DNA of 64,000 bases. It comes from Gammaproteobacteria bacterium (GTDB taxonomy: Bacteria > Pseudomonadota > Gammaproteobacteria > Nevskiales > Nevskiaceae). Location of the stretch: contig JAPLSB010000022.1 in NCBI GenBank assembly GCA_026398875.1, positions 1 to 64,000 on the forward strand, written 5' to 3'. The notes below the pieces were generated by a model. The model was given only the letters and a program-made list of their open reading frames with translations. It did no database searches and was not told the DNA's origin. Position 1 is the stretch's first letter, and each line of letters opens with the position of its first letter. This document shows, one piece after another, positions 1 to 64,000 of the stretch. The position numbers were made by a program, and so were the translations under genes.

Positions 1-1
1 G

Positions 2-388
2 CTTGACCTGGTAGAAGTCTCGCCGAATGCAGATCCACCGGTCTGCAAGATCATGGATTACGGCAAGTACATCTATCAGAAGGACAAGCAGCAGCAGGCG
101 GCCCGGAAGAAGCAGAAGCAGATCCAGGTCAAGGAAGTGAAGTTCCGGCCGACCACCGAGGAAGGCGACTTCCAGACCAAGCTGAAGCATTGCAAGGAAT
201 TCCTCGAGGAAGGCGACAAGGTGAAGATCGTGATCCGCTACAAGGGTCGCGAACTTGCCCACCAGGAACTGGGCTTCAGGCTGATTGACCGCCTCAAGGC
301 CGAACTGGACGAATTGGCGCTGGTCGAGCAGCACCCGAAGCTCGAAGGCAAGCAGGCCATCATGGTGATGGGCCCGCGGAAGCACTAA
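2..388 (+). CDS. infC: Translation initiation factor IF-3, 5'-truncated by the window edge
   Basis: The reading frame is open from base 2 and runs to the stop at 388, so the N-terminal part lies outside the window. The visible part covers the end of the N-domain ([18 protein letters not shown]) and the whole C-domain, with the family-typical stretches [18 protein letters not shown] and [17 protein letters not shown]-3 binds the 30S subunit, checks initiator tRNA and prevents premature 50S joining. rpmI and rplT follow on the same strand in the conserved infC-rpmI-rplT order. Identification is secure; only the start is missing. Confidence 0.97.
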
Positions 389-450
389 GCACACTGCAAA
401 GTCATCCTTGCGGTGGATGACTGAAACACCAACACATTGGAGCCGTAGAA

Positions 451-648
451 ATGCCGAAGCTGAAGACCAACAAGGGCGCCGCCAAGCGCTTTTCCCGCAC
501 CGCGAAAGGCGGCTTCAAGCGCTCCAGCGCGTTTAAGCGCCACATCCTGACCAAGAAATCGCCCAAGCGCATCCGCGACCTGCGTGGGCCGACGATGGTG
601 CATGCCTCGGACAACAAGGAAGTCCGTCAGCTGCTCCCGTACGCCTGA
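451..648 (+). CDS. rpmI: 50S ribosomal protein L35
   Basis: A 65-residue, strongly basic protein of full family length that starts [14 protein letters not shown] and contains the typical [12 protein letters not shown] stretch. It is a structural protein of the large ribosomal subunit. It lies 62 bp after infC and 91 bp before rplT. A small inverted repeat with 6-base arms (646-660, TGAACC/GGTTCA) overlaps its stop codon and could slow or process the transcript between rpmI and rplT. Confidence 0.98.
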
Positions 649-739
649 ACCCTCGGTTCACTGGCGTCACCCAGTAGTAGAAGCGTCGCTTACATAGAAG
701 ATTCGCTCAGCGAACAAGACAATCGAAAGGTAATTACCG

Positions 740-1099
740 ATGGCACGAGTCAAACGCGGCGTAACCGCCCGCGCACGTCACAAGAAGTTGCTGAAGAAGG
801 CCAAGGGCTACTACGGCGCCCGCGGCCGCGTCTACCGCGCTGCCAAGCAGCAGGTCATCAAGTCGGGCCAGTACGCCTACCGCGATCGCCGGGTCAAGAA
901 GCGCGAGTTCCGCGCACTCTGGATCCAGCGTATCAACGCTGCTGCGAATGAACTGGGTCTGTCGTATTCGAAGTTCATCCACGGTCTGTCGCTGGCGGAA
1001 ATCCAGGTCGACCGCAAGATGCTTTCGGACATCGCGATCCATGACAAGCCGGCGTTCGCCAAGCTTGTCGAGCAGGCGAAGGCCAAGCTCGCCGCCTAA
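740..1099 (+). CDS. rplT: 50S ribosomal protein L20
   Basis: A 119-residue basic protein with the L20 signature: N-terminal [16 protein letters not shown] and the rRNA-binding [20 protein letters not shown] segment. It is an early assembly protein of the 50S subunit and, in enterobacteria, a translational repressor of its own operon. It is the last gene before a strong hairpin/T-run at 1120-1152. The gap of 91 bp after rpmI shows no clear separate promoter. Confidence 0.98.
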
Positions 1100-1119
1100 G
1101 CTGTCCGGCTGCAAAAACG

Positions 1120-1152
1120 GGGGAGCGGCGTCTTTCGCCTCTCCCCTTTTTT
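1120..1152 (+). terminator. Rho-independent terminator/attenuator between rplT and pheS
   Basis: GGGGAG and CTCCCC arms plus an inner GGCG/CGCC pair, separated by one mismatch and a 5-base loop, are followed at once by six T residues. The hairpin sits 20 bp after rplT and 43 bp before the likely pheS start. It may end the ribosomal-protein transcript or partly attenuate read-through into pheST. No Phe-rich leader peptide of the pheM type was seen in front of it, so Phe-dependent attenuation is not supported. Confidence 0.8.
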
Positions 1153-1194
1153 GTGCCTTCGAATTGCCCTTTCGAATTCCCGAGTTCCGTTGCC

Positions 1195-2208
1195 ATGAAC
1201 GAGACTTCCACACCCAACCTCGACGCACTGCTGACTGGCGCGCAGGCCGATATCGCCGCCGCAGCCGATCCGCGTGCAATCGAAACGCTGCGCGTCGATT
1301 TGCTCGGCAAGAAAGGCCGAGTCACCGATCTGCTGAAGAGCCTTGGCGCAATGCCGCACGAGCAGCGCAAGGCGTTCGGCGAGCAGATCAACAAGGTCAA
1401 GGAGCAGTTGTCCGCCGAGCTCGAGTCGCGCGCCCGGGCAATCGCCGACGCTGAACTCGAACGCCGACTCGCTTCAGAAACCATCGATGTCACCCTGCCC
1501 GGCCGCGGCGAACCGGCCGGCGCCCTGCACCCGGTGTCGCGCACCATTCGTCGCATCGAGCAGATCTTCAACTCGATGGGCTTCGAGTCGGTCCAGGGGC
1601 CGGAAATCGAGGACGACTGGCACAACTTCCAGGCGCTGAACATTCCCGAATCGCACCCCGCACGGGCGATGCAGGACACCTTCTACGCGTTGAACGGCGC
1701 GCGCCTGCTGCGCACCCACACCAGCCCGGTGCAAGTGCGGACGATGCTGGATCGCAAGCCGCCGATCCGCATCATCTGCCCGGGTCGCGTCTACCGCGTC
1801 GATTTCGATCGCACCCACAGCCCGATGTTCCATCAGGTCGAAGGCCTTTATGTGGCCGAGAACGTGGGACTTGCGGACCTGAAGCACGACCTGACCACGT
1901 TCCTCAAGCTGTTCTTCGAACGCGATGTCGAGGCGCTATTCCGGCCGTCGTACTTCCCGTTCGTCGAACCGGGCGCCGATGTCCACATCCGCTGGGGCGA
2001 TCCCGAGAAAGGCACCCGCTGGCTGGAAGTGCTCGGCTGCGGCGTGATCCATCCGAACGTGCTGGCCGCCGTCGGTATCGATCCGGAGCGCTACACCGGC
2101 TACGCCTTCGGCATGGGCGTGGAACGCCTGACGATGCTGCGCTACGGCGTCGACGATCTGCGCCTGTTCTTCAACAACGATCTGCGGTTTCTGGAGCAGT
2201 TCAAGTGA
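1195..2208 (+). CDS. pheS: Phenylalanyl-tRNA synthetase alpha subunit
   Basis: Class II aminoacyl-tRNA synthetase subunit carrying the catalytic domain; with PheT it forms the (alpha-beta)2 enzyme that charges tRNA-Phe. The ATG at 1195 ([13 protein letters not shown]) is preferred to an in-frame ATG at 1153, because the latter lies directly on the terminator T-run and adds 14 non-conserved residues. From 1195 the protein is 337 aa, the usual length. Visible motifs: motif 2 region [20 protein letters not shown] and motif 3 [17 protein letters not shown]. The stop overlaps the pheT start. Confidence 0.97.
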
Positions 2209-4565
2209 AGCTTTCCGAAAACTGGCTGCGCGAGTGGGTCAACCCGCAGGCCACCGCCGCCGAACTGGCGCACAAGCTGAACATGGCCGGCCTAGAGGCC
2301 GAAGCCGAGCCGATGCTGGCCGTGCTGCCGAAAGGCATCGTCGTCGGCAAGATTCTCAGCACCACGCCGCACCCGCAGGCGGATCGCCTGCGCGTCTGCG
2401 AAGTCGATGCCGGCACCGGAGAAGTGCTGCAGATTGTCTGCGGCGCCGCGAACGCCCGTCCGGGCATCCTGATTCCAGCGGCGCTGCCGGGTGCCGTGCT
2501 TCCCAACGGCACCCAGGTCGGCAAGGCGGCACTGCGCGGTGTCGAATCGAGCGGCATGCTCTGCTCGGCCTCCGAACTGGGGCTGGTCGAGAAGTCCGAC
2601 GGCCTGCTCGAACTCGACCTGACGGCCAAGCCGGGCACACCGATCGAACAGCATCTCGGACTGGTCGACAACACTGTCGTGCTGGAACTGACGCCCAATC
2701 GCGGCGACTGTCTCAGCATCTCCGGCCTCGCCCGCGAAACGGCTGCGCTGTACGGCATTCCGGTCAATGTGCCGCGCATCAAGCCCGCCGTGGTCGAATC
2801 GGAGGGACGCATTGGTGTTGTCGTCGACGACCCGGCAGGCTGCCCGCACTACGTCGGCCGCGTCGTCGAAGGCCTGAACGCAGCGGCGCGGACCCCGGAC
2901 TGGATGAGCGAGCGTCTGCGCCGTTCCGGCATCCGTACGATCCATCCGGTGGTCGATATCACCAACTACGTGCTGCTCGAACTCGGCCAGCCGATGCACG
3001 GATTCGACGCCGAGAAACTGAAAGGCGCGATTCGCGTCCGCCGCGCCAAGGTCGGCGAGCAACTGAAGCTGCTCAACGAGCAGACCGTCACGCTCGATCC
3101 GCGCGACCTGCTGATCACCGATGGCAGCGGGCCACTGGTCCTTGCCGGCATCATGGGCGGCGAAGCGTCCGGCTGCTCGTCGACCACGACCTCGATCTTT
3201 CTCGAAGCGGCCTGCTTCGAGCCGGTGTCGATCGCGACCTCCGGCCGTCGCCACAAGCTGCTGTCCGACTCGCGCTATCGATTCGAGCGCGGTGTCGACC
3301 CGGCGCTGCAGCGGCAGGCACTTGAACGGGCAACGGCGCTGGTGCAGGACATCTGCGGTGGCAAGGCTGGCCCGATCGTCGAAGTCGGCACCGCGCCCCA
3401 CCATGTTGCCGACATCACGCTGCGCCATTCGCAGGTCAATCGGCTGCTGGGCTGCGAGATTCCTGCCGACACCATCGTGCGGTTGCTGAAGAGCCTCGGC
3501 ATGGCGGTGGCGCCGACTGCGGCCAGCACCTGGAAGGTCACGGTGCCGCCGCATCGCTACGACCTGCGGATCGAAGCGGATCTGGTCGAGGAAGTGGGGC
3601 GTCTGTACGGCTACGACAACATTTCGCCGCGTGCCTACGCTGCGGAACTGGCGCCGTTTTCGGCAGCGGAAACGGTGCGCCAGCTCGACCGCGTCAAGGA
3701 CACGCTGATTGCCCGCGGCTATCAGGAAGTCGTCACCTACAGCTTTGTCGATCCGAAGCTGCAGGCGCAGCTGGATCCGGAAACGCCGGGCGTGATGCTC
3801 GACAATCCGATCGCCGAAACAATGGCGGTGATGCGCACCACGATCTGGAGCGGCCTGATCCCGACCTGGCAGTACAACCGCCAGCGACAGCAGAAACGCG
3901 CCCGGCTGTTCGAAGCCGGCGCGGTCTATACGCTGGACGGCGAGACCAATCGCGAGCAGGCCAAGCTGGCCGGCCTGATCGCCGGCTCGGCACTGCCTGA
4001 GCAATGGGGCGCTGCCGGGCGGCCAGTCGATTTCTTCGATGCCAAGGCCGATCTGGACGCGTTGTTCGGAACATCGCTGCGCTACGAGCCGGCGCGTCAT
4101 CCAGCGCTGCATCCCGGGCGCACGGCACGCGTCGTTCGCAACGGAGCGGCCGTTGGCTGGCTCGGCGCCTTGCATCCGAAGCTGGCAGAGACACTCGATA
4201 TCGCCGATTCGCTGTACCTGTTCGAAATGGATTGGGACGCTGTCCGCGATCTCGCTCTGCCAACGCCGGAAGCGGTGTCGGAGTTCCCGTCGTCCCGCCG
4301 CGACCTTGCATTCGTCGTCGCTGAGGACGTCTCCGCCGGCGCGCTGGCCGAGGTCATCCGCGCGTCAGCCGGGCCCTTGCTGAAGACCCTGCAGACCTTC
4401 GACGTGTACCGCGGCGCGGGGCTCCCCGCGGGATGCAAAAGCATCGCTTTCGGCTTGATTTTTCAGGACTATTCACGCACGCTGAATCTTGAAGAAGTCG
4501 ACGCCGCCGCGCATTCCGTTGCCGCCAGCGTTCATGCCCGACTGGGTGGTTTGGTAAGAGACTGA
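2205..4565 (+). CDS. pheT: Phenylalanyl-tRNA synthetase beta subunit
   Basis: A 786-residue protein of full family length starting with GTG and overlapping the pheS stop by four bases (GTGA), a translational-coupling arrangement. Domains in order: N-terminal OB/tRNA-binding-like domain (about residues 40-150, with [14 protein letters not shown]), B3/B4 editing domain (about 210-400), B5 domain, catalytic-like core, and C-terminal anticodon-binding (FDX-ACB) domain ending near [11 protein letters not shown]. It completes PheRS with PheS and hydrolyses mischarged Tyr-tRNA-Phe. ihfA follows after 5 bp. Confidence 0.97.
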
Positions 4566-4570
4566 CAATC

Positions 4571-4867
4571 GTGGCGTTGACCAAAGCCGAATTGGCCGAA
4601 GCCCTGTTCGAGGAACTGGGCCTGAACAAACGCGAAGCAAAGGAATTCGTCGATTACTTCTTCGAAGAAGTGCGCGAACGTCTGGAGCACGGCGAGGAAG
4701 TGAAGCTGTCTGGCTTCGGCAACTTCGAACTGCGGGACAAGAGCCAGCGGCCGGGGCGCAACCCCAAGACCGGCGAAGAAATCCCGATCTCTGCTCGCCG
4801 GGTGGTCACCTTCCGGCCCGGCCAGAAGCTGCGTCTGCGAGTCAGCGTCGATGAAGACAACGCATAA
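4571..4867 (+). CDS. ihfA: Integration host factor alpha subunit
   Basis: A 98-residue DNABII-family protein beginning with GTG ([20 protein letters not shown]). It has the [20 protein letters not shown] region, whose Arg-Asn-Pro tip intercalates and bends DNA by more than 150 degrees. It acts as a heterodimer with IhfB in the nucleoid, recombination and sigma-54 promoters. It lies 5 bp after pheT, the usual gammaproteobacterial location, and overlaps the next gene by 17 bp, so pheST-ihfA-merR is one transcription unit. Confidence 0.97.
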
Positions 4868-5249
4868 GCTCGCGCCGCTTCCTGAGATTCCGGGCAAACG
4901 TTACTTCGCAATCGGCGAAGTCAGCGATCTCTGCGGCGTGAAGGCGCATGTTCTTCGTTACTGGGAGCAAGAGTTCCCGCAGCTGAAACCCGCCAAGCGC
5001 CGCGGCAACCGCCGCTATTACCAGCAGGGCGACGTCGAGATGGTTCGACGGATTCGCAGCCTGCTGTACGAGCATGGCTACACGATTGGCGCGGCGCGAC
5101 TGCGCTTGAAGGATGCCGCTCGCGTCGACGTGACCGAAGATCTCGCCGCTCCAACGGCGGCCGTCCCGGAATCGATGTCCCGTCAACATCGCGAACTCCG
5201 CGACATCCGGCTGGAGTTGCAGTCGCTGCTCGATCGCTGGCCGTTTTGA
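4851..5249 (+). CDS. MerR-family transcriptional regulator
   Basis: A 132-residue protein with an N-terminal MerR winged helix-turn-helix (about residues 17-85; [20 protein letters not shown], then [19 protein letters not shown]). A short helical tail follows, and no Cys-rich metal-binding C-terminus is visible, so it is not a metal sensor of the classical type. It overlaps ihfA by 17 bp, a common arrangement in gammaproteobacteria where the ihfA-linked MerR protein has no settled function. The ligand and target are unknown. A tRNA gene follows 52 bp downstream. Confidence 0.9.
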
Positions 5250-5301
5250 TGGTTCGGCCAAGCTCGCGGGATTCTGTCCCTGCAGCTACAATCTTCACTC
5301 A

Positions 5302-5378
5302 CGGGGCGTAGCGCAGTCTGGTAGCGCACTTGCCTGGGGGGCAAGTGGTCGCAGGTTCAAATCCTGTCGCCCCGACCA
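5302..5378 (+). tRNA. tRNA-Pro (anticodon GGG)
   Basis: A 77-base cloverleaf. The 7-bp acceptor stem CGGGGCG pairs with CGCCCCG, discriminator A is at 5375, and CCA is encoded at 5376-5378. The anticodon stem CTTGC/GCAAG encloses loop CTGGGGG with GGG at the anticodon position, and the T-arm is CAGG-TTCAAAT-CCTG. It reads CCC and CCU proline codons. A 16-bp hairpin terminator follows 11 bases later. Confidence 0.97.
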
Positions 5379-5389
5379 CCTTTGTCAAA

Positions 5390-5425
5390 AACGAAAACGG
5401 CCGCTTCGCAGCGGCCGTTTTCGTT
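5390..5425 (+). terminator. Strong hairpin terminator after tRNA-Pro
   Basis: A perfect 16-bp stem runs from AACGAAAACGGCCGCT to its complement around a TCGC loop. The 3' arm ends in TTTTCGTT. A tRNA on the left and the convergent gene ending at 5555 on the right fit a terminator that could work in both directions. Confidence 0.85.
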
Positions 5426-5554
5426 GGTGAAGCATTCGTTGCCGTGTGCGCACCGGTCAGCAAACCGGGGAGGCGCTGCACGACAACAAACTGGCCTCGA
5501 TCCATTTCACTTGCAGGCGCCGGCGACAGGCTGTCGCCGACGCCTGCTGGTCGA

Positions 5555-6070
5555 TCAGCGCGTCAAGTCGCTCTTGATCGCCTTCAGCACGGCAGCGACT
5601 TCGCGCGGCAGCGACTGGGCCAACTGATCGAGCACGTCGAGCTTCTGCTTGAGATCCGCCACCGGCGCAAAGCGGCTGGCGATTGCAGCCAGTGCACCAC
5701 TCAGGTTGCCCGAGTCCGCAGTGGCTGGCGCAGCGGCCTTGCGACCACGCTTGCCGGCGGACTTCGACGGCGCAGCGGCCTTGTTCTTCGATCCCTTCTT
5801 GCGCCCGCGCCGCGGTGCCTCGGCAAGCGCAACGGCCGCCGCCGAATCAGCAAGCCGATAGATCACGTTGCGACCTGCGCGCTCCGTTTCCACCAAGCCC
5901 TGATCCTTCAGCTTCTTCAGATTGAGGAATGCGGCAGCGCTCGAGAAGCCTCCGTCATTGATCAACTCTGCAGTCGATTTCGGACCGACGCCGAGCAGGC
6001 TGAGGATCTTGGCGCTGACGCCGCTGACGCGGGTGCCAGTACTGGCTTCGTGGTTTTCAGAGTCGGCCAT
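5555..6070 (-). CDS. Winged-helix DNA-binding protein with AT-hook-like basic tail
   Basis: A 171-residue protein of unknown family. Residues about 18-75 (SAKILSLLGVGPKSTAELI, then FLNLKKLKDQGLVETERAGR and NVIYRLAD) look like an ArsR/MarR-type winged helix-turn-helix with a beta-wing. Residues about 84-115 are Lys/Arg/Ala-rich with two AT-hook-like cores (RGRKKGSKNK and GKRGRK). The last 50 residues look helical (LKQKLDVLDQLAQSLPREVAAV). Inference: a nucleoid-associated or regulatory protein combining a specific HTH with minor-groove binding. It stands alone and convergent to the tRNA gene, with its own promoter-like sequence upstream. No specific function is claimed. Confidence 0.75.
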   Translation of the reverse strand: MADSENHEASTGTRVSGVSAKILSLLGVGPKSTAELINDGGFSSAAAFLNLKKLKDQGLVETERAGRNVIYRLADSAAAVALAEAPRRGRKKGSKNKAAAPSKSAGKRGRKAAAPATADSGNLSGALAAIASRFAPVADLKQKLDVLDQLAQSLPREVAAVLKAIKSDLTR

Positions 6071-6098
6071 GGAGTTCTTCTTGGGAGGTGAAGTTGGA

Positions 6099-6126
6099 AT
6101 TCTACACGTCTAACCGATTTGTCCAA
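6099..6126 (-). promoter_or_regulatory. Candidate sigma-70 promoter for the winged-helix gene
   Basis: On the minus strand, TTGGAC (6121-6126) and TAGAAT (6099-6104) are separated by 16 bases and lie 28 bases upstream of the ATG at 6070. The -10 is a 5/6 match; the -35 matches only TTG. This rests on consensus comparison alone. Confidence 0.3.
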
Positions 6127-6394
6127 TGTTGGGCAGCCCCCAGCCCATATTTCTCGCTGATCATCGGCCGCTATCAACTGATCAGTGCCGACGCGCTCGG
6201 TGGAGACCATGTTGACCGCCGATTCCGATCGCATGGCGACACATTCAAATCCTTGGGGCTCTGTGCGGCGGCGCACCCGGAAGCGATGGAGATGTCCAGA
6301 GGCGCTGAGTAGACGTGTGCATCGCTGGCAGTTCTGGCCGCCGTGGACCGCTCCGCCCGACCGGACAACAGCCGATATCACCGATCGCGAACAA
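6127..6394. other. Non-coding gap between the winged-helix gene and the oxidase-subunit genes
   Basis: This stretch shows no convincing gene in either direction. Open frames here are short and lack ribosome binding sites. The only symmetric element noticed is a 10-base palindrome ACTGATCAGT at 6177-6186, too short to interpret. Both flanking genes are on the minus strand, so it is downstream of the subunit IV gene and upstream of the winged-helix gene. Confidence 0.5.
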
Positions 6395-6679
6395 CTAGGC
6401 TGCGCGTGGAAGAAGCATAGGTCCGAGGTAGTACGCCGTCAGCAGCAGTGCAGTGACGGCGATCAGCCAACCCTCGATGATCCGCCGCCACAGTGGCGGC
6501 GCATGGCGCAACTCCATGAAATCGAGCACCACGAGTCGTGCCTTGATCCATGTGATGCCAAAGGTCACCGCACCAGCAGCAAGCCCAATCCCCCCTTCGA
6601 CGCCGACCCAGAACGTGGTTGCCGTTGCCAGCACCAGGATCAGCCAGGTGCGATGCGGGTTCTGCAGGATGGCCGGCAT
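6395..6679 (-). CDS. Cytochrome c oxidase subunit IV-like small membrane protein (NorF-type)
   Basis: A 94-residue protein with three hydrophobic segments (about residues 12-28, 30-46 and 70-86). It contains the pattern TWLILVLATATTFWVGV then VVLDFMELRHAPPLWRRII, typical of prokaryotic COX4/NorF-like subunits. It starts at 6679, 8 bp after the subunit III-like gene, so the two are co-transcribed. NorE/NorF pairs accompany nitric oxide reductase or haem-copper oxidases, but no catalytic subunit lies in this window. Its role is therefore inferred as an accessory to an oxidase encoded elsewhere. Confidence 0.75.
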   Translation of the reverse strand: MPAILQNPHRTWLILVLATATTFWVGVEGGIGLAAGAVTFGITWIKARLVVLDFMELRHAPPLWRRIIEGWLIAVTALLLTAYYLGPMLLPRAA

Positions 6680-6687
6680 CGTCGTGA

Positions 6688-7287
6688 TCAACGCAGCAGG
6701 TAAAGCAGTGGAAACAGGAAAATCCAGAGCAGATCGACCAGATGCCAGAAGCTGGCGCCCGATTCGATGCCGCGCATGTTGCCGCTGTGATAGCGACCGT
6801 TGCGGGCATTGCTCCAGAGCACGATCAGCACCACGGTCCCGCCAACGACATGACCGAGATGGATCATCGTCAGCGCAAAGTAGAAATTGAAGAAGGTATC
6901 GGTATTCAGCGAGATGCCGGCAGCGAACTTGGCTGAATACTCGAAGTACTTGATCACCATGAAGCCGAACCCGAGCACGATCGCACCCGCCAGATAGCGC
7001 GGTACGACCTGAGGCCGATCGGCGCGCGCCGCGCGCACGGCACTGACAACCGCCCATGAACTCGTCAGCAGCAGCAGCGTATTGATGACACCCAGCGAGC
7101 GGTCCAGCGTTCGTTGCGAGGCATCGAACACGGCTGGCTCCATCGCGCGATAGCCCACGTAGGCCACGAAGAACATGCCGAAGGTCAACAGCTCGGCAAG
7201 GATCAGGAACCACAGATCGGGGTCACCGGGCAGATGACGTCCGGCCTTGTCAGTATCCAAGGCTGGCGCAGTCAGTTCGATGGGCAT
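6688..7287 (-). CDS. Cytochrome c oxidase subunit III-like protein (NorE-type)
   Basis: About 199 residues from the ATG at 7287 (MPIELTAPALDTDKAG). It has five hydrophobic helices and the family features PGDPDLWFLILAELLTFGMFF near the N-terminus, FALTMIHLGHVVGGTVVL, and FWHLVDLLWIFLFPLLYLLR at the C-terminus. This five-helix type is the NorE/CyoC-like branch of the subunit III family. An upstream in-frame ATG at 7413 would add 42 residues that are not family-like and overlap the next gene. The pair with the subunit IV-like gene lacks subunits I and II here. Confidence 0.85.
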   Translation of the reverse strand: MPIELTAPALDTDKAGRHLPGDPDLWFLILAELLTFGMFFVAYVGYRAMEPAVFDASQRTLDRSLGVINTLLLLTSSWAVVSAVRAARADRPQVVPRYLAGAIVLGFGFMVIKYFEYSAKFAAGISLNTDTFFNFYFALTMIHLGHVVGGTVVLIVLWSNARNGRYHSGNMRGIESGASFWHLVDLLWIFLFPLLYLLR

Positions 7288-7372
7288 GTCGCGTTCATTC
7301 CAGACATCGGTTCCGGCGCTCGCTGGCGCGGACCAGCTTGGTCCGCGCCAGCGAAACGCCACGATTACCGGA

Positions 7373-8113
7373 TCAGGCCGTGGCGAGGCGACCTGCCGCT
7401 GCCGGCTCGGCAACGCTCATCCGGCGACGGATTTCCTTGATCATGAAGACGCTGGCGGTGGAGTACCAGCACAGCCAGCAGAAGTACGGGAAGTAGAAGC
7501 TCAGCACACCGCTCCATGCGAACGGACCATCCTTCATCACGCCCGTCAGGCTGGCCGGGAAGAAACTGATGCCGCACCAGATCGTCAGGTAGCAGACCCA
7601 CCGCGGAAACAGCGGCACCTTGCTCTTGTCCGCGAGGCCGACCAGCGCAGCGGCGACCATCTGCAGCGTCGTGCAGGCGTACTGCAGATCGATGCACAGC
7701 CAGCCGGTATCGGTCATCAGCTGGAAGGTTTCGGGGCTCGCTTCCGGGCGGAAGGCGGCAACAGCCCAGAACATGGCGCTGAACGACACCACCATCACCG
7801 TCAGCGCGCCTCCAATCAGCTGCAGATACGACAGGATCGGCATGTTCTTGCCTTCGATGCGTGACATCTGGCCCGCCAGCACGCAGCTCCATGGCATGTA
7901 GAGACAGACCGTGATCATCGAGATGATGAAACCAAGGCGAATTTCACCGAGGTTGTCGAGATAGCGCGTCTTCAGCACTTCCGGCGCCAGTGACGGCGAT
8001 GGATTCGGGAAGTTATGGCCGAACCCGAGCCAGAAGATGATGAAGGTGATGACGAACGCCGGACCGCACCAGGCGCTGATCAGTTGATACCGCAAGCTGG
8101 TTTTCTCATCCAT
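7373..8113 (-). CDS. Unknown multi-pass inner-membrane protein
   Basis: About 246 residues from the ATG at 8113 (MDEKTSLRYQLISAW; an in-frame ATG lies 9 bases upstream). Six or so hydrophobic segments alternate with short loops, for example CGPAFVITFIIFWLGFGH, LGFIISMITVCLYMPW and FSAMFWAVAAF. No catalytic motif was recognised. It lies between the NorE-like gene and the MarR gene on the same strand, 67 bp from the MarR stop, and is probably controlled by that MarR. Similar proteins seem to accompany catabolic clusters, but no function can be assigned. Confidence 0.7.
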   Translation of the reverse strand: MDEKTSLRYQLISAWCGPAFVITFIIFWLGFGHNFPNPSPSLAPEVLKTRYLDNLGEIRLGFIISMITVCLYMPWSCVLAGQMSRIEGKNMPILSYLQLIGGALTVMVVSFSAMFWAVAAFRPEASPETFQLMTDTGWLCIDLQYACTTLQMVAAALVGLADKSKVPLFPRWVCYLTIWCGISFFPASLTGVMKDGPFAWSGVLSFYFPYFCWLCWYSTASVFMIKEIRRRMSVAEPAAAGRLATA

Positions 8114-8180
8114 TTCTCGCACCCTGCTGTAGAGTCGATCGCTGTCGACGTTGGTTATTGATGGGGACCGCGCTGCATCG

Positions 8181-8708
8181 TCAAGCCGCCGAACTCATCG
8201 CGCGCGCACTGTTGTCGAGCGACACGATCAGCTTGCGCAGCAGCCGATCGAGCAGACGAAACTCTTCGTTGCTCAAGCCCGAGAACGCGCGCTCCAGTGG
8301 CTCGACCATCCTGGGCACGATCTCGCGGACGCGCTTGCGGCCAGCGGCGGTGATCGCGATCTCATGGCGCCGTGCGTCGCGCGCGTGCACGCTGCGCGTC
8401 ACCAGTCCGTCCTGCACCAGCTCTTCGACGATCCGCGTGGTGTTCGCGCGACTGGTGCCGATCATTTCGCTGAGCTCGCTGGGGGCTGCCATGCCCTTCT
8501 CGCTGGCCACCAGCAGGCACAGCGCGTGGAAGGCGTGCTCGCTGGTGCCCAGCGAACGGAATACCGGCTCGAAGAAGTTGCCCATTCCGAAGGCACTGAT
8601 GCGGATCAGGCGAACCATGACCGTCGGCGCCATCGGCATGTCGGGCAAGGCCCGCGTCATGCGCGGCGTGCTCGATTCGACAGCGGACAGGCGCTCGATA
8701 CCCTTCAT
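8181..8708 (-). CDS. MarR-family transcriptional regulator
   Basis: A 175-residue protein with the MarR winged helix (about residues 60-140): SELSEMIGTSRANTTRIVEE is the recognition region and TRSVHARDARRHEIAITAAG the beta-wing with its DxR signature. MarR dimers usually repress their own operon and release DNA on binding a phenolic or lipid ligand. A perfect 8-bp inverted repeat lies 12 bases upstream of its ATG, and the membrane-protein and NorEF-like genes follow downstream. It therefore probably regulates itself and that unit. Confidence 0.92.
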   Translation of the reverse strand: MKGIERLSAVESSTPRMTRALPDMPMAPTVMVRLIRISAFGMGNFFEPVFRSLGTSEHAFHALCLLVASEKGMAAPSELSEMIGTSRANTTRIVEELVQDGLVTRSVHARDARRHEIAITAAGRKRVREIVPRMVEPLERAFSGLSNEEFRLLDRLLRKLIVSLDNSARAMSSAA

Positions 8709-8719
8709 GTGATCTACCG

Positions 8720-8739
8720 ATAGTTCAGCGGTGAACTAT
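8720..8739. promoter_or_regulatory. Probable MarR operator palindrome
   Basis: ATAGTTCA-GCGG-TGAACTAT, a perfect 8-bp inverted repeat with a 4-base spacer, sits 11 bases before the MarR start codon. Length, symmetry and AT-rich ends match the 16-20 bp operators bound by MarR dimers. It is in position to block transcription of the MarR gene. Confidence 0.7.
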
Positions 8740-8801
8740 ATGGTCAGCGCATAGGCTGCTGAATGCAAGCAGTTTTGACGAACGCCGGACTTGCCGCCGC
8801 T

Positions 8802-9971
8802 TCAGCCCTTCAGCAGCTTCTTGGCCAGACTCCAGCGATGCACCTCGCTCGGGCCGTCGTAGATCCGGAACGGGCGGATGTCTCGGAAGATCCGTTCGAC
8901 GATCGTTTCGCCAGTCACGCCGCTGCCGCCGAGCACCTGCACGCTGCGATCGACGACTGCCCAGGTCTTCTCCGAGCAGATCACCTTGGCGCGGCTCGAT
9001 TCGAAGTTGGCGCGCGCCGCCCCGCCCTCTTCACGGTCGAGGATGTCGGCGCAGTAGAGGATCGCCATTCGCGCCAGATGCAGATCCATGTCGTTGTCGG
9101 CAAGCATGAAGCCGACCCCTTCGTGATCGCCGAGCCGCTTTCCGAACGCCTGCCGACGGCGCGCATAGTCCAGCGCCACGTCATGGGCGCGCCGGGCAGC
9201 GCCGAGCCAGCGCATGCAATGCGTCAGTCGCGCCGGGGCCAAGCGGATCTGCGCGTAGCGAAAGCCTTCGCCGAGCTCGCCAAGCACGTCCTCCGCCGGC
9301 ACCCGCAGGTCGCAGAACCGCACCACGCAATGACCGCCGGCGAAGCAGCGGTCGAGCGAGTCCATGGTTCGCTCGATCTCGATGCCCGGGCGATCCATAT
9401 CGGCCAGGAACATCGTCGCCCGACCATCCTCGAGCCGCGCCATGATGATCGCGAAAGCCGCACCTTCGGCACCGGTGATGAACCACTTGGTGCCATTGAT
9501 GACGTAGTCGCCGCCATCGCGGACCGCGGTGGTCATCAGCATCGATGGATCGGAGCCGGCACCCGGTGCCGGCTCGGTCATCGCGAAACAGGAACGTGTC
9601 CGACCGGCCACCAGCGGCGCCAGCCAGCGCATCTTCTGCGCCTCGGTGGCCACCACTTCCATCAGGTGGATGTTGCCCTCGTCCGGCGCATGGATGTTCA
9701 TCGCCACCGGACCCAGCGGCGAATAGCCGGCTTCCTCGAAGACGATGGCCTTCTCGATGTGGTTCAGGTGCAGGCCGCCGAGGGCCTTCGAGGCATGGAC
9801 GGTCAGCAGGCCGGCATCGCGAGCGCGGGCGAGCAGTTCGGCACGCAGGTCTTCGCTCGGACCGTGGTCGGTCTGGCGCGCATCGCGCTCGTACGGCATC
9901 ACCTCGTCGGCGATGAAACGACGGGTACGTGCCCGCAAGTCGAGCAGCGCGGGAGTCAGCTGGAAATTCAT
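8802..9971 (-). CDS. ACAD10/11-type acyl-CoA dehydrogenase (LvaC-like)
   Basis: A 389-residue flavoprotein from the ATG at 9971 (MNFQLTPALLDL). Acyl-CoA dehydrogenase signatures: CFAMTEPAPGAGSDPSML (FAD/substrate loop), GTKWFITGAEGA, and the C-terminal arm IYDGPSEVHRW. At the place where short/medium-chain enzymes have the catalytic Glu (Y-E-G-T), this protein has Y371-D372-G-P. That D-G-P-x-E-V-H pattern and the HCMRWLGAARRA segment resemble human ACAD10/11 and bacterial LvaC, which act on 4-phosphoacyl-CoA. It lies downstream of, and on the same strand as, two APH-type kinase genes, supporting that role. Ordinary beta-oxidation remains possible. Confidence 0.85.
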   Translation of the reverse strand: MNFQLTPALLDLRARTRRFIADEVMPYERDARQTDHGPSEDLRAELLARARDAGLLTVHASKALGGLHLNHIEKAIVFEEAGYSPLGPVAMNIHAPDEGNIHLMEVVATEAQKMRWLAPLVAGRTRSCFAMTEPAPGAGSDPSMLMTTAVRDGGDYVINGTKWFITGAEGAAFAIIMARLEDGRATMFLADMDRPGIEIERTMDSLDRCFAGGHCVVRFCDLRVPAEDVLGELGEGFRYAQIRLAPARLTHCMRWLGAARRAHDVALDYARRRQAFGKRLGDHEGVGFMLADNDMDLHLARMAILYCADILDREEGGAARANFESSRAKVICSEKTWAVVDRSVQVLGGSGVTGETIVERIFRDIRPFRIYDGPSEVHRWSLAKKLLKG

Positions 9972-10056
9972 GATCGCGGGGTCCGGTCGGTGCGGCGGCA
10001 ACGATAGCGCGCAGCAGCGACACGGACCATGGATCGGGTGCCGGCCCTCGGCGCAC

Positions 10057-10593
10057 TCAGCGCGCGATCAAGGTCTCCACTGCCGGCAGTGCGGCTGCCG
10101 GGCCTTCCCAGCCCTGCAGCGCAACCCAGGCCCGTTCGCGCAGCAACTGTGCCTCGGCATGGGTCATCACGGTGGTATTGATGCTGCGCAATGCCGCTGC
10201 ATCGGCGGTCGTCGCCGCTGCCGTGATCAGCGCGCCGACCCGCTCGCGCAGCAGGCTGTTCGCCGCTTCGATCTCGGCTGGCTCGGCGCCGGCGCGCGCC
10301 AGAAGCGCCCGCGCGTCGGCGGCGGCCTCGGTCAGGGCCTGGCGTGCTGCAGCGGCTTCCGTGATGGTCGCCGCCTGCGTCAGCAGTTGATCAGACAGCG
10401 CGACATAGCTGACGAGTTCATGGCGGTCATAGCGGTACTGCAGCGGCAGCCGCTGCGCCATCAGATGCAGCATGCCGACCACTAGCTGCCCCTGCTCCAG
10501 GGCCAGCTTGTTGGCCGGATCGACGGCCGGCAGCACCACATCGGTCAGCGACTTGATCAGCGCCGGAATCTGGAACGAAGGACGCAGTTCCAT
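10057..10593 (-). CDS. Small partner protein A of the APH-like kinase (unknown family)
   Basis: A 178-residue, Ala-rich, mainly helical protein without signal peptide. Its ATG shares one base with the kinase A stop (TGATG), and a GGAGG lies 7 bases ahead inside the kinase gene, so the two are translationally coupled. It is about one-third identical by eye to the protein at 13817-14353, which also follows a kinase gene. Shared features are SLTDVVLPAVDP, KLALEQGQL and the C-terminal LLRERAWVALQGWE. The DVVLPA-start and kinase coupling recall LvaB, the small subunit that assists the 4-hydroxyvaleryl-CoA kinase LvaA, but the protein is longer and homology is unproven. Confidence 0.75.
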   Translation of the reverse strand: MELRPSFQIPALIKSLTDVVLPAVDPANKLALEQGQLVVGMLHLMAQRLPLQYRYDRHELVSYVALSDQLLTQAATITEAAAARQALTEAAADARALLARAGAEPAEIEAANSLLRERVGALITAAATTADAAALRSINTTVMTHAEAQLLRERAWVALQGWEGPAAALPAVETLIAR

Positions 10594-11792
10594 CAGAGCA
10601 CCTCCGCCATCTGGCTGCGCAGCTCGTCGAGCAGCGAGTAGGCAATGCCGGTGATCCATGCCACCAGCACGTCCTGGTGGGTCTTGCCGTTGCGCGGTGC
10701 GCGGTAGCCGGTGGCCAGCACGATCGCGACCGCCTTGTAGTTGTTGAAGATGTCGTAGTAGCGCATGCGCAGCGGATCGACCTTCAGACCGGAAGCCTGC
10801 TCGTAACGGGCAACGAAATCAGCCATCGGCAGGAAGCCGCCGATCAGGAAGGTCTTGCCGTCCTCGGCCAGATGCCCGAACGGGCGCTTGGCGCACCACG
10901 ATAGGTCCTCGTGACGATCGCCGAGATAGGCCAGCTCCCAGTCCAGCCAGGCGCTGATCTGCAGATCGTCCTCGGTGTACAGGAAATTGCCGAGCCGGTA
11001 GTCGCCGTGGATCACCGAGACATGATCGACCGGCGGCATGTTCCGGCGCAGCCAGGCCATCGTCAGCCGCATCAGCGGCACATCTTCATTGGCATCCTCT
11101 TCCCAGACCCGCTCCCAGTGGTTCAGCGCCCATTCCAGCGCCTGTGTGCCGGGCGCCGGCCGGTCGTAGGCGGACAGGTCCGCACGCTGCCAGTCGAAGC
11201 GATGCGTGGCGGCCAGGTGATCGACGAATTGCTGGCCCAGCGTTTCACGGACCTGTGGCGGCATGAAGGTACCGACACCGGAGACGCCGCTGCTGGAGGC
11301 CGACGGCTTGGTCACGCCTTCAGCGAAGCCGTAGACGATTGCCGGGTACGGCAGATATTCGCCACGCGCGTCGATCCAGTAGGTCGGCGGCACCGGCACC
11401 ACGCCTTCCAATGCCTTGATGATCTGGAACTCGCGCAGCCGACTGGTTTCGGTGATTGCCTCGGATGGCTCCATGCGCAGCACCAGCGGCGTCGACACCG
11501 CGCCGGCACCGGGCGGCGTCCAGTCGAGCGTGAACGCCATCTGCAGCTTCGACGCGCCACCGGACAGCCAGCGGCAGTCGCGCACCGTGAACGGTGTCGC
11601 AAGCTGCGTCTTCAGCAGCGCTTCGGTGCCGGCCTGCAACTGCGCCAGGCTCACCGGCGCGTAGGGCGGTCCGGCGCGGCGTTCGAGCTTGCGGGTCAGC
11701 ACCCGGTCGATCTCGGCCTCGCACGGGAAGCGCCGCCGCAACTCGGCGATCCACTCGGGAGACGGACGGTTCTTGTCCAGCACTGCGGCCAT
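10593..11792 (-). CDS. APH-fold phosphotransferase A, candidate hydroxyacyl-CoA kinase
   Basis: A 399-residue protein with the aminoglycoside-phosphotransferase/choline-kinase fold. Visible motifs: the nucleotide-loop-like RWLSGGASKLQM (about 74-85), catalytic IHGDYRLGNFLY with H262-G-D264 and N269, and metal-binding WLDWELAYLGD with D284. The family includes LvaA and the N-terminal domain of ACAD10/11, which phosphorylate 4-hydroxyacyl-CoA. Antibiotic phosphorylation is unlikely given the catabolic context. GAGGAG precedes the ATG by 7 bases. A paralogue, kinase B, lies at 14355-15551. Both belong to the operon that ends with the ACAD10/11-type dehydrogenase. Confidence 0.85.
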   Translation of the reverse strand: MAAVLDKNRPSPEWIAELRRRFPCEAEIDRVLTRKLERRAGPPYAPVSLAQLQAGTEALLKTQLATPFTVRDCRWLSGGASKLQMAFTLDWTPPGAGAVSTPLVLRMEPSEAITETSRLREFQIIKALEGVVPVPPTYWIDARGEYLPYPAIVYGFAEGVTKPSASSSGVSGVGTFMPPQVRETLGQQFVDHLAATHRFDWQRADLSAYDRPAPGTQALEWALNHWERVWEEDANEDVPLMRLTMAWLRRNMPPVDHVSVIHGDYRLGNFLYTEDDLQISAWLDWELAYLGDRHEDLSWCAKRPFGHLAEDGKTFLIGGFLPMADFVARYEQASGLKVDPLRMRYYDIFNNYKAVAIVLATGYRAPRNGKTHQDVLVAWITGIAYSLLDELRSQMAEVL

Positions 11793-11833
11793 TGCTGCGC
11801 TCCTCGTTCTTGTTGTCGATGCCGCTTGCGCCG

Positions 11834-12802
11834 CTAGCAGCGCGCCCGGATCGCGTCACGATGGCGAGTCAGGTAGGCGCGGCTCAGCCCGAGCTGCTGC
11901 ACGCCGTAACCCAGCTCGCCATCGCAGTTCACGCGCATCAGGCTCTGCACGTAGCTGTTCGATGGATAGGGCGCCCAGTAGCAGGCGTTGAGCGCCGAGT
12001 AGCTCATGCGCAGGTGCTTGCCGCGAACATCGACCACCTCCAGCTCGCCGCCCATGGGCACCGCCTTGCGGTACTGCTGCGTACCGCGCGCCTCACGAAT
12101 GCCGTAGGTCGCGCCGTCCTCCATCACGTAGCCGCTGACCAGCTTGCCGAAGTCGTTGGTTCGGGCCAGGTCGTGAGCAACGAACAGATGTGCGGTCAGC
12201 CGCTCGCCGAAGCTCGCGTGCCACCAGATCACCGAACTGTTGTCGCGTTCCGGCCGCGTGCCCCAGCTGCGATCACCGGTATCGACGCAGTCGACGTCGT
12301 GATGCTGGCCGCGCACGGTCAGGCGGCCCTTGATCCGGTAGGTCACGTCGTAATGGCCGGACCACGCGGTATCCCAGGCGCCGCCATGACGGGCAGCAGC
12401 CAGCGGGTCCTGCGCAGGATCATTGAGGTCGTAGGGCTCGTGCAGCGCGACGAAATCCAGCTCGAAGCGGGTGTCGTCGATCCCTTCGTAGCGGACGCGG
12501 TAATGCTTCACCGGATCAACCGCCGTGATCGTCAGCCCGTTCGGCAGCGTGAAGTCGAGCAGCGACTTCGGACACGGCAGATGCTGCTGGTTGTCGATGT
12601 ACAGCTGCTCTTCCCAGAGATCGGTGATCCGGTCGTGCAGCGAAATGTCGCAGGCGCAGACGCCGAGCATCGGCCGGGTGACCACGTAGACGATGCCGCC
12701 AATCGTCGTGCCCGGCACATGGAACGGCAGCGCAATCGTTTCCACCCATTGCCAGTGGGAATCCGGCCGGAAATGGAACTCGGCATCCTGCGGCTTGATC
12801 AT
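11834..12802 (-). CDS. CrtC/AttH-like lipocalin-fold protein A
   Basis: A 322-residue protein from the ATG at 12802 (MIKPQDAEFHF), with AGGAGA 8 bases upstream. It has no signal peptide and is rich in predicted beta-strands. The clearest motif is DTGDRSWGTRPE, matching the D-x-SWG motif of the hydroxyneurosporene synthase (CrtC)/AttH superfamily, where it lies in the double-barrel core. The neighbour at 12841 carries the same motif (ARDHSWGTRDW). Inference: a hydratase or a lipid/terpenoid-binding protein acting with the flanking kinases. Its exact chemistry is unknown. It belongs to the group listed in domain databases as DUF7064/7065, from memory and not checked. Confidence 0.65.
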   Translation of the reverse strand: MIKPQDAEFHFRPDSHWQWVETIALPFHVPGTTIGGIVYVVTRPMLGVCACDISLHDRITDLWEEQLYIDNQQHLPCPKSLLDFTLPNGLTITAVDPVKHYRVRYEGIDDTRFELDFVALHEPYDLNDPAQDPLAAARHGGAWDTAWSGHYDVTYRIKGRLTVRGQHHDVDCVDTGDRSWGTRPERDNSSVIWWHASFGERLTAHLFVAHDLARTNDFGKLVSGYVMEDGATYGIREARGTQQYRKAVPMGGELEVVDVRGKHLRMSYSALNACYWAPYPSNSYVQSLMRVNCDGELGYGVQQLGLSRAYLTRHRDAIRARC

Positions 12803-12840
12803 CGGCCCGTCTCCTGTGCGACGACGCGACGGCGTTCCGT

Positions 12841-13776
12841 TCAGCCTTGCAGCGAGGCCATGTAAGCGAGGTAGTCGGTCGGCCACATGAATTCGGACCA
12901 GCCGACCGCTGCCTCGCCATCGATCGTGCAGCGCATTGCGCCTTCGACCAGCGAGCAGGTCGGCACCGGCGGCATCACCAGCGTGGCGAAGTACTCGCCT
13001 TCAACCCGCAGCTTGCGGCCGATGCTGTCGGTGACGGTCGCCGACAGGGTCTTCTGGTGATAGCGGGCATCGGTCGTGAAGTCGACGGCGACATCGACCA
13101 CTTCAGCAAACAGACCATCGCGATTGACGTAGCCGCGCAGCTCGCTGCGGCCACCGATCTCGATCTTCCAGAAGTGCAGCTGGGTGCCGGCGTTATAGGC
13201 ATGCAGCCACTTCCAGTGCTGCGGCTGCGCCCAGTCGCGGGTGCCCCAGGAATGGTCGCGCGCGCACAGCGTGTCGAACGGAAGCCGCCGGCCATCGACG
13301 GTGATCGTGCCGCGGATGCGGCCCGCCTGTTCAAGGCGATCGGTCGCCGCGAAGCGCGGGCAGCCGTCCGGATGGAAGCTGTACGCGTAGGCCGGCTGCA
13401 CCGCCTCGTAGGCGGCTTCGATGGTGACGCGCGCGGTCGACACCTTGAAGCGCGCGGTCTTCATCTGCAGGTCCTGCGACAGATACAGGTTGCCGACCTG
13501 CCAGTCGTCGAAGTTCTTTTCCGGCCCCATCGGCAGGCCATCGACCGCTTCGAACACCGGCGTGGCACCGATGCCCGGACCGTAGGCCGCGAGTGCCGAT
13601 CCGGCGAGGTTGTCCTTGGTCACCCAGGTGTAGACGAACGCGGCGATGCCATGCTCGGGCAGCGCGATCACGTAGGGGATCGATTCCCGCTCCAACGGCA
13701 GGTCGCGCAGCTTGTGGCGGCCGTCGTTGCTCGGGTCGAGGACAGGCAGAACGCGGGGCTGGGCAGGCATCGTCAT
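12841..13776 (-). CDS. CrtC/AttH-like lipocalin-fold protein B
   Basis: A 311-residue protein from the ATG at 13776 (MTMPAQPRVLPVLDPSNDG). Like the downstream neighbour it is beta-rich and carries the DHSWGTRDW motif (about two-thirds along). It also has the family-like end GEAAVGWSEFMWPTDYLAY. Overall similarity to protein A is low outside the motif, so the pair are old paralogues or distinct members that may form a heteromer. The stop lies 38 bp before the start of protein A. The central position between two kinase modules suggests both act on the same substrate. Confidence 0.65.
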   Translation of the reverse strand: MTMPAQPRVLPVLDPSNDGRHKLRDLPLERESIPYVIALPEHGIAAFVYTWVTKDNLAGSALAAYGPGIGATPVFEAVDGLPMGPEKNFDDWQVGNLYLSQDLQMKTARFKVSTARVTIEAAYEAVQPAYAYSFHPDGCPRFAATDRLEQAGRIRGTITVDGRRLPFDTLCARDHSWGTRDWAQPQHWKWLHAYNAGTQLHFWKIEIGGRSELRGYVNRDGLFAEVVDVAVDFTTDARYHQKTLSATVTDSIGRKLRVEGEYFATLVMPPVPTCSLVEGAMRCTIDGEAAVGWSEFMWPTDYLAYMASLQG

Positions 13777-13816
13777 GGTCGGGCTCTCGGCAGGAAGGAG
13801 GGGAGGCGTACGGGTT

Positions 13817-14353
13817 TCAGCGGGCCAGCAGGTCGGCAAGCGGCGGGACCGCTTTCGGGTCGGGTTCCCAGCCCTGCATCAGCAGCATCGAACGCTCGCG
13901 CAGCAGCTGTTGCTTGGACATCGCCAGCACCGCCGTCTGCACCGTGGCCTGGCTGGCGGTATCGCCATCGCGATGGACTTCGGTGACCAGCACGCCAGTC
14001 GCGGCGCGCATCGCGCGCACAGCGGCCTCGACATCGGCCGGCGAACTGCGGGCAGCATCAAGGGTGCGGCCGGCCGCGAGCGTCGCATCGTCGAGTGCGG
14101 CAACGGCCGCCTGCGTGCCGGCCCCGCCTTGCGCGGCGTTCGCCAGTTCCCCGCTGGTCGCGATCAGCCGAGCGAGTTCGTCGCAGTCGAACGCGAACTG
14201 CACCGGCAACTGCTGCGCCAGCAGCGTCAGCAGGCCGATCGCCAGCTTGCCCTGCTCAAGCGCAAGCCGGTTATCCGGATCGATCGCCGGCAGCACAACA
14301 TCACCGAGAGCCTTGATCACGGCCTGCAGCTGGATCTGCGGTCTCATCTGCAT
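13817..14353 (-). CDS. Small partner protein B of the APH-like kinase
   Basis: A 178-residue protein of exactly the same length as its paralogue at 10057-10593. Shared patterns are ALGDVVLPAIDPDNRLALEQ near the N-terminus and LLRERSMLLMQGWEPDPKAV near the C-terminus. The ATG lies one base after the kinase B stop codon, so translation is coupled. The repeated kinase-partner arrangement argues for a physical complex. The family is not recognised with certainty; similarity of role to LvaB is an inference from gene order. Confidence 0.75.
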   Translation of the reverse strand: MQMRPQIQLQAVIKALGDVVLPAIDPDNRLALEQGKLAIGLLTLLAQQLPVQFAFDCDELARLIATSGELANAAQGGAGTQAAVAALDDATLAAGRTLDAARSSPADVEAAVRAMRAATGVLVTEVHRDGDTASQATVQTAVLAMSKQQLLRERSMLLMQGWEPDPKAVPPLADLLAR

Positions 14354-14354
14354 G

Positions 14355-15551
14355 TCAGCTTCCTTGCTCGATCAGGCTGCGCATCTCGTCGAGCAGCATC
14401 GGCCCGATTCCGATCAGCCAGGTGACCAGCACGTCCTGATGCGTCTTGCCGCCGCTGGCAGCACGGTAACCCGTGGCCAGACTTAAGCAGGCCATCATGT
14501 AAGCGTTGTAGACCTTGTACCAATGCAGCGTCTGCGGGTTGACCGTCAGGCCGGTGGCCTGCTCGTAACCGGCGATGAACTCGGCTTCCGGCAGCAGGCC
14601 GGAGGTCAGGAATGTGGTGCCGTCCTCGGCCAGCGAGCCGAATGCGCGGCTGGTGGTCCAGGCGAGATCCTGATGGCGATCGCCGATGCGGCCCAGCTCC
14701 CAGTCCAGCCATGCACTGATCTGTGCGTCGGGCTCGGTGAACAGGAAGTTGCCGAGCCGGTAGTCGGAGTGAACGATCACCGCGCGGTCGAGCACCGGCA
14801 GGTGGGCGCGCAGCCATGCTGCGGCAAGACGCATCAGCGGTACGTCCTCGTCGGAATCCTCTTCCCAGACGCGTTCCCACCAGTTCAGGCCCCACTCGGC
14901 GCACTGCGTGCTGCCCACCGCAGGGATGTCGAAGGCATCGAGCCCGCGGCCGGTGAAATCGGTCGTGTGGATCTTCGCCAGATGGGCAACGAACTGCGGT
15001 GCCAGCTGCTTGCGCAGCGCGGCCGGCAGCTGCGTGCCGAGGCCGCTGACACCACTGGCCGCCGCACTCGGCTTGGTGACGCCGGGCACGTAGCCGTAGA
15101 TCAATGCCGGGTATGGCAGGTACTCGCCTTCCGAATCGCACCAGTAGACCGGCGGCACCGGCACGATGCCCGCCATCGCGCGAATCAGCTGGAATTCCCG
15201 CTTGCGGCTGGTTTCGACGATCGACTCGCTGGGCTCCATGCGCAGCACCATGGCCGTGCACGACAGGCCGTCCTGCGGGTGCTGCCATTCAAGCGTGTAG
15301 GCCATCTGCAGCTTCGACGCACCGCCGGACAGCCAGCGGGCATCGCGCAGTTCGTACGGCGTGCTCAGCTCGGCATCGAGCAGCGCGCGCACGCCGTCGA
15401 CCAGCGTGTCCAGCGCCAGCGGCTTGAAGCCGGGCCCGGCGCGACGCTGCAGCTTGCGCGTCAACACGCGATCGATCTCGCGCTCGGTCGGAAAGCGCTG
15501 GCGCAGTTCGCCGATCCAGGCCGCTGTGGGCTGGCGCTTGTCGGGGTGCAT
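14355..15551 (-). CDS. APH-fold phosphotransferase B with altered Brenner motif
   Basis: A 398-residue paralogue of kinase A, about half identical by eye: both share RWLSGGASKLQMA, LRMEPSE and GVTKPSA segments. The catalytic loop reads VHSDYRLGNFLF: H261-S262-D263 in place of the usual H-G-D, with the catalytic Asp and the N268 metal ligand kept, and WLDWELGRIGD (D283) present. So it is probably active, perhaps with changed rate or acceptor. The ATG at 15551 has GAGGAG 7 bases upstream. It is the first gene of the operon, divergent from the TetR gene across a 219-bp region with an operator-like palindrome. Confidence 0.85.
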   Translation of the reverse strand: MHPDKRQPTAAWIGELRQRFPTEREIDRVLTRKLQRRAGPGFKPLALDTLVDGVRALLDAELSTPYELRDARWLSGGASKLQMAYTLEWQHPQDGLSCTAMVLRMEPSESIVETSRKREFQLIRAMAGIVPVPPVYWCDSEGEYLPYPALIYGYVPGVTKPSAAASGVSGLGTQLPAALRKQLAPQFVAHLAKIHTTDFTGRGLDAFDIPAVGSTQCAEWGLNWWERVWEEDSDEDVPLMRLAAAWLRAHLPVLDRAVIVHSDYRLGNFLFTEPDAQISAWLDWELGRIGDRHQDLAWTTSRAFGSLAEDGTTFLTSGLLPEAEFIAGYEQATGLTVNPQTLHWYKVYNAYMMACLSLATGYRAASGGKTHQDVLVTWLIGIGPMLLDEMRSLIEQGS

Positions 15552-15658
15552 CGAAGACTCCTCGTTTGCCGCGATTGCCCGTCGCCGGGTCAGTGACACC
15601 CTCTGCAAGCCGCGCGGACGCTGCGGGCGGGGTGTCTGCGGAAATCATCAGCCACGAT

Positions 15659-15673
15659 TTGACACGATGTCAA
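15659..15673. promoter_or_regulatory. Candidate TetR operator between the kinase operon and tetR
   Basis: TTGACA-CGA-TGTCAA, a perfect 6-bp inverted repeat with a 3-base centre, lies in the divergent intergenic region, 108 bp from the kinase B start and 98 bp from the TetR start. Additional partly matching half-sites (AGACA, TGACA) follow within 30 bases. Such short-spaced palindromes between divergent genes are typical TetR-family targets. The TTGACA half could also act as a -35 element. Confidence 0.5.
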
Positions 15674-15770
15674 TTTTCGCTAGACAGAATGACAATATCG
15701 GCCAAACTGTCCATCCGGCGAACCGCGATGGCTTCGCAGCATTCAACCCGAACTTCCAGCAGGCCCCGAG

Positions 15771-16412
15771 ATGGCGCAGATCGCCCCCCGCCCGACCCGA
15801 CGCACGCGCGCCAGACTCGGCGACCAGCCGAAGCCGTCGATCGAAGACCGGCTGCTGGCCGCGATGGAACGGCTGCTGGACCAGGGCCACCGTTTTGCCG
15901 CACTCAGTGTCGAACAGCTGACCGGCGAAGCCGGCATCGCCCGCGGCACGTTCTATCTGCACTTCCGCGACAAGGGCGAACTGGTGGCTCGGCTGATGAG
16001 CCAGGTCACCGAGGAAATCATCGCCTCGACCGGCACCTGGATGAGCGACGCTCACGCTGCCCGTCCTCCGGAACTGCAGCAGGCGCTGGTCGGCATGGTG
16101 GCCACGTTCAAGAAGCATCAGGCGATCCTGGCCGCCGTCAACGACACCGCGCCGTACGACCAGACCGTCGCCAGCCTGTACAAGACCATGGTCGATCGCA
16201 TCTGCGCGCAGAGCCGTGTGTCGCTCGGCATCATCCAGAACAAGGGCCTGAGCCGGCCCGGCGCGACCGACGATGTCGCCGAAGTGTTGAGCTGGATGAT
16301 CGTCATGTACTGCGCGCGTTTCGTTGGCGAGCGCAATGGCCCGGACCTTGCGCGTCTCGCCGAATCGCTGGGCTACATCAGCGCCAGCACCGCCTTCGCC
16401 GATGGGGCGTGA
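15771..16412 (+). CDS. TetR-family transcriptional regulator
   Basis: A 213-residue protein. The N-terminal HTH (about residues 25-70) has the classic LTGEAGIARGTFYLHFRDKG recognition segment. The C-terminal ligand-binding domain is divergent, as usual. It is transcribed away from the kinase/CrtC-like/dehydrogenase operon and shares its upstream region with it, so the simplest reading is a local repressor released by a substrate or CoA-thioester intermediate. The N-terminal 20 residues are rich in Arg and Pro. Confidence 0.9.
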   Translation: MAQIAPRPTRRTRARLGDQPKPSIEDRLLAAMERLLDQGHRFAALSVEQLTGEAGIARGTFYLHFRDKGELVARLMSQVTEEIIASTGTWMSDAHAARPPELQQALVGMVATFKKHQAILAAVNDTAPYDQTVASLYKTMVDRICAQSRVSLGIIQNKGLSRPGATDDVAEVLSWMIVMYCARFVGERNGPDLARLAESLGYISASTAFADGA

Positions 16413-16572
16413 CCCGGCGCACACCGGCAATCGCGTCTTCGCGACCGATCAAGGCGGACCGTCTCGCGGGCATGGTTGGCAGTGATAACGTCCGTCGTGC
16501 GAAGACCGCGCCGCGGCAGCCTCCGACCTTCCCGTTGATGAATCGACTCTCGCGCTTCCGCGCCGCCGAACC

Positions 16573-17460
16573 GTGCTGATCCACACGCCCTTCCATGCGC
16601 TGCCGGTGAACCTGCACGGCCGCGATTTCGTCGTCGGCGATGTGCACGGTCACGCCCCGCTGCTCGACTGTCTTCTGCATGCCGTCAAGTTCGACAGTGC
16701 CTGCGATCGCCTGATCGCGCTCGGCGATCTGATCGACCGCGGCCCGGACAGTCTCGACCTGCTGCTGAGAGTCGAGAAGCTGCCGTGGTTCTACTCGCTC
16801 AGAGGCAACCACGAGGCGATGCTCAAGGACTCGATGAGCAGCGTGATGTCGGCCCTGCTCTGGTACCGCAACGGCGGCCAGTGGGGCCAGGAGATTCCCG
16901 AGCAGACGCTGCGCGTGCTGAGCCGGTTGGTCGATGGCCTGCCGCTGGCCATGACCTTGCCTCTGCGCGATGGTCGACGCATCGGCCTGATCCACGCGGA
17001 AGTGCCGATCGGCCTCGGCTGGGCGGAAGTCGAGGCGCTGAACCAGCAACATCGCCGCGACCAGCAGGAAGTCGATCCCGATGACGACTCGCTGGCCGCC
17101 ACCGTGCTCTGGGGCCGCACGCGCATCACCGCTTGCGAAGGCGTGCGCGCGCTACAGCATCCGGAGCGGCTGTCGATGTCGCGCATGGCGTCGCTGCGCT
17201 GCGCGCTGCAACCGGTAGCCGGCATTGATCAAATCATCTGCGGCCACAGCTATGCGCAGGATCGCCAGCCGATCGCATCGGCGAATGTCATGTTCATCGA
17301 CACCGGCGTGTTCGAGCACGATGGTCGGCTGACGCTGTTCGAGCCGCTGCGGCAGCACTGCTGGCAAGCGCGCTACGACGATCATCGCCAAGCGCAGGTC
17401 ATCGACCCGAAAGGTCAGCCGGCGCCTCGCCCGCAAGCGCTGCCCGCCGCTTTCGCCTGA
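16573..17460 (+). CDS. PPP-family metallophosphatase (PrpA/ApaH-like)
   Basis: About 295 residues with all core calcineurin-like motifs of the PPP superfamily: VVGDVHGHAPLLD, ALGDLIDRGPDSLD, LRGNHEAML, and later histidines in LIHAEVP and ICGHSYAQ. These bind two divalent metals. The family includes serine/threonine protein phosphatases PrpA/PrpB and Ap4A hydrolase ApaH; the spacing is closer to PrpA. The start is taken as GTG at 16573, since no better in-frame ATG precedes the conserved GRDFVVGDVHG. A GTG at 16606 is an alternative. It is an isolated gene between tetR and the HU-like gene. Confidence 0.85.
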   Translation: MLIHTPFHALPVNLHGRDFVVGDVHGHAPLLDCLLHAVKFDSACDRLIALGDLIDRGPDSLDLLLRVEKLPWFYSLRGNHEAMLKDSMSSVMSALLWYRNGGQWGQEIPEQTLRVLSRLVDGLPLAMTLPLRDGRRIGLIHAEVPIGLGWAEVEALNQQHRRDQQEVDPDDDSLAATVLWGRTRITACEGVRALQHPERLSMSRMASLRCALQPVAGIDQIICGHSYAQDRQPIASANVMFIDTGVFEHDGRLTLFEPLRQHCWQARYDDHRQAQVIDPKGQPAPRPQALPAAFA

Positions 17461-17607
17461 GTCGTCGCGCGCTTGCGACAGGCGTTGCAACTGCGCCGAC
17501 ATGCGTGAACAAGCTTTGTGCAGCAATCTCGCGGCCAGTCCGTATACTCGCTGCTGCTGTGCACCGACGCAGCGTCGTCCACCCAACTGAACACAAGCAG
17601 GAGAAAC

Positions 17608-18027
17608 ATGGCCAAAGCATCCCCGGCACCCAAGAAAGCCGCAGCGACCAAGACCGCAGCGACCAAAGCTGCTCCGAAGCCGAAGGCGGCTGCTGCGGCC
17701 CCTGCCGCGCCGAAGCCGATCAAGGAAACCCTCAACAAGACCGGCCTCGTCGCCCACCTTGTCGAGAACAGCGGCATCGACGCCAAGGGCGTCAAGAAGG
17801 TGCTGGAAGCGCTCGAAGGCGCGATCTCCGGTTCGGTCAGCAAGAAGGGTGCGGGCAGCTTCGTGCTCCCGGGCTTCCTGAAGATCACCGCCGTCAAGGT
17901 TCCGGCCAAGCCGAAGCGCAAGGGCATCAACCGCTTCACCGGCCAGGAGCAGACCTTCGCCGCCAAGCCGGCATCGCTGAAGATCCGCGTGCGTCCGCTG
18001 AAGAAGCTGAAGGACGCGGTTGCCTGA
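17608..18027 (+). CDS. HU-family DNA-binding protein with Ala/Lys/Pro-rich N-terminal tail
   Basis: A 139-residue protein from the ATG at 17608 with AGGAG 5 bases upstream. Residues 1-40 are a repetitive Ala/Lys/Pro segment like a histone H1 tail. Residues about 42-135 resemble HU/IHF (LVAHLVENSGIDAKGVKKVL and GAGSFVLPGFLKITAVKVP), but the DNA-binding arm is altered (KRKGINRFTGQEQTF in place of the usual RNP tip). It likely compacts DNA, with the tail adding nonspecific binding. An in-frame ATG/GTG further upstream lacks a ribosome binding site. A strong terminator follows. Confidence 0.85.
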   Translation: MAKASPAPKKAAATKTAATKAAPKPKAAAAAPAAPKPIKETLNKTGLVAHLVENSGIDAKGVKKVLEALEGAISGSVSKKGAGSFVLPGFLKITAVKVPAKPKRKGINRFTGQEQTFAAKPASLKIRVRPLKKLKDAVA

Positions 18028-18049
18028 AGCTGATCGCAGCATGCGGCAC

Positions 18050-18081
18050 AAAAAAATCGGGCCTGGCGCCCGATTTTTTTT
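18050..18081. terminator. Bidirectional terminator between the HU-like gene and acyl-CoA dehydrogenase
   Basis: A run of seven A residues and ATCGGGC is followed by a 5-base loop, then GCCCGAT and T residues. The A-run and T-run flank a GC-rich stem, so the structure can terminate both the HU-like transcript and the convergent catabolic operon. Confidence 0.85.
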
Positions 18082-18098
18082 GCCCGCGATGAAGACGC

Positions 18099-19229
18099 TC
18101 AGGCGGCCAGCGAGCGACCGATGATGATCTTCTGGATGTCGGACGTGCCCTCGTAGATCTGGCAGACGCGCACATCCCGGTAGATCCGCTCGACCGGAAA
18201 ATCCTCGACATAGCCGTAGCCGCCGAAGGTCTGGATCGCCACCGAACAGACTTCTTCGGCCACTTCCGACGCGAACAGCTTGGCCATGCAGGCCTGCTCC
18301 AGGCACGGCACGCCGGCATCCTTCATGCGCGCGGCCGACAGCACCAGCTGACGCGCCGCTTCGAGCTTGGTCTTGGCATCAACCAGCCGGAAGCTGACCG
18401 CCTGATGGCCGAGCAGCGACGTGCCGAACGACTTGCGCTCGCCGGCATAGCGGATCGCGGCATCGAGTGCAGCCTGCGCCATGCCCACGGCCTGCGCGGA
18501 GATGCCGATGCGGCCTGATTCCAGCGATGACAGCGCGATCTTGTAGCCCTCGCCCTCGCCGCCGATGCGGCTCTCCACCGGCACTTCCATGTCGTCGAAG
18601 CTCAGCGATGCCGTGTCCGAAGCCTTCTGACCGAGCTTGTGCTCGACCTTCGACACCGAGAAGCCTGGCGTCGACGACGGCACCAGGAATGCCGTGATGC
18701 CGCGCTTCGGATTGGCCGGATCGGTCACCGCGAAGACGATCACGTAGCGGCCGATCTTGCCGCTGGTGATGAACTGCTTCGAGCCGTTGATCACATAGCG
18801 ATCCCCTTTGAGCGCGGCGCGCGTGCGCAGCGCGCTGGCATCGGAGCCGGCGTGGGATTCGGTCAGCGCGAACGCACCGATGTACTCGCCGCGCGCAGCC
18901 GGCTTCAGCAGCAGTTCCTTCTGTTCGGCCGAACCGTAGCGTTCGAGGATCGCGCAGTACGGCGCGTTGTGAACCGACATCACCGTCGATACCGCGCCGT
19001 CGCCTTCGGCCACCGCCATCAGCGCCAGCGCGTACGACACGTAGTCGGCACCGGCGCCGTCGAAGTCCGGCGACACGGTCATGCCGAGCAGGCCCATCTC
19101 GCCAAGGCCGGCAAACACGGCGGGTTCGATCGCCTGCGCCTTTTCGCGCGCGGCAGCACCGGGCGCCAGCACCTCGCGCGAGAAGCGGCGGGCGGCGTCC
19201 TGAATCTGGATCTGGTCGTCAGTAAGCAT
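18099..19229 (-). CDS. Short/branched-chain-type acyl-CoA dehydrogenase
   Basis: A 376-residue FAD enzyme of canonical length. Motifs: FALTESHAGSDASAL, NGSKQFITSGKIG, and the C-terminal IYEGTSDIQKIIIGRSLA, with catalytic Glu at about 360 in the Y-E-G-T position used by short- and medium-chain and short-branched-chain enzymes. It oxidises acyl-CoA to 2-enoyl-CoA and passes electrons to ETF. It is the last gene of the hydroxylase block and lies 45 bp after the crotonase gene, so the two would act in sequence. Confidence 0.9.
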   Translation of the reverse strand: MLTDDQIQIQDAARRFSREVLAPGAAAREKAQAIEPAVFAGLGEMGLLGMTVSPDFDGAGADYVSYALALMAVAEGDGAVSTVMSVHNAPYCAILERYGSAEQKELLLKPAARGEYIGAFALTESHAGSDASALRTRAALKGDRYVINGSKQFITSGKIGRYVIVFAVTDPANPKRGITAFLVPSSTPGFSVSKVEHKLGQKASDTASLSFDDMEVPVESRIGGEGEGYKIALSSLESGRIGISAQAVGMAQAALDAAIRYAGERKSFGTSLLGHQAVSFRLVDAKTKLEAARQLVLSAARMKDAGVPCLEQACMAKLFASEVAEEVCSVAIQTFGGYGYVEDFPVERIYRDVRVCQIYEGTSDIQKIIIGRSLAA

Positions 19230-19274
19230 GGTCAGTCGTGCAGGAAGAGGGATTCGGTGGGAACGCGCGACAGC

Positions 19275-20069
19275 TCAGGCCTGCGGGCCCTTGAAGCTTG
19301 CCGGGCGCTTGGCCAGGAAGGCGCTGACGCCTTCGCGGAAATCGTGGGTCTTGGTTGCGCTCTTGAACGAGGCACGCTCCGCTTCCAGCTGATCGTGCAG
19401 CGTGTTGCCGAACGTCGACTGCGCCAGCCGCTTGTAGTTGCCAAAGGCCTCGGTCGGGCCGCTGGCGATCTTCGCGGCCAGCGCCGTGCTTTCGGCAGCA
19501 AGCTGGTCGGCCGCCACGACCTTGGTGACCAGACCGGCGGCCAGCGCGGCATCGGCATCGAGCTGTTCGCTGAGGAACATCAGTGCCGCCGCGCGACGGC
19601 TGCCGAGCAGGCGTGGCAGGAAGTAGGTGCCACCGCAGTCCGGCGCGGCACCGATGCGATCGTAGGCAAGCAGGAAGCGCGTGCCGCTGGCGGCGACCAC
19701 CAGATCGCAGGCCGCCATCAGCGACAGCCCGGCGCCCGCCACCGCGCCCTGCACCGCCGCAATCACCGGCGCGTCGATCGACCGCAAGGTCTCGACGACC
19801 GGATGCAGCGCATCGAGCAGCGCGTCGATCACCGTGTCGGCGGTGTCGAAATCGGCCGCGAAGCCGCTCAGATCGCCGCCGGCCATGAAGGCGCGGCCGC
19901 GGCCCTGCAGCAGCACGGCGCGCACGCGCCGATCACCGGCCAGCGGCACCACGGCATCGCGCAGCGCTTCGGCCAGCGCCACGTTCAGCGCGTTCAGCAC
20001 GTCCGGGCGGTTCAGGGTGATCGTCGCGATACCGGTTGCGGTATCCAGCGACAGTTCGGCAAGGCTCAT
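19275..20069 (-). CDS. Enoyl-CoA hydratase/isomerase (crotonase superfamily, PaaG-like)
   Basis: A 264-residue crotonase-fold protein. Oxyanion-hole segments are MAGGDLSGF and GAVAGAGLSLMAACDLVVA. At the second active-site loop the sequence is GAAPDCGGTYFLPRLLG: an Asp where hydratases such as FadB carry the catalytic Glu, as in PaaG-type isomerases. So isomerisation of a double bond or another crotonase reaction is at least as likely as hydration. It is operonic with the acyl-CoA dehydrogenase downstream and the phosphatase and reductase upstream. Confidence 0.85.
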   Translation of the reverse strand: MSLAELSLDTATGIATITLNRPDVLNALNVALAEALRDAVVPLAGDRRVRAVLLQGRGRAFMAGGDLSGFAADFDTADTVIDALLDALHPVVETLRSIDAPVIAAVQGAVAGAGLSLMAACDLVVAASGTRFLLAYDRIGAAPDCGGTYFLPRLLGSRRAAALMFLSEQLDADAALAAGLVTKVVAADQLAAESTALAAKIASGPTEAFGNYKRLAQSTFGNTLHDQLEAERASFKSATKTHDFREGVSAFLAKRPASFKGPQA

Positions 20070-20107
20070 CGAGTGCTCCGGGAAAGGTTCGAGACAGATA
20101 ACGGAAT

Positions 20108-20887
20108 TCAGTGAATCAGCAGACGACTGGCCAGCCGTTCGCGCTGGCGGTCATCAAGGCCGATGGCCTGCGTCAGATAGGCATCGACCGAGCCATGGTC
20201 AGCGGCGATCTTGCCGAGTGCCGCCGCCAGATAGTCCTCGCGCGCCGCGATGATCGCCGCCAGCATCTCCGGCGGCGCGCTGGCGCCGAGCAGTCCGTGC
20301 AGCAAGCCGGCGACCTTGTCGCGCAGCGAATCGCGGCTGCTGGCGTCGTTGGAGCGCAGGTAGTCGGCCAGCACCGCATCCTCGGCGACACCAACCGCGT
20401 TCAGCAGCATCGCCACGACGAAGCCGGTGCGGTCCTTGCCGGCGGTGCAGTTGACGACCAGCGGCAGGTGATCGCCATGTTCGTCAAGCAGCAGCGCGAA
20501 CACCTGCTTCAGCACCGGCACGCAGACCGTCGGCAGATCGCGGTACAGATGGCGCATCAGCGCAGCGGCGCCGTCCGCCGTGGCATTGCCGCGCAGCTCG
20601 CGAACCAGGTCCGGCATCAGCACGCGGATGTCGGTGGCCACCGCAAGATTCAGCACCCGCGGTGCGGCACCCGCAGGCCAGCGATGCGGCCGCTGCAGCC
20701 GCTCGCCATCGCTGCGCAGATCGCAGCAGACGCGCGGCGACAGGCCCGCCAGCCGTTGCAGATCGTCGGCATTGAGGGCATCCAGCGCATCGGAGCGATA
20801 GACGACACCGGCGCGGGTCCGGCGGCCATCACCGGTTGGCAGGCCGCCGATATCGCGGAAGTTCGGCGCAGTCTTGAGCAGGGTCAT
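20108..20887 (-). CDS. Protein tyrosine/serine phosphatase-like protein
   Basis: A 259-residue protein of the bacterial tyrosine-phosphatase group (PF13350-like). It starts APNFRDIGGLPTGDGRRTRAG and has the P-loop VNCTAGKDRTGF (C-x5-R) with the catalytic Cys and Arg. An upstream Asp that could be the general acid is present in the FALLLDEHGDH region. Members dephosphorylate phosphotyrosine or phosphoinositides. Its place between a monooxygenase reductase and a crotonase is unusual. It may be regulatory or act on a small phosphorylated metabolite; neither is shown by the sequence. Confidence 0.85.
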   Translation of the reverse strand: MTLLKTAPNFRDIGGLPTGDGRRTRAGVVYRSDALDALNADDLQRLAGLSPRVCCDLRSDGERLQRPHRWPAGAAPRVLNLAVATDIRVLMPDLVRELRGNATADGAAALMRHLYRDLPTVCVPVLKQVFALLLDEHGDHLPLVVNCTAGKDRTGFVVAMLLNAVGVAEDAVLADYLRSNDASSRDSLRDKVAGLLHGLLGASAPPEMLAAIIAAREDYLAAALGKIAADHGSVDAYLTQAIGLDDRQRERLASRLLIH

Positions 20888-20970
20888 GATCGGGAGGAAT
20901 TCGGGAAGGGGCGGCCGGTTGACGCGGCCCGGCCGCCAGCGCTCCCGATCAGCCGTCTGCCGCAGCCGTT

Positions 20971-22047
20971 TCAGGGCGTGCCGGACGGCACGAACTTGTC
21001 GGCGTGAATTCTATCGGCCTGCACGCCGAGCCCGATCAGCCGCCGCTCGACCGCTTCGACCATGCCGAGGTTGCCGCAGATGAACGCCGCCGTCTGCGCA
21101 TAATCGACGCCCAGCGCTTCATCGAGCGCGGCCGTCACCAGCCCGCGCGGGCCGGTCCACGCCGAGCCCGCCGGCTCGTGCGACAGGATGGTCACCAGCC
21201 GCACGCGATCGCCGCCTTCGTTCAGCAGCGCTTCAAGGCGGTCATTGGCAAACACATCGGCCGCCGTGCGGACGCCGAACACGATGGTGAACTTCGCGGT
21301 CTTCGAGCGGCGCAGCCGGTCGGCAACGATCGACAGGATCGGCGACAGGCCGGTACCGCCGGCCACGCACAGGCCATCGCGTTCGAAGTCGTCGACGCCC
21401 ATCACGCCGAACGGCCCTTCGACCCAGAACTTCACGCCGGTGCGGTCTTCGGCAAACAGCCACTCCGAGAACCGGCCACCGGGCAGCCGCTTGATCAGGA
21501 AGCCGACCTCGGTCGCGCCACTGCCATCGGCGGGCGGTGCGTCGTAGTACGAATAGCTGCGCCGGGTGAACGAACCGGACTCGGCGATCGTGCAGTACTG
21601 CCCGGCGTTGAACGCCACCGGCTCGTCCAGCGCCAACCGCAGGTCGATGACCTCGCCCGGCAGCCGGTGATAGCGCGTGACCCGTGCGGCGACATAGCGC
21701 ACTGGCAGCTGCGTGCCGTTGCCGAGGCGGACATCGATCACCAGATCGCTGCGGACCTTGGCCTGGCAGGCCAGCACGAAGCCGCCTTCGATCTGTTCGT
21801 TGGTCAGCGGCGACAGCGCAAGGTCAACCATCGGGCTGACCCGTCCGCCGACCAGCCGCGTCTTGCACTGGCCGCAGACCCCGACCCGGCAGTTGTGCGG
21901 ATAGTCGATGCCCTGGGCGACCGCCGCCTTCAGCAGCATGTCGTTGCGGCGGACGTCGAAGCACTGCTCGCTGCCGTCACGGCCCCGCACGGTGATGCGG
22001 CAAGTGTCGGCGCGCGCAGCGGCAGGGGCAGTCTGTTCCATCAGCAT
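20971..22047 (-). CDS. Ferredoxin-NAD(P)H reductase component of the hydroxylase (XylA/BenC-like)
   Basis: About 358 residues from ATG 22047 (a second ATG lies at 22041). The N-terminal plant-type [2Fe-2S] domain carries the NCRVGVCGQCKTRL cluster ligands plus a Cys in VLACQAKV. A FAD-binding barrel follows, with the RRSYSYYDAP motif. The NAD domain has VAGGTGLSPILSI and ICGNLGMVEAVERRL. The start lies 19 bp after the stop of the integral-membrane hydroxylase, so this is the dedicated electron-transfer partner, in the two-component style of XylMA rather than the rubredoxin style of AlkBGT. Confidence 0.92.
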   Translation of the reverse strand: MLMEQTAPAAARADTCRITVRGRDGSEQCFDVRRNDMLLKAAVAQGIDYPHNCRVGVCGQCKTRLVGGRVSPMVDLALSPLTNEQIEGGFVLACQAKVRSDLVIDVRLGNGTQLPVRYVAARVTRYHRLPGEVIDLRLALDEPVAFNAGQYCTIAESGSFTRRSYSYYDAPPADGSGATEVGFLIKRLPGGRFSEWLFAEDRTGVKFWVEGPFGVMGVDDFERDGLCVAGGTGLSPILSIVADRLRRSKTAKFTIVFGVRTAADVFANDRLEALLNEGGDRVRLVTILSHEPAGSAWTGPRGLVTAALDEALGVDYAQTAAFICGNLGMVEAVERRLIGLGVQADRIHADKFVPSGTP

Positions 22048-22066
22048 GGTCGGCGGCCTCGTTCGC

Positions 22067-23233
22067 TTACGCGTACTTCCAGATGCCGGCCGGCAGATCA
22101 CGAGCCGGGTCCGGCCGGTTCAGCTCATGCCAGCCGGCGCGCTCGTTCTCGCGACGGGCGATCTCGCGCTCCTGCGGGCTGGCGTAGTGCTCGTCCCAGT
22201 GCTTGAGCAGCGGCTTGATCATCATGAAGAACAGCGGCGGCACCAGCGCCAGCAGCACCACCAGCAGGAACTGCGGCTGCAGCGGGCCATTGGTGTCCGG
22301 CACCAGCGCGTAGAACGGCTTGTAGCTGTCTTCGTGATGGCCGGCGTGGTTGGTGATTTCCAGCGCCAGGATGCGGGTCAGCGGCGTGATGTGGTTCCAG
22401 GTGTGGTGGTTCTCGAAGCGGCCAGGCGTGGCCGACACCAGGCCATAGTGGTTCACGTAATTGAACACTTCCAGCAGCATGCGCGGACCGAAGAACAGCG
22501 TGGCCGATGCCAGGCCCAGACCCTTCCAGCCGCCGAGCGCGAACAGCACGCCAAGGAAAACGCCGAAATAGGTCGCCTTGAACACCCAGGCATTGCGCGG
22601 GTCGTACCACTTGCGGCCGCGCTTGGTCCACATCATCTTTTCAAGGTGATAGCTCTCCTTCCACTGCGCCGGGAAGGTGCGCAGGAAGTGGCCGTAAACG
22701 GTGTCGCCACGGCGCGCGTAGTCCGGGTCGTCCGGCGTGGCGACGCGCATGTGATGCGTCACCACATGGGTGATCTCGCGCCACGGATCGAACACCAGGC
22801 ACTGGCCGATGCGGCCGAGCCAGCGCAGGAACAGACCTTCGCGGTGGAACAGCTCGTGCACCGGCGGAGCGCCGATCACGAAGCCGATGAACAGCGTGCT
22901 GACGAACGCGCCGACCGCCGACGCGGTGGTCGCGAAGTGGTCATGCCCGACCAGCCACGAATAGAACAGGATGTTGACGAAGCTGGCCAGCACGGTGATC
23001 GACACGATCACGTCGTAGATCCAGGCGTGGCGCTGGGCGCGGATCGAGTAGTCCGGCTTCAGGAAGGCATCGAAGAACAGCACGCCCAGCAGCAGCGCCA
23101 GGCCGATCCAGGTGAAGTTGCCGCCCATCCACAGCCCGTAGGCGTGGCTGGACAGGATCACTGGCGAAAGGAGGTACTTGAAGTAGTCGAGGACGTTCTC
23201 GTTCGAGGTCTGCGTCGTTGCGGTTGCGCTCAT
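22067..23233 (-). CDS. AlkB/XylM-type membrane diiron hydroxylase 1
   Basis: A 388-residue integral-membrane protein with about six hydrophobic helices and the full set of histidine boxes of the fatty-acid-desaturase/hydroxylase superfamily: HELFH (126-130), HVVTHH (156-161), the NYVNHYGL motif and the NHAGHHEDSYKPF box. The HYG motif is the hallmark of the alkane/xylene hydroxylase branch, as opposed to desaturases. It inserts an oxygen atom at a terminal or benzylic methyl. The reductase follows; a MalT/AlkS-like regulator precedes it by 88 bp, as AlkS controls alkB in Pseudomonas. The substrate is not deducible. Confidence 0.93.
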   Translation of the reverse strand: MSATATTQTSNENVLDYFKYLLSPVILSSHAYGLWMGGNFTWIGLALLLGVLFFDAFLKPDYSIRAQRHAWIYDVIVSITVLASFVNILFYSWLVGHDHFATTASAVGAFVSTLFIGFVIGAPPVHELFHREGLFLRWLGRIGQCLVFDPWREITHVVTHHMRVATPDDPDYARRGDTVYGHFLRTFPAQWKESYHLEKMMWTKRGRKWYDPRNAWVFKATYFGVFLGVLFALGGWKGLGLASATLFFGPRMLLEVFNYVNHYGLVSATPGRFENHHTWNHITPLTRILALEITNHAGHHEDSYKPFYALVPDTNGPLQPQFLLVVLLALVPPLFFMMIKPLLKHWDEHYASPQEREIARRENERAGWHELNRPDPARDLPAGIWKYA

Positions 23234-23321
23234 CGCTTGCTCCGGTTGCGATTTGATGAGCGGATCATCAGGGCGGCAGTGGGGCCGCGGGCCATTCCAT
23301 AGTTTGGTCGGGCGGGCGCGC

Positions 23322-26087
23322 TCAGCGCGCGAGCAGATTCAGCGCCCTCGCCCGCGCCAGTGCTGCCGATCGGCTCGACACGCCGAGCTTGGTGTACAGG
23401 TTGTAGAGGTGCCACTTCACGGTCGCCACCGACAGGCTCAGACGATCGGCAAGCTGCTGATTTGAAAGACCGGCTTCGATCAGCCCAAGCAACTGCAGCT
23501 CGCGCGCCGTCGGGGTTTCCAGCAGCTGGCTTTCACCTTGCAGCTGATCGAGATGCTCGACTAGGAACGCGTTGGTCAGCGGCAGGCCGTTGCAGATCTC
23601 GACGAAAAAGCGCCGTTCCTCATCAAGGGCAAACCCCCAGGACTGCGGCTTGGTTTCGTTGACCAGCCCGGCGATCGTTTCGGCCCGGTCGCGGAATGGC
23701 CGCAGCACCCGGCGCCGCGCTGCCAGACCGACCGCGCGAACGAAATGGCGCGCGGCCGGCTGCGGGTTGTGCGAACAGATCGCCACCGCCATCTCAGCCA
23801 GCGCCAGCTCGACCAGCCGGCCATTGCGGCCGTCCTGCCGGGCAATGCGGGTTTCCGCCGCGATCAGCGCCTCGGCCGAGCGCAGCTGGCCGGCCGCGAT
23901 CAGCAGCTCGATCTGCGCGGCCGCATAGAGATCGGCGGCGCGCGCCACCTGCAAGCCTTCGAGCGTCGCCAGCCGCGGCTCGATACCGGTCGCGGTCAGG
24001 CCGATATGCGCACCTTCGGCCAGCGCATCGTCCAGGCGACCCAGCCGCACCAGCCGCTGCACCAGCATGCACGACAGCATCAGGCCGAGCCGTGGCGGAT
24101 AGGCGGCGGCAATCTCGCGCAGCAGCGGAATCGAAATCGGATCGTCGGGGCGGCCCGACCACAGCTTGACCGCGGCATCGAGTCCATCCGCCGTGGTGTC
24201 GACCACGCCGTGGGTATGGGCGCCGCGCAGCCCCTGGCCAAGCAGGTCGCGGGCTTCATCGTCGAGCCCCATCTCGACCGCACAGCGGGCAGCGACGAAG
24301 GCGATCGTGCGGCTGATGCCGGCGTTCTCGCCCAATGCGGCGCGCGCGCGGGCAAGCGCTGCGTGGAGATCGCCATGGACGGCGGCGTAGTCGCCTTCCA
24401 GCATGTCGATCATCGCTGCCAGCAACTGCACCCAGCCAACACCATAGGCGCTGCCGCTCTGGGCAATCGCGGCCTGTGCGATGCGCATCATCTGCCGTGA
24501 TTCGATGAAGCGGAACGAACTGTTCAGCGCAATGCTGGCCGCTGCCGAGACCGTCGCGACATCGAACGGATCGTCGGCGCCGCGTTCGGCCAGCCAGCGC
24601 GTCAGGTGCGCGCGGGCGTCGGCGAGGCGATCGGTATAGATGTCGACACCGACCCGCAGCACGTCGATGCGGCGCTTCAGATCAGCCAGCTGACTGCCGT
24701 TGCCGCCGGCATCCTGCTCGCGCTCGACGCGCTGCGCCAGCCGCTCGTTGTGCTGGCGAGCCGTCTCGTAGCGGCGATGGAAGACCAGCGCGAACACGTA
24801 CCAGAAGTCCGCTTCCCAGCCGACCGCGTGACCGCCGCGATGCAGGGTTTCGATCCACTCGATGTACTGGCGCAGGTCACCGCGATCGCGGACGAAGGTC
24901 GGCGCAACCCGTTCGAGCATGGCGCAGGCCAGCGGTGCCGAACCGGCCGCCAGCGCGTAGTCGACGGCGTCCAGCCAGTGGCCGCTGCGCTCGTTCCATT
25001 CGGCGGCGCGACTGAGGATCAGATTGCGCCGCTCGGTCGGCACGCTGCGCTGGCCTTCCTCGATCAGGAACTCGCGGAACAGGCCGTGCAGCCGGTACCA
25101 GCTGCGATTGCGATCGAGCGGAATGACGAAGACATTGCGCCGCAGCAGCAGCCCCAGATGCCGGTCGGTGTCGTCATCGCCAGTGACATGCCGGCACAGC
25201 TCGGCGCAGAAGCTGCGCAGCGGCGCGATTTCCAGCAGGAAGCGCCGTGCCTCCGGCGAAAAGCCGGCCAGCACCTGACGATTCAGCAGCGCCGACAGGT
25301 CCTCGTCAGCGCCGGAAAAACGCGCCAGCGCTTCCAGCGGCTTGTCGGCCGTCGACAGGATGATCTGCGCCAGCCGCACGGCGGCCTGCCAGCCCTCGGT
25401 CTGCCGGGCGATGCTGTCGATCGCGGCATCGCCGAGCTGCGCACAGAGTTCCGGGCCGAACAGCGCGCGGATCTCGTCGTCGCGCAGGCTCAGGTCGGCA
25501 TAGCCGACTTCGCGCACCCGTCCTTCGAGCTTGGCGCGCGTCAGGTTGAACGGCAACTGCTCGGTACTGGAAAACAGGAAGCGCAGCGACGACGGCGAGC
25601 GGAACACCAGCCGGTCGAGCAGGAAGCCGAGCGTTTCGTCGACGCAATAGCCGAGGTTGTCGATGAACACCAGCGATGGCGACGGCAGCTGCGCCATCGC
25701 GTCGAGCAGCGCATCGATGCGGTTCTGCAGCGGCTCGTCACCCTTGAACAGCGTCAGTGTCGGATGCGCATCGGCCTGGTCGCCGACCAGGCTGTCCTCG
25801 AGCAGGTCGATGACGCGCTCGGTGCTGGTGTCGCGATCGTCGAGCGCGATCCAGATCGTGTTCAGGCCGGCCGACGAGTAGTGCTTGTACAGGGCGGTGG
25901 CAAACGTGGTCTTGCCGTAACCGGTTGGGGCGACGACCGAGATCAGCTTGATCGCCGGCGTGACACTGCGTGTCAGTTCGGCAAGCAGCCGGGTCTGGAC
26001 CAGCGCGAACGCGAGGTTCGGTGGTTCCAGTTGGGGTCCTCGTCCTCCACGCACCTTGCGGGCGGGCCTCCGCGGGTCGTTTGCCAT
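23322..26087 (-). CDS. LAL-type (MalT/AlkS-like) ATP-dependent transcriptional activator
   Basis: A 921-residue protein. The N-terminal STAND ATPase has Walker A APTGYGKTT (53-61) and Walker B-like SLVFIDNLGY. A long helical TPR-like region follows (about 400-840). The C-terminal LuxR HTH (about 855-915) includes LSNQQLADRLSLSVATVKWH. LAL proteins oligomerise with ATP and an inducer, then activate transcription; AlkS plays this role for alkane hydroxylase. A 6-bp GC inverted repeat spans its stop codon (23316-23330). It lies between an acyl-CoA dehydrogenase gene and the hydroxylase gene, so it is the likely regulator of this block. Confidence 0.92.
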   Translation of the reverse strand: MANDPRRPARKVRGGRGPQLEPPNLAFALVQTRLLAELTRSVTPAIKLISVVAPTGYGKTTFATALYKHYSSAGLNTIWIALDDRDTSTERVIDLLEDSLVGDQADAHPTLTLFKGDEPLQNRIDALLDAMAQLPSPSLVFIDNLGYCVDETLGFLLDRLVFRSPSSLRFLFSSTEQLPFNLTRAKLEGRVREVGYADLSLRDDEIRALFGPELCAQLGDAAIDSIARQTEGWQAAVRLAQIILSTADKPLEALARFSGADEDLSALLNRQVLAGFSPEARRFLLEIAPLRSFCAELCRHVTGDDDTDRHLGLLLRRNVFVIPLDRNRSWYRLHGLFREFLIEEGQRSVPTERRNLILSRAAEWNERSGHWLDAVDYALAAGSAPLACAMLERVAPTFVRDRGDLRQYIEWIETLHRGGHAVGWEADFWYVFALVFHRRYETARQHNERLAQRVEREQDAGGNGSQLADLKRRIDVLRVGVDIYTDRLADARAHLTRWLAERGADDPFDVATVSAAASIALNSSFRFIESRQMMRIAQAAIAQSGSAYGVGWVQLLAAMIDMLEGDYAAVHGDLHAALARARAALGENAGISRTIAFVAARCAVEMGLDDEARDLLGQGLRGAHTHGVVDTTADGLDAAVKLWSGRPDDPISIPLLREIAAAYPPRLGLMLSCMLVQRLVRLGRLDDALAEGAHIGLTATGIEPRLATLEGLQVARAADLYAAAQIELLIAAGQLRSAEALIAAETRIARQDGRNGRLVELALAEMAVAICSHNPQPAARHFVRAVGLAARRRVLRPFRDRAETIAGLVNETKPQSWGFALDEERRFFVEICNGLPLTNAFLVEHLDQLQGESQLLETPTARELQLLGLIEAGLSNQQLADRLSLSVATVKWHLYNLYTKLGVSSRSAALARARALNLLAR

Positions 26088-26190
26088 CTGACCAGCCCTA
26101 TGTCATTTCGGGGGGAGGAGTGTAACGGCCCCGACACACGAGGCGGCAGCGCGAGCGGCCTTCCGCCCGCGCCGCAAGCCGGCAACGCCG

Positions 26191-27414
26191 TCAGCCGGTG
26201 TACTCGCGGCCGAAGATGTGGCGGGCGATCACCCAGCTCTGGATCTCGTTGGCGCCTTCGTAGATCTCGCCGATCTTGGCATCGCGGTAGATCGATTCGA
26301 GCGGGAACTCGGTGCCCGGGCCGGACAGCGTCTTGACGAAGCCGTAGGCGCCGCAGACCTGGATCGCGTCGCGCGCCATGTCGCAGGCCAGCCGCGAACC
26401 GACCACCTTGCACATCGCCGCTTCGATGTCGGCGCCGCCTTCCTTGTCGAAGCGGATCGCTGCCTTCTGGTATAGACCGCGCGCCATTTCCAGCTGCGTG
26501 GCGTACTCGGCGAACTTGTACTGCCAGTGCTGCATGCGGGCCAGTTCCTTGCCGAACACCTTGCGCTGGGTCATGTAGTGCGTCGAGAAATCGAACGCCG
26601 CCTGCGCCATCGCGACACCGACCGCGCCGATGCCCATGCGCCCCAGCACCAGGGCCGAAATCGCGGTGCGCAGGCCGCTGCCTTCCTTCGCGCCGACGAC
26701 GTGATCATCGGCGACGAACACGTCCTTGAACGTGATGTCGGCGGTCAGCTGCACGTGGTTGCCCATCTTCAGATCGGGCGCGGACACGCTGACGCCCGGC
26801 TGATGCATGTCGGCCAGCAGCATGGTCAGCGTTTCGCCGGTCTTGCACAGCACCAGGATCAGGTCGCCGACCGGCGAATTGGTGATCCAGCGCTTGACGC
26901 CATTGATCTTGTAGCCGCCCGGCACCTTGGTGGCGATGGTTTCCATCGACGCGACCGACAGGTCGGTGCTGGCATTCGGTTCGCTGGTCGCGAAGCAGCC
27001 GACGAACTCGCCCTTGATCAGCTTCGGCAGGTAATGGTCACGCAGGTGTGCAGGCGCGCGCTCCAGCGTCTTGCCGACGAGGATCGCCTGGCCGTCGTAC
27101 AGCGCGGAGGCCAGCGATGGCGAGTAGTAGGCCAGCTCTTCAAGCACGGTCAAGGTCGCCAGCGTCGGGTATTCCAGCCCGCGGCCGCCGACATCCTTGG
27201 CGTAGGGGATCTCGTAGATGCCGGCCTTCGCCATCGCCTTCAGCACGGCGTGCGGGAAATTTTCCTTCGCTTCCGGCGTGGTGTTCAGGCGATGGGCCAC
27301 CGGCGCCAGCACCTCGTCGCAGAAGGCACGGACTTCGCGGCGGATCGCCTTGGTCTCCTCGGGCAGGAAGATGTCGCTGTACAGGGTTTCGGCTTTGCGG
27401 GGCGGACGGCTCAT
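26191..27414 (-). CDS. Acyl-CoA dehydrogenase family protein
   Basis: A 407-residue protein with C-terminal IYEGANEIQSWVIARHIFG (Glu386 in the catalytic-base position) and substrate-loop GCFATSEPNASTDLSVASM. The glycine/serine pattern there departs from the usual GSD. The GKELARMQHWQYKFAEYATQ helix is typical of long or unusual acyl substrates. It heads the same-strand block and is divergent from the acyl-CoA ligase at 27587, which would supply its substrate. Inverted repeats in the shared upstream region (27463-27477) may regulate both. Confidence 0.88.
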   Translation of the reverse strand: MSRPPRKAETLYSDIFLPEETKAIRREVRAFCDEVLAPVAHRLNTTPEAKENFPHAVLKAMAKAGIYEIPYAKDVGGRGLEYPTLATLTVLEELAYYSPSLASALYDGQAILVGKTLERAPAHLRDHYLPKLIKGEFVGCFATSEPNASTDLSVASMETIATKVPGGYKINGVKRWITNSPVGDLILVLCKTGETLTMLLADMHQPGVSVSAPDLKMGNHVQLTADITFKDVFVADDHVVGAKEGSGLRTAISALVLGRMGIGAVGVAMAQAAFDFSTHYMTQRKVFGKELARMQHWQYKFAEYATQLEMARGLYQKAAIRFDKEGGADIEAAMCKVVGSRLACDMARDAIQVCGAYGFVKTLSGPGTEFPLESIYRDAKIGEIYEGANEIQSWVIARHIFGREYTG

Positions 27415-27586
27415 CAGGACTCTCGAAAGCGGGACGTGAATGTCGAACTTTCAGCCTAGCGTCGGAACCGCATTCCGCGACTAACTTAGGTCGGGCTTGA
27501 TTCCGACGAGGCATCCGCCAACATGCACGACCGGCTCAGGGCGCTGCCTGAAGCGCGGACAGAACAACCAAGAGGAGCACGACACG

Positions 27587-29137
27587 ATGCAATTCACCCA
27601 GGGCCTGCACCGCGCCGTGCAGCAAAAGCCGGATGCCATTGCCACCGTCTGCAAGGACCGCCGCCGCACGTTCCGCGAACTGCATGACCGCGTTGCCCGC
27701 CTGGCCGGCGGTCTGCAGAGCCTCGGCATCGGCCGCGGTTCGCGGGTCTGCATCCTGTCGCTGAACGCCGATCGCTATCTGGAAAGCTATCTGGCGATCG
27801 CCTGGCTCGGCGCGGTGGTCAATCCGGCGAACTTCCGCTGGAGCGCGCCGGAAGTCATCTATTCGCTGAACGACTCCGACAGCGTAGCGCTGATCGTCGA
27901 CGATCAGTTCTCACCGATGATCGATGCCATCCGCGCCGGCACGCCGGGCCTGAAGCAGGTGATCTTTTCCGGTGATGGCGCGCTGCCGACCGGCACGGTC
28001 GGCTTCGAGGCGCTGATCGACGCCAGCCAGCCGGTCGCCGATATCGGGGCCGGCGGTGATGAGCTGTTCGGCGTGTTCTACACCGGCGGCACCACCGGCA
28101 AGCCGAAGGGCGTGATGCTGTCGCACCGCAACGTGCTCAGCTCCGGTCTCGACGTGCTGGCCGAAGGCGCGCTGCCGGAAGGTGTGATCGGCCTGCATGC
28201 CGCGCCGATGTTCCATCTCGCCGACATGATGCTGACCATCGGCCTGCTGCTCCGGGGTGGCCGTCACATCGTGCTGCCAGTGTTCCGGCCCGACATGCTG
28301 CTCGACATCATCGAGGCCGAGCAGATCAGCGATCTGCTGCTGGTACCGGCGATGCTGCAGGCTTTCGTCGATTTCCCGGCCGCGAAAGGCCGCAATCTCG
28401 GCAGCGTGCAGCGGATCATGTACGGCGCCTCGCCGGCGTCCGAAGCGCTGCTTGACCGCACCCAGGCGCTGCTGCCGCAGGTCAGCCTGATGCAGGTCTA
28501 CGGGATGACCGAGATGAGTGCCGTGATGACCGTGCTGCCGCCGGACGATCACCGCAGCCGCAGCGCGAACCGCCTGCGCTCCGGCGGCCGGGCGAGCTAC
28601 CACGTGCAGGTGAAGATCGTCGACGAACACGACATCGAAAAGCCGCGCGGCGACGTCGGCGAGATCATCGCTTGCGGCCCGAACGTGATGATCGGCTACC
28701 TCAACAAGGCCGACGCCACTGCCGAAGCCCTGAAGAACGGCTGGATGCACACCGGCGACATGGGCTACATGGACGATGCCGGCTACGTGTTCATCGTCGA
28801 CCGCCTGAAGGACATGATCATTTCCGGCGGCGAGAACATCTATTCGGTCGAAGTCGAGAACGCCGTCTCGAAGCACCCGGCGGTCGCCGCCGTGGCGGTG
28901 ATCGGCATTCCCGATGCCGCGATGGGCGAAGCGGTGCATGCGGCCGTCGTGCTCAAGCCGGGTGCGAGTCTCACGCAAGACGAGCTGTATGCGCACTGCA
29001 AGCAGCTGATCGCCGGCTACAAGTGCCCGCGCAGCCTTGAGCTTCGTGATGCGCTGCCGGTGTCTGGCGCCGGCAAGGTGCTGAAGACCGAACTGCGCAA
29101 GCCGTTCTGGGAAGGCCGCGAGCGCGCGGTCGGCTGA
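27587..29137 (+). CDS. AMP-forming acyl-CoA synthetase 1
   Basis: A 516-residue ANL-superfamily ligase from the ATG at 27587, with AAGAGGAG 9 bases upstream. Motifs: P-loop FYTGGTTGKPKGVMLSH, VYGMTEMSAVM, WMHTGDMGYMDDAGYV, and C-terminal lysine in VSGAGKVLKTELRK. It activates a carboxylic acid to acyl-CoA via an acyl-adenylate. Divergence from the acyl-CoA dehydrogenase and the hydroxylase block suggests it activates the acid formed by hydroxylation and oxidation. The precise chain length is not predictable. Confidence 0.92.
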   Translation: MQFTQGLHRAVQQKPDAIATVCKDRRRTFRELHDRVARLAGGLQSLGIGRGSRVCILSLNADRYLESYLAIAWLGAVVNPANFRWSAPEVIYSLNDSDSVALIVDDQFSPMIDAIRAGTPGLKQVIFSGDGALPTGTVGFEALIDASQPVADIGAGGDELFGVFYTGGTTGKPKGVMLSHRNVLSSGLDVLAEGALPEGVIGLHAAPMFHLADMMLTIGLLLRGGRHIVLPVFRPDMLLDIIEAEQISDLLLVPAMLQAFVDFPAAKGRNLGSVQRIMYGASPASEALLDRTQALLPQVSLMQVYGMTEMSAVMTVLPPDDHRSRSANRLRSGGRASYHVQVKIVDEHDIEKPRGDVGEIIACGPNVMIGYLNKADATAEALKNGWMHTGDMGYMDDAGYVFIVDRLKDMIISGGENIYSVEVENAVSKHPAVAAVAVIGIPDAAMGEAVHAAVVLKPGASLTQDELYAHCKQLIAGYKCPRSLELRDALPVSGAGKVLKTELRKPFWEGRERAVG

Positions 29138-29141
29138 TCGC

Positions 29142-29906
29142 TCAGCGCTTGCCGCGCACCCGGATCTTCGCCTTGCAGTTGCCGGCCGGCGGAGAACCGG
29201 AGGCGACGTAATTGAGGTTGTCGTCGAAGCGCATGTCGATCGACTCCAGCACGCTGTTCCGGCAATGCGTGCTCAGCGCCTCGACCGGCAGCGTGTCATT
29301 GGCCGCCGCCACCGCGGCCAGCAGCGCTTCGGCGGTGATTTCGACATCAGGCAGTTCCGGCGAAAACGCCGGCGGCCACCAGACGCGGCGATCGACGCGT
29401 TCGGCGTAGGCCGCGTAGTCGATCTCGCTGAGTCCCGAGCAGCGGCCGTAGATGCGCCACGAGGCACGCGTCTCCGGCAGGTTGCGCGTGAACTGCAGCA
29501 TCTGGTCGAGGATGCGCGGACTGAGCAGCATCGGGCCGCTGCTGCAGCCTTCGACCGGCTTGCCGTCGCGGACGCGGATCAGATCACGCAGCACGAAGCC
29601 CTGCACCGGCGCGCATTGCGGCTCCCGCGAGCCGCGATTGCGATCGCAGTACTGTGGGCTCCAGAAGAAGCGGGCAATCCAGCCGCTGCCACTGCTGCCA
29701 CTGGCCGGCACAGACACTGCCGATGCTGCCGGTGCCGCCTCGGGCGGCGGCGGCTCTGGCGCGGCTGTGGCGTCGGACGCAGCCGGCGACGGCAATTCGA
29801 TGGCGGGGATGTTCGCGCCAGCATCATCGTCGGCCGTTGCCGTCATCGATGACACAAGGCTGAAAACACAGCTCAGCGCAACGGCTGCGGCGGACAATCT
29901 GGACAT
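29142..29906 (-). CDS. Secreted RNase T2-like protein lacking the catalytic histidines
   Basis: A 254-residue protein with a signal peptide (MSRLSAAAVALSCVFSLVSS... to about residue 25) and an Ala/Pro-rich linker (40-75). The RNase T2-like domain starts at FFWSPQYC. Positions match the T2 fold: paired Cys, QCAPVQGFVL before the first catalytic block, and RCSGLSEIDYAAY after the second. But the first block reads R107-D-L-I-R where active enzymes have HGLWP, and the second reads SWRIYGRC where they have HEWxKHGTC. It is therefore probably a non-catalytic periplasmic homologue. It is convergent to the ligase, with only 4 bp between them. Confidence 0.75.
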   Translation of the reverse strand: MSRLSAAAVALSCVFSLVSSMTATADDDAGANIPAIELPSPAASDATAAPEPPPPEAAPAASAVSVPASGSSGSGWIARFFWSPQYCDRNRGSREPQCAPVQGFVLRDLIRVRDGKPVEGCSSGPMLLSPRILDQMLQFTRNLPETRASWRIYGRCSGLSEIDYAAYAERVDRRVWWPPAFSPELPDVEITAEALLAAVAAANDTLPVEALSTHCRNSVLESIDMRFDDNLNYVASGSPPAGNCKAKIRVRGKR

Positions 29907-30110
29907 CGGCTGACGACTCTGTGAAGTGGAAACGGGTGCCGGCAATGCGCGGCGCGGCCGAAGAATCGACCACGGCTCCGGAGGCGTCAACCGAAACCGA
30001 CGCGGCCCGCCGCACGGACCTGTGCAGCAATCATCCATCGCGAAACAGCGCTACGTCGATCGAACTGGTATGGAACAATACTACTTCGTCAGTTACCGAA
30101 ACCAAGAGCC

Positions 30111-30914
30111 ATGTCCGACAAAGCGCCGATCGTGTTCCACTCCTACGCCGACAGCAGCGTGCTGATCACTGGCGGCACTTCGGGCGTCGGGCTGGCATCG
30201 GCGATCCAGTTCGCGCAGGCCGGCGTGCGCCGCATCGGTCTGGTCGGCCGCAATGCCGAGCGCGGCGAGAACGCGCGGCAAGCAGTGCTGGCGGCCTGTC
30301 CGGACGCGCAGGTGTTTTTCTTCCAGGGCGATGCCAATGACCTGGCGCAGGCTCAGCGCGTGGTCAGCGAAGCGGCGGCGGCGCTCGGCAGCATCGATGT
30401 GCTGCTGAACTCGACGATGGACATGAGCCGCTACACGCCCGAACCGCTGATCAACCTCGATGCCGCCGACATCGGCCCGACGATGCTGTCGGTGGTGCTG
30501 GCGCCGATGCACATGAGCCGTCTGGTGCTGCCGTACATGAAGGAGCGGCGCGGCGGCGTGATCCTCAATGTGGCGTCCGATGCCGCCAAGGTGCCGACGC
30601 CGGGCGAAACCATACTCGGTGCCGCAATGGCAGCGATCTGCGTGTTCTCTCGAACGCTGGCGATGGAAGCCAAGCGCTTCGGCGTGCGCGTCAACTGCCT
30701 GACGCCGTCACTGATCGGCGGCACGGCCACGGCCGCGCATGTCCAGAAAGGCGGCTTCAGCGCCAAGCTCTTCGCGCAGGTGGAAAGCATGGCCAGCCTC
30801 GGCGTCTGCACGCCGGATGATCTGGCGGCGATGATCGTCTATCTGGGTGGCCCGCAGGCCGGCAAGCTGACTGGCCAGGTGATCTCGGTCAACGGCGGCA
30901 TTTCGGCCGGCTGA
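30111..30914 (+). CDS. SDR-fold protein without the Tyr/Lys catalytic pair
   Basis: A 267-residue short-chain dehydrogenase/reductase. The cofactor motif TGGTSGVGLAS (20-30), the active-site Ser in NVASDAAK (S156) and the C-terminal GQVISVNGG are typical. At the YxxxK site the sequence is T167-I-L169-G-A-A-M173: Leu at the Tyr position and Met at the Lys position. So normal hydride-transfer catalysis is not expected. It might be a structural partner, a binding protein, or an enzyme using other residues. MsrA follows after 41 bp on the same strand. Confidence 0.8.
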   Translation: MSDKAPIVFHSYADSSVLITGGTSGVGLASAIQFAQAGVRRIGLVGRNAERGENARQAVLAACPDAQVFFFQGDANDLAQAQRVVSEAAAALGSIDVLLNSTMDMSRYTPEPLINLDAADIGPTMLSVVLAPMHMSRLVLPYMKERRGGVILNVASDAAKVPTPGETILGAAMAAICVFSRTLAMEAKRFGVRVNCLTPSLIGGTATAAHVQKGGFSAKLFAQVESMASLGVCTPDDLAAMIVYLGGPQAGKLTGQVISVNGGISAG

Positions 30915-30955
30915 GCCGCCGCGCGCCGCTGGCATCCATCGCAGGACATGACGCG

Positions 30956-31756
30956 ATGACTTTCGAAGCAAAGCGCTTGCACCCGCAACGGCTGCTGTCA
31001 CGGCGCGCATTGCTGAGCAGCTTGTTGCTGGCCGCATCGCTGCCGGCTGCTCGCCTCCACGCAGAGCCAGATCCGCAGGCTGCGATCCCGCTGCCGCTAA
31101 GCTACGACCTGCAGCGCACCGACGAACCGGGCACGGGCACGATCATTCTTGCCGGCGGCTGCTACTGGGGCATGCAGGCGGTCTACCAGCACGTGAAGGG
31201 CGTCACCAATGTCACGGCCGGCTACACCGGTGGCCTGAAGTCGACGGCCAGCTACGCGAAGGTCACCGGCGACCCGTCGACCGGCCATGCCGAAGCGGTG
31301 CTGATCGAGTACGACACGGCGAAGCTGACGCTGGGCGACCTGCTGCAGATCTTTTTCTTCGTTGCCCACGACCCGACACAGCTGAACCGTCAGGGGCCGG
31401 ATGTCGGGCCGCAGTACCGATCGTCGATCTTCACCGACGTCGTCGAGGAAAAGCGGGTCGCGGTCACCTACATGAATGACATCGACTACGCGAAGCTGCT
31501 GCCGCACCCGATCGCGACCAAGCTGCGTGACCGCTTCCCGTTCTACCCGGCGGAGGGCTATCAGCAGAACTACGTCCAGAACCATCCGACGCAGCGCTAC
31601 GTGCTCTACAACGACCGGCCGAAGATCGCCAGACTCAAGGCGCTGTTCCCGGCGCTCTACCGCGAAGTGCCGCTGCGCTACGAGCCCGAGGAGCGGAAAC
31701 GGCGGAAGCTGCTGCCGATTCCGGACGCCACCGGAAAGGGTGAAGCGGCTTCCTGA
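30956..31756 (+). CDS. msrA: Exported peptide methionine-(S)-S-oxide reductase
   Basis: A 266-residue MsrA with the active-site segment AGGCYWGMQAV and the family-typical GYTGG, GHAEAVLIEYD and SSIFTDVVEEKR stretches. The N-terminus (LSRRALLSSLLLAASLPAA) has two Arg before a hydrophobic stretch, so it could be exported by Tat or Sec to repair oxidised methionines in the periplasm. The chain extends about 50 residues beyond the usual C-terminus, with a basic tail. It shares a strand with the atypical SDR gene. A strong hairpin follows. Confidence 0.9.
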   Translation: MTFEAKRLHPQRLLSRRALLSSLLLAASLPAARLHAEPDPQAAIPLPLSYDLQRTDEPGTGTIILAGGCYWGMQAVYQHVKGVTNVTAGYTGGLKSTASYAKVTGDPSTGHAEAVLIEYDTAKLTLGDLLQIFFFVAHDPTQLNRQGPDVGPQYRSSIFTDVVEEKRVAVTYMNDIDYAKLLPHPIATKLRDRFPFYPAEGYQQNYVQNHPTQRYVLYNDRPKIARLKALFPALYREVPLRYEPEERKRRKLLPIPDATGKGEAAS

Positions 31757-31790
31757 ACGTGCCGAGCATCGTTCCGGGCAGCTGAACGAA

Positions 31791-31826
31791 GAAAGGCGGC
31801 GGCTGCATCGGCAGCCGCAGCCTTTC
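31791..31826. terminator. Long hairpin between convergent genes
   Basis: GAAAGGC-GGC-GGCTGC, loop ATCG, GCAGCC-GCA-GCCTTTC: a near-continuous 16-bp stem with one mismatch, lying 35 bp after msrA and 18 bp before the stop of the convergent membrane-protein gene. There is no long T-run on either strand, so termination rests on the stem and position. Confidence 0.55.
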
Positions 31827-31843
31827 GGGATCCGCAAGCGCCG

Positions 31844-32641
31844 TCAGGCCATCCGTGCCACACCCGCTCGCACCGTGCTCCGCGCGCGCGATGCCACTTC
31901 CGCTGGCAGCAGCTTCGAAGCGGCAAAAATCAGCACGCAGGCGGAGCCAATGCTGATCGCCGAGCACAGCGTCGACATGAACACCGACGGCTGTTCGAGA
32001 TGCAGCGCGATGATCATCGGCGCGCCGGCGCCGAAGTTGCCGAGGTAGAACGTGCACGGGAACATCACCAGCAGGCCAAGCAGATGCCAGTGGCGCGTCG
32101 CGCGGCGGCGCAGTTCGGCCGCGGCCACCGCAAGACACACCACCTGCGCGGTTTCGAGCATGCCGATCGCCAGCGGGTAGTTGAGGATGCGGAACGCATG
32201 CGGGCCCCAGTATTCATAGAGGCCGCCGTTGATGCCGATCATCTCGAACGCGCAGGAGCAGGCCAGTTCGATCGCCGCCCACTGGTACAGGCCGGTGGCG
32301 GTCAAGCCCTTGACGATCCGGTCGCAGATGAACATCGCCGGGCCGGCATAGAGCACGACATAGCCGCTGTGCGCCCAGACCGGCTGCGGAATGCCGAAGG
32401 CCGTGAACGTCGTCCACAGGCCGGGCGTGTAGAACCACAGCGACATGCCGACGTCGTACAGCGGCTCGGCAAACGCACCGACGAAGGCCGCGACGATCAG
32501 CAACACGTAGAACGGCGTCTTCTGGCGGATGCCCATGACGATGGCGATCGCCAGCAGCACGACCGTGACCAGATAACTGCCGTAGGTCAGGACGGACTGC
32601 ATGAACAAGTCCAGCGGATGGTCGGTTGGTGCGCTCAGCAT
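31844..32641 (-). CDS. Unknown multi-pass membrane protein
   Basis: A 265-residue protein with about seven hydrophobic segments (for example LVTVVLLAIAIVMGI, FYVLLIVAAFVGAF and LLGLLVMFPCTFYLGNFG). Conserved-looking polar positions include EPLYD and YWGPHAF. No signal peptide or enzyme motif was recognised. It is divergent from the Zn alcohol dehydrogenase with 216 bp between. Membrane proteins of this kind occur near hydrocarbon-catabolism genes, but no function can be assigned. It could be a transporter or a carotenoid/retinoid-associated protein. Confidence 0.65.
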   Translation of the reverse strand: MLSAPTDHPLDLFMQSVLTYGSYLVTVVLLAIAIVMGIRQKTPFYVLLIVAAFVGAFAEPLYDVGMSLWFYTPGLWTTFTAFGIPQPVWAHSGYVVLYAGPAMFICDRIVKGLTATGLYQWAAIELACSCAFEMIGINGGLYEYWGPHAFRILNYPLAIGMLETAQVVCLAVAAAELRRRATRHWHLLGLLVMFPCTFYLGNFGAGAPMIIALHLEQPSVFMSTLCSAISIGSACVLIFAASKLLPAEVASRARSTVRAGVARMA

Positions 32642-32857
32642 GGTGATCCCCCGTCGCTCGTGGAGGCCGCGCCCTCACGCGGCCAGCAGGTTCGATTGAC
32701 CTGCTTGTAGTACGTTACCATACCAATTAATGAAGCGGCCTCACCGCGCCACTGCAAGCCATGACGGCCGGCACGCGGCCTGCGAATGAGCGGACTTCAT
32801 CAAGCCAAGGTCGTCGACTACAGACCGCCAACCCGCGAGACCAGAGAGGAGATTCGG

Positions 32858-33967
32858 ATGAGCACCAGCATTGCGGCGCGCGCCGCCATCGTGCGTGAAG
32901 TCGGCGCACCATGGACCATCGAGAACGTCGAAGTCAGCGCCCCGCGCGCCGATGAAGTGCTGATCCGCATGGTCGGCACCGGCATCTGCCACACCGATAC
33001 CGCCTGCCGCACCGGCTTCCCGGTGCCGATGCCGATCGTGCTCGGCCATGAAGGCGCCGGTGTCGTCGAAGCGGTCGGCTCGGCGGTGACCAAGGTCAAG
33101 GTCGGCGACCATGTGGTGCTGAGCTTCGATTCCTGCGGCGACTGCCTGAACTGCAGGAAGGATCAGCCGGCGTACTGCTACACGTTCTACCCGCGCAACC
33201 TCGCCGGCGTCCGCGCCAGCGATGGCTCGGCCCAGATCACCCAGGCGGGCCAGCCGATCAATGGCCTGTTCTTCTGCCAGTCGTCGTTCGCGACCTACGC
33301 CCTCGCCCGCGAACTGAACACCGTGGTGATGGACAAGTCGCTGCCGCTGGACATCCTCGGTCCGCTTGGCTGCGGCGTCCAGACCGGCGCCGGTGCTGCG
33401 GTCAATGCGCTGGGCATCCTGCCGCGCGAATCGCTGGCGATCTTCGGAGGTGGCGCGGTGGGCTTGAGCGCGCTGCTCGGTGCCCGTGCCGTCGATGCCG
33501 GCGTGGTGATCGTTGTCGAACCGAACGCGGCCCGCCGCGCGCTGGCGCTGGAACTCGGTGCCACCCACGTGATCGATCCGAAGGAAACGCCGGACACGCT
33601 GGGCAGGATCAAGGAACTGGTCGGCGGCGTGAACTACGCGCTCGACACCACCGGCATCCCGCCGGTGATGGCCGCGGCGGTCGAAGCGCTGCTGCCGAAG
33701 GGCGTGCTCGGCCTGCTCGGCGTGCCGCCGCCCGAAGCGACCGTGCCGGCCAACATGATGAGCATGCTGGTGCGTGGCATCACCGTGCGCTACATCGTCG
33801 AAGGCGACGCCGATCCGCAGGAATTCATTCCGCGCATGGCTGCCTGGTACAAGGCGGGCCGCTTCCCGTTCGACAAGCTGATCGGCAAGTTCCCGTTCGA
33901 TCAGATCAACGAAGCCGCGCATGCGGCCGAGAGCGGCAAGGTGATCAAGCCGGTGCTGATCTTCTGA
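32858..33967 (+). CDS. Zinc-dependent alcohol dehydrogenase (aryl/allyl-alcohol type)
   Basis: A 369-residue medium-chain dehydrogenase from the ATG at 32858 with GAGGAG 8 bases upstream. Catalytic zinc ligands: Cys in GICHTDTACR, HE in LGHEGAG and a later Cys in GPLGCGVQTGAGA. The four structural-zinc Cys lie in DSCGDCLNCRKDQPAYC. The NAD motif is GGGAVGLSALLGA. It resembles aryl-alcohol and geraniol/benzyl-alcohol dehydrogenases, which fits oxidation of the alcohol made by the convergent hydroxylase. A TATGGTA-type site upstream is shared with the dehydratase operon. Confidence 0.92.
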   Translation: MSTSIAARAAIVREVGAPWTIENVEVSAPRADEVLIRMVGTGICHTDTACRTGFPVPMPIVLGHEGAGVVEAVGSAVTKVKVGDHVVLSFDSCGDCLNCRKDQPAYCYTFYPRNLAGVRASDGSAQITQAGQPINGLFFCQSSFATYALARELNTVVMDKSLPLDILGPLGCGVQTGAGAAVNALGILPRESLAIFGGGAVGLSALLGARAVDAGVVIVVEPNAARRALALELGATHVIDPKETPDTLGRIKELVGGVNYALDTTGIPPVMAAAVEALLPKGVLGLLGVPPPEATVPANMMSMLVRGITVRYIVEGDADPQEFIPRMAAWYKAGRFPFDKLIGKFPFDQINEAAHAAESGKVIKPVLIF

Positions 33968-33982
33968 TTGCCGGCGGCAACG

Positions 33983-34020
33983 AAAAAGGCGGAGGTCGCG
34001 ATCGCGGCCTCCGCCTTTTT
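33983..34020. terminator. Bidirectional terminator between alcohol dehydrogenase and hydroxylase 2
   Basis: AAAAAGGCGGAGG and CCTCCGCCTTTTT form a perfect 13-bp stem around a 12-base loop that can itself pair (CGCGATCGCG). The ends A5/T5 give a T-run on both strands, suited to the two convergent genes. Confidence 0.88.
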
Positions 34021-34063
34021 CATGCCCGGATCATCGCAAGCGATGATCCGGTAACGCGTCCCG

Positions 34064-35182
34064 TCAGCAGCCGACCGTCTGCGTCGACGGCCACTGCTGC
34101 TCGGTCTCGAACCAGTCTTCCCAGCCCGCCGCCAGGTTTTGCTCACGGGCCAGCTTGCGCTCGCCGGGCGTGGCGAATTCCATGTCCCAGCGCTTCAGTG
34201 CCGGCTTGATGATGGCCGCTTCCCACAGCGGCGGAATCAGCGCGGCAAGGAAGCAGACGAACACGCTCGGCAGCTCGATGCCTTCCCGGTGCGGAATCAG
34301 CTTGTAGTAAGGCGCATAGGAATTCATGTGGTGGTCGGCGTGGTTGGTCAGCTCGAAACCGAGCACGCGGGTGGCAACACCAAGATGGTTCCAGACATGA
34401 CGGCGACCGACCGGCGTACCCGGCACGCGGGTCTGGCCGTAGTGCTGGAAGTAGCTGAACGATTCGGTCCAGGTCTTGGCGATGAACATCGCACCGAGCA
34501 CGCACAGCACGCCGGTCAGGCCCGCCATCGCGAAGATGATGCTCTGGAACACGATCTGGATCGCCACGATCTTCCACACGCGATGGCGCCAGTTCCAGCC
34601 CGACAGGCCGCGCTTGCGCAGCACCATGCTCTCGGCCTTCAGCGCGTACGAGATCGTGCCCCAGACAGCTTTCGGCGTGAACTTGTAGATCGAGGTACCG
34701 CGCGGCGCCGTGCTCAGGTCATGCGGCGTCGAGACATCGATGTGGTGATAGATCACGTGCTCGATGTCGCGCATGCCGTCGAACAGCGTGAACTGGGCAT
34801 AGCGGCCGATGAAGCGGGCCAGACTGTCGCGCGAGTGGAACAGCTCGTGCTGGGCAGCAATGCCCGGCACCAGCGCCAGCCAGGCGGTGGACATCACGCC
34901 GCCGAACAGCTGCATGCCGCTCAGCGCTTCGATGTGCATGCGCCAGCCGAACGCGAGGAACAGCGCGATCGGACCGAGGCCGCCGAGGTACACCGGAATC
35001 GACGCCCAGAACGCCGAATTCATCTTGCGCACGCTGTAATCGCGCGGCAGCAGGAAATCGACCAGCACGACAGCAGGGAACGTCGCGAAACCAAACCAGA
35101 CGGCATCACCGCCGATCCAGAAACCGGCGAGACCGATCCCGATCAGGACCGTTGCTGCGTAGTACTTCAAATAATCTTTCAT
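34064..35182 (-). CDS. AlkB/XylM-type membrane diiron hydroxylase 2
   Basis: A 372-residue integral-membrane protein, related to but clearly distinct from hydroxylase 1. Histidine boxes: HELFH, EHVIYHH, the SYFQHYGQ motif and ELTNHADHHMNSY. Hydrophobic helices lie near the N-terminus and around the boxes. It probably hydroxylates a terminal or benzylic carbon. No reductase gene adjoins it, so it may share the reductase at 20971. It lies 59 bp after the MarR gene on the same strand, below the dehydratase genes. Confidence 0.9.
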   Translation of the reverse strand: MKDYLKYYAATVLIGIGLAGFWIGGDAVWFGFATFPAVVLVDFLLPRDYSVRKMNSAFWASIPVYLGGLGPIALFLAFGWRMHIEALSGMQLFGGVMSTAWLALVPGIAAQHELFHSRDSLARFIGRYAQFTLFDGMRDIEHVIYHHIDVSTPHDLSTAPRGTSIYKFTPKAVWGTISYALKAESMVLRKRGLSGWNWRHRVWKIVAIQIVFQSIIFAMAGLTGVLCVLGAMFIAKTWTESFSYFQHYGQTRVPGTPVGRRHVWNHLGVATRVLGFELTNHADHHMNSYAPYYKLIPHREGIELPSVFVCFLAALIPPLWEAAIIKPALKRWDMEFATPGERKLAREQNLAAGWEDWFETEQQWPSTQTVGC

Positions 35183-35241
35183 GACGGACTCTCGGCAGGA
35201 CTCAAGGGAAAGAAAATCGGGGAGGACGAATCAGGTTCGGC

Positions 35242-35877
35242 TCATGACGTGGCGACCTCTGCTGAAACGGGCAGCTCGCGGGTCTGCTGCAGCCGTTTGG
35301 GCGGCCGGCCACGGGGCCGGACAATCGCGCGGACCGGTTCGTGGTCGTCGGCACCGAGCGATGGCAGCTGTGCAACCTGCGCTGCCAGATTGGCCTTCAT
35401 GCGCGACAGCAGACCGTCGAGCAGCAGCTGCTCGTGTTCGGAAATGCCGGCCATGATCGCTTCGTTGCTGCTGCGGGCGACCAGCCGCATGTTGCCCAGC
35501 ACTTCAAGGCCGCGATCGGCAATCAGCACGTGCTTCGAGCGACGGTCACCGGGCACCGCCTGCCGGCGAATGAAGCCGGACTTCTCGAGCCGCCGCAGCA
35601 GTTCGCCGGTCGAGGCGCTGCCCATCTCCAGCATCTGCGCCAGCTCGTTCTGGTTCATCGGCCCACCGGTCTTGCGCGCCAGGTTGAACAGCACCCACCA
35701 CTGCGAGCGGGTGATGCCCAGATGCCGCGAACGCTGGTCATAGAGCTGACGTCGCAGACGCGACACGTCGTGGATCAGATAGCCGGTGCGCAGGAAGCTT
35801 TCGAGGCTGCGCTTGCGAACCGGCGTGTCGCGCGTATCAGTCACGGTGGGGTCCGGCTCAGTGCGGGCGTGGACCAT
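35242..35877 (-). CDS. MarR-family regulator with C-terminal AT-hook
   Basis: A 211-residue protein. The winged helix (about 30-150) has the segments NQNELAQMLEMGSASTGELL and RQAVPGDRRSKHVLIADRG. The tail contains RPRGRPPKR, a textbook AT-hook core (R-G-R-P) for minor-groove binding, unusual in MarR proteins. The gene overlaps the activator gene by 20 bp if it starts at ATG 35877; a GTG at 35844 is an alternative. Position inside the dehydratase-hydroxylase operon suggests feedback control of it. Confidence 0.88.
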   Translation of the reverse strand: MVHARTEPDPTVTDTRDTPVRKRSLESFLRTGYLIHDVSRLRRQLYDQRSRHLGITRSQWWVLFNLARKTGGPMNQNELAQMLEMGSASTGELLRRLEKSGFIRRQAVPGDRRSKHVLIADRGLEVLGNMRLVARSSNEAIMAGISEHEQLLLDGLLSRMKANLAAQVAQLPSLGADDHEPVRAIVRPRGRPPKRLQQTRELPVSAEVATS

Positions 35878-36775
35878 GAATGACCTGCTCGGTCACCCGG
35901 GCCTGCGGTGCGGTGCAGGTCGGCGTGCCGCAGCGTGCGGCATCAAGCGAGGCGTCGACCTTGTCGTCCTCGTCGGCCGCATCGGCAGCGTGCTCACGGG
36001 CCTCATCGAGCGCGATCAGCGCAGCGCCGAGCGCGCCGGCAATCTGCGGCCGCTGTGGAATGATCAGCTTCAGACCGAGCGCCTTTTCGAGGTGATGCAC
36101 GGCAGCCGGGTTCTGCGCGACGCCACCGGTCATCACCAGCGGCTCGCGCTTGCCGACCCGCGATACCAGCCCGACCAGACGCGCGGCGATCGCGGCATGC
36201 ACGGCACCGAGCACTTCGGTCTTGCTCTTGCCTTCGGCAAGCAGCGCGACGACTTCGGTTTCGGCAAACGTCGCGCACATGCTGGAAATCGTGATGTCTT
36301 CGACGGCGCGCAGCGCCATCGGTCCCATGTCCTCGAGCGGCACGCCGACTGCGCGCGCCAGCGCTTCAAGGAACTTGCCGGTGCCGGCGGCACAGCGATC
36401 ATTCATCGCGAACTGCGACACGAGGCCCAGCGCGTCGATGGCGATGACCTTGGAATCCTGGCCGCCGATGTCGATCACCATGCGGGCCTCCGGCACCATC
36501 GCGATGGCGCCGCGAGCGTGGCAGGTGATCTCGGTGTAGGACTTGTCCGAGACCTCCAGCATCCGCCGGCCGTAGCCGGTGGATATCGCGCGGATGACCT
36601 GCTTCTGGGTGATGCCGGCGATCGCCAGTGCCTCGGCAATCGAGGCCTTGGCGCCTTCGTCGCTGACCGAGCCCTTGTGCGATACCGCAGACGCCACGGT
36701 GCCGCCATCCATGTCCAGGATCACGGTCTTGGACGTGGTCGACCCGAAATCGATGCCCATCACGTATGGCTTCAT
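35858..36775 (-). CDS. 2-Hydroxyacyl-CoA dehydratase activator (archerase, HgdC/BadF-like)
   Basis: A 305-residue ASKHA-family ATPase. Motifs: MGIDFGSTTSKTVILD (phosphate-1), VIDIGGQDSKVI, CAAGTGKFLE, SSMCATFAETEV and LVMTGGVAQNPA. The two conserved cysteines (in DRCAAGTG and SMCATF) would ligate the [4Fe-4S] cluster shared by a homodimer. It uses ATP to fire a low-potential electron into the dehydratase. A Cys-containing, Asp/Glu-rich tail extends beyond the usual end. It lies 41 bp after the second dehydratase subunit, giving a complete three-gene system. Confidence 0.92.
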   Translation of the reverse strand: MKPYVMGIDFGSTTSKTVILDMDGGTVASAVSHKGSVSDEGAKASIAEALAIAGITQKQVIRAISTGYGRRMLEVSDKSYTEITCHARGAIAMVPEARMVIDIGGQDSKVIAIDALGLVSQFAMNDRCAAGTGKFLEALARAVGVPLEDMGPMALRAVEDITISSMCATFAETEVVALLAEGKSKTEVLGAVHAAIAARLVGLVSRVGKREPLVMTGGVAQNPAAVHHLEKALGLKLIIPQRPQIAGALGAALIALDEAREHAADAADEDDKVDASLDAARCGTPTCTAPQARVTEQVIHGPRPH

Positions 36776-36816
36776 GGCGATCTCCGGTTCTCGCGGCGTG
36801 CGTCGGCGTTCGCGGC

Positions 36817-38181
36817 TCAGGCGGCGTTCGGAATGATCATCCGCTTCTTGCCTTCGATCGCTTCCATCATCGCTTCGAGGCGAGCGTTGACCAGTTCGTC
36901 CTTGTAGAACGATTCGTCGACCATGTCGCCCTCGATCATCGCGACCGGAATGCCGAGGCGCTTCTGCACGGCATCGGCAATCAGGTACTGCGGATTCGAG
37001 AATGCGCGGCAGGTACGCGCGGCGTGCAGCACCATGCCGTCGATCTCGAATTTCTTACAGAGCTTGATGATCTCTTCGATCATCAGCGGCGCCGACAGAT
37101 TGATCGGGCAGACGAGGTAGTTGATCGCCATGCCTTCGAGCGGATCGTTGACATCGATGCACTCGTGCTCGTGCCAGAAACCCATGTGGGTATAGCGGCC
37201 GGCGACCATCGTGGCGTTGTAGCCGGCGAACTTGTTGGCCAGCCAGCCGATCTTGTTCCAGTTCATGATGCCGTCCCAGAACAGACGGTACTTCTCGTTC
37301 GGGATCGCGCCCTCGCCGACGCGCACGCGCTCGGCGATCTCGGCCTTGACGGTCTCGAAGTAGCTGACGATCTGCGGCCCGCCCGGTACGAAGTTCACCG
37401 GTGCAAGGCTGGTGGTCCAGTCGAAGAAGCTGGCCGGCGCCGGCTTCACGGCGCACATGTCGATGGCTTCCATGCGCAGCTCACCGGCCTTCTTGGTGTA
37501 GGCCATGATTTCCGACAGCTTGTCGTAGTCGTACTTCTTGCCGGTCTGCTGCTCGATCCACTTGATGCATTCCTTCAGCTGGCGAACCATGTAGGCCGTC
37601 GCTTCCTTGAATTCGGCACCCGTCAGGTAGCCCGCATCCTTCTTGTTGCCCCAGACCCACGGCACCGAGATGTTGAAGATCGGAATCTTCTTGCCGAACA
37701 GGCGGTAGAGCATTTCGTCCCACTGCTGGCCGGTGCTGCAGTACGGATAGGCGCTGATGAACATGTCCGGCGCCGGCACGCGCTCGCCGAGCAGGCCGGC
37801 ACCGAGGGCATCGCTGAAGCTCGAACCGGAGGCTTCGACACCGCGGTTCTGCGCCAGCACGCCACAGCCGATGTGGGTGCGCGCGTAGGAGCAAAGCTCC
37901 TTCATGTAGCCGCGCCCTTCGGCGGCTTCCTGCGCCGGTCCTTCGTTGTTGCGAGCGGCCAGCAGCGCCGACCAGGCTTCGCCGTGCACCCAGCGGATAT
38001 CCGCGGCCTGCATCAGCGGGTTGATCGCCACGCCTTCGTACCAGCAGACCAGCTTGCCTTCGGCCTTCGCGTTGAAGACTTCGGTCCAGTAGTCGTTGAC
38101 CATCCGGTTGTTCAGCGATGACGACTGAAGGCGGTTAGCCTTGACCACCGGCACTTCGGCGGCATTGAAGAAGTTACCCAT
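36817..38181 (-). CDS. 2-Hydroxyacyl-CoA dehydratase family protein, subunit A-like
   Basis: A 454-residue protein of the HgdA/HgdB/BadE family. Features include GKLVCWYEGVAINPLM at the N-terminus, AYPYCSTGQQWDEM, a helical middle, and the C-terminal block MVLHAARTCRAFSNPQYLI then GIPVAMIEGDMVDE. These Cys-containing segments are where the family binds a [4Fe-4S] cluster. It is directly adjacent to the other subunit (start 38181, upstream stop ends at 38182). With the activator it would carry out a ketyl-radical reduction or dehydration of a CoA thioester. Substrate unknown. Confidence 0.9.
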   Translation of the reverse strand: MGNFFNAAEVPVVKANRLQSSSLNNRMVNDYWTEVFNAKAEGKLVCWYEGVAINPLMQAADIRWVHGEAWSALLAARNNEGPAQEAAEGRGYMKELCSYARTHIGCGVLAQNRGVEASGSSFSDALGAGLLGERVPAPDMFISAYPYCSTGQQWDEMLYRLFGKKIPIFNISVPWVWGNKKDAGYLTGAEFKEATAYMVRQLKECIKWIEQQTGKKYDYDKLSEIMAYTKKAGELRMEAIDMCAVKPAPASFFDWTTSLAPVNFVPGGPQIVSYFETVKAEIAERVRVGEGAIPNEKYRLFWDGIMNWNKIGWLANKFAGYNATMVAGRYTHMGFWHEHECIDVNDPLEGMAINYLVCPINLSAPLMIEEIIKLCKKFEIDGMVLHAARTCRAFSNPQYLIADAVQKRLGIPVAMIEGDMVDESFYKDELVNARLEAMMEAIEGKKRMIIPNAA

Positions 38182-39390
38182 TTAGACGACTCCGGTTTCG
38201 AGGCGGGCGGCAGCGGCGGCCTTGGCTATGGTTTGACGCTTGACCATTTCGAGGAAGGCTTCGACGCGGGTGCGGATGCCTTCCAGTGCCGTGGTCTCGT
38301 GTTCGGTTTCGATCAGCAAGTGCGGAACGTCCTTCGCTTCGAAGGCTTCCTTGATCTCGGGGTAGTAGTACATGTGCGGCTCGCAGAACTTGGCCATCAG
38401 CACGATCATGCCGTCGGCCTTGCTCTTCGCCATCGCACCCAGCAGATAGGTTTCCCAGTCGGCGTTCTGGTCGACGCGCGTCGGGCACGGCACCTTGAGG
38501 TTGCGCTCCAGATACCACTTGGCGAGCGCATCGAGCGGGTCGCCGGCATCGTCGACATCGGTCGAGATGTAGCGCTGCCCGTGGTACAGATCGTCATCGA
38601 CGACGATGCCGCCGCAGGATTCGATCAGATCGAGAATGCCGAGCTTCGGCGCCTGGCAGAAGTGCCCCGACAGGTAGACACGGACACCGCGCTGGCGGGT
38701 GGCGGCCGTTGCTTCAAGCCGTTCGATCAGGCGCTCCAGCAGCGCGCTGTGCGCAGCCTTGTCCATCACCATGCTCGACTTCACGGCCAGCTGCATCTGC
38801 CGTGCCGTCAGTGGTGAGGTGCCGCTGCGGCGCATGTCGTACAGCTTGCGAAGCAGTTGCCGGTTGCGGTTGAACAGACGGATCGAGGCGCGAATCGCGT
38901 CGTTGTCGATCGTGCGTCCGATCATCTCCTCAAGGCCTTCCTTCAGACCGGCAAACGTTTCCCGCGCGCGGCTGTGGCTCCACGGGTCGCTCATCGACGA
39001 GATCAGCTGGTAGAAGTGCACCCGCGTGTTCGGCAGCTTGGCGCGCACGACATCGGCAGCGCCGAGCACCTGCACGCAGTGATCACCGAACATGATCGCG
39101 TCCAGGAAGTCGAAATCGCCCTTGCAGGCCTGATCTACGACGCTGCGGGTGTAGCCGCAGTAGAACGGATAAATCATGCCGTGGCCGACCGTGATCGGCT
39201 CATGGTTCTCCTGCAGGATCACGGGCAGGCAGCCGGCGGCATGCGCCAGCTCGCCCGGAAAATGCATGGGAAACGAACCCACCACCGGCGTTCCGTTCGC
39301 GGCTTTCCAGGCCCGTGAACTGGCCAGAGGATTTTCGGCTGCGGCCTCGAAGGCGGCAAAGATCCCCTGTACGGAGGAATCAACGGACAT
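38182..39390 (-). CDS. 2-Hydroxyacyl-CoA dehydratase family protein, subunit B-like
   Basis: A 402-residue paralogue of the downstream gene from the ATG at 39390 (MSVDSSVQGIFAAFEAAAEN); an in-frame ATG at 39426 overlaps the operator-like repeat, so is less likely. Family segments: GSFPMHFPGELAHAAGCLPV, YPFYCGYTRSVVD, IMFGDHCVQ, SGHFCQAPKLG and AKFCEPHMYYYPEIKEAF. The Cys in these positions are the cluster ligands. It is the first gene of the operon, divergent from a TetR gene. Class I benzoyl-CoA reductase would need two activator-type subunits; only one is present, so a 2-hydroxyacyl-CoA dehydratase or related enzyme fits better. Confidence 0.9.
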   Translation of the reverse strand: MSVDSSVQGIFAAFEAAAENPLASSRAWKAANGTPVVGSFPMHFPGELAHAAGCLPVILQENHEPITVGHGMIYPFYCGYTRSVVDQACKGDFDFLDAIMFGDHCVQVLGAADVVRAKLPNTRVHFYQLISSMSDPWSHSRARETFAGLKEGLEEMIGRTIDNDAIRASIRLFNRNRQLLRKLYDMRRSGTSPLTARQMQLAVKSSMVMDKAAHSALLERLIERLEATAATRQRGVRVYLSGHFCQAPKLGILDLIESCGGIVVDDDLYHGQRYISTDVDDAGDPLDALAKWYLERNLKVPCPTRVDQNADWETYLLGAMAKSKADGMIVLMAKFCEPHMYYYPEIKEAFEAKDVPHLLIETEHETTALEGIRTRVEAFLEMVKRQTIAKAAAAARLETGVV

Positions 39391-39410
39391 GGACGGAACA
39401 CTCGTGGGAA

Positions 39411-39427
39411 TATGGTACGGACCCATA
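39411..39427. promoter_or_regulatory. Inverted repeat upstream of the dehydratase operon
   Basis: TATGG-(7)-CCATA lies 20 bp in front of the dehydratase subunit start. On the opposite strand a TATGGTA half-site also occurs at about 32716-32722, upstream of the alcohol dehydrogenase. It may be an operator for the divergent TetR protein or the local MarR. Confidence 0.4.
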
Positions 39428-39527
39428 CTATGCGTCGATATGAATTGATGTCAACAAGACTTTGTGTGAAAAGACGCTTTTCTTAACAACTTCAATTAAA
39501 TCAATTTATTGAACTGCAATTTGAAAG

Positions 39528-39542
39528 ATGAATTGCATTCAT
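39528..39542. promoter_or_regulatory. Inverted repeat upstream of the TetR gene
   Basis: ATGAAT-TGC-ATTCAT, a perfect 6-bp inverted repeat with a 3-base centre, lies 21 bp in front of the TetR ATG. The flanking 130 bp are markedly AT-rich against the genome average, as in a divergent promoter region. A likely autoregulatory site. Confidence 0.45.
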
Positions 39543-39563
39543 TAGTCAATCAGGAAAGGGCTT

Positions 39564-40268
39564 ATGGCCAAGATGACACCTCGCAAGCAGGCCAGCCGCC
39601 TGTCGATCGATGACCGCACCGCCGACATCCTTGCCGCCGCACGCGAGGTCATCTCGGTGAAGGGCTACGAAAACGTGCTGGTCGCCGATATCGCGCGCCA
39701 GGCCGGCATTGTCGAAGGCACGATCTACCGCTACTTCGAGAACAAGCGCGACCTGCTGGTAAAGGTCGCCGAGGTCTGGTTCAACGAGCAGCTCGCGGTC
39801 GACTCGCAGCTGCCGATGATCCACGGCACCCAGAACAAGCTTCGCCATATCGCCGCCCGGACCCTGCAGATCATCAAGAGCGAGCCGGTGCTGAGCCGCT
39901 TCATGCTGATGGAACTGCGCCCCGATCCGAACTACCGCAGCACCGCATTCTTCGAAATGAACCGCCGTTTCACGCGCGAAACGCTGCAGGTCTGCAAGGA
40001 CGCGATCGCCAGCGGCGAGTTTCATGCCGATGTCTCGCCGGCGCTGGTCCGCGACATGCTGCATGGCTGCATCGAGCACCGTACCTGGGCCTTCCTGCGT
40101 GGCGAAGGCGATTTTTCGATCGACGAGATTTCCGACGGCATCGCCACCGTCGTCTATCGCGGCATGGCGACCCAGCCGGCCAGCACCGACAATGCGGCGC
40201 GCATCGATGCCGCCGTGGCGCGCCTGGAGGCCGTCGCCACGCGGCTTGGCGGGCCGTCAGCGGCCTGA
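39564..40268 (+). CDS. TetR-family transcriptional regulator
   Basis: A 234-residue protein whose N-terminal HTH includes VADIARQAGIVEGTIYRYFE, close to the FadR/AcrR-type subgroup. The ligand domain is helical and has no recognisable catalytic motif. It is divergent from the dehydratase operon and shares a 173-bp upstream region that holds two inverted repeats. Likely a repressor of that operon responding to an acyl-CoA or aromatic ligand, by inference from context. Confidence 0.9.
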   Translation: MAKMTPRKQASRLSIDDRTADILAAAREVISVKGYENVLVADIARQAGIVEGTIYRYFENKRDLLVKVAEVWFNEQLAVDSQLPMIHGTQNKLRHIAARTLQIIKSEPVLSRFMLMELRPDPNYRSTAFFEMNRRFTRETLQVCKDAIASGEFHADVSPALVRDMLHGCIEHRTWAFLRGEGDFSIDEISDGIATVVYRGMATQPASTDNAARIDAAVARLEAVATRLGGPSAA

Positions 40269-40305
40269 GCACGCGCGGCAAGCTGCGCGGGGTCTCGGGC
40301 CCCGC

Positions 40306-41037
40306 TCACTTCATGGTCAGCAGCCGATCGGGTGCGAAAGCCATGGTCAGTCGCAGCGGATCGACATGCACGCCGTTGGCCAGCACCTCGAAATGCAGAT
40401 GCGCGCCGGTGGCGCGCCCGGTGGCACCGACGAAACCGACGATGTCGCCGCGGCGAATCACCGAGCCGCTGCGCAAGCCCGGCATGAACTTCAGCAGGTG
40501 GCCGTAGACCGTCTCCACGCCATGGCCATGGTTGATGCGCAGGTGGTTGCCGTAGAACGGCCGCTTGCCGAGCTCGCTGATCACGCCATCCTGCGCGGCC
40601 CGGATCGGCGTGCCGGATGCCGCAACGTAATCGACACCGTAGTGAAACCCCTGCTGCTTCTTGACTGGATGGACGCGCGAACCGTAGGTCGAGCTGATGC
40701 TCAGCTGGCTCAGCGGCGAGCGCAGCGTGGCGGCAAACTCCAGCGTCGAGATCGGCCGCTCGGTGCCCGCGTCACCCGTCAGCGATTGCGTCGGCTTGGG
40801 TACCGTCGGCAGCGTGAACAGCACCGGAATCCGCTTCGGTGGCGACGGCCGCTTCGCGGTGACCACGGTCACCGACGCTGCATCGGGCAGCGCCCGCAAT
40901 GCGGTGGGATGTGCTGCAGCCGGCTTTGTCGATGCCTGTGCAGCACCGAGCAGCAGAGTGCCGATGACGGCCAGCCGCAAGCCGCCAACGACCACCATCG
41001 TCAGCGTCCTGCCCATCAATCCGGAATGCGCTTGCAC
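40306..41037 (-). CDS. M23-family (LytM-type) peptidoglycan endopeptidase
   Basis: A 243-residue protein. The GTG at 41037 is chosen because AGGAGG lies 7 bases upstream; an in-frame ATG at 41016 has no good site. An N-terminal hydrophobic segment (LRLAVIGTLLLGAAQA) acts as a signal or anchor. The C-terminal LytM domain has zinc ligands in HYGVDYVAASG and GAHLHFEV plus the H in YGHLLKF. It would cleave cell-wall cross-links in the periplasm, or serve as an EnvC-like activator if inactive. The metal ligands appear intact. Confidence 0.9.
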   Translation of the reverse strand: MQAHSGLMGRTLTMVVVGGLRLAVIGTLLLGAAQASTKPAAAHPTALRALPDAASVTVVTAKRPSPPKRIPVLFTLPTVPKPTQSLTGDAGTERPISTLEFAATLRSPLSQLSISSTYGSRVHPVKKQQGFHYGVDYVAASGTPIRAAQDGVISELGKRPFYGNHLRINHGHGVETVYGHLLKFMPGLRSGSVIRRGDIVGFVGATGRATGAHLHFEVLANGVHVDPLRLTMAFAPDRLLTMK

Positions 41038-41110
41038 AAGGCTGCCTCCTCAGCACGTGCCGATGGTCACCCCCGAGTGGTCCCGGGTGGCGACGGTACG
41101 AACCGCGTCG

Positions 41111-42424
41111 TTATCCGGCGCGCGCGCGCAGCGCGGCGTTGCGTTCGAGTTCGGTATTGATGAACTTGACCCAGTTGGCGGCAGCATCGGCCTGGGTTTC
41201 GGAAGCGGAGGCATTGGCGAACGCCTGCTTGGCTTCGACCAGCTTGCCGTTGTTGTAGAGCGCGGTACCGAGCTGCATGCTCAGGTTGCCCGGATTGCTG
41301 ACGTTCTTGCCGCCCAGCGCCGCCCGATAGGCTTCCGCCGCCTTGGTCCAGTCGCCGGTCTGCGTGTACGCCTGGCCGAGGTAGTTGTAGTGCTTCGATT
41401 CGCCGGTCAGCGACGCCAGCTTGGTCAGCACCGGGATCGAGCGGTCGACTTCCTTGGCGATGGCCAGCGCCTGCGCCAGCAGCTGCAGGTTTTCGGCATC
41501 GAGCGGAATGCTCTTGTCCTTCATCTTGGCGGTGATCAGGTCGACGGCACGCTGCGGCGCTTCCTCGGCCAGATACAGGCGGGCCAGGTTCAGCACGTCA
41601 GGTGCGTTGGTCAGGTAGCCACCCTTGTAGGCGGCATGCATGACCACGGCCTGCTTGTGCTGGTTGCCTTCCAGCCCGTAAAGCCCGGCCAGCTGCACGA
41701 AGTAGGTTTCCTTCGGGTGGTTCGCCGCCAGGATCTCCATCACCCGGATCGCACTCTTGTAGTCCTTCAGCTCGAAGAACACCGCGCGCAGCAGACCCAG
41801 CCAGTTTTCCTTCGGCTCCTGCTTGCGCTCCTTGGCAATTGCCAGCGCCTTCAGGATCGGCGCCTTGGCCTGCGCGTACTTCTGCTGCTGGTAGTAGGCC
41901 TGCGCGTACAGGATGTAGGCATCCGGCTGCACGTCGGCGACCACGCTGAACCACTTGTCCATCACCTTGATCGACTTCGGATAGTCCTCGATCAGGAAGT
42001 AGGTCTGGGCCAGCGCGAACAGGGCGTTGTCGCGCAGGCCGTCCGGCAGGTTGGCCTGCTTCAGCACGTTGGTGTAGGCACCGATGGCGCGCTTGTTGTC
42101 ATCGGTGGTGCGGTAGATCGCCGCGTACTGCACCCACAGCGTGGCGCGTTCGTAGTCGTTGAGCTTGTCGATCTTCGCCTTCAAGACATCGAGCGCGGCT
42201 TCCGCGGCCTTGTAGTTCTTGGCGTCGAAAGCCTTCTGGGCGACCTCCATCTGCTTGTAGGTCGCCTGGCTCAGAGTCTGGGTAACCCGAGTCGCGGTCT
42301 TCGCCTTCTTGTCGTCGGCCGCGTGGGCGCTGCTGATCGATCCGGCCGACAGGCCGACCATCACGGCGAGCGCTGCGGCGCGATACAGCCCGGTCCTGCG
42401 CATGGAAGTGCCGATGCGGATCAT
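41111..42424 (-). CDS. Periplasmic TPR protein of the TonB operon
   Basis: A 437-residue protein with a signal peptide (to about residue 35, SAHAADDKK) and tetratricopeptide-like helical repeats from about residue 50 to 420 (for example YKAAEAALDVLKAKID, SKHYNYLGQAYTQTGDWTKA). Its ATG shares one base with the TonB stop (TAATG), so it is coupled to it. In comparable TonB systems a TPR protein accompanies TonB2-type complexes and stabilises the periplasmic assembly. It is the last gene of the seven-gene cluster. Confidence 0.82.
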   Translation of the reverse strand: MIRIGTSMRRTGLYRAAALAVMVGLSAGSISSAHAADDKKAKTATRVTQTLSQATYKQMEVAQKAFDAKNYKAAEAALDVLKAKIDKLNDYERATLWVQYAAIYRTTDDNKRAIGAYTNVLKQANLPDGLRDNALFALAQTYFLIEDYPKSIKVMDKWFSVVADVQPDAYILYAQAYYQQQKYAQAKAPILKALAIAKERKQEPKENWLGLLRAVFFELKDYKSAIRVMEILAANHPKETYFVQLAGLYGLEGNQHKQAVVMHAAYKGGYLTNAPDVLNLARLYLAEEAPQRAVDLITAKMKDKSIPLDAENLQLLAQALAIAKEVDRSIPVLTKLASLTGESKHYNYLGQAYTQTGDWTKAAEAYRAALGGKNVSNPGNLSMQLGTALYNNGKLVEAKQAFANASASETQADAAANWVKFINTELERNAALRARAG

Positions 42425-43086
42425 TATTTCTTGTCCAGCTTGAAGGTGATGACGTGGCGCACGCCGGGCACGCGGATCGGCAGGCCATTCTCGACGCGCG
42501 GCTTGTACTTGAACTTCAGCACCGCCTTGCTCGCGGCCTGGTCGAAGACACCCTTGGGCTGCGACTCGATGATGATCGGGTCGGCCGTGGCACCGGTTTC
42601 GGTCACCGTGAACTCGAGCAGCACATAGCCTTCGATGCCTCGGCTGGACGCACTCTGCGGATAGAGCGGCGCGACCTTGACGATCGGCAGGTATTCGCCA
42701 TCCGACGCTGACAGCGCGAAGCCGGTGTTCTTGGCCACGTCCTTGTCGACCTTGATCTGGCCGATGTTGACCGCGGCCGAAGTCGGGCCTTCGACCGACA
42801 TGCGCTGCGTCGGCACTTCCGGCGCGACATCCTTCTGCGGCAGTTCAGGCGGCGGCTTGCGCTCGCGGGTTTCGACTTCGAAGCTCTTCTTCAGCCGCAC
42901 GAAGTCGATCGTCGGCAGCACTTCCACCTTGTCGACGCCGACATTGCTGTGGGTGATCAGCGTATGCAGCAGCCAGAACATGCCGGTGATCACGCTGATG
43001 CCGACGGCGAAGGCCGGCACGAAGCGCATCGGGCTCAGGGTCAGACTCTGCTTGGGGATCGATGGCCCCGGAGTGATGGTTGCCAT
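42424..43086 (-). CDS. TonB-family energy transducer
   Basis: A 220-residue protein. The N-terminal membrane helix (about 22-45) is followed by a Pro/Lys/Glu-rich linker (about 75-95), shorter than in classical TonB. The C-terminal TonB domain has YPQSASSRGIEGYVLLEFTV and FDQAASKAVLKFKYKP. It transmits proton-motive force from ExbB/ExbD to outer-membrane receptors. The stop overlaps the TPR gene by one base and the start lies 3 bp after the second ExbD stop. Confidence 0.93.
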   Translation of the reverse strand: MATITPGPSIPKQSLTLSPMRFVPAFAVGISVITGMFWLLHTLITHSNVGVDKVEVLPTIDFVRLKKSFEVETRERKPPPELPQKDVAPEVPTQRMSVEGPTSAAVNIGQIKVDKDVAKNTGFALSASDGEYLPIVKVAPLYPQSASSRGIEGYVLLEFTVTETGATADPIIIESQPKGVFDQAASKAVLKFKYKPRVENGLPIRVPGVRHVITFKLDKK

Positions 43087-43089
43087 GAT

Positions 43090-43500
43090 TCAGCCGCCCT
43101 CGCCCTTGGTCCCGACGGAAACAGTGGCAATACCACCGGCCTGCACCTGTTCCATGACCTTGCTCATGATCCCGCTCTCCGACAGCTTGTCGGCCTGGAT
43201 CACGACGGTGTCATCGGGGCGCTCGGCGTGCATGCGCTCGACCATCGCCCGCACTTCCGGCAGCGACACCTTCTTGCGATCCATCCAGATCTCGCCGTTG
43301 GCACGGACCGCGATCAGGATGTTGCCGCTGTCGCGGTGCTCGGCGGTGTCGGCATCGGACGGAATGATCTTGACGCCGGCCTGTTTCACGAACGACGTGA
43401 TGATGATGAAAAAGATCAGCAGGTTGAAGACGAAGTCCAGCATCGGCGCCAGGTCGATGCCGTGGTGCTCTTCGTCATGACTGTGTCGCTGGGGCATCAT
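43090..43500 (-). CDS. ExbD/TolR-type protein 2
   Basis: A 136-residue inner-membrane protein with one N-terminal helix (about 18-40: GIDLAPMLDFVFNLLIFFII). The conserved Asp in LAPMLDFV carries the proton path. The periplasmic domain contains VVIQADKLSESGIMSKVMEQV. It works with ExbB in the TonB motor. The neighbouring ExbD copy is 30-40% similar by eye, so two different ExbD subunits serve the complex. Confidence 0.92.
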   Translation of the reverse strand: MMPQRHSHDEEHHGIDLAPMLDFVFNLLIFFIIITSFVKQAGVKIIPSDADTAEHRDSGNILIAVRANGEIWMDRKKVSLPEVRAMVERMHAERPDDTVVIQADKLSESGIMSKVMEQVQAGGIATVSVGTKGEGG

Positions 43501-43519
43501 GGCTTTCGACCCTTCCTGT

Positions 43520-43954
43520 TCACTGGGTACGGCTGGTGTTGGTCGGGGCGATCGATACGTTCATGATCCCGCCCTTCCTGACTTCATCCATCACGCCGAC
43601 GACGATGCCGGTCGGCGACTTGGTGTTGGCGACCACGATCACCGAGCCTTCCGGCTTTTCGCCCTTGAAGCGCTCGACGTTCGGGCGCACCGATGCCTTG
43701 TCGATCAGACGCTGGTCGACCACGATGTCACCGTTGGCGCGCACCGCGATGTACATCGTCGAATCATCGTTGTCGGTCTTTTTCGCGTTGTTGCTCGGCG
43801 GCGGCGTCGACAGCGTGAGGCCGACTTCCTTGACGAAGATCGCCGTGATGATGAAAAAGATCAGCAGGTTCAGCACGAAGTCGAGCATCGGCGCCAGATC
43901 GATGCCGTGATCCTCGTCGTCACCTTCGTCTACTGCGTTGGACATGCGACGCAT
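43520..43954 (-). CDS. ExbD/TolR-type protein 1
   Basis: A 144-residue protein with an acidic N-terminus (DEGDDEDHGIDLAPMLD), one membrane helix including the conserved Asp, and a periplasmic domain with the family-like YIAVRANGDIVVDQ. It is likely the first of two ExbD subunits. The start lies 23 bp after the ExbB stop. An alternative ATG at 43945 loses three residues. Confidence 0.92.
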   Translation of the reverse strand: MRRMSNAVDEGDDEDHGIDLAPMLDFVLNLLIFFIITAIFVKEVGLTLSTPPPSNNAKKTDNDDSTMYIAVRANGDIVVDQRLIDKASVRPNVERFKGEKPEGSVIVVANTKSPTGIVVGVMDEVRKGGIMNVSIAPTNTSRTQ

Positions 43955-43977
43955 GGCGTGGACTCCTGATCGGGTTG

Positions 43978-44502
43978 CTAGAACTTGAAGCGGTCGGCCA
44001 GCAGTTCGGTTTCATGGCGGATCGCCGCCTGGAACTTGAACACCGGGTACATGCCGGACACGCTCACCGCGAGGCCGGTCATCGTGCAGTTCATCGCCTT
44101 CGACACGCCGGCAGCCATCGTCCGGGCATCAGCCGAACCAAGGATCGCCATCGAATCGAACACTTCGAGCATGCCGATCACGGTGCCGACCAGACCCAGC
44201 AGCGGGCATAGCGGCACCAGCACCTTGACCATCGGCAGGTTGGCGCTCATGCCGCTCGACAGCCGCGACACCAGCGTCTTGCGGATCTGGTGCGCCGCCC
44301 AGGACTTGCGCTCGGACCTGGCTTCCCAGATCGCCAGCGCTTCCTCGGTCATCTTCGGCAGCGTGAACCGGAAGAACCACAGCCGCTCGAAGATCAGCGC
44401 CCACATGACGATGCCGGAGACGAAGATCCAGGCAACCAGCTGGCCACCGGCAACCATCAAGCCGGCGACGGCTTCATACGGGGCCAGCAGGAGCTCAAGC
44501 AT
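43978..44502 (-). CDS. ExbB/TolQ/MotA-type protein
   Basis: A 174-residue protein from the ATG at 44502, overlapping the upstream gene by 8 bp. Three hydrophobic helices, the first about 20-40, then VPLCPLLGLVGTVIGMLEVF and AMNCTMTGLAVSVSGMY, match the ExbB/TolQ core proton-channel segments. It lacks the long N-terminal region of the neighbour. Together with ExbD it forms the proton-driven motor. Confidence 0.92.
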   Translation of the reverse strand: MLELLLAPYEAVAGLMVAGGQLVAWIFVSGIVMWALIFERLWFFRFTLPKMTEEALAIWEARSERKSWAAHQIRKTLVSRLSSGMSANLPMVKVLVPLCPLLGLVGTVIGMLEVFDSMAILGSADARTMAAGVSKAMNCTMTGLAVSVSGMYPVFKFQAAIRHETELLADRFKF

Positions 44503-45931
44503 GGGCCGCACCGTTGCGGGCTTCGAGCGTTTCGGCGAGCAGGCCGGTGCTCTGCTGATCGAGGATCTGCACCAGACGCTTGGAGCGTGACGCCAGTGCC
44601 GAGTTGATGAACAGCAGCGGGATCGCGATGCCGAGACCCAGCACGGTGGCGATCATCGCCTTGCCGATACCGGCGGCCATCAGCTTCGGGTCACCCGAGC
44701 CGGATTCGGTGATCGACTGGAAGGTCTCGATCATGCCGATGACGGTGCCGACCAGGCCGAGCAGCGGGCCGGCCGCGACGACCAGCTTCACGAACGGCTG
44801 GACGCGCTGGATCGCCGGCAGCTCCTTCAGCACCGCTTCGGAGATGCGCAGTTCGACGACTTCGGCATCTTCGTCCTTCGGCATAGCCGAGCCCTTGAAC
44901 GCCAGCAGCACGCGGCCGACCGGGTTGTCCGTACTCAGATTGTTGAGGTTGGCGAGCTGCTTGCCGACCTTGCTCGACACCACGGTCAGGTAGAAGAACT
45001 GGTAGATCGCGAGGATCGAGCCGATCGCGCCGACCAGCAGGATCAGGTAGGCCACCCAGCCGCCGACATGAATGCGCTCCATGATTTCCGGCCGCTGCGA
45101 ATACAGGCCGATCAGCACGCCGCGCGACGGATCGACGACCATCGGCGCATAGCCAGACGTGGTCGATTCGAAGCTGCCGATGGTGCTCTGGAAGTGGCCG
45201 CCCGGCTGCTTAGGCGGCACCGAGAAGCTGGTGGCGCCGGTTTCGTACGACAGGAACTGGCCTTCCGAAATCGCCACGAACGGGCCGATGCGGGTCACCG
45301 CCTTCTTGCCGATCTCGCCGGACGGCTGGGTGACGCTGGCGTCGAAGCGCGCGATCTTGCCGCCTTCGGTCATCTCGCGCTGCATCTCGAACCAGAAGCC
45401 CTGCAGATCTTCGATCGGCGGCATCGTCTTGGTCTGGGCCAGACGGTCAAGCTGGGCGATGCGGTCCGGGAACTGCACGGTCAGCATCGAGTTGCGTGCG
45501 GCCGATGCGAAGTCGCCCGCACTCTGGCGCATCACGCCGAACAGCTCGCCTAAGTTGCCGGCCGAGGCATCGCGCGAGGTCATCAGCTCGGCGATTTCCT
45601 TGTCATTGACTTCGAACTGGCGCTGCAGCGCGGCCGCTTCGGCTTCCAGCGCTTCCTTCTGGCGCTTGGCATCGGCCAGCAGGCTGGCCTGCTGGTCGCG
45701 CGACGCCGCGAAGCGGGCTTCGCGCTCGGCGTTCAGCGCGGCGTCCTTCTGGTCGGCCTTCCTGACCTGATTGAGCAGCTCGTCCAGCGACTTGGCACCG
45801 GCAGCGTCCTGCGCCATCACCGGCGCGCAGACCGCCATCGACGAAATAAGGAGCGTCGCCGAAAGCCGGGCGACGAAGGAGGTGCGTGCAACGCGGGGGG
45901 AATTGGCGTGATTCATGGTGGCGACGCTCAC
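44495..45931 (-). CDS. Long ExbB-like protein with periplasmic coiled-coil domain (TtpC-type)
   Basis: A 478-residue protein. The signal peptide runs to about residue 42 (PVMAQDAAG). A periplasmic domain of about 250 residues includes a coiled-coil-like ALEAEAAALQRQFEVNDKE. The C-terminal ExbB core has GPLLGLVGTVIGMIETFQS and IATVLGLGIAIPLLF. This architecture matches TtpC, required for TonB2-type systems in Vibrio and Shewanella. The start is GTG 45931, overlapping the upstream DUF3450 stop by four bases, or ATG 45916. Confidence 0.9.
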   Translation of the reverse strand: MSVATMNHANSPRVARTSFVARLSATLLISSMAVCAPVMAQDAAGAKSLDELLNQVRKADQKDAALNAEREARFAASRDQQASLLADAKRQKEALEAEAAALQRQFEVNDKEIAELMTSRDASAGNLGELFGVMRQSAGDFASAARNSMLTVQFPDRIAQLDRLAQTKTMPPIEDLQGFWFEMQREMTEGGKIARFDASVTQPSGEIGKKAVTRIGPFVAISEGQFLSYETGATSFSVPPKQPGGHFQSTIGSFESTTSGYAPMVVDPSRGVLIGLYSQRPEIMERIHVGGWVAYLILLVGAIGSILAIYQFFYLTVVSSKVGKQLANLNNLSTDNPVGRVLLAFKGSAMPKDEDAEVVELRISEAVLKELPAIQRVQPFVKLVVAAGPLLGLVGTVIGMIETFQSITESGSGDPKLMAAGIGKAMIATVLGLGIAIPLLFINSALASRSKRLVQILDQQSTGLLAETLEARNGAAHA

Positions 45932-46701
45932 TGGACGGCCGCTGCTGGAGCAGCCTGCGATGCGGATGCGGCCTGGATCGGCAGGATCATCAGGTCCGGG
46001 GACGACTGCTTGCGGGCGATCTTCAGGCCTTCCTTCACGCCTTCCGCCGCGCTGTTGTCGATCACCCAGCCCTTCTTCTCGCGATCCCAGTAGCCGGTCT
46101 CCTTGGCATCCGGGGTCTGGTACATCAGAGCCACGCGGCCGATGCGCAGGAAGTCCACTTCGCGGCCTTCGAGCTTGCCGCGATAGCCTTCGATGGTCTT
46201 GCCGTAGTCGATCTCGACCTGGTAGCCCTCGAGAATGCGGCGGAACTTCTCGGATACCGTCACGTCGGCGCGCGGCATCATTTCGTTCAGCTGCTTGACG
46301 CGCTCGCGGCGCTCGTCGATCAGGAACGGCGTATCCAGTTCCACGAACTGGCCGAAGGTGCCGAGCATGTCCTGCATCAGCGGCAGGATCTCGATGTTGG
46401 TGCGGGCGATCTCGCGGATTTCGCTGCGGACCACTTCCTTCTCCGCTTCCTGCGAGCGCAGCTGCGATTTCAGCTGCTGGACGTACAGCTTCAGGCTGTC
46501 CGCTTCGCGCAAGGAGTTGCGGTATTCATCGGCGAGGCTCAGGCGCTCTTCCGCCAGACCATCGACCTTCTTCTGCGAGTCCACCTGCGCGACCAGCCAC
46601 TGGTCGCTGGCGGTCAACACGTCGCCAAGCTTGGCGGCTTGTGTTGCACCGGCAAAGGTCAAGACTGCTGCTGCTACCAGTACCGCTGGCCGTGATGCCA
46701 T
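45928..46701 (-). CDS. DUF3450-type periplasmic protein of the TonB operon
   Basis: A 257-residue protein with a signal peptide (to about residue 22, AGATQA) and a long coiled-coil-like region (about 45-110: DEYRNSLREADSLKLYVQQL). Its C-terminal domain has the YWDREKKGWVID motif typical of the family. DUF3450 genes precede TtpC-ExbB-ExbD-TonB-TPR in gammaproteobacteria, where the protein probably interacts with the long ExbB in the periplasm. It is the first gene of the seven-gene cluster; the OmpA gene lies 138 bp further upstream. Confidence 0.88.
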   Translation of the reverse strand: MASRPAVLVAAAVLTFAGATQAAKLGDVLTASDQWLVAQVDSQKKVDGLAEERLSLADEYRNSLREADSLKLYVQQLKSQLRSQEAEKEVVRSEIREIARTNIEILPLMQDMLGTFGQFVELDTPFLIDERRERVKQLNEMMPRADVTVSEKFRRILEGYQVEIDYGKTIEGYRGKLEGREVDFLRIGRVALMYQTPDAKETGYWDREKKGWVIDNSAAEGVKEGLKIARKQSSPDLMILPIQAASASQAAPAAAVQ

Positions 46702-46839
46702 AACACCGCTCCTCCAGATGCTTGTCGACTGCTGTCGTTTGATGTCGTGGCGACGGGCCGCTGGCCGATCGCACGCTTGATACAGACTCGGGGTCCAGCA
46801 CCCGGCAGCCACGAACAGGCGCTGCCGGGCTTGCATGGC

Positions 46840-48318
46840 TTACGGCGTCGGTGCCGCGTCCTCGGCCGGCGCTTCGGCAGCTTCCGGCGCTGCGGCTTCA
46901 GGTGCTGGGGCTGCCGGTGCTGCCGCTTCCGCGGCAGCCGGTGCGGCATCGGCCGCGACGGCGTTGCCGGAAACGATCTTCAGCTCAACGCGACGGTTCA
47001 GCTCGCGCCCTTCATCGGTGGCGTTGTCGGCGATCGGCTCGTTCGGGCCGAAGCCAGCGCTGCTCATGCGGTCTGCGGCGATGCCCTTGCCGACCAGGTA
47101 GCTCATGACCGACGCGGCGCGGCGCTTCGACAGACCGTCGTTCAGCGCAGCCGAGCCACGGCTGTCGGTGTGTCCGGCGACCTGGACCTTGATGTCCGGA
47201 TAGGCCGTCAGTTCGGCCGCCACGTCATCGAGCAGCACCTTGGCGTTGCGCGTCAGCGTCGCCTTGTTGGTGTCGAAGTTGACGCCACGCAGCACGATGT
47301 TGTCGCCGGTGCCGCAACCGGCCAGCGAGATCTTTTCGCCAGGTCCCGGCGTCTTGCAGGTCTTCGGCGGCGGCGGTGGCGGAGGCGGCGGGCAACCGGT
47401 TTCATCGACCACGCTGCCCGGCGGTGAATCCGGGCACTTGTCGACGCCGTTGACCACGCCGTCCTTGTCGTCGTCCTTCGGCTCTTCAACCGGAACCACT
47501 TCCGGCGGTGGCGGTGGCGGCGGGGTGACAACCGCCGGTGGCTGCTGGAAGAAGTACTTCACCGAGAACAGCAGCGACTGCGCCTTGTAATCGCCTTTCA
47601 GGAAGGTCTGCGGCTGCTCCCGGTAAGCGAAGAATTCCGCGCTGCCGAGCGTGCGGACATTGCGGTAATCCAGCGCCACCGCAACCCCCTTCCAGACGTC
47701 GAAGATCACGCCGCCGCCGAACTGGTAGCCCGGACGGGCATCGTCGGCCTTGCGCGATACCGGGTCGCTGCTGATGTTGCCGTCGTCGACCGACAGCAGC
47801 ACGCGCAGCGAATCGGTCTGCGCGTTGTTCAGGATGAAGCGGTGAATGCCGATGCCGCCACCGATGTACGGATGGATGCGCCAGCCCGGAAAGGCGTCAT
47901 ACCAGAGGTTGGCGAAGCCGGACACCGTCGACAGACGCGTGCCCTTGGTGCTGTCCGGCGAGCTGCCGTCGGAGTAGACGATGGAGTTGACGCGTTCGCG
48001 GCGCAGCGACAGCTCGAACTCCGGGCGCAGCCCGAAGCCGTACTTGTAGCCGACGACGACCTGACCGACGACGTTCTTTTCGAAGCCGTAGGTGCCGGCA
48101 TCGACACCGCCGTTGTCGAGCTTCGGCAGCTCCACCGGGATCGGCGGCTGGCTGGTCGCGGTGCGCGTGCCTTCCAGCGTCAGATCCAGGTCGGACGCCT
48201 TGTTGATGCCGAACTGGGCACCGATGTACGGACCGCTGTATGCGGATGCCGGGAATGCGAACAGCGAGACAGCGACAGCAAGGGCGGTCCGTGCAAGACC
48301 GTTATCTGGGCGATTCAT
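46840..48318 (-). CDS. OmpA-family outer-membrane protein with Ala/Pro-rich C-terminal tail
   Basis: A 492-residue protein: signal peptide (PASAYSGPYIGAQ cleavage near 27), an eight-stranded barrel of about 240 residues ending in aromatic KYFF, a proline-rich linker, a calcium-binding thrombospondin-3-like segment (DDDKDGVVNGVDKCPDSPPG) and a C-terminal OmpA peptidoglycan domain (GHTDSRGSAALNDGLSKRRA and NRRVELKIV). About 45 residues of Ala/Pro/Glu repeats follow, an uncommon addition. It links the outer membrane to peptidoglycan. It sits between the TonB cluster and the receptor. Confidence 0.92.
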   Translation of the reverse strand: MNRPDNGLARTALAVAVSLFAFPASAYSGPYIGAQFGINKASDLDLTLEGTRTATSQPPIPVELPKLDNGGVDAGTYGFEKNVVGQVVVGYKYGFGLRPEFELSLRRERVNSIVYSDGSSPDSTKGTRLSTVSGFANLWYDAFPGWRIHPYIGGGIGIHRFILNNAQTDSLRVLLSVDDGNISSDPVSRKADDARPGYQFGGGVIFDVWKGVAVALDYRNVRTLGSAEFFAYREQPQTFLKGDYKAQSLLFSVKYFFQQPPAVVTPPPPPPPEVVPVEEPKDDDKDGVVNGVDKCPDSPPGSVVDETGCPPPPPPPPPKTCKTPGPGEKISLAGCGTGDNIVLRGVNFDTNKATLTRNAKVLLDDVAAELTAYPDIKVQVAGHTDSRGSAALNDGLSKRRAASVMSYLVGKGIAADRMSSAGFGPNEPIADNATDEGRELNRRVELKIVSGNAVAADAAPAAAEAAAPAAPAPEAAAPEAAEAPAEDAAPTP

Positions 48319-48382
48319 GAGTGAGGGTTCCCCGAATTGATGATTGGCAGGCCAGCAGACTGATCAAGACCATCAAGCCTTC

Positions 48383-50929
48383 TTAGCCGCCGTAATCCCA
48401 CTGCACGGTCACGCCGAACGTGCGCGGATTGCCCCAGATCACCGTGTCGCCGAAGTCCTGGCGATAGGCATTGGTGAAGTACGACTGGTTCGCGAGGTTC
48501 TTGCCGTAGGCGGTCACGCGGATGCGGGTCTTCGGGTCGTAGACACCGAAGCGGGCGTTGGCGATGTAGTACGACGGCTGCTCGAGCGTGTTGGCCGGGG
48601 TGTAGAAGAAGCCCGAGGTGTAGTACACGTCGCCCGCCACTTCAGCATCCATCCCGTAGAAGAACGGGAACGTGTAGTTCGCCGACGCGGTACCAGTGAA
48701 CTTCGGCGTGCGAACGGTCTCCTTGCCGGAGAAGTCGATGTTGTTCTGGCTCAGGTACAGCTCGTTGAAGCCCTGGCCGATGAAGTAGTTGTACTCACCC
48801 TTCAGGTAGACACCGGTAAGGCCGAGCACCAGCGATTCGGTGACGTACCAGTTCACTTCGCCTTCGGCACCGTAGACGGTGTACGAACCGGCGTTCTGCA
48901 GGTTGGTGACGCCACCGCTGGCCAGCGACAGCGTCTGCAGCTGGGCGTTGGTGATCGTGGTGATGAACGCCGCACCATTGACCTTCAGCGACTGGTCTTC
49001 GAGCAGCGAGCTCTTGAAGCCGACTTCGTTGCTCGATGCCAGTTCTGGCTCGACGCGCGTCGGCGGGTTGTTGATGTTCAGGCCGTTGTAGTTGCCGGAC
49101 TTGAACGCTTCCGAATACTTGTAATAGACCAGCAGCGCATCGCTGTACTTGTAGTCGAGGCCGACGGTCGGCGTGAAGCTCTGGAAGGTCTTCGACTGCG
49201 GTGCGTAGTTGACGGTCAGCAGGTTCGGCGTGACCAGCGGCTCCTGGTTCAGGCGCGGGATGATCAGACGCGCCGCGAAGCCTGCAAACAGCAGCTTGGT
49301 GTCTTCACGCGAGGCACGGGCACCCGCCTTGACCGAGATCTGATCGGTGATGTGGAACGTCAGCTGGCCGTAGATCGAGCGGGCGCGGTTGCCGACGCCA
49401 CCGAAGATCGGCACGTTGGCCACCGGGTTCTCGTTGATCGCCGGGTTGACGTTGCAGTCACCGCCGATGCCGGTGTACAGATCGCACAGGAACGTCGGAC
49501 CGCCGAAGATGCTGGTGCCCGGCAGGCCGATCGCCGTCGCCACGACATCCACCGTTGCCGGGTAGCGACCGTTCTTCTTGGTGTTCTCGTAGTAGACACC
49601 GCCGACGTACTCGAGCCAGTCCGGCGTCGCTTCAGCGCTGGAGGTGAACACCAGCTCCAGCGAATCGGTATTGGCGCGGTTCGGAATGGCGCTGATGTCG
49701 AGCACCGGCTCCGGCGCGGAGTCGTAGTCGAACAGGATGGTGCTGTTGGCACCGGTACGGCCGCCGACCAGCTTCACGTCGAAGTAGTCGCTCTGCTTGC
49801 TTTCGGCGAAGAACGAAAAGATGCGGGTGCGGCCGAAGGCACCGACGCTTTCGACGTTGCCCGACGTGTTCGGACGCTGGTTCGGCGTCAGCACGGCGGC
49901 GAACGCCGGGGCGACATTGAACAGGTTGGTGGCGACGGAATCCGCGTCCTGGCTCTTCAGGTCATAGAACGCGGCACCGACCTTGACGTCTTCCATCGGC
50001 TCGTACTGCAGCGCCGCGCGGTAGCCGCGGTTGCGGTAGGAGTTGTAGTCGCCCGCTTCCGGATCGAAGAAGTTCTTCGTGTAGGCGTCGCGGTTCTGGT
50101 AGATGAACGAAGCGCTGTAGAGCAGCTTCTGATCGGTCCCCGGCACCGGGCCGGACACCGACACCTTGGTCTTGTAGTCGTTGAAGTTGCCGTACTGCGC
50201 CAGCACGCTGGCCGAGAATTCCTTGGTCGGCTCCTTCAGCTTGATGGTGATCGCACCGGCAATCGCGTTGCGGCCGTACAGCGAGCCCTGCGGACCCTTC
50301 AGCACTTCGATCTGGCGCACGTCGCCCAGCGCCTGCGCGGCCGAGAACGTGAACGGCAGGTAGAGACCGTCGATATAGGTGGCCACCGACGAGTCGATGC
50401 CGGCCTGGAACGCGTCACCACCGATGCCGCGAATGAAGATGATCGAGTAGCTGGCCATCGAGTCGTACTGCAGACCCGGCGTGATCAGCTGCAGGTCCTT
50501 GACGTCAGCCACGCCCTTGGCATCGAGTGCCGCGCCGCTGAATGCCGACACCGATGCCGGCACGTCCTGCAGGTTTTCCTCGCGCTTTTCAGCGGTGACG
50601 ACGATTTCTTCGGTCAGGCGGTTCTTGACCTGACGGCTGCCCGAAGCTTCGGCAGTGGCAGCCGGTGCGCTGACCGGTGCGGCAGCGTCAGAGCTGGCAG
50701 CAGGTGCTGCCGGTTCAGCAGCAGAGGCAGGTGGGGCTTCGGGCGCTGCGGCCGCGCTGGCGGGAGCTGCGGGGGCGTCGGCGGCGGGTGCAGCTGCAGG
50801 CGCCGAATCAGAGGGCTCGTCGCTCGGTCCGAGGATCGCATCCAGATCGTCCTGCGCCGCTGCCTGACCCACAAATGCCGTGTGAATCAACAGCGCCCAA
50901 CCGAACCGCCGTAATGTACGTTCGCTCAC
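48383..50929 (-). CDS. TonB-dependent outer-membrane receptor with long Ala/Pro-rich N-terminal region
   Basis: About 848 residues. The GTG at 50929 is chosen because GGAGG lies 6 bases upstream; a TTG at 50935 would abut it. After a signal peptide (to AQAAAQ-like cleavage, about residue 25) comes an Ala/Pro-rich tract of about 70 residues, then the TonB box-like EEIVVTAEK. The plug has IRGIGGDAFQAG and GPQGSLYGRNAIAGAI, and the 22-strand barrel ends in aromatic VTVQWDYGG. The plug and barrel are of the iron-siderophore/vitamin or hydrophobic-substrate type. It likely works with the adjacent TonB complex. The ligand is unknown; no iron-uptake genes adjoin. Confidence 0.92.
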   Translation of the reverse strand: MSERTLRRFGWALLIHTAFVGQAAAQDDLDAILGPSDEPSDSAPAAAPAADAPAAPASAAAAPEAPPASAAEPAAPAASSDAAAPVSAPAATAEASGSRQVKNRLTEEIVVTAEKREENLQDVPASVSAFSGAALDAKGVADVKDLQLITPGLQYDSMASYSIIFIRGIGGDAFQAGIDSSVATYIDGLYLPFTFSAAQALGDVRQIEVLKGPQGSLYGRNAIAGAITIKLKEPTKEFSASVLAQYGNFNDYKTKVSVSGPVPGTDQKLLYSASFIYQNRDAYTKNFFDPEAGDYNSYRNRGYRAALQYEPMEDVKVGAAFYDLKSQDADSVATNLFNVAPAFAAVLTPNQRPNTSGNVESVGAFGRTRIFSFFAESKQSDYFDVKLVGGRTGANSTILFDYDSAPEPVLDISAIPNRANTDSLELVFTSSAEATPDWLEYVGGVYYENTKKNGRYPATVDVVATAIGLPGTSIFGGPTFLCDLYTGIGGDCNVNPAINENPVANVPIFGGVGNRARSIYGQLTFHITDQISVKAGARASREDTKLLFAGFAARLIIPRLNQEPLVTPNLLTVNYAPQSKTFQSFTPTVGLDYKYSDALLVYYKYSEAFKSGNYNGLNINNPPTRVEPELASSNEVGFKSSLLEDQSLKVNGAAFITTITNAQLQTLSLASGGVTNLQNAGSYTVYGAEGEVNWYVTESLVLGLTGVYLKGEYNYFIGQGFNELYLSQNNIDFSGKETVRTPKFTGTASANYTFPFFYGMDAEVAGDVYYTSGFFYTPANTLEQPSYYIANARFGVYDPKTRIRVTAYGKNLANQSYFTNAYRQDFGDTVIWGNPRTFGVTVQWDYGG

Positions 50930-51483
50930 TTGCAACCTCCCCGACGCATGACTGAACTGTTGTTGTCGAGCGACCGACGCCAGCCATCATCAAGCGTTAC
51001 CGAGCACAGGACGCAACTGTCCTGACTCCCCCTTCGCTCATGAACGACCGGCGCTTTTCTGCGCTCTCTGTAACTCGTAAGGAAGCATACGTTCGCAAAT
51101 CACAATGCGCAATACGATTGTCGAAATTCAGGTAACTTTCCGAAAAACACGCTTGTTAGTGAATGCTATTCATTGCTGCAACGCACATTTTCAGCAGCAG
51201 GAAATCGTTGAAAACAGGCCTTAAACATGTCGTTTGTAAACGTTTTGCTCCGAAACGCAACTGACGAGCACTGTTGCAGCACAGCAAAAATCAGGCTTTT
51301 CCGTGAATTCCGTTTTGTAGCGCATCAATATCGTCGGCGGCCATAATAGTTTTGCAAACGCAAAGTCTTGCGGCGCAAGCACGCGAAACACCCGGCGATC
51401 GACAGTCCGCGCCAGCACGGCAGCCAGGACAATGCGACGGCCGGTCTCGTCCCCCACCACCCGATACCCAGGAAACTGACGCG
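50930..51483. other. Non-coding divergent region between TonB receptor and acyl-CoA ligase
   Basis: No supported gene. It is AT-richer than the surroundings from about 51080 to 51320. It holds a 6-bp hairpin CAGGAC/GTCCTG (51007-51024) in the receptor 5' leader, an inverted repeat CGTTT-GT-AAACG (51231-51242) and a candidate receptor promoter at 51084-51112. A weak open frame on the minus strand (51221-51682) overlaps the ligase and was rejected. Confidence 0.6.
51084..51112 (-). promoter_or_regulatory. Candidate promoter of the TonB-dependent receptor
   Basis: On the minus strand TTGCGC (51107-51112) and TATGCT (51084-51089) are separated by 17 bases. The -10 matches four of six positions, the -35 three. 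About 150 bases of leader would result, including the CAGGAC hairpin. Confidence 0.35.
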
Positions 51484-53451
51484 ATGACATCGAGAGCACC
51501 GTCCAACATGCTCGACCCGGCTGGACATCAACCGGCATGGATCGATGGCTGTTCGCCGCAGCCTGGACAGCTGGCACGCGTGCACCTGCGCAGCACGGCG
51601 GACATCGCTGCCGTCGAAGCCTGGGATCCGGCGCTGCTGCTGCCGGGCGCTTCGATCTACGACTGCATTCGGGCATCGGCACTGCGCAGCCCGGACAAGC
51701 CGGCGATCGTCCATCTGAAATCGGCCGAGGCCTCTGATGTACCGACGGTCATCAGTTACCGGTCGCTGCTGGCGTCGATCGAGCAGGCGGCGCGGTTGTT
51801 CAGAAGCATTGCCGGCGACACGCGCAGCAGCGTCTCGATCATCCTGCCGATGCTGCCCGAGGCACTGATCGCCGCCTGGGGTGGTGCCACGGCCGGCATC
51901 GCCAATCCGATCAATCCGTATCTGGAAACGCGGCAGATCGCGTCGATCATGAATGCCGCGAAAGCCACGGTGCTGGTGACCACCACCGGCAAGTACGGCG
52001 CCGGCGCCTGGGACCGTCTGGACGCGATCAAGGCGCTGGTACCAACGCTGCAGCGCGTGCTGATCGTGGGCAGCGATGACGCGGCCCATGATTTTTCCGC
52101 CGCCATCGCTGCGCAGCCGACCGGTCTGGATTTCGCACCACCGAGCGATCCGTTTGCCGAAGCGGTCTATCTGCCGACCGGCGGCACCACCGCAGCACCC
52201 AAGCTGGTGCGAATGAATCATCGCGGCCAGTTGCTGGCCGCCTGGATCATGGGTGCGCTGGCCGATCCGAGCAGCGACGGCGTGGTCGGCCATGCGATGC
52301 CGAACTTCCATGTCGGCGGCGGCGTGATCCTGTCGCTGCGCGCGATGCTCTATGGCCAGACGCTGCTGACGCTGACCACCGATGGCTTCCGCAGTCCGGC
52401 GGTGGTGCGCAATTTCTGGGAGATCGCTCGGCGTCATCGCGTGTCGAGCCTGATCGCGACCCCGGCCACCGCCGCCGCGATCCTCGCGCTTCCGCCGGAA
52501 GTCACGTCCGCAGGTCATTGCATCAAAAGCTTCAACGCCGGCGGCAGCACCATTCCGGTCGAACTGCTGCGCGCCTTCCACGCCCGCTATGGCATCTGGC
52601 TGCGCGAGCTGTGGGGCATGTCGGAAATCCAGGGTGCGGTATCCGGGCATCTCGACGACGGCACACAGCCGGTCGCCGGTTCGGTCGGCCGCTGCCTGCC
52701 GTGGCACCCGGTGCACGCGATCGAAGTCGATGCCAGCAACCAGCTGCTGCGCATCTGCGCACCCGGCGAGCGCGGCGTGCTGGCGATCGGCGGCCCGAAC
52801 GTCACGCCGGGCTATGTCGATGCGAGCCTCGATGGCGAGTTCTTCGTCAAGGGCATGCCGGGCAGCCTGCGCTGGGCCAATACCGGCGACCTCGGCACCG
52901 TCGATGCCAACGGCTTCATCTGGCTGTTCGGCCGCGCCAAGGACGTGATCATCCGCGGCGGTCACAACATCGATCCGATGATGATCGAGGAAGTGCTGGT
53001 CTGCCATCCCAGTGTCCAGATCGCCGCCGCAGTCGGCCGCCCTGACTCCGCGAAGGGCGAGATGCCGATCGCCTACGTGCAGTTCAAGGAAGGCCAGTCC
53101 GCCAGCCGCGACGAGCTGCTGGCGCTGTGCAAGGAGCGCGTGCAGGAGCGCGCCGCCGTGCCGGTCGATGTCATTGCGCTGCCGCAGATTCCGATGACCG
53201 CGGTCGGCAAGATCAACAAGCCGGCGCTGCGCCTGATCACGATGCGCAGCGTTGCAGTCGAAGAGGCCGAAAAGATCCTGGCAGGCTGCGGCAGCTGCGA
53301 AGTCAGCGTCGACGAATCCGGCAAGCGGCCCAGCGTGGTGATCAAGGCCCGCGTGCCAGCGGCCCGCGTCGAGGAACTGGACGGCAAGCTCAGAAACCGC
53401 TTCCGCGATTACGAGTTCCTGACCGTGATCGAATTGAAAGCCGCCGGCTGA
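51484..53451 (+). CDS. AMP-forming acyl-CoA synthetase 2
   Basis: A 655-residue ANL-superfamily ligase from the ATG at 51484. The P-loop is LPTGGTTAAPKLVRMNH, with the A5-like WGMSEIQGAV, ANTGDLGTVDANGFIWL and the C-terminal catalytic lysine in TAVGKINKPALR. The C-terminus extends about 80 residues past the usual end. It likely activates a fatty or cyclic acid. An aldehyde dehydrogenase gene follows after 85 bp on the same strand, so aldehyde oxidation then CoA activation is a plausible sequence. Confidence 0.9.
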   Translation: MTSRAPSNMLDPAGHQPAWIDGCSPQPGQLARVHLRSTADIAAVEAWDPALLLPGASIYDCIRASALRSPDKPAIVHLKSAEASDVPTVISYRSLLASIEQAARLFRSIAGDTRSSVSIILPMLPEALIAAWGGATAGIANPINPYLETRQIASIMNAAKATVLVTTTGKYGAGAWDRLDAIKALVPTLQRVLIVGSDDAAHDFSAAIAAQPTGLDFAPPSDPFAEAVYLPTGGTTAAPKLVRMNHRGQLLAAWIMGALADPSSDGVVGHAMPNFHVGGGVILSLRAMLYGQTLLTLTTDGFRSPAVVRNFWEIARRHRVSSLIATPATAAAILALPPEVTSAGHCIKSFNAGGSTIPVELLRAFHARYGIWLRELWGMSEIQGAVSGHLDDGTQPVAGSVGRCLPWHPVHAIEVDASNQLLRICAPGERGVLAIGGPNVTPGYVDASLDGEFFVKGMPGSLRWANTGDLGTVDANGFIWLFGRAKDVIIRGGHNIDPMMIEEVLVCHPSVQIAAAVGRPDSAKGEMPIAYVQFKEGQSASRDELLALCKERVQERAAVPVDVIALPQIPMTAVGKINKPALRLITMRSVAVEEAEKILAGCGSCEVSVDESGKRPSVVIKARVPAARVEELDGKLRNRFRDYEFLTVIELKAAG

Positions 53452-53536
53452 GGCGCAGCAACGCCGGCTGCCGCACCAACGGCGGCCGGCAGCATTGCTA
53501 GGATTCGGGCCGAACCCTCTACACCCGGAATCCGCA

Positions 53537-54988
53537 ATGCCCCTGAACCTGCTTGACCCCACCCTGTTGCGCGCGCAGTGCTACGTCGGCGGTCAGTGGG
53601 TCGACGGCAGCGACACGATCGAGGTCCGCAATCCGGCCACCGGGGTCGTCGTCGGCACGGTGCCCAAGCTCGGCGCGGAGCAGACTCGCACTGCGATCGA
53701 AGCCGCCAACGCCGCGTGGCCGGCCTGGCGCGGGAAGACCGCCAAGGAGCGCGCCAACCTGCTGCGAACCTGGTTCAACCTGATGCTCGCCAATCAGGAA
53801 GATCTGGCGCAGATCATGACCGCTGAACAGGGCAAGCCGCTGGCTGAATCGCGGACCGAGATCGCCTACGCGGCCTCGTTCATCGAATGGTTCGCCGAAG
53901 AAGGCAAGCGCATCGCCGGTGACGTGATTCCAGCACCGCAGACCACGCAGCGGCTGATCGTCACGCGCGAACCGATCGGCGTCTGTGCCGCGATCACGCC
54001 GTGGAACTTCCCGGCCGCGATGATCACCCGCAAGGCTGGCGCGGCACTCGCCGCCGGCTGCACGATGGTGATCAAGCCGGCCTCGCAGACGCCGCTGTCC
54101 GCACTCGCGCTGATGGCGCTCGCCGAGCGGGCCGGCATTCCGGCCGGCGTGCTCAGCGCGATCACCGGTGCGGCCGGCGATGTCGGCACCGAACTGGCGA
54201 CGCATCCGCTGGTGCGCAAGCTGACGTTCACCGGCTCGACCGAAGTCGGCCGCATCCTGATGGGCCAGACCGCCGCGACGATCAAGAAGGTGTCGATGGA
54301 GCTGGGCGGCAACGCGCCATTCATCGTCTTCGACGATGCCGATCTCGATGCCGCCGTCGAAGGTGCGCTGCTGTCGAAGTACCGCAACGCCGGCCAGACC
54401 TGCGTCTGCTCGAACCGCATCTACGTGCAGGCCGGCGTCTACGAAGCGTTCGCCACGAAGTTCGTCGCCGCCGTCGAAAAGCTCACCGTCGGCGATGGCA
54501 GCGCCGACGGCGTGAAGATCGGACCGCTGATCGACAGCAAGGCGGTGGCCAAGATCGAGGAGCACATCCACGATGCGCTGGCCAAGGGCGGCCATCTGCT
54601 TACCGGCGGCAAGCGCCATGCGCTGGGCGGCAACTTTTTCGAACCGACCATCGTCGCCAACGCCACGGCCGACATGCTGGTGGCCAAGGAAGAAACCTTC
54701 GGTCCGCTGGCGCCACTGTTCCGCTTCGAAACCGAAGCCGAGGTCATCGCGATGGCCAACGACACCGAATTCGGCCTCGCCAGCTACTTCTACTCGCGCG
54801 ACATCGGCCGCGTCTGGCGCGTATCGGGCGCTCTGGAATACGGCATGGTCGGCGTCAATACCGGCCTGATTTCCAACGAGGTCGCACCATTCGGCGGCGT
54901 CAAGCAATCCGGCATCGGCCGCGAAGGCTCGAAGCTCGGCATCGAGGACTATCTGGTCGTCAAGTACACCTGCATGGCCGGGATCTGA
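53537..54988 (+). CDS. NAD(P)-dependent aldehyde dehydrogenase (succinate-semialdehyde-type)
   Basis: A 483-residue enzyme from the ATG at 53537, with the GabD-like pattern. The general-base Glu lies in MELGGNAPFIVF, the catalytic Cys in GQTCVCSNRIYVQ, the Rossmann region in FTGSTEVGRILM, and the C-terminal KQSGIGREGSKLGIEDYL is present. It oxidises an aldehyde to the acid. The upstream ligase at 51484 on the same strand suggests that the acid is then activated. Substrate preference cannot be set from the sequence; succinate semialdehyde is the nearest named class. Confidence 0.9.
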   Translation: MPLNLLDPTLLRAQCYVGGQWVDGSDTIEVRNPATGVVVGTVPKLGAEQTRTAIEAANAAWPAWRGKTAKERANLLRTWFNLMLANQEDLAQIMTAEQGKPLAESRTEIAYAASFIEWFAEEGKRIAGDVIPAPQTTQRLIVTREPIGVCAAITPWNFPAAMITRKAGAALAAGCTMVIKPASQTPLSALALMALAERAGIPAGVLSAITGAAGDVGTELATHPLVRKLTFTGSTEVGRILMGQTAATIKKVSMELGGNAPFIVFDDADLDAAVEGALLSKYRNAGQTCVCSNRIYVQAGVYEAFATKFVAAVEKLTVGDGSADGVKIGPLIDSKAVAKIEEHIHDALAKGGHLLTGGKRHALGGNFFEPTIVANATADMLVAKEETFGPLAPLFRFETEAEVIAMANDTEFGLASYFYSRDIGRVWRVSGALEYGMVGVNTGLISNEVAPFGGVKQSGIGREGSKLGIEDYLVVKYTCMAGI

Positions 54989-55144
54989 GCAACAGCGGTT
55001 CGCGGTGCGTTCCGGTAGCGACCGGCGCAGGGCCGGCCCGCTGGTCGCTTTTTGCCCCTATGCCGACAGTTGGTGTCGTTCTCATACTCGGCACGGCGGC
55101 GGGCGCGGGTAGCGGATCGTCGCGCCGCGATGGAGGGATACGCG

Positions 55145-56398
55145 ATGCCAAGCAGAAATATTCGGGCCAAGTCGTCGGTAACGATCGGTCTGGTCATGTC
55201 CGTCCTGCTCGGCCTGCCACTGCCTGCGCGGGCCGGCCCGTCATTCACGGTCAACACGACCACTGAAGGCTCGCAGACGGCAGCGGACATCGTCGCAGTC
55301 GGCGCCAATGGTTTCGTCGTGGTCTGGCAAGGCCCGGATGACGATGGCAGCGGCATCTTCGCGCGCCGCTTCGCGCTCGATGGCTCGCCGATCGGTGACG
55401 AGTTCGCCGTCAACACGGTGACCGAAGGCAACCAGACTTCGCCGCGGATCGCCGCAGACGGCAATGGTCGCTACGTGATCAGCTTTACCTCCACCGCCGG
55501 CAATGGTGCGCGGCGCCAGCTGGCTCGCCGTTACTCGGCCTCCGGTGTCGCCATCGACGCCAAGCCGGTGACGGTGCCGATCAGCTTCATCGATGCGACG
55601 CTGGGCGTCGGACCCGACGGCAGCGCCGCATTCGTCGGCTACGGAACGAATGCGCCAGTCAACGATACGGTACCGATCCGCATGCGCCGGTTCAGCTTCG
55701 ACGGCGCGGCGCTTGGCCCGGAAGTCACGGTGGGCCTCGGGTCAACGCTGAACGGCAGCAGCACGGCCATCTGCTTCCACGCCGACAACAGCTTCGCCAT
55801 CAGCTACAGCGCGCCGGCGAATGCGGCGTTCGAGTACGGCGCTCAATTGCAGCGCTTCAGCGCGTCCGGCGGCACGGTCAGTCAAACCCGATTCGGCGTC
55901 GCGCCACAGGATCCAATCAGCGGCCACAGCCTCGCCTGTCTCGAGAACGGCGGTTATGCAGCAACGTTCTCAGATCTGTTCGAAGGCAATCTGAATCTGG
56001 CGTCCACCTATGTGCAGGCCTTCGATGCCGGCGGCAGCCCGATCGGCGAACTCCGCGAGATCAGCGATACCGCGACGCCACGCGGCGACAACGGCAGCGC
56101 GCCCGACATCGCGGCGATCCCGGGCGGCGGCTTCGAGGTGATCTGGAACCGCTATCTGGTGCTCGAAGGCGACGGCGAGAATCCTGAGGTCTTCGAGTTC
56201 CAGATCCAGGGGCAGCGCTTCACGGCCAATGGCATGCCGAGCACGGCGCGCCTGCGCATCGACCAGGCGCCGTTCCCGCTGGCGCGCGCCCGCTTTCCGG
56301 CCGTTGCCGTCGGCAGCCTGAAGCGCTTCGGCGTGTGGCGGTCCAGCATCGGCCCTGATCGAACGCCCACCGACATCATCGGCCGCACCCTGCCCTAG
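55145..56398 (+). CDS. Secreted beta-rich repeat protein of unknown function
   Basis: A 417-residue protein from the ATG at 55145 with GGAGG 8 bases upstream. The signal peptide is about residues 1-30 (LLGLPLPARAGPS). About seven repeats resembling VVVWQGPDDDGSGIFARRF suggest a beta-propeller or WD/Asp-box-like fold. No enzyme motif was recognised. It is a stand-alone gene, convergent with the epoxide hydrolase 21 bp away. It could be cell-surface or periplasmic. Confidence 0.75.
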   Translation: MPSRNIRAKSSVTIGLVMSVLLGLPLPARAGPSFTVNTTTEGSQTAADIVAVGANGFVVVWQGPDDDGSGIFARRFALDGSPIGDEFAVNTVTEGNQTSPRIAADGNGRYVISFTSTAGNGARRQLARRYSASGVAIDAKPVTVPISFIDATLGVGPDGSAAFVGYGTNAPVNDTVPIRMRRFSFDGAALGPEVTVGLGSTLNGSSTAICFHADNSFAISYSAPANAAFEYGAQLQRFSASGGTVSQTRFGVAPQDPISGHSLACLENGGYAATFSDLFEGNLNLASTYVQAFDAGGSPIGELREISDTATPRGDNGSAPDIAAIPGGGFEVIWNRYLVLEGDGENPEVFEFQIQGQRFTANGMPSTARLRIDQAPFPLARARFPAVAVGSLKRFGVWRSSIGPDRTPTDIIGRTLP

Positions 56399-56419
56399 CG
56401 TGGTGCCGCCGGCGTTGGC

Positions 56420-57460
56420 TCAGTTCAGGCCGGCAAGAAAGCGCAGCAGTTCGGCATTGGTTGCATCCGGCCGCTCCTGCTGGATCCAGTGCCCGCAGCC
56501 ATCGAAGATCACCGTGCCGCGCCAGTCGGTGGCGCGTTCGCCGATCCGCGCGATCGCCTCCTGACCCCAGCCGGTGGCCACGTCGAATTCGCCGCCGATG
56601 AACATCGCCGGCACCGTCAGTGGCTGGTCGGCGTGGGCTTCGAGATCGGCCCAGCTGTCGCTCATGTTGCGGTAGTAGGCCAGCGGGCCGAAGAAGCCGG
56701 AGCGCTCGAATTCATTGGCGAAGACATCGAGATCGGCATCGGTGAACCAGTCCGGCATCGGCGACGGTGCCGGCAGGAAGCGATCGCGCATCTGCCCGCC
56801 ATCGGCGATCGTGATCGCGCTGCCGCGGATCAACGTCAGCTGATCCATCTTCGCGAAATCCGGCAGCAGCGCCTGCAGCGGCGCACCGGACAGTGACCAC
56901 ACGGCGCCCTGCAGCCAGCCGCGGACATCGGCTTCGATCTCGGTGATCACCGAGGCCATCGCGCCGAAATGATCCTGGTAGAAGGTCTGGCCGGGGCCGG
57001 CCAGTTCGGCGTGCAGCTCGCCCGGATGCCGTTCGCCGAACGGGCTGCCCGGCAGTGCCACGAGGCCGCGCCCCGAGAACGGCACCGACATGCCGATGAC
57101 ACCGCGAAACACATCCGGCCGCAGCCAGGCAGCGGTCCAGGCGACCGGCGCACCCCAGTCATGGCCCACGATCACGGCACGGGTTTCGCCCAGCGCATGA
57201 ACCACGCCGACGACGTCGTCGACCAGCTTGTGGATGCGGTAGTCCTCGACCCGGACGAACTTCGACGAACGCCCGTAGCCGCGCTGGTCGATCGCCACGG
57301 CGCGGTAGCCCGCGGCGGCCAGTGCCGTCAGCTGATGCCGCCACGAATACCAGGACTCCGGGAAGCCGTGCACCAGCAGCACCAGCGGACCGCTGCCTTC
57401 GCTGACCGCATGGATGCGGGCGCCGTTGACGGACAGCAGCTGATGTTGACGCTGGGACAT
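56420..57460 (-). CDS. Alpha/beta-hydrolase, epoxide hydrolase-like
   Basis: A 346-residue alpha/beta hydrolase. Oxyanion-hole HGFPESWYSWRHQL, nucleophile Asp in IVGHDWGAPVAW, and the C-terminal catalytic His in CGHWIQQERP are the hallmarks of soluble epoxide hydrolases. Two Tyr from the cap domain that open the epoxide are plausible in the YRNMSDSW region. It opens epoxides to diols; the HGFPES and HDWG motifs make this more likely than dehalogenation or C-C hydrolysis. A nearby partner in the window has not been found. Confidence 0.9.
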   Translation of the reverse strand: MSQRQHQLLSVNGARIHAVSEGSGPLVLLVHGFPESWYSWRHQLTALAAAGYRAVAIDQRGYGRSSKFVRVEDYRIHKLVDDVVGVVHALGETRAVIVGHDWGAPVAWTAAWLRPDVFRGVIGMSVPFSGRGLVALPGSPFGERHPGELHAELAGPGQTFYQDHFGAMASVITEIEADVRGWLQGAVWSLSGAPLQALLPDFAKMDQLTLIRGSAITIADGGQMRDRFLPAPSPMPDWFTDADLDVFANEFERSGFFGPLAYYRNMSDSWADLEAHADQPLTVPAMFIGGEFDVATGWGQEAIARIGERATDWRGTVIFDGCGHWIQQERPDATNAELLRFLAGLN

Positions 57461-57710
57461 GCGGGACCTCGTGGTGGGGGATCAACCGTGCATCACGGCA
57501 TCGGCCGGCGACGGTGGCGCAAATCATGCCCGACAACGCTCAATCGTATGGAGGCGTATTTCTTTTCGGCTGTGTGGCCCAGCGAACATACATGCCGATA
57601 CCCGCAAGCCCAGACTGCCATCGCGGCAAGGTGCAAGGAGACGCGGCGAGCAACCTGCGAACAAGCGGTGCCGCCGCGGTTTGCAGCACGTTCAGCCAGA
57701 GGGGAATGAC

Positions 57711-58007
57711 GTGACGACGGCGCGAGACGACAGCGAAGAACTCGACATGCTCGATGCCATGCTGGCCCGCTTCGAAGGACCGCCGACGTTCGGGATCTCG
57801 GCGCAAGGTCGGGCTGTCTACGCCGATCGCTCGCCGTACCAGCCGACGCGCAACCCGGCAGAGCTGCTGCGGCTGATCGACCGCTACATTGCCCGGCTGA
57901 TCCGCATGGACGATGGCAGCTGGGCCGCCATCGGTCCTGCGGGCCGCGCGACCGTTGCGCCCAGCCTGCCGATCGCCGTCTGTCGTGCCGTGCTGGAGTT
58001 CCGCTGA
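57711..58007 (+). CDS. Hypothetical 98-residue protein
   Basis: Starts at GTG 57711 with GAGGGG 9 bases upstream; a longer reading from 57459 has no ribosome binding site. The protein has a Pro/Asp-containing middle and no signal peptide, membrane helix or recognised domain. It carries two helical stretches, MLDAMLARFEG and AELLRLIDRYIARLI. It ends 8 bp before the stop of the convergent acyl-CoA ligase. Function unknown; reality as a gene is moderately supported by start context and coding-like composition. Confidence 0.5.
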   Translation: MTTARDDSEELDMLDAMLARFEGPPTFGISAQGRAVYADRSPYQPTRNPAELLRLIDRYIARLIRMDDGSWAAIGPAGRATVAPSLPIAVCRAVLEFR

Positions 58008-58015
58008 CGTCGCGC

Positions 58016-59710
58016 TCAGCTGCCGGCAAGCTCTTTCAGCATCGCTTCGCGAATCTGGAATTTCTGGATCTTGCCGGTCACCGTCATCGGGAAGCCATCG
58101 ACGAAGCGGATGTGGCGCGGAATCTTGTAGTGCGCGATCTGCCCGCGGCAGTAGCTGCGGATGTCGTCGTCAGCCAGGCAGGTTCCGGGGCGCAGGATGA
58201 TCCAGGCACAGAGTTCCTCGCCGAACTTGACGTCCGGCACGCCGACCACCTGCACATCGGCAATCGCCGGATGGCGATAGAGGAACTCCTCGATCTCGCG
58301 CGGGTAGATGTTCTCGCCGCCGCGAATGACCATGTCCTTGATGCGGCCGACGATCCGGCAGTAGCCGGCCTCGTCGAGCGTGGCCAGATCACCGGTGTGC
58401 ATCCAGCCGGCGCTGTCGATCGCTTCGCGAGTCTTCGCCTCATCGCCCCAGTAGCCGAGCATCACCGGGTAGCCGCGCGTGCACAGCTCGCCGGTTTCGC
58501 CACGCGCCACGATGTGCCCCTGCCCGTCGACGATCTTGACCTCGACGTGCGGATGAATGCGGCCGACGGTGCCGACGCGGCAATCGACCGGATCATCGAC
58601 CGCGGTCTGGAAGCTGACCGGCGAGGTCTCGGTCATGCCGTAGGCGATGGTCACGCCGCCGATGTTCATGCGGCTCATCACCGCCCGCATCACTTCGACC
58701 GGACAGGGACTGCCGGCCATGATCCCGGTGCGCAATGAAGACAGGTCGAACTCGGCGAAGCGCGGATGGTCGAGCTGGGCGATGAACATCGTCGGTACGC
58801 CGTACAGCGCCGTGCAGCGCTCGCTGGCCACGGCCTGCAAGGTCGCCAGCGGGTCGAAGGCCTCGCCCGGATAGACCATCGCCGCCCCGTGGGTCAGCGC
58901 GCCGAGATTGCCCATCACCATGCCGAAGCAGTGGTACAGCGGTACCGGGATGCAGACCTTGTCGCCGGGCACCAGATGGATGCCTTCACCGACGAAGTAA
59001 CCATTGTTCAGGATGTTGTGGTGCGACAGCGTCGCGCCTTTCGGATTGCCGGTGGTGCCGGAAGTGAACTGGATGTTCACCGGATCATCGAATTGCAGGC
59101 GCTCGCCCAGTGCCTGCAGCGCCTGCCGTTCGGCATCCGATGGGGCAACCAGCAGATCGTCGAAATTCAGCATGCCGGGTGTGGCGTCGCTGCCGAGGCG
59201 AATCACCATCTGCAGCGCCGGCAGGCGCGCCGCCGTCAGCGCGCCGGGCGAACTATCGCGAAGCTCGGGTGCCAGTTCGGCCAGCATCGCCAGATAGTCA
59301 CTGCTCTTGAACTGGCTGGCGCTGACCAGCGCCCTGCAGCCGACCCTGTTCAGCGCGTATTCGAGCTCGCTGAGGCGATACGCCGGGTTGATGTTGACCA
59401 GCACCAGCCCGGCCTTGGCGGTGGCGAACTGCAGCAAGGTCCACTCGATGCGATTAGGGCTCCAGATGCCGACCCGGTCGCCATTGACCAGGCCGAGCCG
59501 CAGCAGGCCGCAGGCCAGCCGGTCCACCTGCTCGCGCAGGTCCGCATAGCGCAGGCGCCGCTGCTGGCCGAGATCGATCACCGCCTCGCGGTCGCCATGC
59601 CGCGCACAGATGGCGTCGAAGTGGCGGCCGATGGTGTCGCCGATCAGCGGCACGCCGGAAGCGCCGTGGACGTAGCTGGACGCCACGGACGTGGATGCAG
59701 GGTTGATCAA
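58016..59710 (-). CDS. AMP-forming fatty-acyl-CoA synthetase 3
   Basis: About 564 residues from TTG 59710, chosen because GGAG lies 8 bases upstream and the length matches the AMP-binding PRK08315-like family; no ATG is as well placed. Motifs: P-loop [48 protein letters not shown] and the C-terminal lysine region [14 protein letters not shown]. It activates medium/long-chain acids. It is the third ligase in the window. It is not near a dehydrogenase, so substrate assignment is open. Confidence 0.9.
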
Positions 59711-59797
59711 CGCAGCTTCTCCTCGACGCGCCGTCCAGCGGCTGTGCAGGCCTTCTGCGCGGACACTACAAACCGGCCCGCGCGGGCCTGTCACCTT

Positions 59798-60556
59798 TTA
59801 GCCGGAACCGGTACCACGCGGAAGCAGGGGCCACGCCTGCATCGCGCGGATCCCTCGAACGAGGGTGAAAGCGGGCGGTTCGATCGACCGCCAAACGTGC
59901 ATCCCGCTGGCATGGCGCCGATGCGGGACGCACAGCGGCGGACAGCGATAGCCGTCGCTGGCGAGTGCATCGAGCATGTTGCCGACGAACAGGTCGCGAC
60001 CCTGCTGATCCATCGCCGCGAGCTGATCGGCGTTCTGCTTGCGGAACTGCGACTTCATCGGCTCCGGAAGATCGCGCACCACGTAATCGAGATAGCAGGC
60101 CACCTGCCGCGCCGATGCGCCCTGTGGACCGCTCGCCTTGCAGGCGATCACAAGGGCGTAAGCGGCGTCGAGACAGATGGCGCGGCGCTCGTTGCGCAGC
60201 ACTGCGCAATCGGTCGAGCAATCCTTGATCGCGGCCTCGATCTGCACATCGCTGCGGCCTCGCGCGCGCTCGCGCTCGATCACGCAGCCGGTCGATAGCG
60301 GTCCGTAGTTCGCGCATTGCGTGCGGCAGGACTCCCGCCGTGACGAAAAGAACTCCGGACAGTCGCAGGCGCATTCGGCGGCGGCCGGCGCATCGGCGGC
60401 AATCGCTGAAGCGCTTGGCGAGAGCATCGCGAGCAGCATCGCGCCGATGGCGAGGCTGCGAAACAGGCCAACCAGCCTGCGCAGCCGGCCGGCGGCGGCC
60501 CATGGACTGCGCGGCCGACGTTGCGTGATCAGATCGTCGACTCCCGTCGCGCTCAC
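59798..60556 (-). CDS. Exported Cys-rich protein of unknown function
   Basis: About 252 residues from GTG 60556, which overlaps the upstream gene stop by four bases (GTGA). A long Arg-rich N-region precedes a hydrophobic stretch (SLAIGAMLLAMLSPSASA) that reads as a signal peptide. The mature part has about ten Cys in spaced pairs (AECACDCPEFF, SCRTQCANYG, DCSTDCAVLR), suggesting disulfides in the periplasm. No family was recognised. It is the last of four genes joined by 4-base overlaps, all apparently exported. Confidence 0.65.
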   Translation of the reverse strand: MSATGVDDLITQRRPRSPWAAAGRLRRLVGLFRSLAIGAMLLAMLSPSASAIAADAPAAAECACDCPEFFSSRRESCRTQCANYGPLSTGCVIERERARGRSDVQIEAAIKDCSTDCAVLRNERRAICLDAAYALVIACKASGPQGASARQVACYLDYVVRDLPEPMKSQFRKQNADQLAAMDQQGRDLFVGNMLDALASDGYRCPPLCVPHRRHASGMHVWRSIEPPAFTLVRGIRAMQAWPLLPRGTGSG

Positions 60557-61062
60557 TTGCGCTTCCTCAGCTCGATCGCCGCCAGCCCGCGCAGCGAGAG
60601 GCCAAGTGGCGGGCAATCGATGATCCGTTCGGCGATGCAGGTCTGACCCTTGATCTGCACCTTCAGATCCGGGCAGGTCACGCCATGGATCAGGTCCGGC
60701 GGCGTGCGCTGCTGCTGGCCCGGCGCGAGGTCCGAAAGCGCGATCGGAAAATGCGCCTGTAGCGTCTCGCCAGTCGAAGCCTTCATCACCGCGAAGCTGG
60801 ACATGAAGGTCGACAGCGCGACCGCGCCCCGATTGCCGACTTCAAAGCTCAGCTGACAACCGTCCTCGCGCTGGCCGTTGGCGTCCTCGGCATCGGTCGA
60901 GGCTGTACCGATGGCGACGATGTCGACGCCGCCGCCAGCGGCAGCGGCGACAACCGGTATCGAGCAGAAACAGGCCGCAGCAACGGCGAGCAGCCCCTTC
61001 ACGACGGGGATCGCAACACTCGGTCTCATCATTCGGCTCCTGACGCATCCGTAAGCATTCAT
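60553..61062 (-). CDS. Exported protein of unknown function
   Basis: A 169-residue protein; the ATG at 61062 overlaps the upstream gene by four bases. A hydrophobic N-terminal segment (VVKGLLAVAAACFCSIPVVAAA) is a likely signal peptide. The mature part contains a beta-rich CARDB-like stretch (CQLSFEVGNRGAVALSTF) and four Cys. No catalytic motif was seen. In-frame ATGs at 61032 and 61029 are alternative starts. It belongs to the four-gene overlapping chain. Confidence 0.65.
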   Translation of the reverse strand: MNAYGCVRSRMMRPSVAIPVVKGLLAVAAACFCSIPVVAAAAGGGVDIVAIGTASTDAEDANGQREDGCQLSFEVGNRGAVALSTFMSSFAVMKASTGETLQAHFPIALSDLAPGQQQRTPPDLIHGVTCPDLKVQIKGQTCIAERIIDCPPLGLSLRGLAAIELRKRK

Positions 61063-61526
61063 CTCCGCGGCTCGGGCTGGGCCTCGACGCGGTAGCGCAG
61101 TTCGCCGCGAGCGCCAAGGAGCACGCCTGCTGCCAGTGCCGCGCCCGGCGAGCGATGCAGATGCAGCACCAGCGGATCGGCTTCATCGGCCGACACCGGC
61201 AGCACGGCGAGCAAGCTGTCGCCGCTCTGCATCGCCACGGCGTGCTGGCCACGGGCACCGACCCATTCGCAAGGGGCCTCGAGCGGCTGCGGGCAGATCG
61301 CCCGGCCAGCCGCCCAGTCCACCGCCAGCGCCCCGTCCGGCCCGGTGTCGACATGCAAGCTCAGCAGCTCCGCACCGGCCCGCGTGCGGAGCCGCGGATC
61401 GACACGGGTCACGGTCCAGTCGCCCTGCCAGGCCGTGCCGGAACCCAAGGGCGCGGCCGCCGCGGACAGCGCGACAATCAGCAGCGCGCCGCAGGCGGCC
61501 CGGCCCACGTTGCGAAAACGCCTCAT
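61059..61526 (-). CDS. Exported protein of unknown function
   Basis: A 155-residue protein with a signal peptide (MRRFRNVGRAACGALLIVALSA, cleavage near AAAA) and a beta-rich mature domain. It contains two Cys (AICPQPLEAPCEWVG) that could form a disulfide. The ATG at 61526 overlaps the stop of the large Ig-like protein by four bases, so translation is coupled. No family was recognised. Confidence 0.65.
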   Translation of the reverse strand: MRRFRNVGRAACGALLIVALSAAAAPLGSGTAWQGDWTVTRVDPRLRTRAGAELLSLHVDTGPDGALAVDWAAGRAICPQPLEAPCEWVGARGQHAVAMQSGDSLLAVLPVSADEADPLVLHLHRSPGAALAAGVLLGARGELRYRVEAQPEPRR

Positions 61527-64000
61527 CGCGCGACCCTGCGGCGGCGAAGTAGCAGCGCAACACCGAGCAGCGGCAGCAGGCCGCCAGCAGCACCACCGCC
61601 ACCGGTCGCCGGCGGTGGCGCAGTTGTCACCACCCCCGGCGCACCTGGATCGCGGATCACGCCGTCGGCCACACCGTCGCCGTCACCGGCGCCGCCATCG
61701 GTCAGCGCCAGACGCACCTGATTGCCGTTGATGACGGCCCGATCGAACAGCGCGCAGTCCGGCGTGCACTTGACGTAGCCGTTCGGGGTCACGCCGGCCG
61801 GGAAGGTCAGCGTCACCTCGACACTGCCGCCGACGGGGATACTGGTGATGTCGAATGCGAGGAAATCGGTCAGCGGCGTGAAGCCGGCCGGCAGCACGGC
61901 GGGACGGGCCGTCACGCGGGTGTTGACGATCGCACCGGCGGAGGACGTCAGCTGTACTTCGCGGCCATCGGTCAACGTGATGCTCCCGAGGTTGACCGGC
62001 GGCGGCGGTGGCGGAGGCGGCGCCGCATTGATGGTCAGCCGCGCTGTGGTCACCGCCCGGCCACCGCCTGGCCCGACACAGTCCAGCGTGAAATCGACGG
62101 TGCCAGTCACGTCGCCCGGCAGCGATACGGCATTCATGCCGCTAGCTGCGATGGCGAACGGACCATTGACGATCAGGCCGTCGAAGCTGCCCTGGCAGGC
62201 AATGGCATAGCTGGAACTCCACATCAAGAGCGGGGTGTCGCCGACCACGATGCTCGGATTGACCCAGCTTGCGGACACTGCCGGGACGACCGCGTTGACG
62301 GTCAGCCGCGCCGTGGTTGACGCCGTTGCGCCGCCGGGACCGACACAGCTCAACGTGAAATCGACGATGCCGGCCGTATCGAACGGCAACGACACCGCCG
62401 TCATGCCGCTGGCTTCGACCGCGAACGGCGCGTTGTTGACCAGACCGTCGAAGCTCGCTTCGCAGGCCAGCGCATCATTGGAACTCCATGTCACGAACGG
62501 CGTTTCGCCGACGCGGATGCTGGGCGATAGCCAGCTCGCCGAGACGGTCGGCGTCACGGCGTTGACGGTGAGCCGCGCCGTGGTTGACGCCCGTCCACCA
62601 CCGGGACCGACGCAGCTCAGCGTGAAATCGACGATGCCGGCCGTGTCGAACGGCAACGACACCGCCGTCATTCCGCTGGCTTCGACCGCAAACGGCGCGT
62701 TGTTGACCAGGCCGTCGAAGCTCGCTTCGCAGGCCAACGCATCGGTGGAACTCCACGTCACGAACGGCGTTTCGCCGACCCGTATGCTGGGCGATACCCA
62801 GCTCGCCGAGACCGTCGGCGTTATGGCGTTGACCGTCAGCCGCGCCGTGGTCGAAGCCCGCCCGCCGCCGGCACCGACGCAGCTCAGCGTGAAATCGACG
62901 GTGCCGGCCATATCGAACGGCAACGACACCGCTGTCATGCCGCTGGCGTCGACCGCGAACGGCGCGTTGTTGACCAGCCCAGCAAAGCTGCCTTCACAGG
63001 CCAGCGCATCGGTGGAACTCCACATCACGAACGGCGTCTCGCCGACACGGATCGTCGGCGACACCCAGCTTGCCGATACCGTCGGCACGACGGCATTGAC
63101 GGTCAGCGTTGCCGTGGTCGATTCGACTTCGCCATCGACACCTGCACATTCCAGCGTGAAGGTCTGGGTACCCGCAGCGTTCCCGGGCTGGAAAACGAAG
63201 GAACCGCTGGCGTCGACCGGCCCGGTGTCGTTGCGGATGCCGGCATAGGTGCCGGTGCAGGCCGCGGCGTTTTCGCTGGTCCAGGTCAGCGTCGACGAGC
63301 CAGCGGAGAATATGGTCGTCGGCGACCATGCCGCCGTGACGGTCAATGGCAGCGGCGTGCCGATGGTGATCGAGGCGCTGGTCGTGCCGGTCCGCCCGCC
63401 GGCACCAGTGCAGCTCAAATCGAAACGCGCTTCGCCTGCATCGGGAAAGGCGTATTCGATCGCACCACTCGCGCCGCCGCTGCCGACATCGGCCAGCGCA
63501 CCGCTCAGTTCGTACGTGCAACTGTCGGCGTTGGTCGCGTTCCACGACACGGTCGCGCGGTTGCCGGAAACGATGCTCGACGGATTCCAGCTTGCGGTCA
63601 CCGTCACCGCGTCCGAGTCGACGATTTCCAGGGTCACCGACTTGCGCAGTTCGCCGGTGCCACAGGCGATGCCATAGCTGCGCGTGGCGGCCGTCGTGAA
63701 GCTGCCGAGCACGCGGCTGCCGCTGGACGGCAGGGGCCCGCTCAGATTGCCGAAGCCGAAGCAGCTGCCGGCCGGCGCATTGGACGTCCAGAACAGCGAC
63801 ACCGTACGGCCGTCGCTGATCGTCAGCGGGCCGGTCGGGTTGATTTCCAGATTCAGCTGCGGCGTGCCGTCCGGCCCGCCATAGCGCACGGGTTCGAGCG
63901 TGGCGCGGCTGCCGTCCGCCTGATCGACGTTGTAGATCGCCAGGTAGTTGCCGTTGGCCAGCCTTGGCGACCACGCGCTGGCAATGCGATCGAGAAAGCG
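61523..64000 (-). CDS. Large Ig-like repeat surface protein, 5'-truncated, with GlyGly-CTERM-like tail
   Basis: The frame is open from the right edge of the window to the stop at 61523, so the N-terminus is missing. At least seven Ig-like domains of about 89 residues are visible. The four most alike share the motif SIRVGETPFVTWSS then LACEASFDGLVNNAPF, and the repeats at 62294-63094 are nearly identical. A proline-rich linker and a beta-rich choice-of-anchor-like domain follow. The end is GGGGAAGGLLPLLGVALLL then RRRR, matching the GlyGly-CTERM sorting signal of rhombosortase substrates. It is probably type II-secreted and surface-exposed. Confidence 0.85.
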   Translation of the reverse strand, partial: RFLDRIASAWSPRLANGNYLAIYNVDQADGSRATLEPVRYGGPDGTPQLNLEINPTGPLTISDGRTVSLFWTSNAPAGSCFGFGNLSGPLPSSGSRVLGSFTTAATRSYGIACGTGELRKSVTLEIVDSDAVTVTASWNPSSIVSGNRATVSWNATNADSCTYELSGALADVGSGGASGAIEYAFPDAGEARFDLSCTGAGGRTGTTSASITIGTPLPLTVTAAWSPTTIFSAGSSTLTWTSENAAACTGTYAGIRNDTGPVDASGSFVFQPGNAAGTQTFTLECAGVDGEVESTTATLTVNAVVPTVSASWVSPTIRVGETPFVMWSSTDALACEGSFAGLVNNAPFAVDASGMTAVSLPFDMAGTVDFTLSCVGAGGGRASTTARLTVNAITPTVSASWVSPSIRVGETPFVTWSSTDALACEASFDGLVNNAPFAVEASGMTAVSLPFDTAGIVDFTLSCVGPGGGRASTTARLTVNAVTPTVSASWLSPSIRVGETPFVTWSSNDALACEASFDGLVNNAPFAVEASGMTAVSLPFDTAGIVDFTLSCVGPGGATASTTARLTVNAVVPAVSASWVNPSIVVGDTPLLMWSSSYAIACQGSFDGLIVNGPFAIAASGMNAVSLPGDVTGTVDFTLDCVGPGGGRAVTTARLTINAAPPPPPPPPVNLGSITLTDGREVQLTSSAGAIVNTRVTARPAVLPAGFTPLTDFLAFDITSIPVGGSVEVTLTFPAGVTPNGYVKCTPDCALFDRAVINGNQVRLALTDGGAGDGDGVADGVIRDPGAPGVVTTAPPPATGGGGAAGGLLPLLGVALLLRRRRVAR
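62027..63361 (-). repeat. Tandem 267-bp coding repeats
   Basis: The same phrase (for example the GTTGACGGTCAGCC-like start at 62294, 62561 and 62828, with diverged versions at 62027 and 63095) recurs every 267 bases exactly, encoding the 89-residue Ig-like domain. The three central copies differ by only a few residues, so duplication or gene conversion was recent. The outer copies have diverged. Confidence 0.88.

Follow-up and report, generated by a model that had tools for sequence, protein, structure and literature searches.

Two kinases and three predicted phosphate-expelling enzymes in one operon of a Nevskia relative: a probable route for dehydrating hindered terpenoid-type alcohols

What could a bacterium achieve with an operon that encodes two kinases along with three enzymes whose predicted action is to expel phosphate? 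We addressed this question for a 64-kb stretch of DNA (the window) from a relative of Nevskia. The operon appears to combine two kinase/phospho-lyase pairs, as in the anaerobic dehydration of the cholesterol side chain, with an LvaC-type phospho-acyl-CoA lyase, and its probable function is the ATP-driven dehydration of hindered alcohols in terpenoid-type (isoprenoid) catabolism. Awkward alcohol groups would probably be stripped from plant-terpene-like molecules by the attachment of a phosphate and its subsequent removal.

All seven genes lie on the minus strand. Kinase B (14355-15551) is encoded by the first gene of the operon and is followed by the 178-residue protein small2 (13817-14353), the CrtC-like proteins CrtC2 (12841-13776) and CrtC1 (11834-12802), kinase A (10593-11792), and, directly behind it, a second 178-residue protein, small1 (10057-10593). 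The ACAD gene, of the acyl-CoA dehydrogenase fold, spans 8802 to 9971 or 10001 (likely start, 9971) and, reading in the same direction as small1, begins 55-85 nt after it. These positions and the strand confirm the gene content of two kinases, two 178-residue proteins, two CrtC-like proteins, and an ACAD given in the first-pass annotation. No terminator-like sites were found in 8600-15900, where 2.4 are expected by chance, which is consistent with one transcription unit. The expectation that related genomes keep these genes together held for the block running from kinase B through small1, six genes that form one set in all six same-genus loci fetched, but only in part for the ACAD, which stands behind this set in three of the six (locus L035, one of the other three, ends ~1 kb behind small1).

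Kinases A and B are 60% identical, match the Pfam APH family (9.9e-24 and 5.6e-23, respectively), and retain intact HGDYRLGN (A) or HSDYRLGN (B) and LDWE motifs. In a 34-row tree, from which the second Castellaniella kinase was left out because the stretch taken holds an in-frame stop, the LvaA-type rows formed a five-row set (support 100/100), whereas kinases A and B fell outside it in a separate 20-row set (100/99), contrary to the LvaA-like identity proposed earlier. Kinase A groups with the kinases of L078, L079, and Rhodococcus opacus in a set of four rows (100/97). In the tree, A and B fall into separate groups that are older and both extend to other phyla; a recent duplication of one kinase was rejected on this basis, and the description of the system as duplicated calls for caution. 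By family score the kinases are not antibiotic kinases, a grouping that would have spoken against the initial proposal: they reach 32 and 28 bits, where the cut-off is 205. Among kinase structures, 9fsg, possibly 25-hydroxysteroid kinase (25-HSK), was the fourth match, and the kinases are no nearer to it than to 3ats, 9o56, or 3dxp.

The two CrtC-like proteins are 27% identical over 164 aa, and profile comparison shows them to be homologous (hhalign probability 99.5%). Both match Pfam DUF7064 (8e-11 for CrtC1) and are its only matches in the genome; DUF7065 is above the cut-off for CrtC2 and just below it for CrtC1. The AF2 model of CrtC2 (pLDDT 88) has as its top match the 25-phosphosteroid lyase (25-PSL; Foldseek 1.7e-12; Z 24.2 over 272 aligned residues at 18% identity), the structures of this system being PDB 9fzn, 9g2i, and 9g4c. 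A CrtC2 profile also finds 25-PSL by sequence (E 8.5e-7), as the only PDB match, and the alignment ends in a shared R-D-x-S-W-G-x-R stretch; the single-protein search of PDB sequences returned only an unrelated chain (E 1.1). Identity between CrtC2 and 25-PSL is only 14-18%, and the fold is shared with AttH NE1406 (2ich; Z 23.9, a tie within Z 1), the Diels-Alderase CghA (Z 21.5), and kievitone hydratase (Z 20.8; best Foldseek chain 7.8e-10). CrtC1 has an invariant D-x-S-W-G-x-R stretch and a weak profile match (E 0.017), and it is assigned to the 25-PSL fold only via its homology to CrtC2. The CrtC-like proteins had been taken for hydratases or binding proteins; although hydratases share the fold, the solved structure that ranks first is that of a phosphate-eliminating lyase, and both proteins look like such lyases rather than hydratases. 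A mere binding role was rejected on the same fold and profile matches. A class-wide search with CrtC2 gave matches in 3 of 274 genomes, the source genome counted. A closer 25-PSL relative (E 4.2e-45) is encoded elsewhere in this genome, at locus L003, but the kinase beside it matches no PDB chain at E<=0.01 and so, by sequence, is not a recognisable 25-HSK. Our literature search found no published activity for any protein of this operon's subfamily.

The CrtC-like proteins also match the model of Mycobacterium tuberculosis Rv3169 weakly (33-39 bits, far below the cut-off of 150); its neighbour Rv3168 is presumably an APH-type kinase. The available part of the report on Rv3167c-Rv3168-Rv3169 describes a TetR regulator divergent from a two-gene operon and mentions neither a small partner nor an ACAD (PMC5340868). 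A chemical precedent is that of Sterolibacterium denitrificans, where 25-HSK and 25-PSL carry out kinase-lyase chemistry on a tertiary alcohol (PMC8449060). Both systems have a phosphotransferase-type kinase and a lyase of the same fold, and the operon would follow the same logic, in which a tertiary alcohol of an isoprenoid is dehydrated at the expense of ATP. They differ in that the 2021 paper did not report a lyase candidate beside 25-HSK (PMC8449060), whereas the kinase and lyase genes of the operon are adjacent, in two pairs, and accompanied by a helical partner.

The small proteins are 41% identical to each other. The AF2 model of small1 is all-helical (pLDDT 95), a fold search of the small-protein model against the PDB gave no match at E<=0.001, and Pfam scans assigned no family. 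In 63 of 73 loci, the kinase has a small partner no more than 300 nt away; the 73 are the 76 surveyed less 3 in which <600 nt follow the kinase. The proposed likeness to LvaB found no support, as comparison with an LvaB-type profile of only seven rows, which leaves room for distant kinship, yielded an hhalign probability of 1.5% (E 0.033); the identification of the small partner as LvaB was rejected for this want of similarity.

The best PDB match of the ACAD is ACAD11 (8v3u), and alignment to it shows that the equivalents of mouse ACAD11 R626, H634, and R637 (HCMR) and of the catalytic Asp D753 are kept; these phosphate-site residues were taken from the part of the ACAD11 work available (PMC12440821). 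In a 27-row tree, the 20 HCMR/HAMR rows form one set (100/100), within which the ACAD belongs to a 14-row LvaC-type set (95/89) and a 10-row set (98/97). It is 72% identical to the LvaC-type proteins of loci L185-L187, which contained an lva operon (loci L168-L172, fetched as candidates, had none). Its Y-D-G-P stretch reads IYDGPSEVH, and YDGPSEV is common to LvaC-type enzymes. The ACAD10/11-type identity initially assigned to it is borne out, and it stands apart from ordinary beta-oxidation ACADs in the tree. By sequence it is an LvaC-family enzyme, which makes a phosphorylated acyl-CoA step in the operon credible. Compared with LvaABC of levulinate-degrading pseudomonads, the operon shares the ACAD clade and a small protein behind the kinase, but its kinases belong to another clade, its partner is not LvaB-like by profile, and no sigma54 regulator, SDR, CoA ligase, or symporter stands directly beside it. 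With ACAD10/ACAD11 it shares the four residues and the kinase fold, as far as the available parts of those reports go; the operon's kinase and ACAD are separate polypeptides, and the same parts mention no CrtC-like component (PMC12440821, PMC11342911).

A conserved kinase-partner-CrtC-ACAD order, as first envisaged, was not found. In a tblastn survey of 76 named kinase loci, in which the limited query set and some short loci allow for misses, an HCMR-type ACAD was present in only three, all near relatives, and three sister genomes carry it elsewhere; the ACAD was rejected as a conserved kinase partner. Of the 46 loci with full flanks, only 28 have a CrtC-like gene no more than 8 kb from the kinase (30 of the 76 lacked 8 kb on both sides). 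At the genome level, DUF7064 occurs in 18 of 19 relatives with the kinase family versus 3 of 42 without it (p = 1.8e-11, only a guide since the genomes share ancestry), and within the genus in 13/13 versus 2/5 (p 0.012). The 19-genome set reflects our own cut of roughly E<=1e-90; loosened to E<=1e-10, the search yields an APH match in 56 of 61 genomes. Outside the genus, the nearest kinase and lyase types combine as A-1 in 10 rows, A-2 in 2, B-1 in 2, and B-2 in 12 (p 0.001; the test excludes the same-genus loci L073-L077 and the 10 rows assigned to a third lyase type, c17; several loci give more than one row). The c17 rows accompany B in eight cases and A in two, so the pairing is not a simple two-by-two.

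A TetR-family gene (15771..16412, plus strand; TetR_N 3.5e-8) diverges from kinase B, and between them lies an operator-like palindrome, TTGACACGATGTCAA (15659..15673), the sole match to TTGACA(2-4)TGTCAA in the window. A form of it is present in 7/7 genus loci compared, the window counted, and the core, GACACGATGTC, also occurs in front of a Castellaniella kinase gene. We compared 60 genes of the window with 68 on the Castellaniella defragrans 65Phen contig that bears the monoterpene island and obtained 18 reciprocal best hits, several of which represent broad families at 29-42%. The TetR protein hits (45%) the TetR beside the Castellaniella kinase-small-CrtC-LDI cassette, and a minus-strand block at 6395..8708 (94-aa, 199-aa, and 246-aa proteins and a MarR regulator) gives four hits (50-58%) to one contiguous block by that cassette. 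A tyrosine-phosphatase-family protein (20108..20887, minus), a possible partner ~4.5 kb from kinase B, hits the island phosphatase (41%); family members lie within 8 kb of the kinase in 19/76 loci, and a relative at L051:9837-10613, itself scanned, matches PF13350. As context only, a GeoA-like (geraniol dehydrogenase-like) alcohol dehydrogenase (32858..33967, plus) hits C22:34630-35751 (58%; GeoA by gene order).

Kinase B is 69% identical to Castellaniella C22:62393-63583 (L094:10001-11191), and CrtC2 is 45% identical to C22:6522-7544, which at 1023 bp corresponds to CDM25297 by gene order and length. According to the literature, a CDM25297 transposon mutant is negative on limonene and myrcene (PMC4109377), although the insertion may be polar on genes behind it. 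The Castellaniella kinases, CDM25241 and CDM25275 by order and length, are annotated as 'acyl-CoA dehydrogenase' and were detected only in phellandrene-grown cells, and the lyase-like and small proteins CDM25297, CDM25273, CDM25240, and CDM25274 were undetected in the proteome (PMC4109377). One Castellaniella kinase/CrtC-like cassette stands directly in front of the linalool dehydratase-isomerase (LDI) gene, identified by order. Overall, the island shares with the window the operator core and homologues of the kinase, small protein, CrtC1, CrtC2, TetR, MarR block, phosphatase, GeoA, and LuxR. It differs in that its parts form several separate cassettes, it has no LvaC-type ACAD at E<=1e-55, and neither LDI nor CtmAB is the best island match of any window gene. 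A search of the source genome for LDI, run without a positive control, gave nothing at E 0.001, and the operon may therefore act on a substrate other than that of Castellaniella.

From the gene content, families, residues, clades, fold, and synteny observed here, and the published chemistry of the relatives, we infer the following scheme of substrates, pairing, activities, and step order. An APH-fold kinase with its helical 178-residue partner would phosphorylate a hydroxyl that resists direct oxidation or dehydration, most likely a tertiary or branched one. The matching DUF7064/DUF7065 lyase would then expel the phosphate to leave an alkene, as 25-HSK/25-PSL do on the cholesterol side chain, the most likely partnerships being those of kinase A with CrtC1 and of kinase B with CrtC2. 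The ACAD would perform the equivalent step on a CoA thioester, passing a 4-phosphoacyl-CoA into beta-oxidation, and the divergent TetR would control the operon via the conserved palindrome.

Other readings of the operon were considered. It might follow an lva-like route on gamma-hydroxyacyl-CoA only, with both kinases acting on 4-hydroxyacyl-CoA, each on a different isomer or chain length, the ACAD eliminating phosphate, and the CrtC-like proteins serving as hydratases or carriers. The LvaC type of the ACAD, the only ACAD10/11-type match in the genome at E<=1e-40, and its position close behind small1 fit this route, but kinases outside the LvaA clade, the partner profiles, the want of an HCMR-type ACAD in 73 of 76 kinase loci, and the nearness of CrtC2 to a phospho-lyase make it possible but unlikely. 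The CrtC-like proteins might instead act as CrtC or kievitone hydratase do, converting an isopropenyl or isopropylidene group to a tertiary alcohol for the kinases to phosphorylate and only the ACAD to eliminate, so that the double bond is shifted into conjugation. Taken as a whole, this sequence of steps would overcome the isopropenyl problem that terpenoid acids pose, and CrtC2 does resemble kievitone hydratase and AttH in fold; we nevertheless find it quite improbable, given that a phosphate-eliminating lyase is both the first fold match and the sole target among the PDB profile matches and that most loci with a kinase and a CrtC-like gene, in which no HCMR-type ACAD was found, would have nothing nearby to eliminate the phosphate.

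Inactivation of a toxic terpenoid or antibiotic by the kinases, beside unrelated beta-oxidation genes, is very improbable: the APH fold and weak matches to aminoglycoside kinases suggest it, but those matches are far below the family cut-offs, and catabolism is favoured by the regular presence of the small partner, by the pairing with lyases, and by the Castellaniella island. It is also conceivable, though unlikely, that each kinase/CrtC-like pair acts as a catabolic terpene isomerase or cyclase on monophosphates: a tertiary terpenol such as linalool or terpineol would be phosphorylated, and loss of the phosphate would steer the carbocation towards a new double bond or ring. If this were true, the Castellaniella cassette could supply the myrcene-to-limonene link noted there as unexplained (PMC4109377).

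Dehydration by phosphorylation and elimination was earlier found separately for levulinate, mammalian 4-hydroxy acids, and cholesterol. In our preferred reading, ATP-driven dehydration of hindered terpenoid-type alcohols, the operon sets both predicted kinds of phosphate-eliminating enzyme side by side. The steroid-type pair may be part of a broad family shared by degraders of terpenoids and hydrocarbons among Proteobacteria and Actinobacteria, which would give a testable role to the DUF7064/DUF7065 families and to monoterpene-island genes annotated as 'hypothetical' or, misleadingly, as 'acyl-CoA dehydrogenase'.

The seven-gene operon runs head to tail on the minus strand from 15551 down to 8802, in the order kinase B, small2, CrtC2, CrtC1, kinase A, small1 and acyl-CoA dehydrogenase (ACAD), with short intergenic gaps and no terminator-like site in 8600-15900 of the window. 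The gene of a TetR regulator (15771-16412) is divergent from it, and no other site in the window fits the pattern of the palindrome TTGACACGATGTCAA at 15659-15673; the window comes from a genome of 4.15 Mb. Of the loci compared within the genus, 7/7 have some form of this palindrome, whose core, GACACGATGTC, was found again upstream of a Castellaniella kinase.

The first-pass annotation had assigned the ACAD to the LvaC type, and this was borne out by its active-site residues, its identity to lva-type enzymes, its clade membership and its being a single genomic match. The best solved relative is ACAD11, in which R626, H634 and R637 hold the 4-phosphate and D753 is the catalytic aspartate (PMC12440821); equivalents of all four are kept in the alignment. 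In its own genome, the window ACAD is the only protein that an ACAD10/11-type query matches at E<=1e-40. It is 72% identical to the ACADs of three Pseudomonas loci (L185-L187) and nested in their clade in a 27-row tree; these loci carry a regulator, kinase, 118-residue protein, ACAD, SDR, CoA ligase, small protein and symporter, the last two of which also stand last in the lva operon. From regulator through CoA ligase, their gene order matches the lva operon as described in PMC6692424. The LvaC-type proteins compared here are about one-third identical to ACAD10/11-type ones, unlike the 62% and 56% that one publication gives for LvaC against the ACAD10/11 domains. An ACAD with the phosphate-site residues was found in only 3 of the 76 named kinase loci, namely L073-L075, which are all near relatives. 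Three sister genomes have it away from the kinase locus, and no LvaA-type neighbour of the gene was seen in the two of these three loci that were read.

The H-x-D-x-x-x-x-N and D-W-E motifs are retained in both kinases. The window kinases and the LvaA-type rows fall into separate well-supported sets of a 34-row tree: kinase A groups with kinases from a Betaproteobacterium, a Sterolibacteriaceae bacterium and Rhodococcus opacus in a set of four rows (100/97), and kinase B belongs to an 8-row set (96/92), where the nearest by path are those of Thauera terpenica, Solimonas and Castellaniella defragrans. Fresh copying of one kinase was rejected because the two sit in distinct well-supported sets; kinases A and B are thus two old groups joined in one operon. 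In 63/73 named loci, a small partner is encoded no more than 300 nt from the kinase. Its AF2 model is all helix (pLDDT 95), Pfam and fold searches gave no known relatives, and similarity to LvaB-type proteins was not detectable; a match to small proteins encoded in a related cluster (probability 60%, E 8.5e-5) is suggestive only. In lva-type operons, a 118-119-residue gene directly follows the kinase (L070:6911-7270, DUF6285; L185:3901-4257). The Pseudomonas citronellolis cluster is reported to be without LvaB (PMC6692424), and a short gene may have been overlooked there. Elsewhere in the window's own genome, locus L001 (8189-9523, contig C21) codes for an APH kinase that is ACAD10-like by eye, with an SDR ~2 kb and a CoA ligase ~4.5 kb off and no HCMR-type (LvaC/ACAD10-11-type) ACAD within the locus; this kinase could also partner with the window ACAD.

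CrtC1 and CrtC2 both match DUF7064 and are homologous to each other. The AF2 model of CrtC2 (pLDDT 88, from 15 homologues) was compared with solved structures, and the top five matches were all chains of 25-phosphosteroid lyase (25-PSL; Foldseek 1.7e-12 to 1.4e-11), with Z 24.2 over 272 residues. AttH NE1406 is level with 25-PSL (Z 23.9), followed by Diels-Alderases and kievitone hydratase. A CrtC2-family profile detects the 25-PSL sequence at 8.5e-7, in an alignment reaching the R-D-x-S-W-G-x-R stretch; CrtC1's own match is weak (0.017). In Sterolibacterium denitrificans, a 25-hydroxysteroid kinase (25-HSK) phosphorylates the tertiary alcohol and a separate lyase is inferred to expel phosphate, yielding the alkene; as reported in 2021, the lyase gene was unknown and the 25-HSK gene had no adjoining lyase candidate (PMC8449060). 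The 25-PSL structures were released in 2026 (PDB dates), and in the available portions of the openly licensed literature the enzyme is named only in JBC papers of 2021 and 2024, which treat it as proposed or putative. In the own genome, DUF7064 matches CrtC1 and CrtC2 only, missing a more distant relative at L003 (contig C3, 4015-6245), where a further kinase, for which no solved relative was found, adjoins a much closer 25-PSL relative (phmmer 4.2e-45). With the L003 genes, the organism might dehydrate steroid-like side chains as well.

Among 61 related genomes, DUF7064 is present in 18/19 with the kinase family versus 3/42 without it. In 43/76 named loci (28/46 with full flanks), a CrtC-like gene was found no further than 8 kb from the kinase; the shared neighbourhood is common, short of universal. 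In loci beyond the genus, CrtC1 has an A-type kinase nearest to it in 10 cases and a B-type in 2, and CrtC2 an A-type in 2 and a B-type in 12 (p 0.001); a third lyase type goes with B-type kinases in 8 cases and A-type in 2. Gene order is CrtC2, kinase, small, CrtC1, alcohol dehydrogenase, tyrosine phosphatase, P450 and rubredoxin in Sphingopyxis macrogoltabida, and CrtC1, kinase, small in R. opacus. Tyrosine-type phosphatases occur near the kinase in 19/76 loci, and histidine phosphatases are similarly placed in some lva-type operons. On plasmid pISP1 of Sphingomonas sp. MM-1 (L067), typed conjugative, the kinase, small protein, CrtC2-like genes and phosphatase are grouped ~6 kb from linA and linX (lindane breakdown). 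The system is also present on three contigs labelled 'MAG: Klebsiella pneumoniae' (L080, L121, L128), labels that are probably wrong.

Kinase homologues are present in C. defragrans and T. terpenica, which mineralise monoterpenes (PMC4109377). We compared a 67,631-base Castellaniella contig with Tables 1 and 2 of that paper: its gene order is that of Table 1, CDM25240 to CDM25302, with two genes uncalled (transposase CDM25247 and the short CDM25266). Lengths agree exactly for ctmA (1698), ctmE (324), mrcC (888), CDM25260 (1356) and CDM25297 (1023), and differ for ctmB and mrcF; the mapping is based on order and length, not accession. On this mapping, the CrtC2 homologue (45%) at C22:6522-7544 is CDM25297, a transposon mutant of which grew on acetate and not on limonene or beta-myrcene (PMC4109377). 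By the same mapping, CDM25241 and CDM25275 correspond to the two kinases; each is annotated 'acyl-CoA dehydrogenase' and gave peptides in phellandrene-grown cells alone (PMC4109377). TetR, kinase, small-protein and CrtC1-type genes directly precede ldi, the linalool dehydratase-isomerase gene. Counting against the monoterpene link, the CrtC-like and small proteins were undetected in that proteome (PMC4109377), and the CDM25297 insertion may be polar. Reciprocal best matches connect 18 of 60 window genes with the 68 contig genes, including TetR, CrtC1, CrtC2, kinase B, small2, a MarR block, a phosphatase, a LuxR regulator and, at 58%, a GeoA-like dehydrogenase; several of the remaining pairs, at 29-42%, belong to broad families and carry little weight. 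In the DSM 12141 assembly, the kinase mapped to CDM25275 (L159:7735-9260) has an in-frame stop near the expected N-terminus, and the called frame (8202-9260) begins past it.

Elsewhere in the window, 35858-39267 resembles, by eye, an activator ATPase and two subunits of the 2-hydroxyacyl-CoA dehydratase or benzoyl-CoA reductase type. Two proteins (22067-23233, without an NCBIfam match, and 34064-35182) are alkane-monooxygenase-like by eye; similar genes recur in kinase loci, e.g. L099 (71%), and L066 has an annotated alkane 1-monooxygenase.

The individual reactions are already known or proposed: phosphorylation of a tertiary alcohol by 25-HSK, elimination of phosphate to an alkene by 25-PSL, and elimination from a 4-phosphoacyl-CoA by LvaC and ACAD10/11. 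The available portions of the openly licensed literature contained no description of the joint operon, of a steroid-type kinase/lyase pair extending into terpenoid catabolism, or of DUF7064/7065 as phospho-lyases; a 2020 paper suggests, in a general way, that the cascade might extend to other isoprenoids or tertiary alcohols (PMC7411048). We propose that the pairs kinase A/CrtC1 and kinase B/CrtC2 would dehydrate two different terpenoid alcohol positions or substrates, that a tyrosine-type phosphatase may reverse wrong phosphorylation, and that the ACAD would take off a gamma-hydroxyl at the CoA thioester stage.
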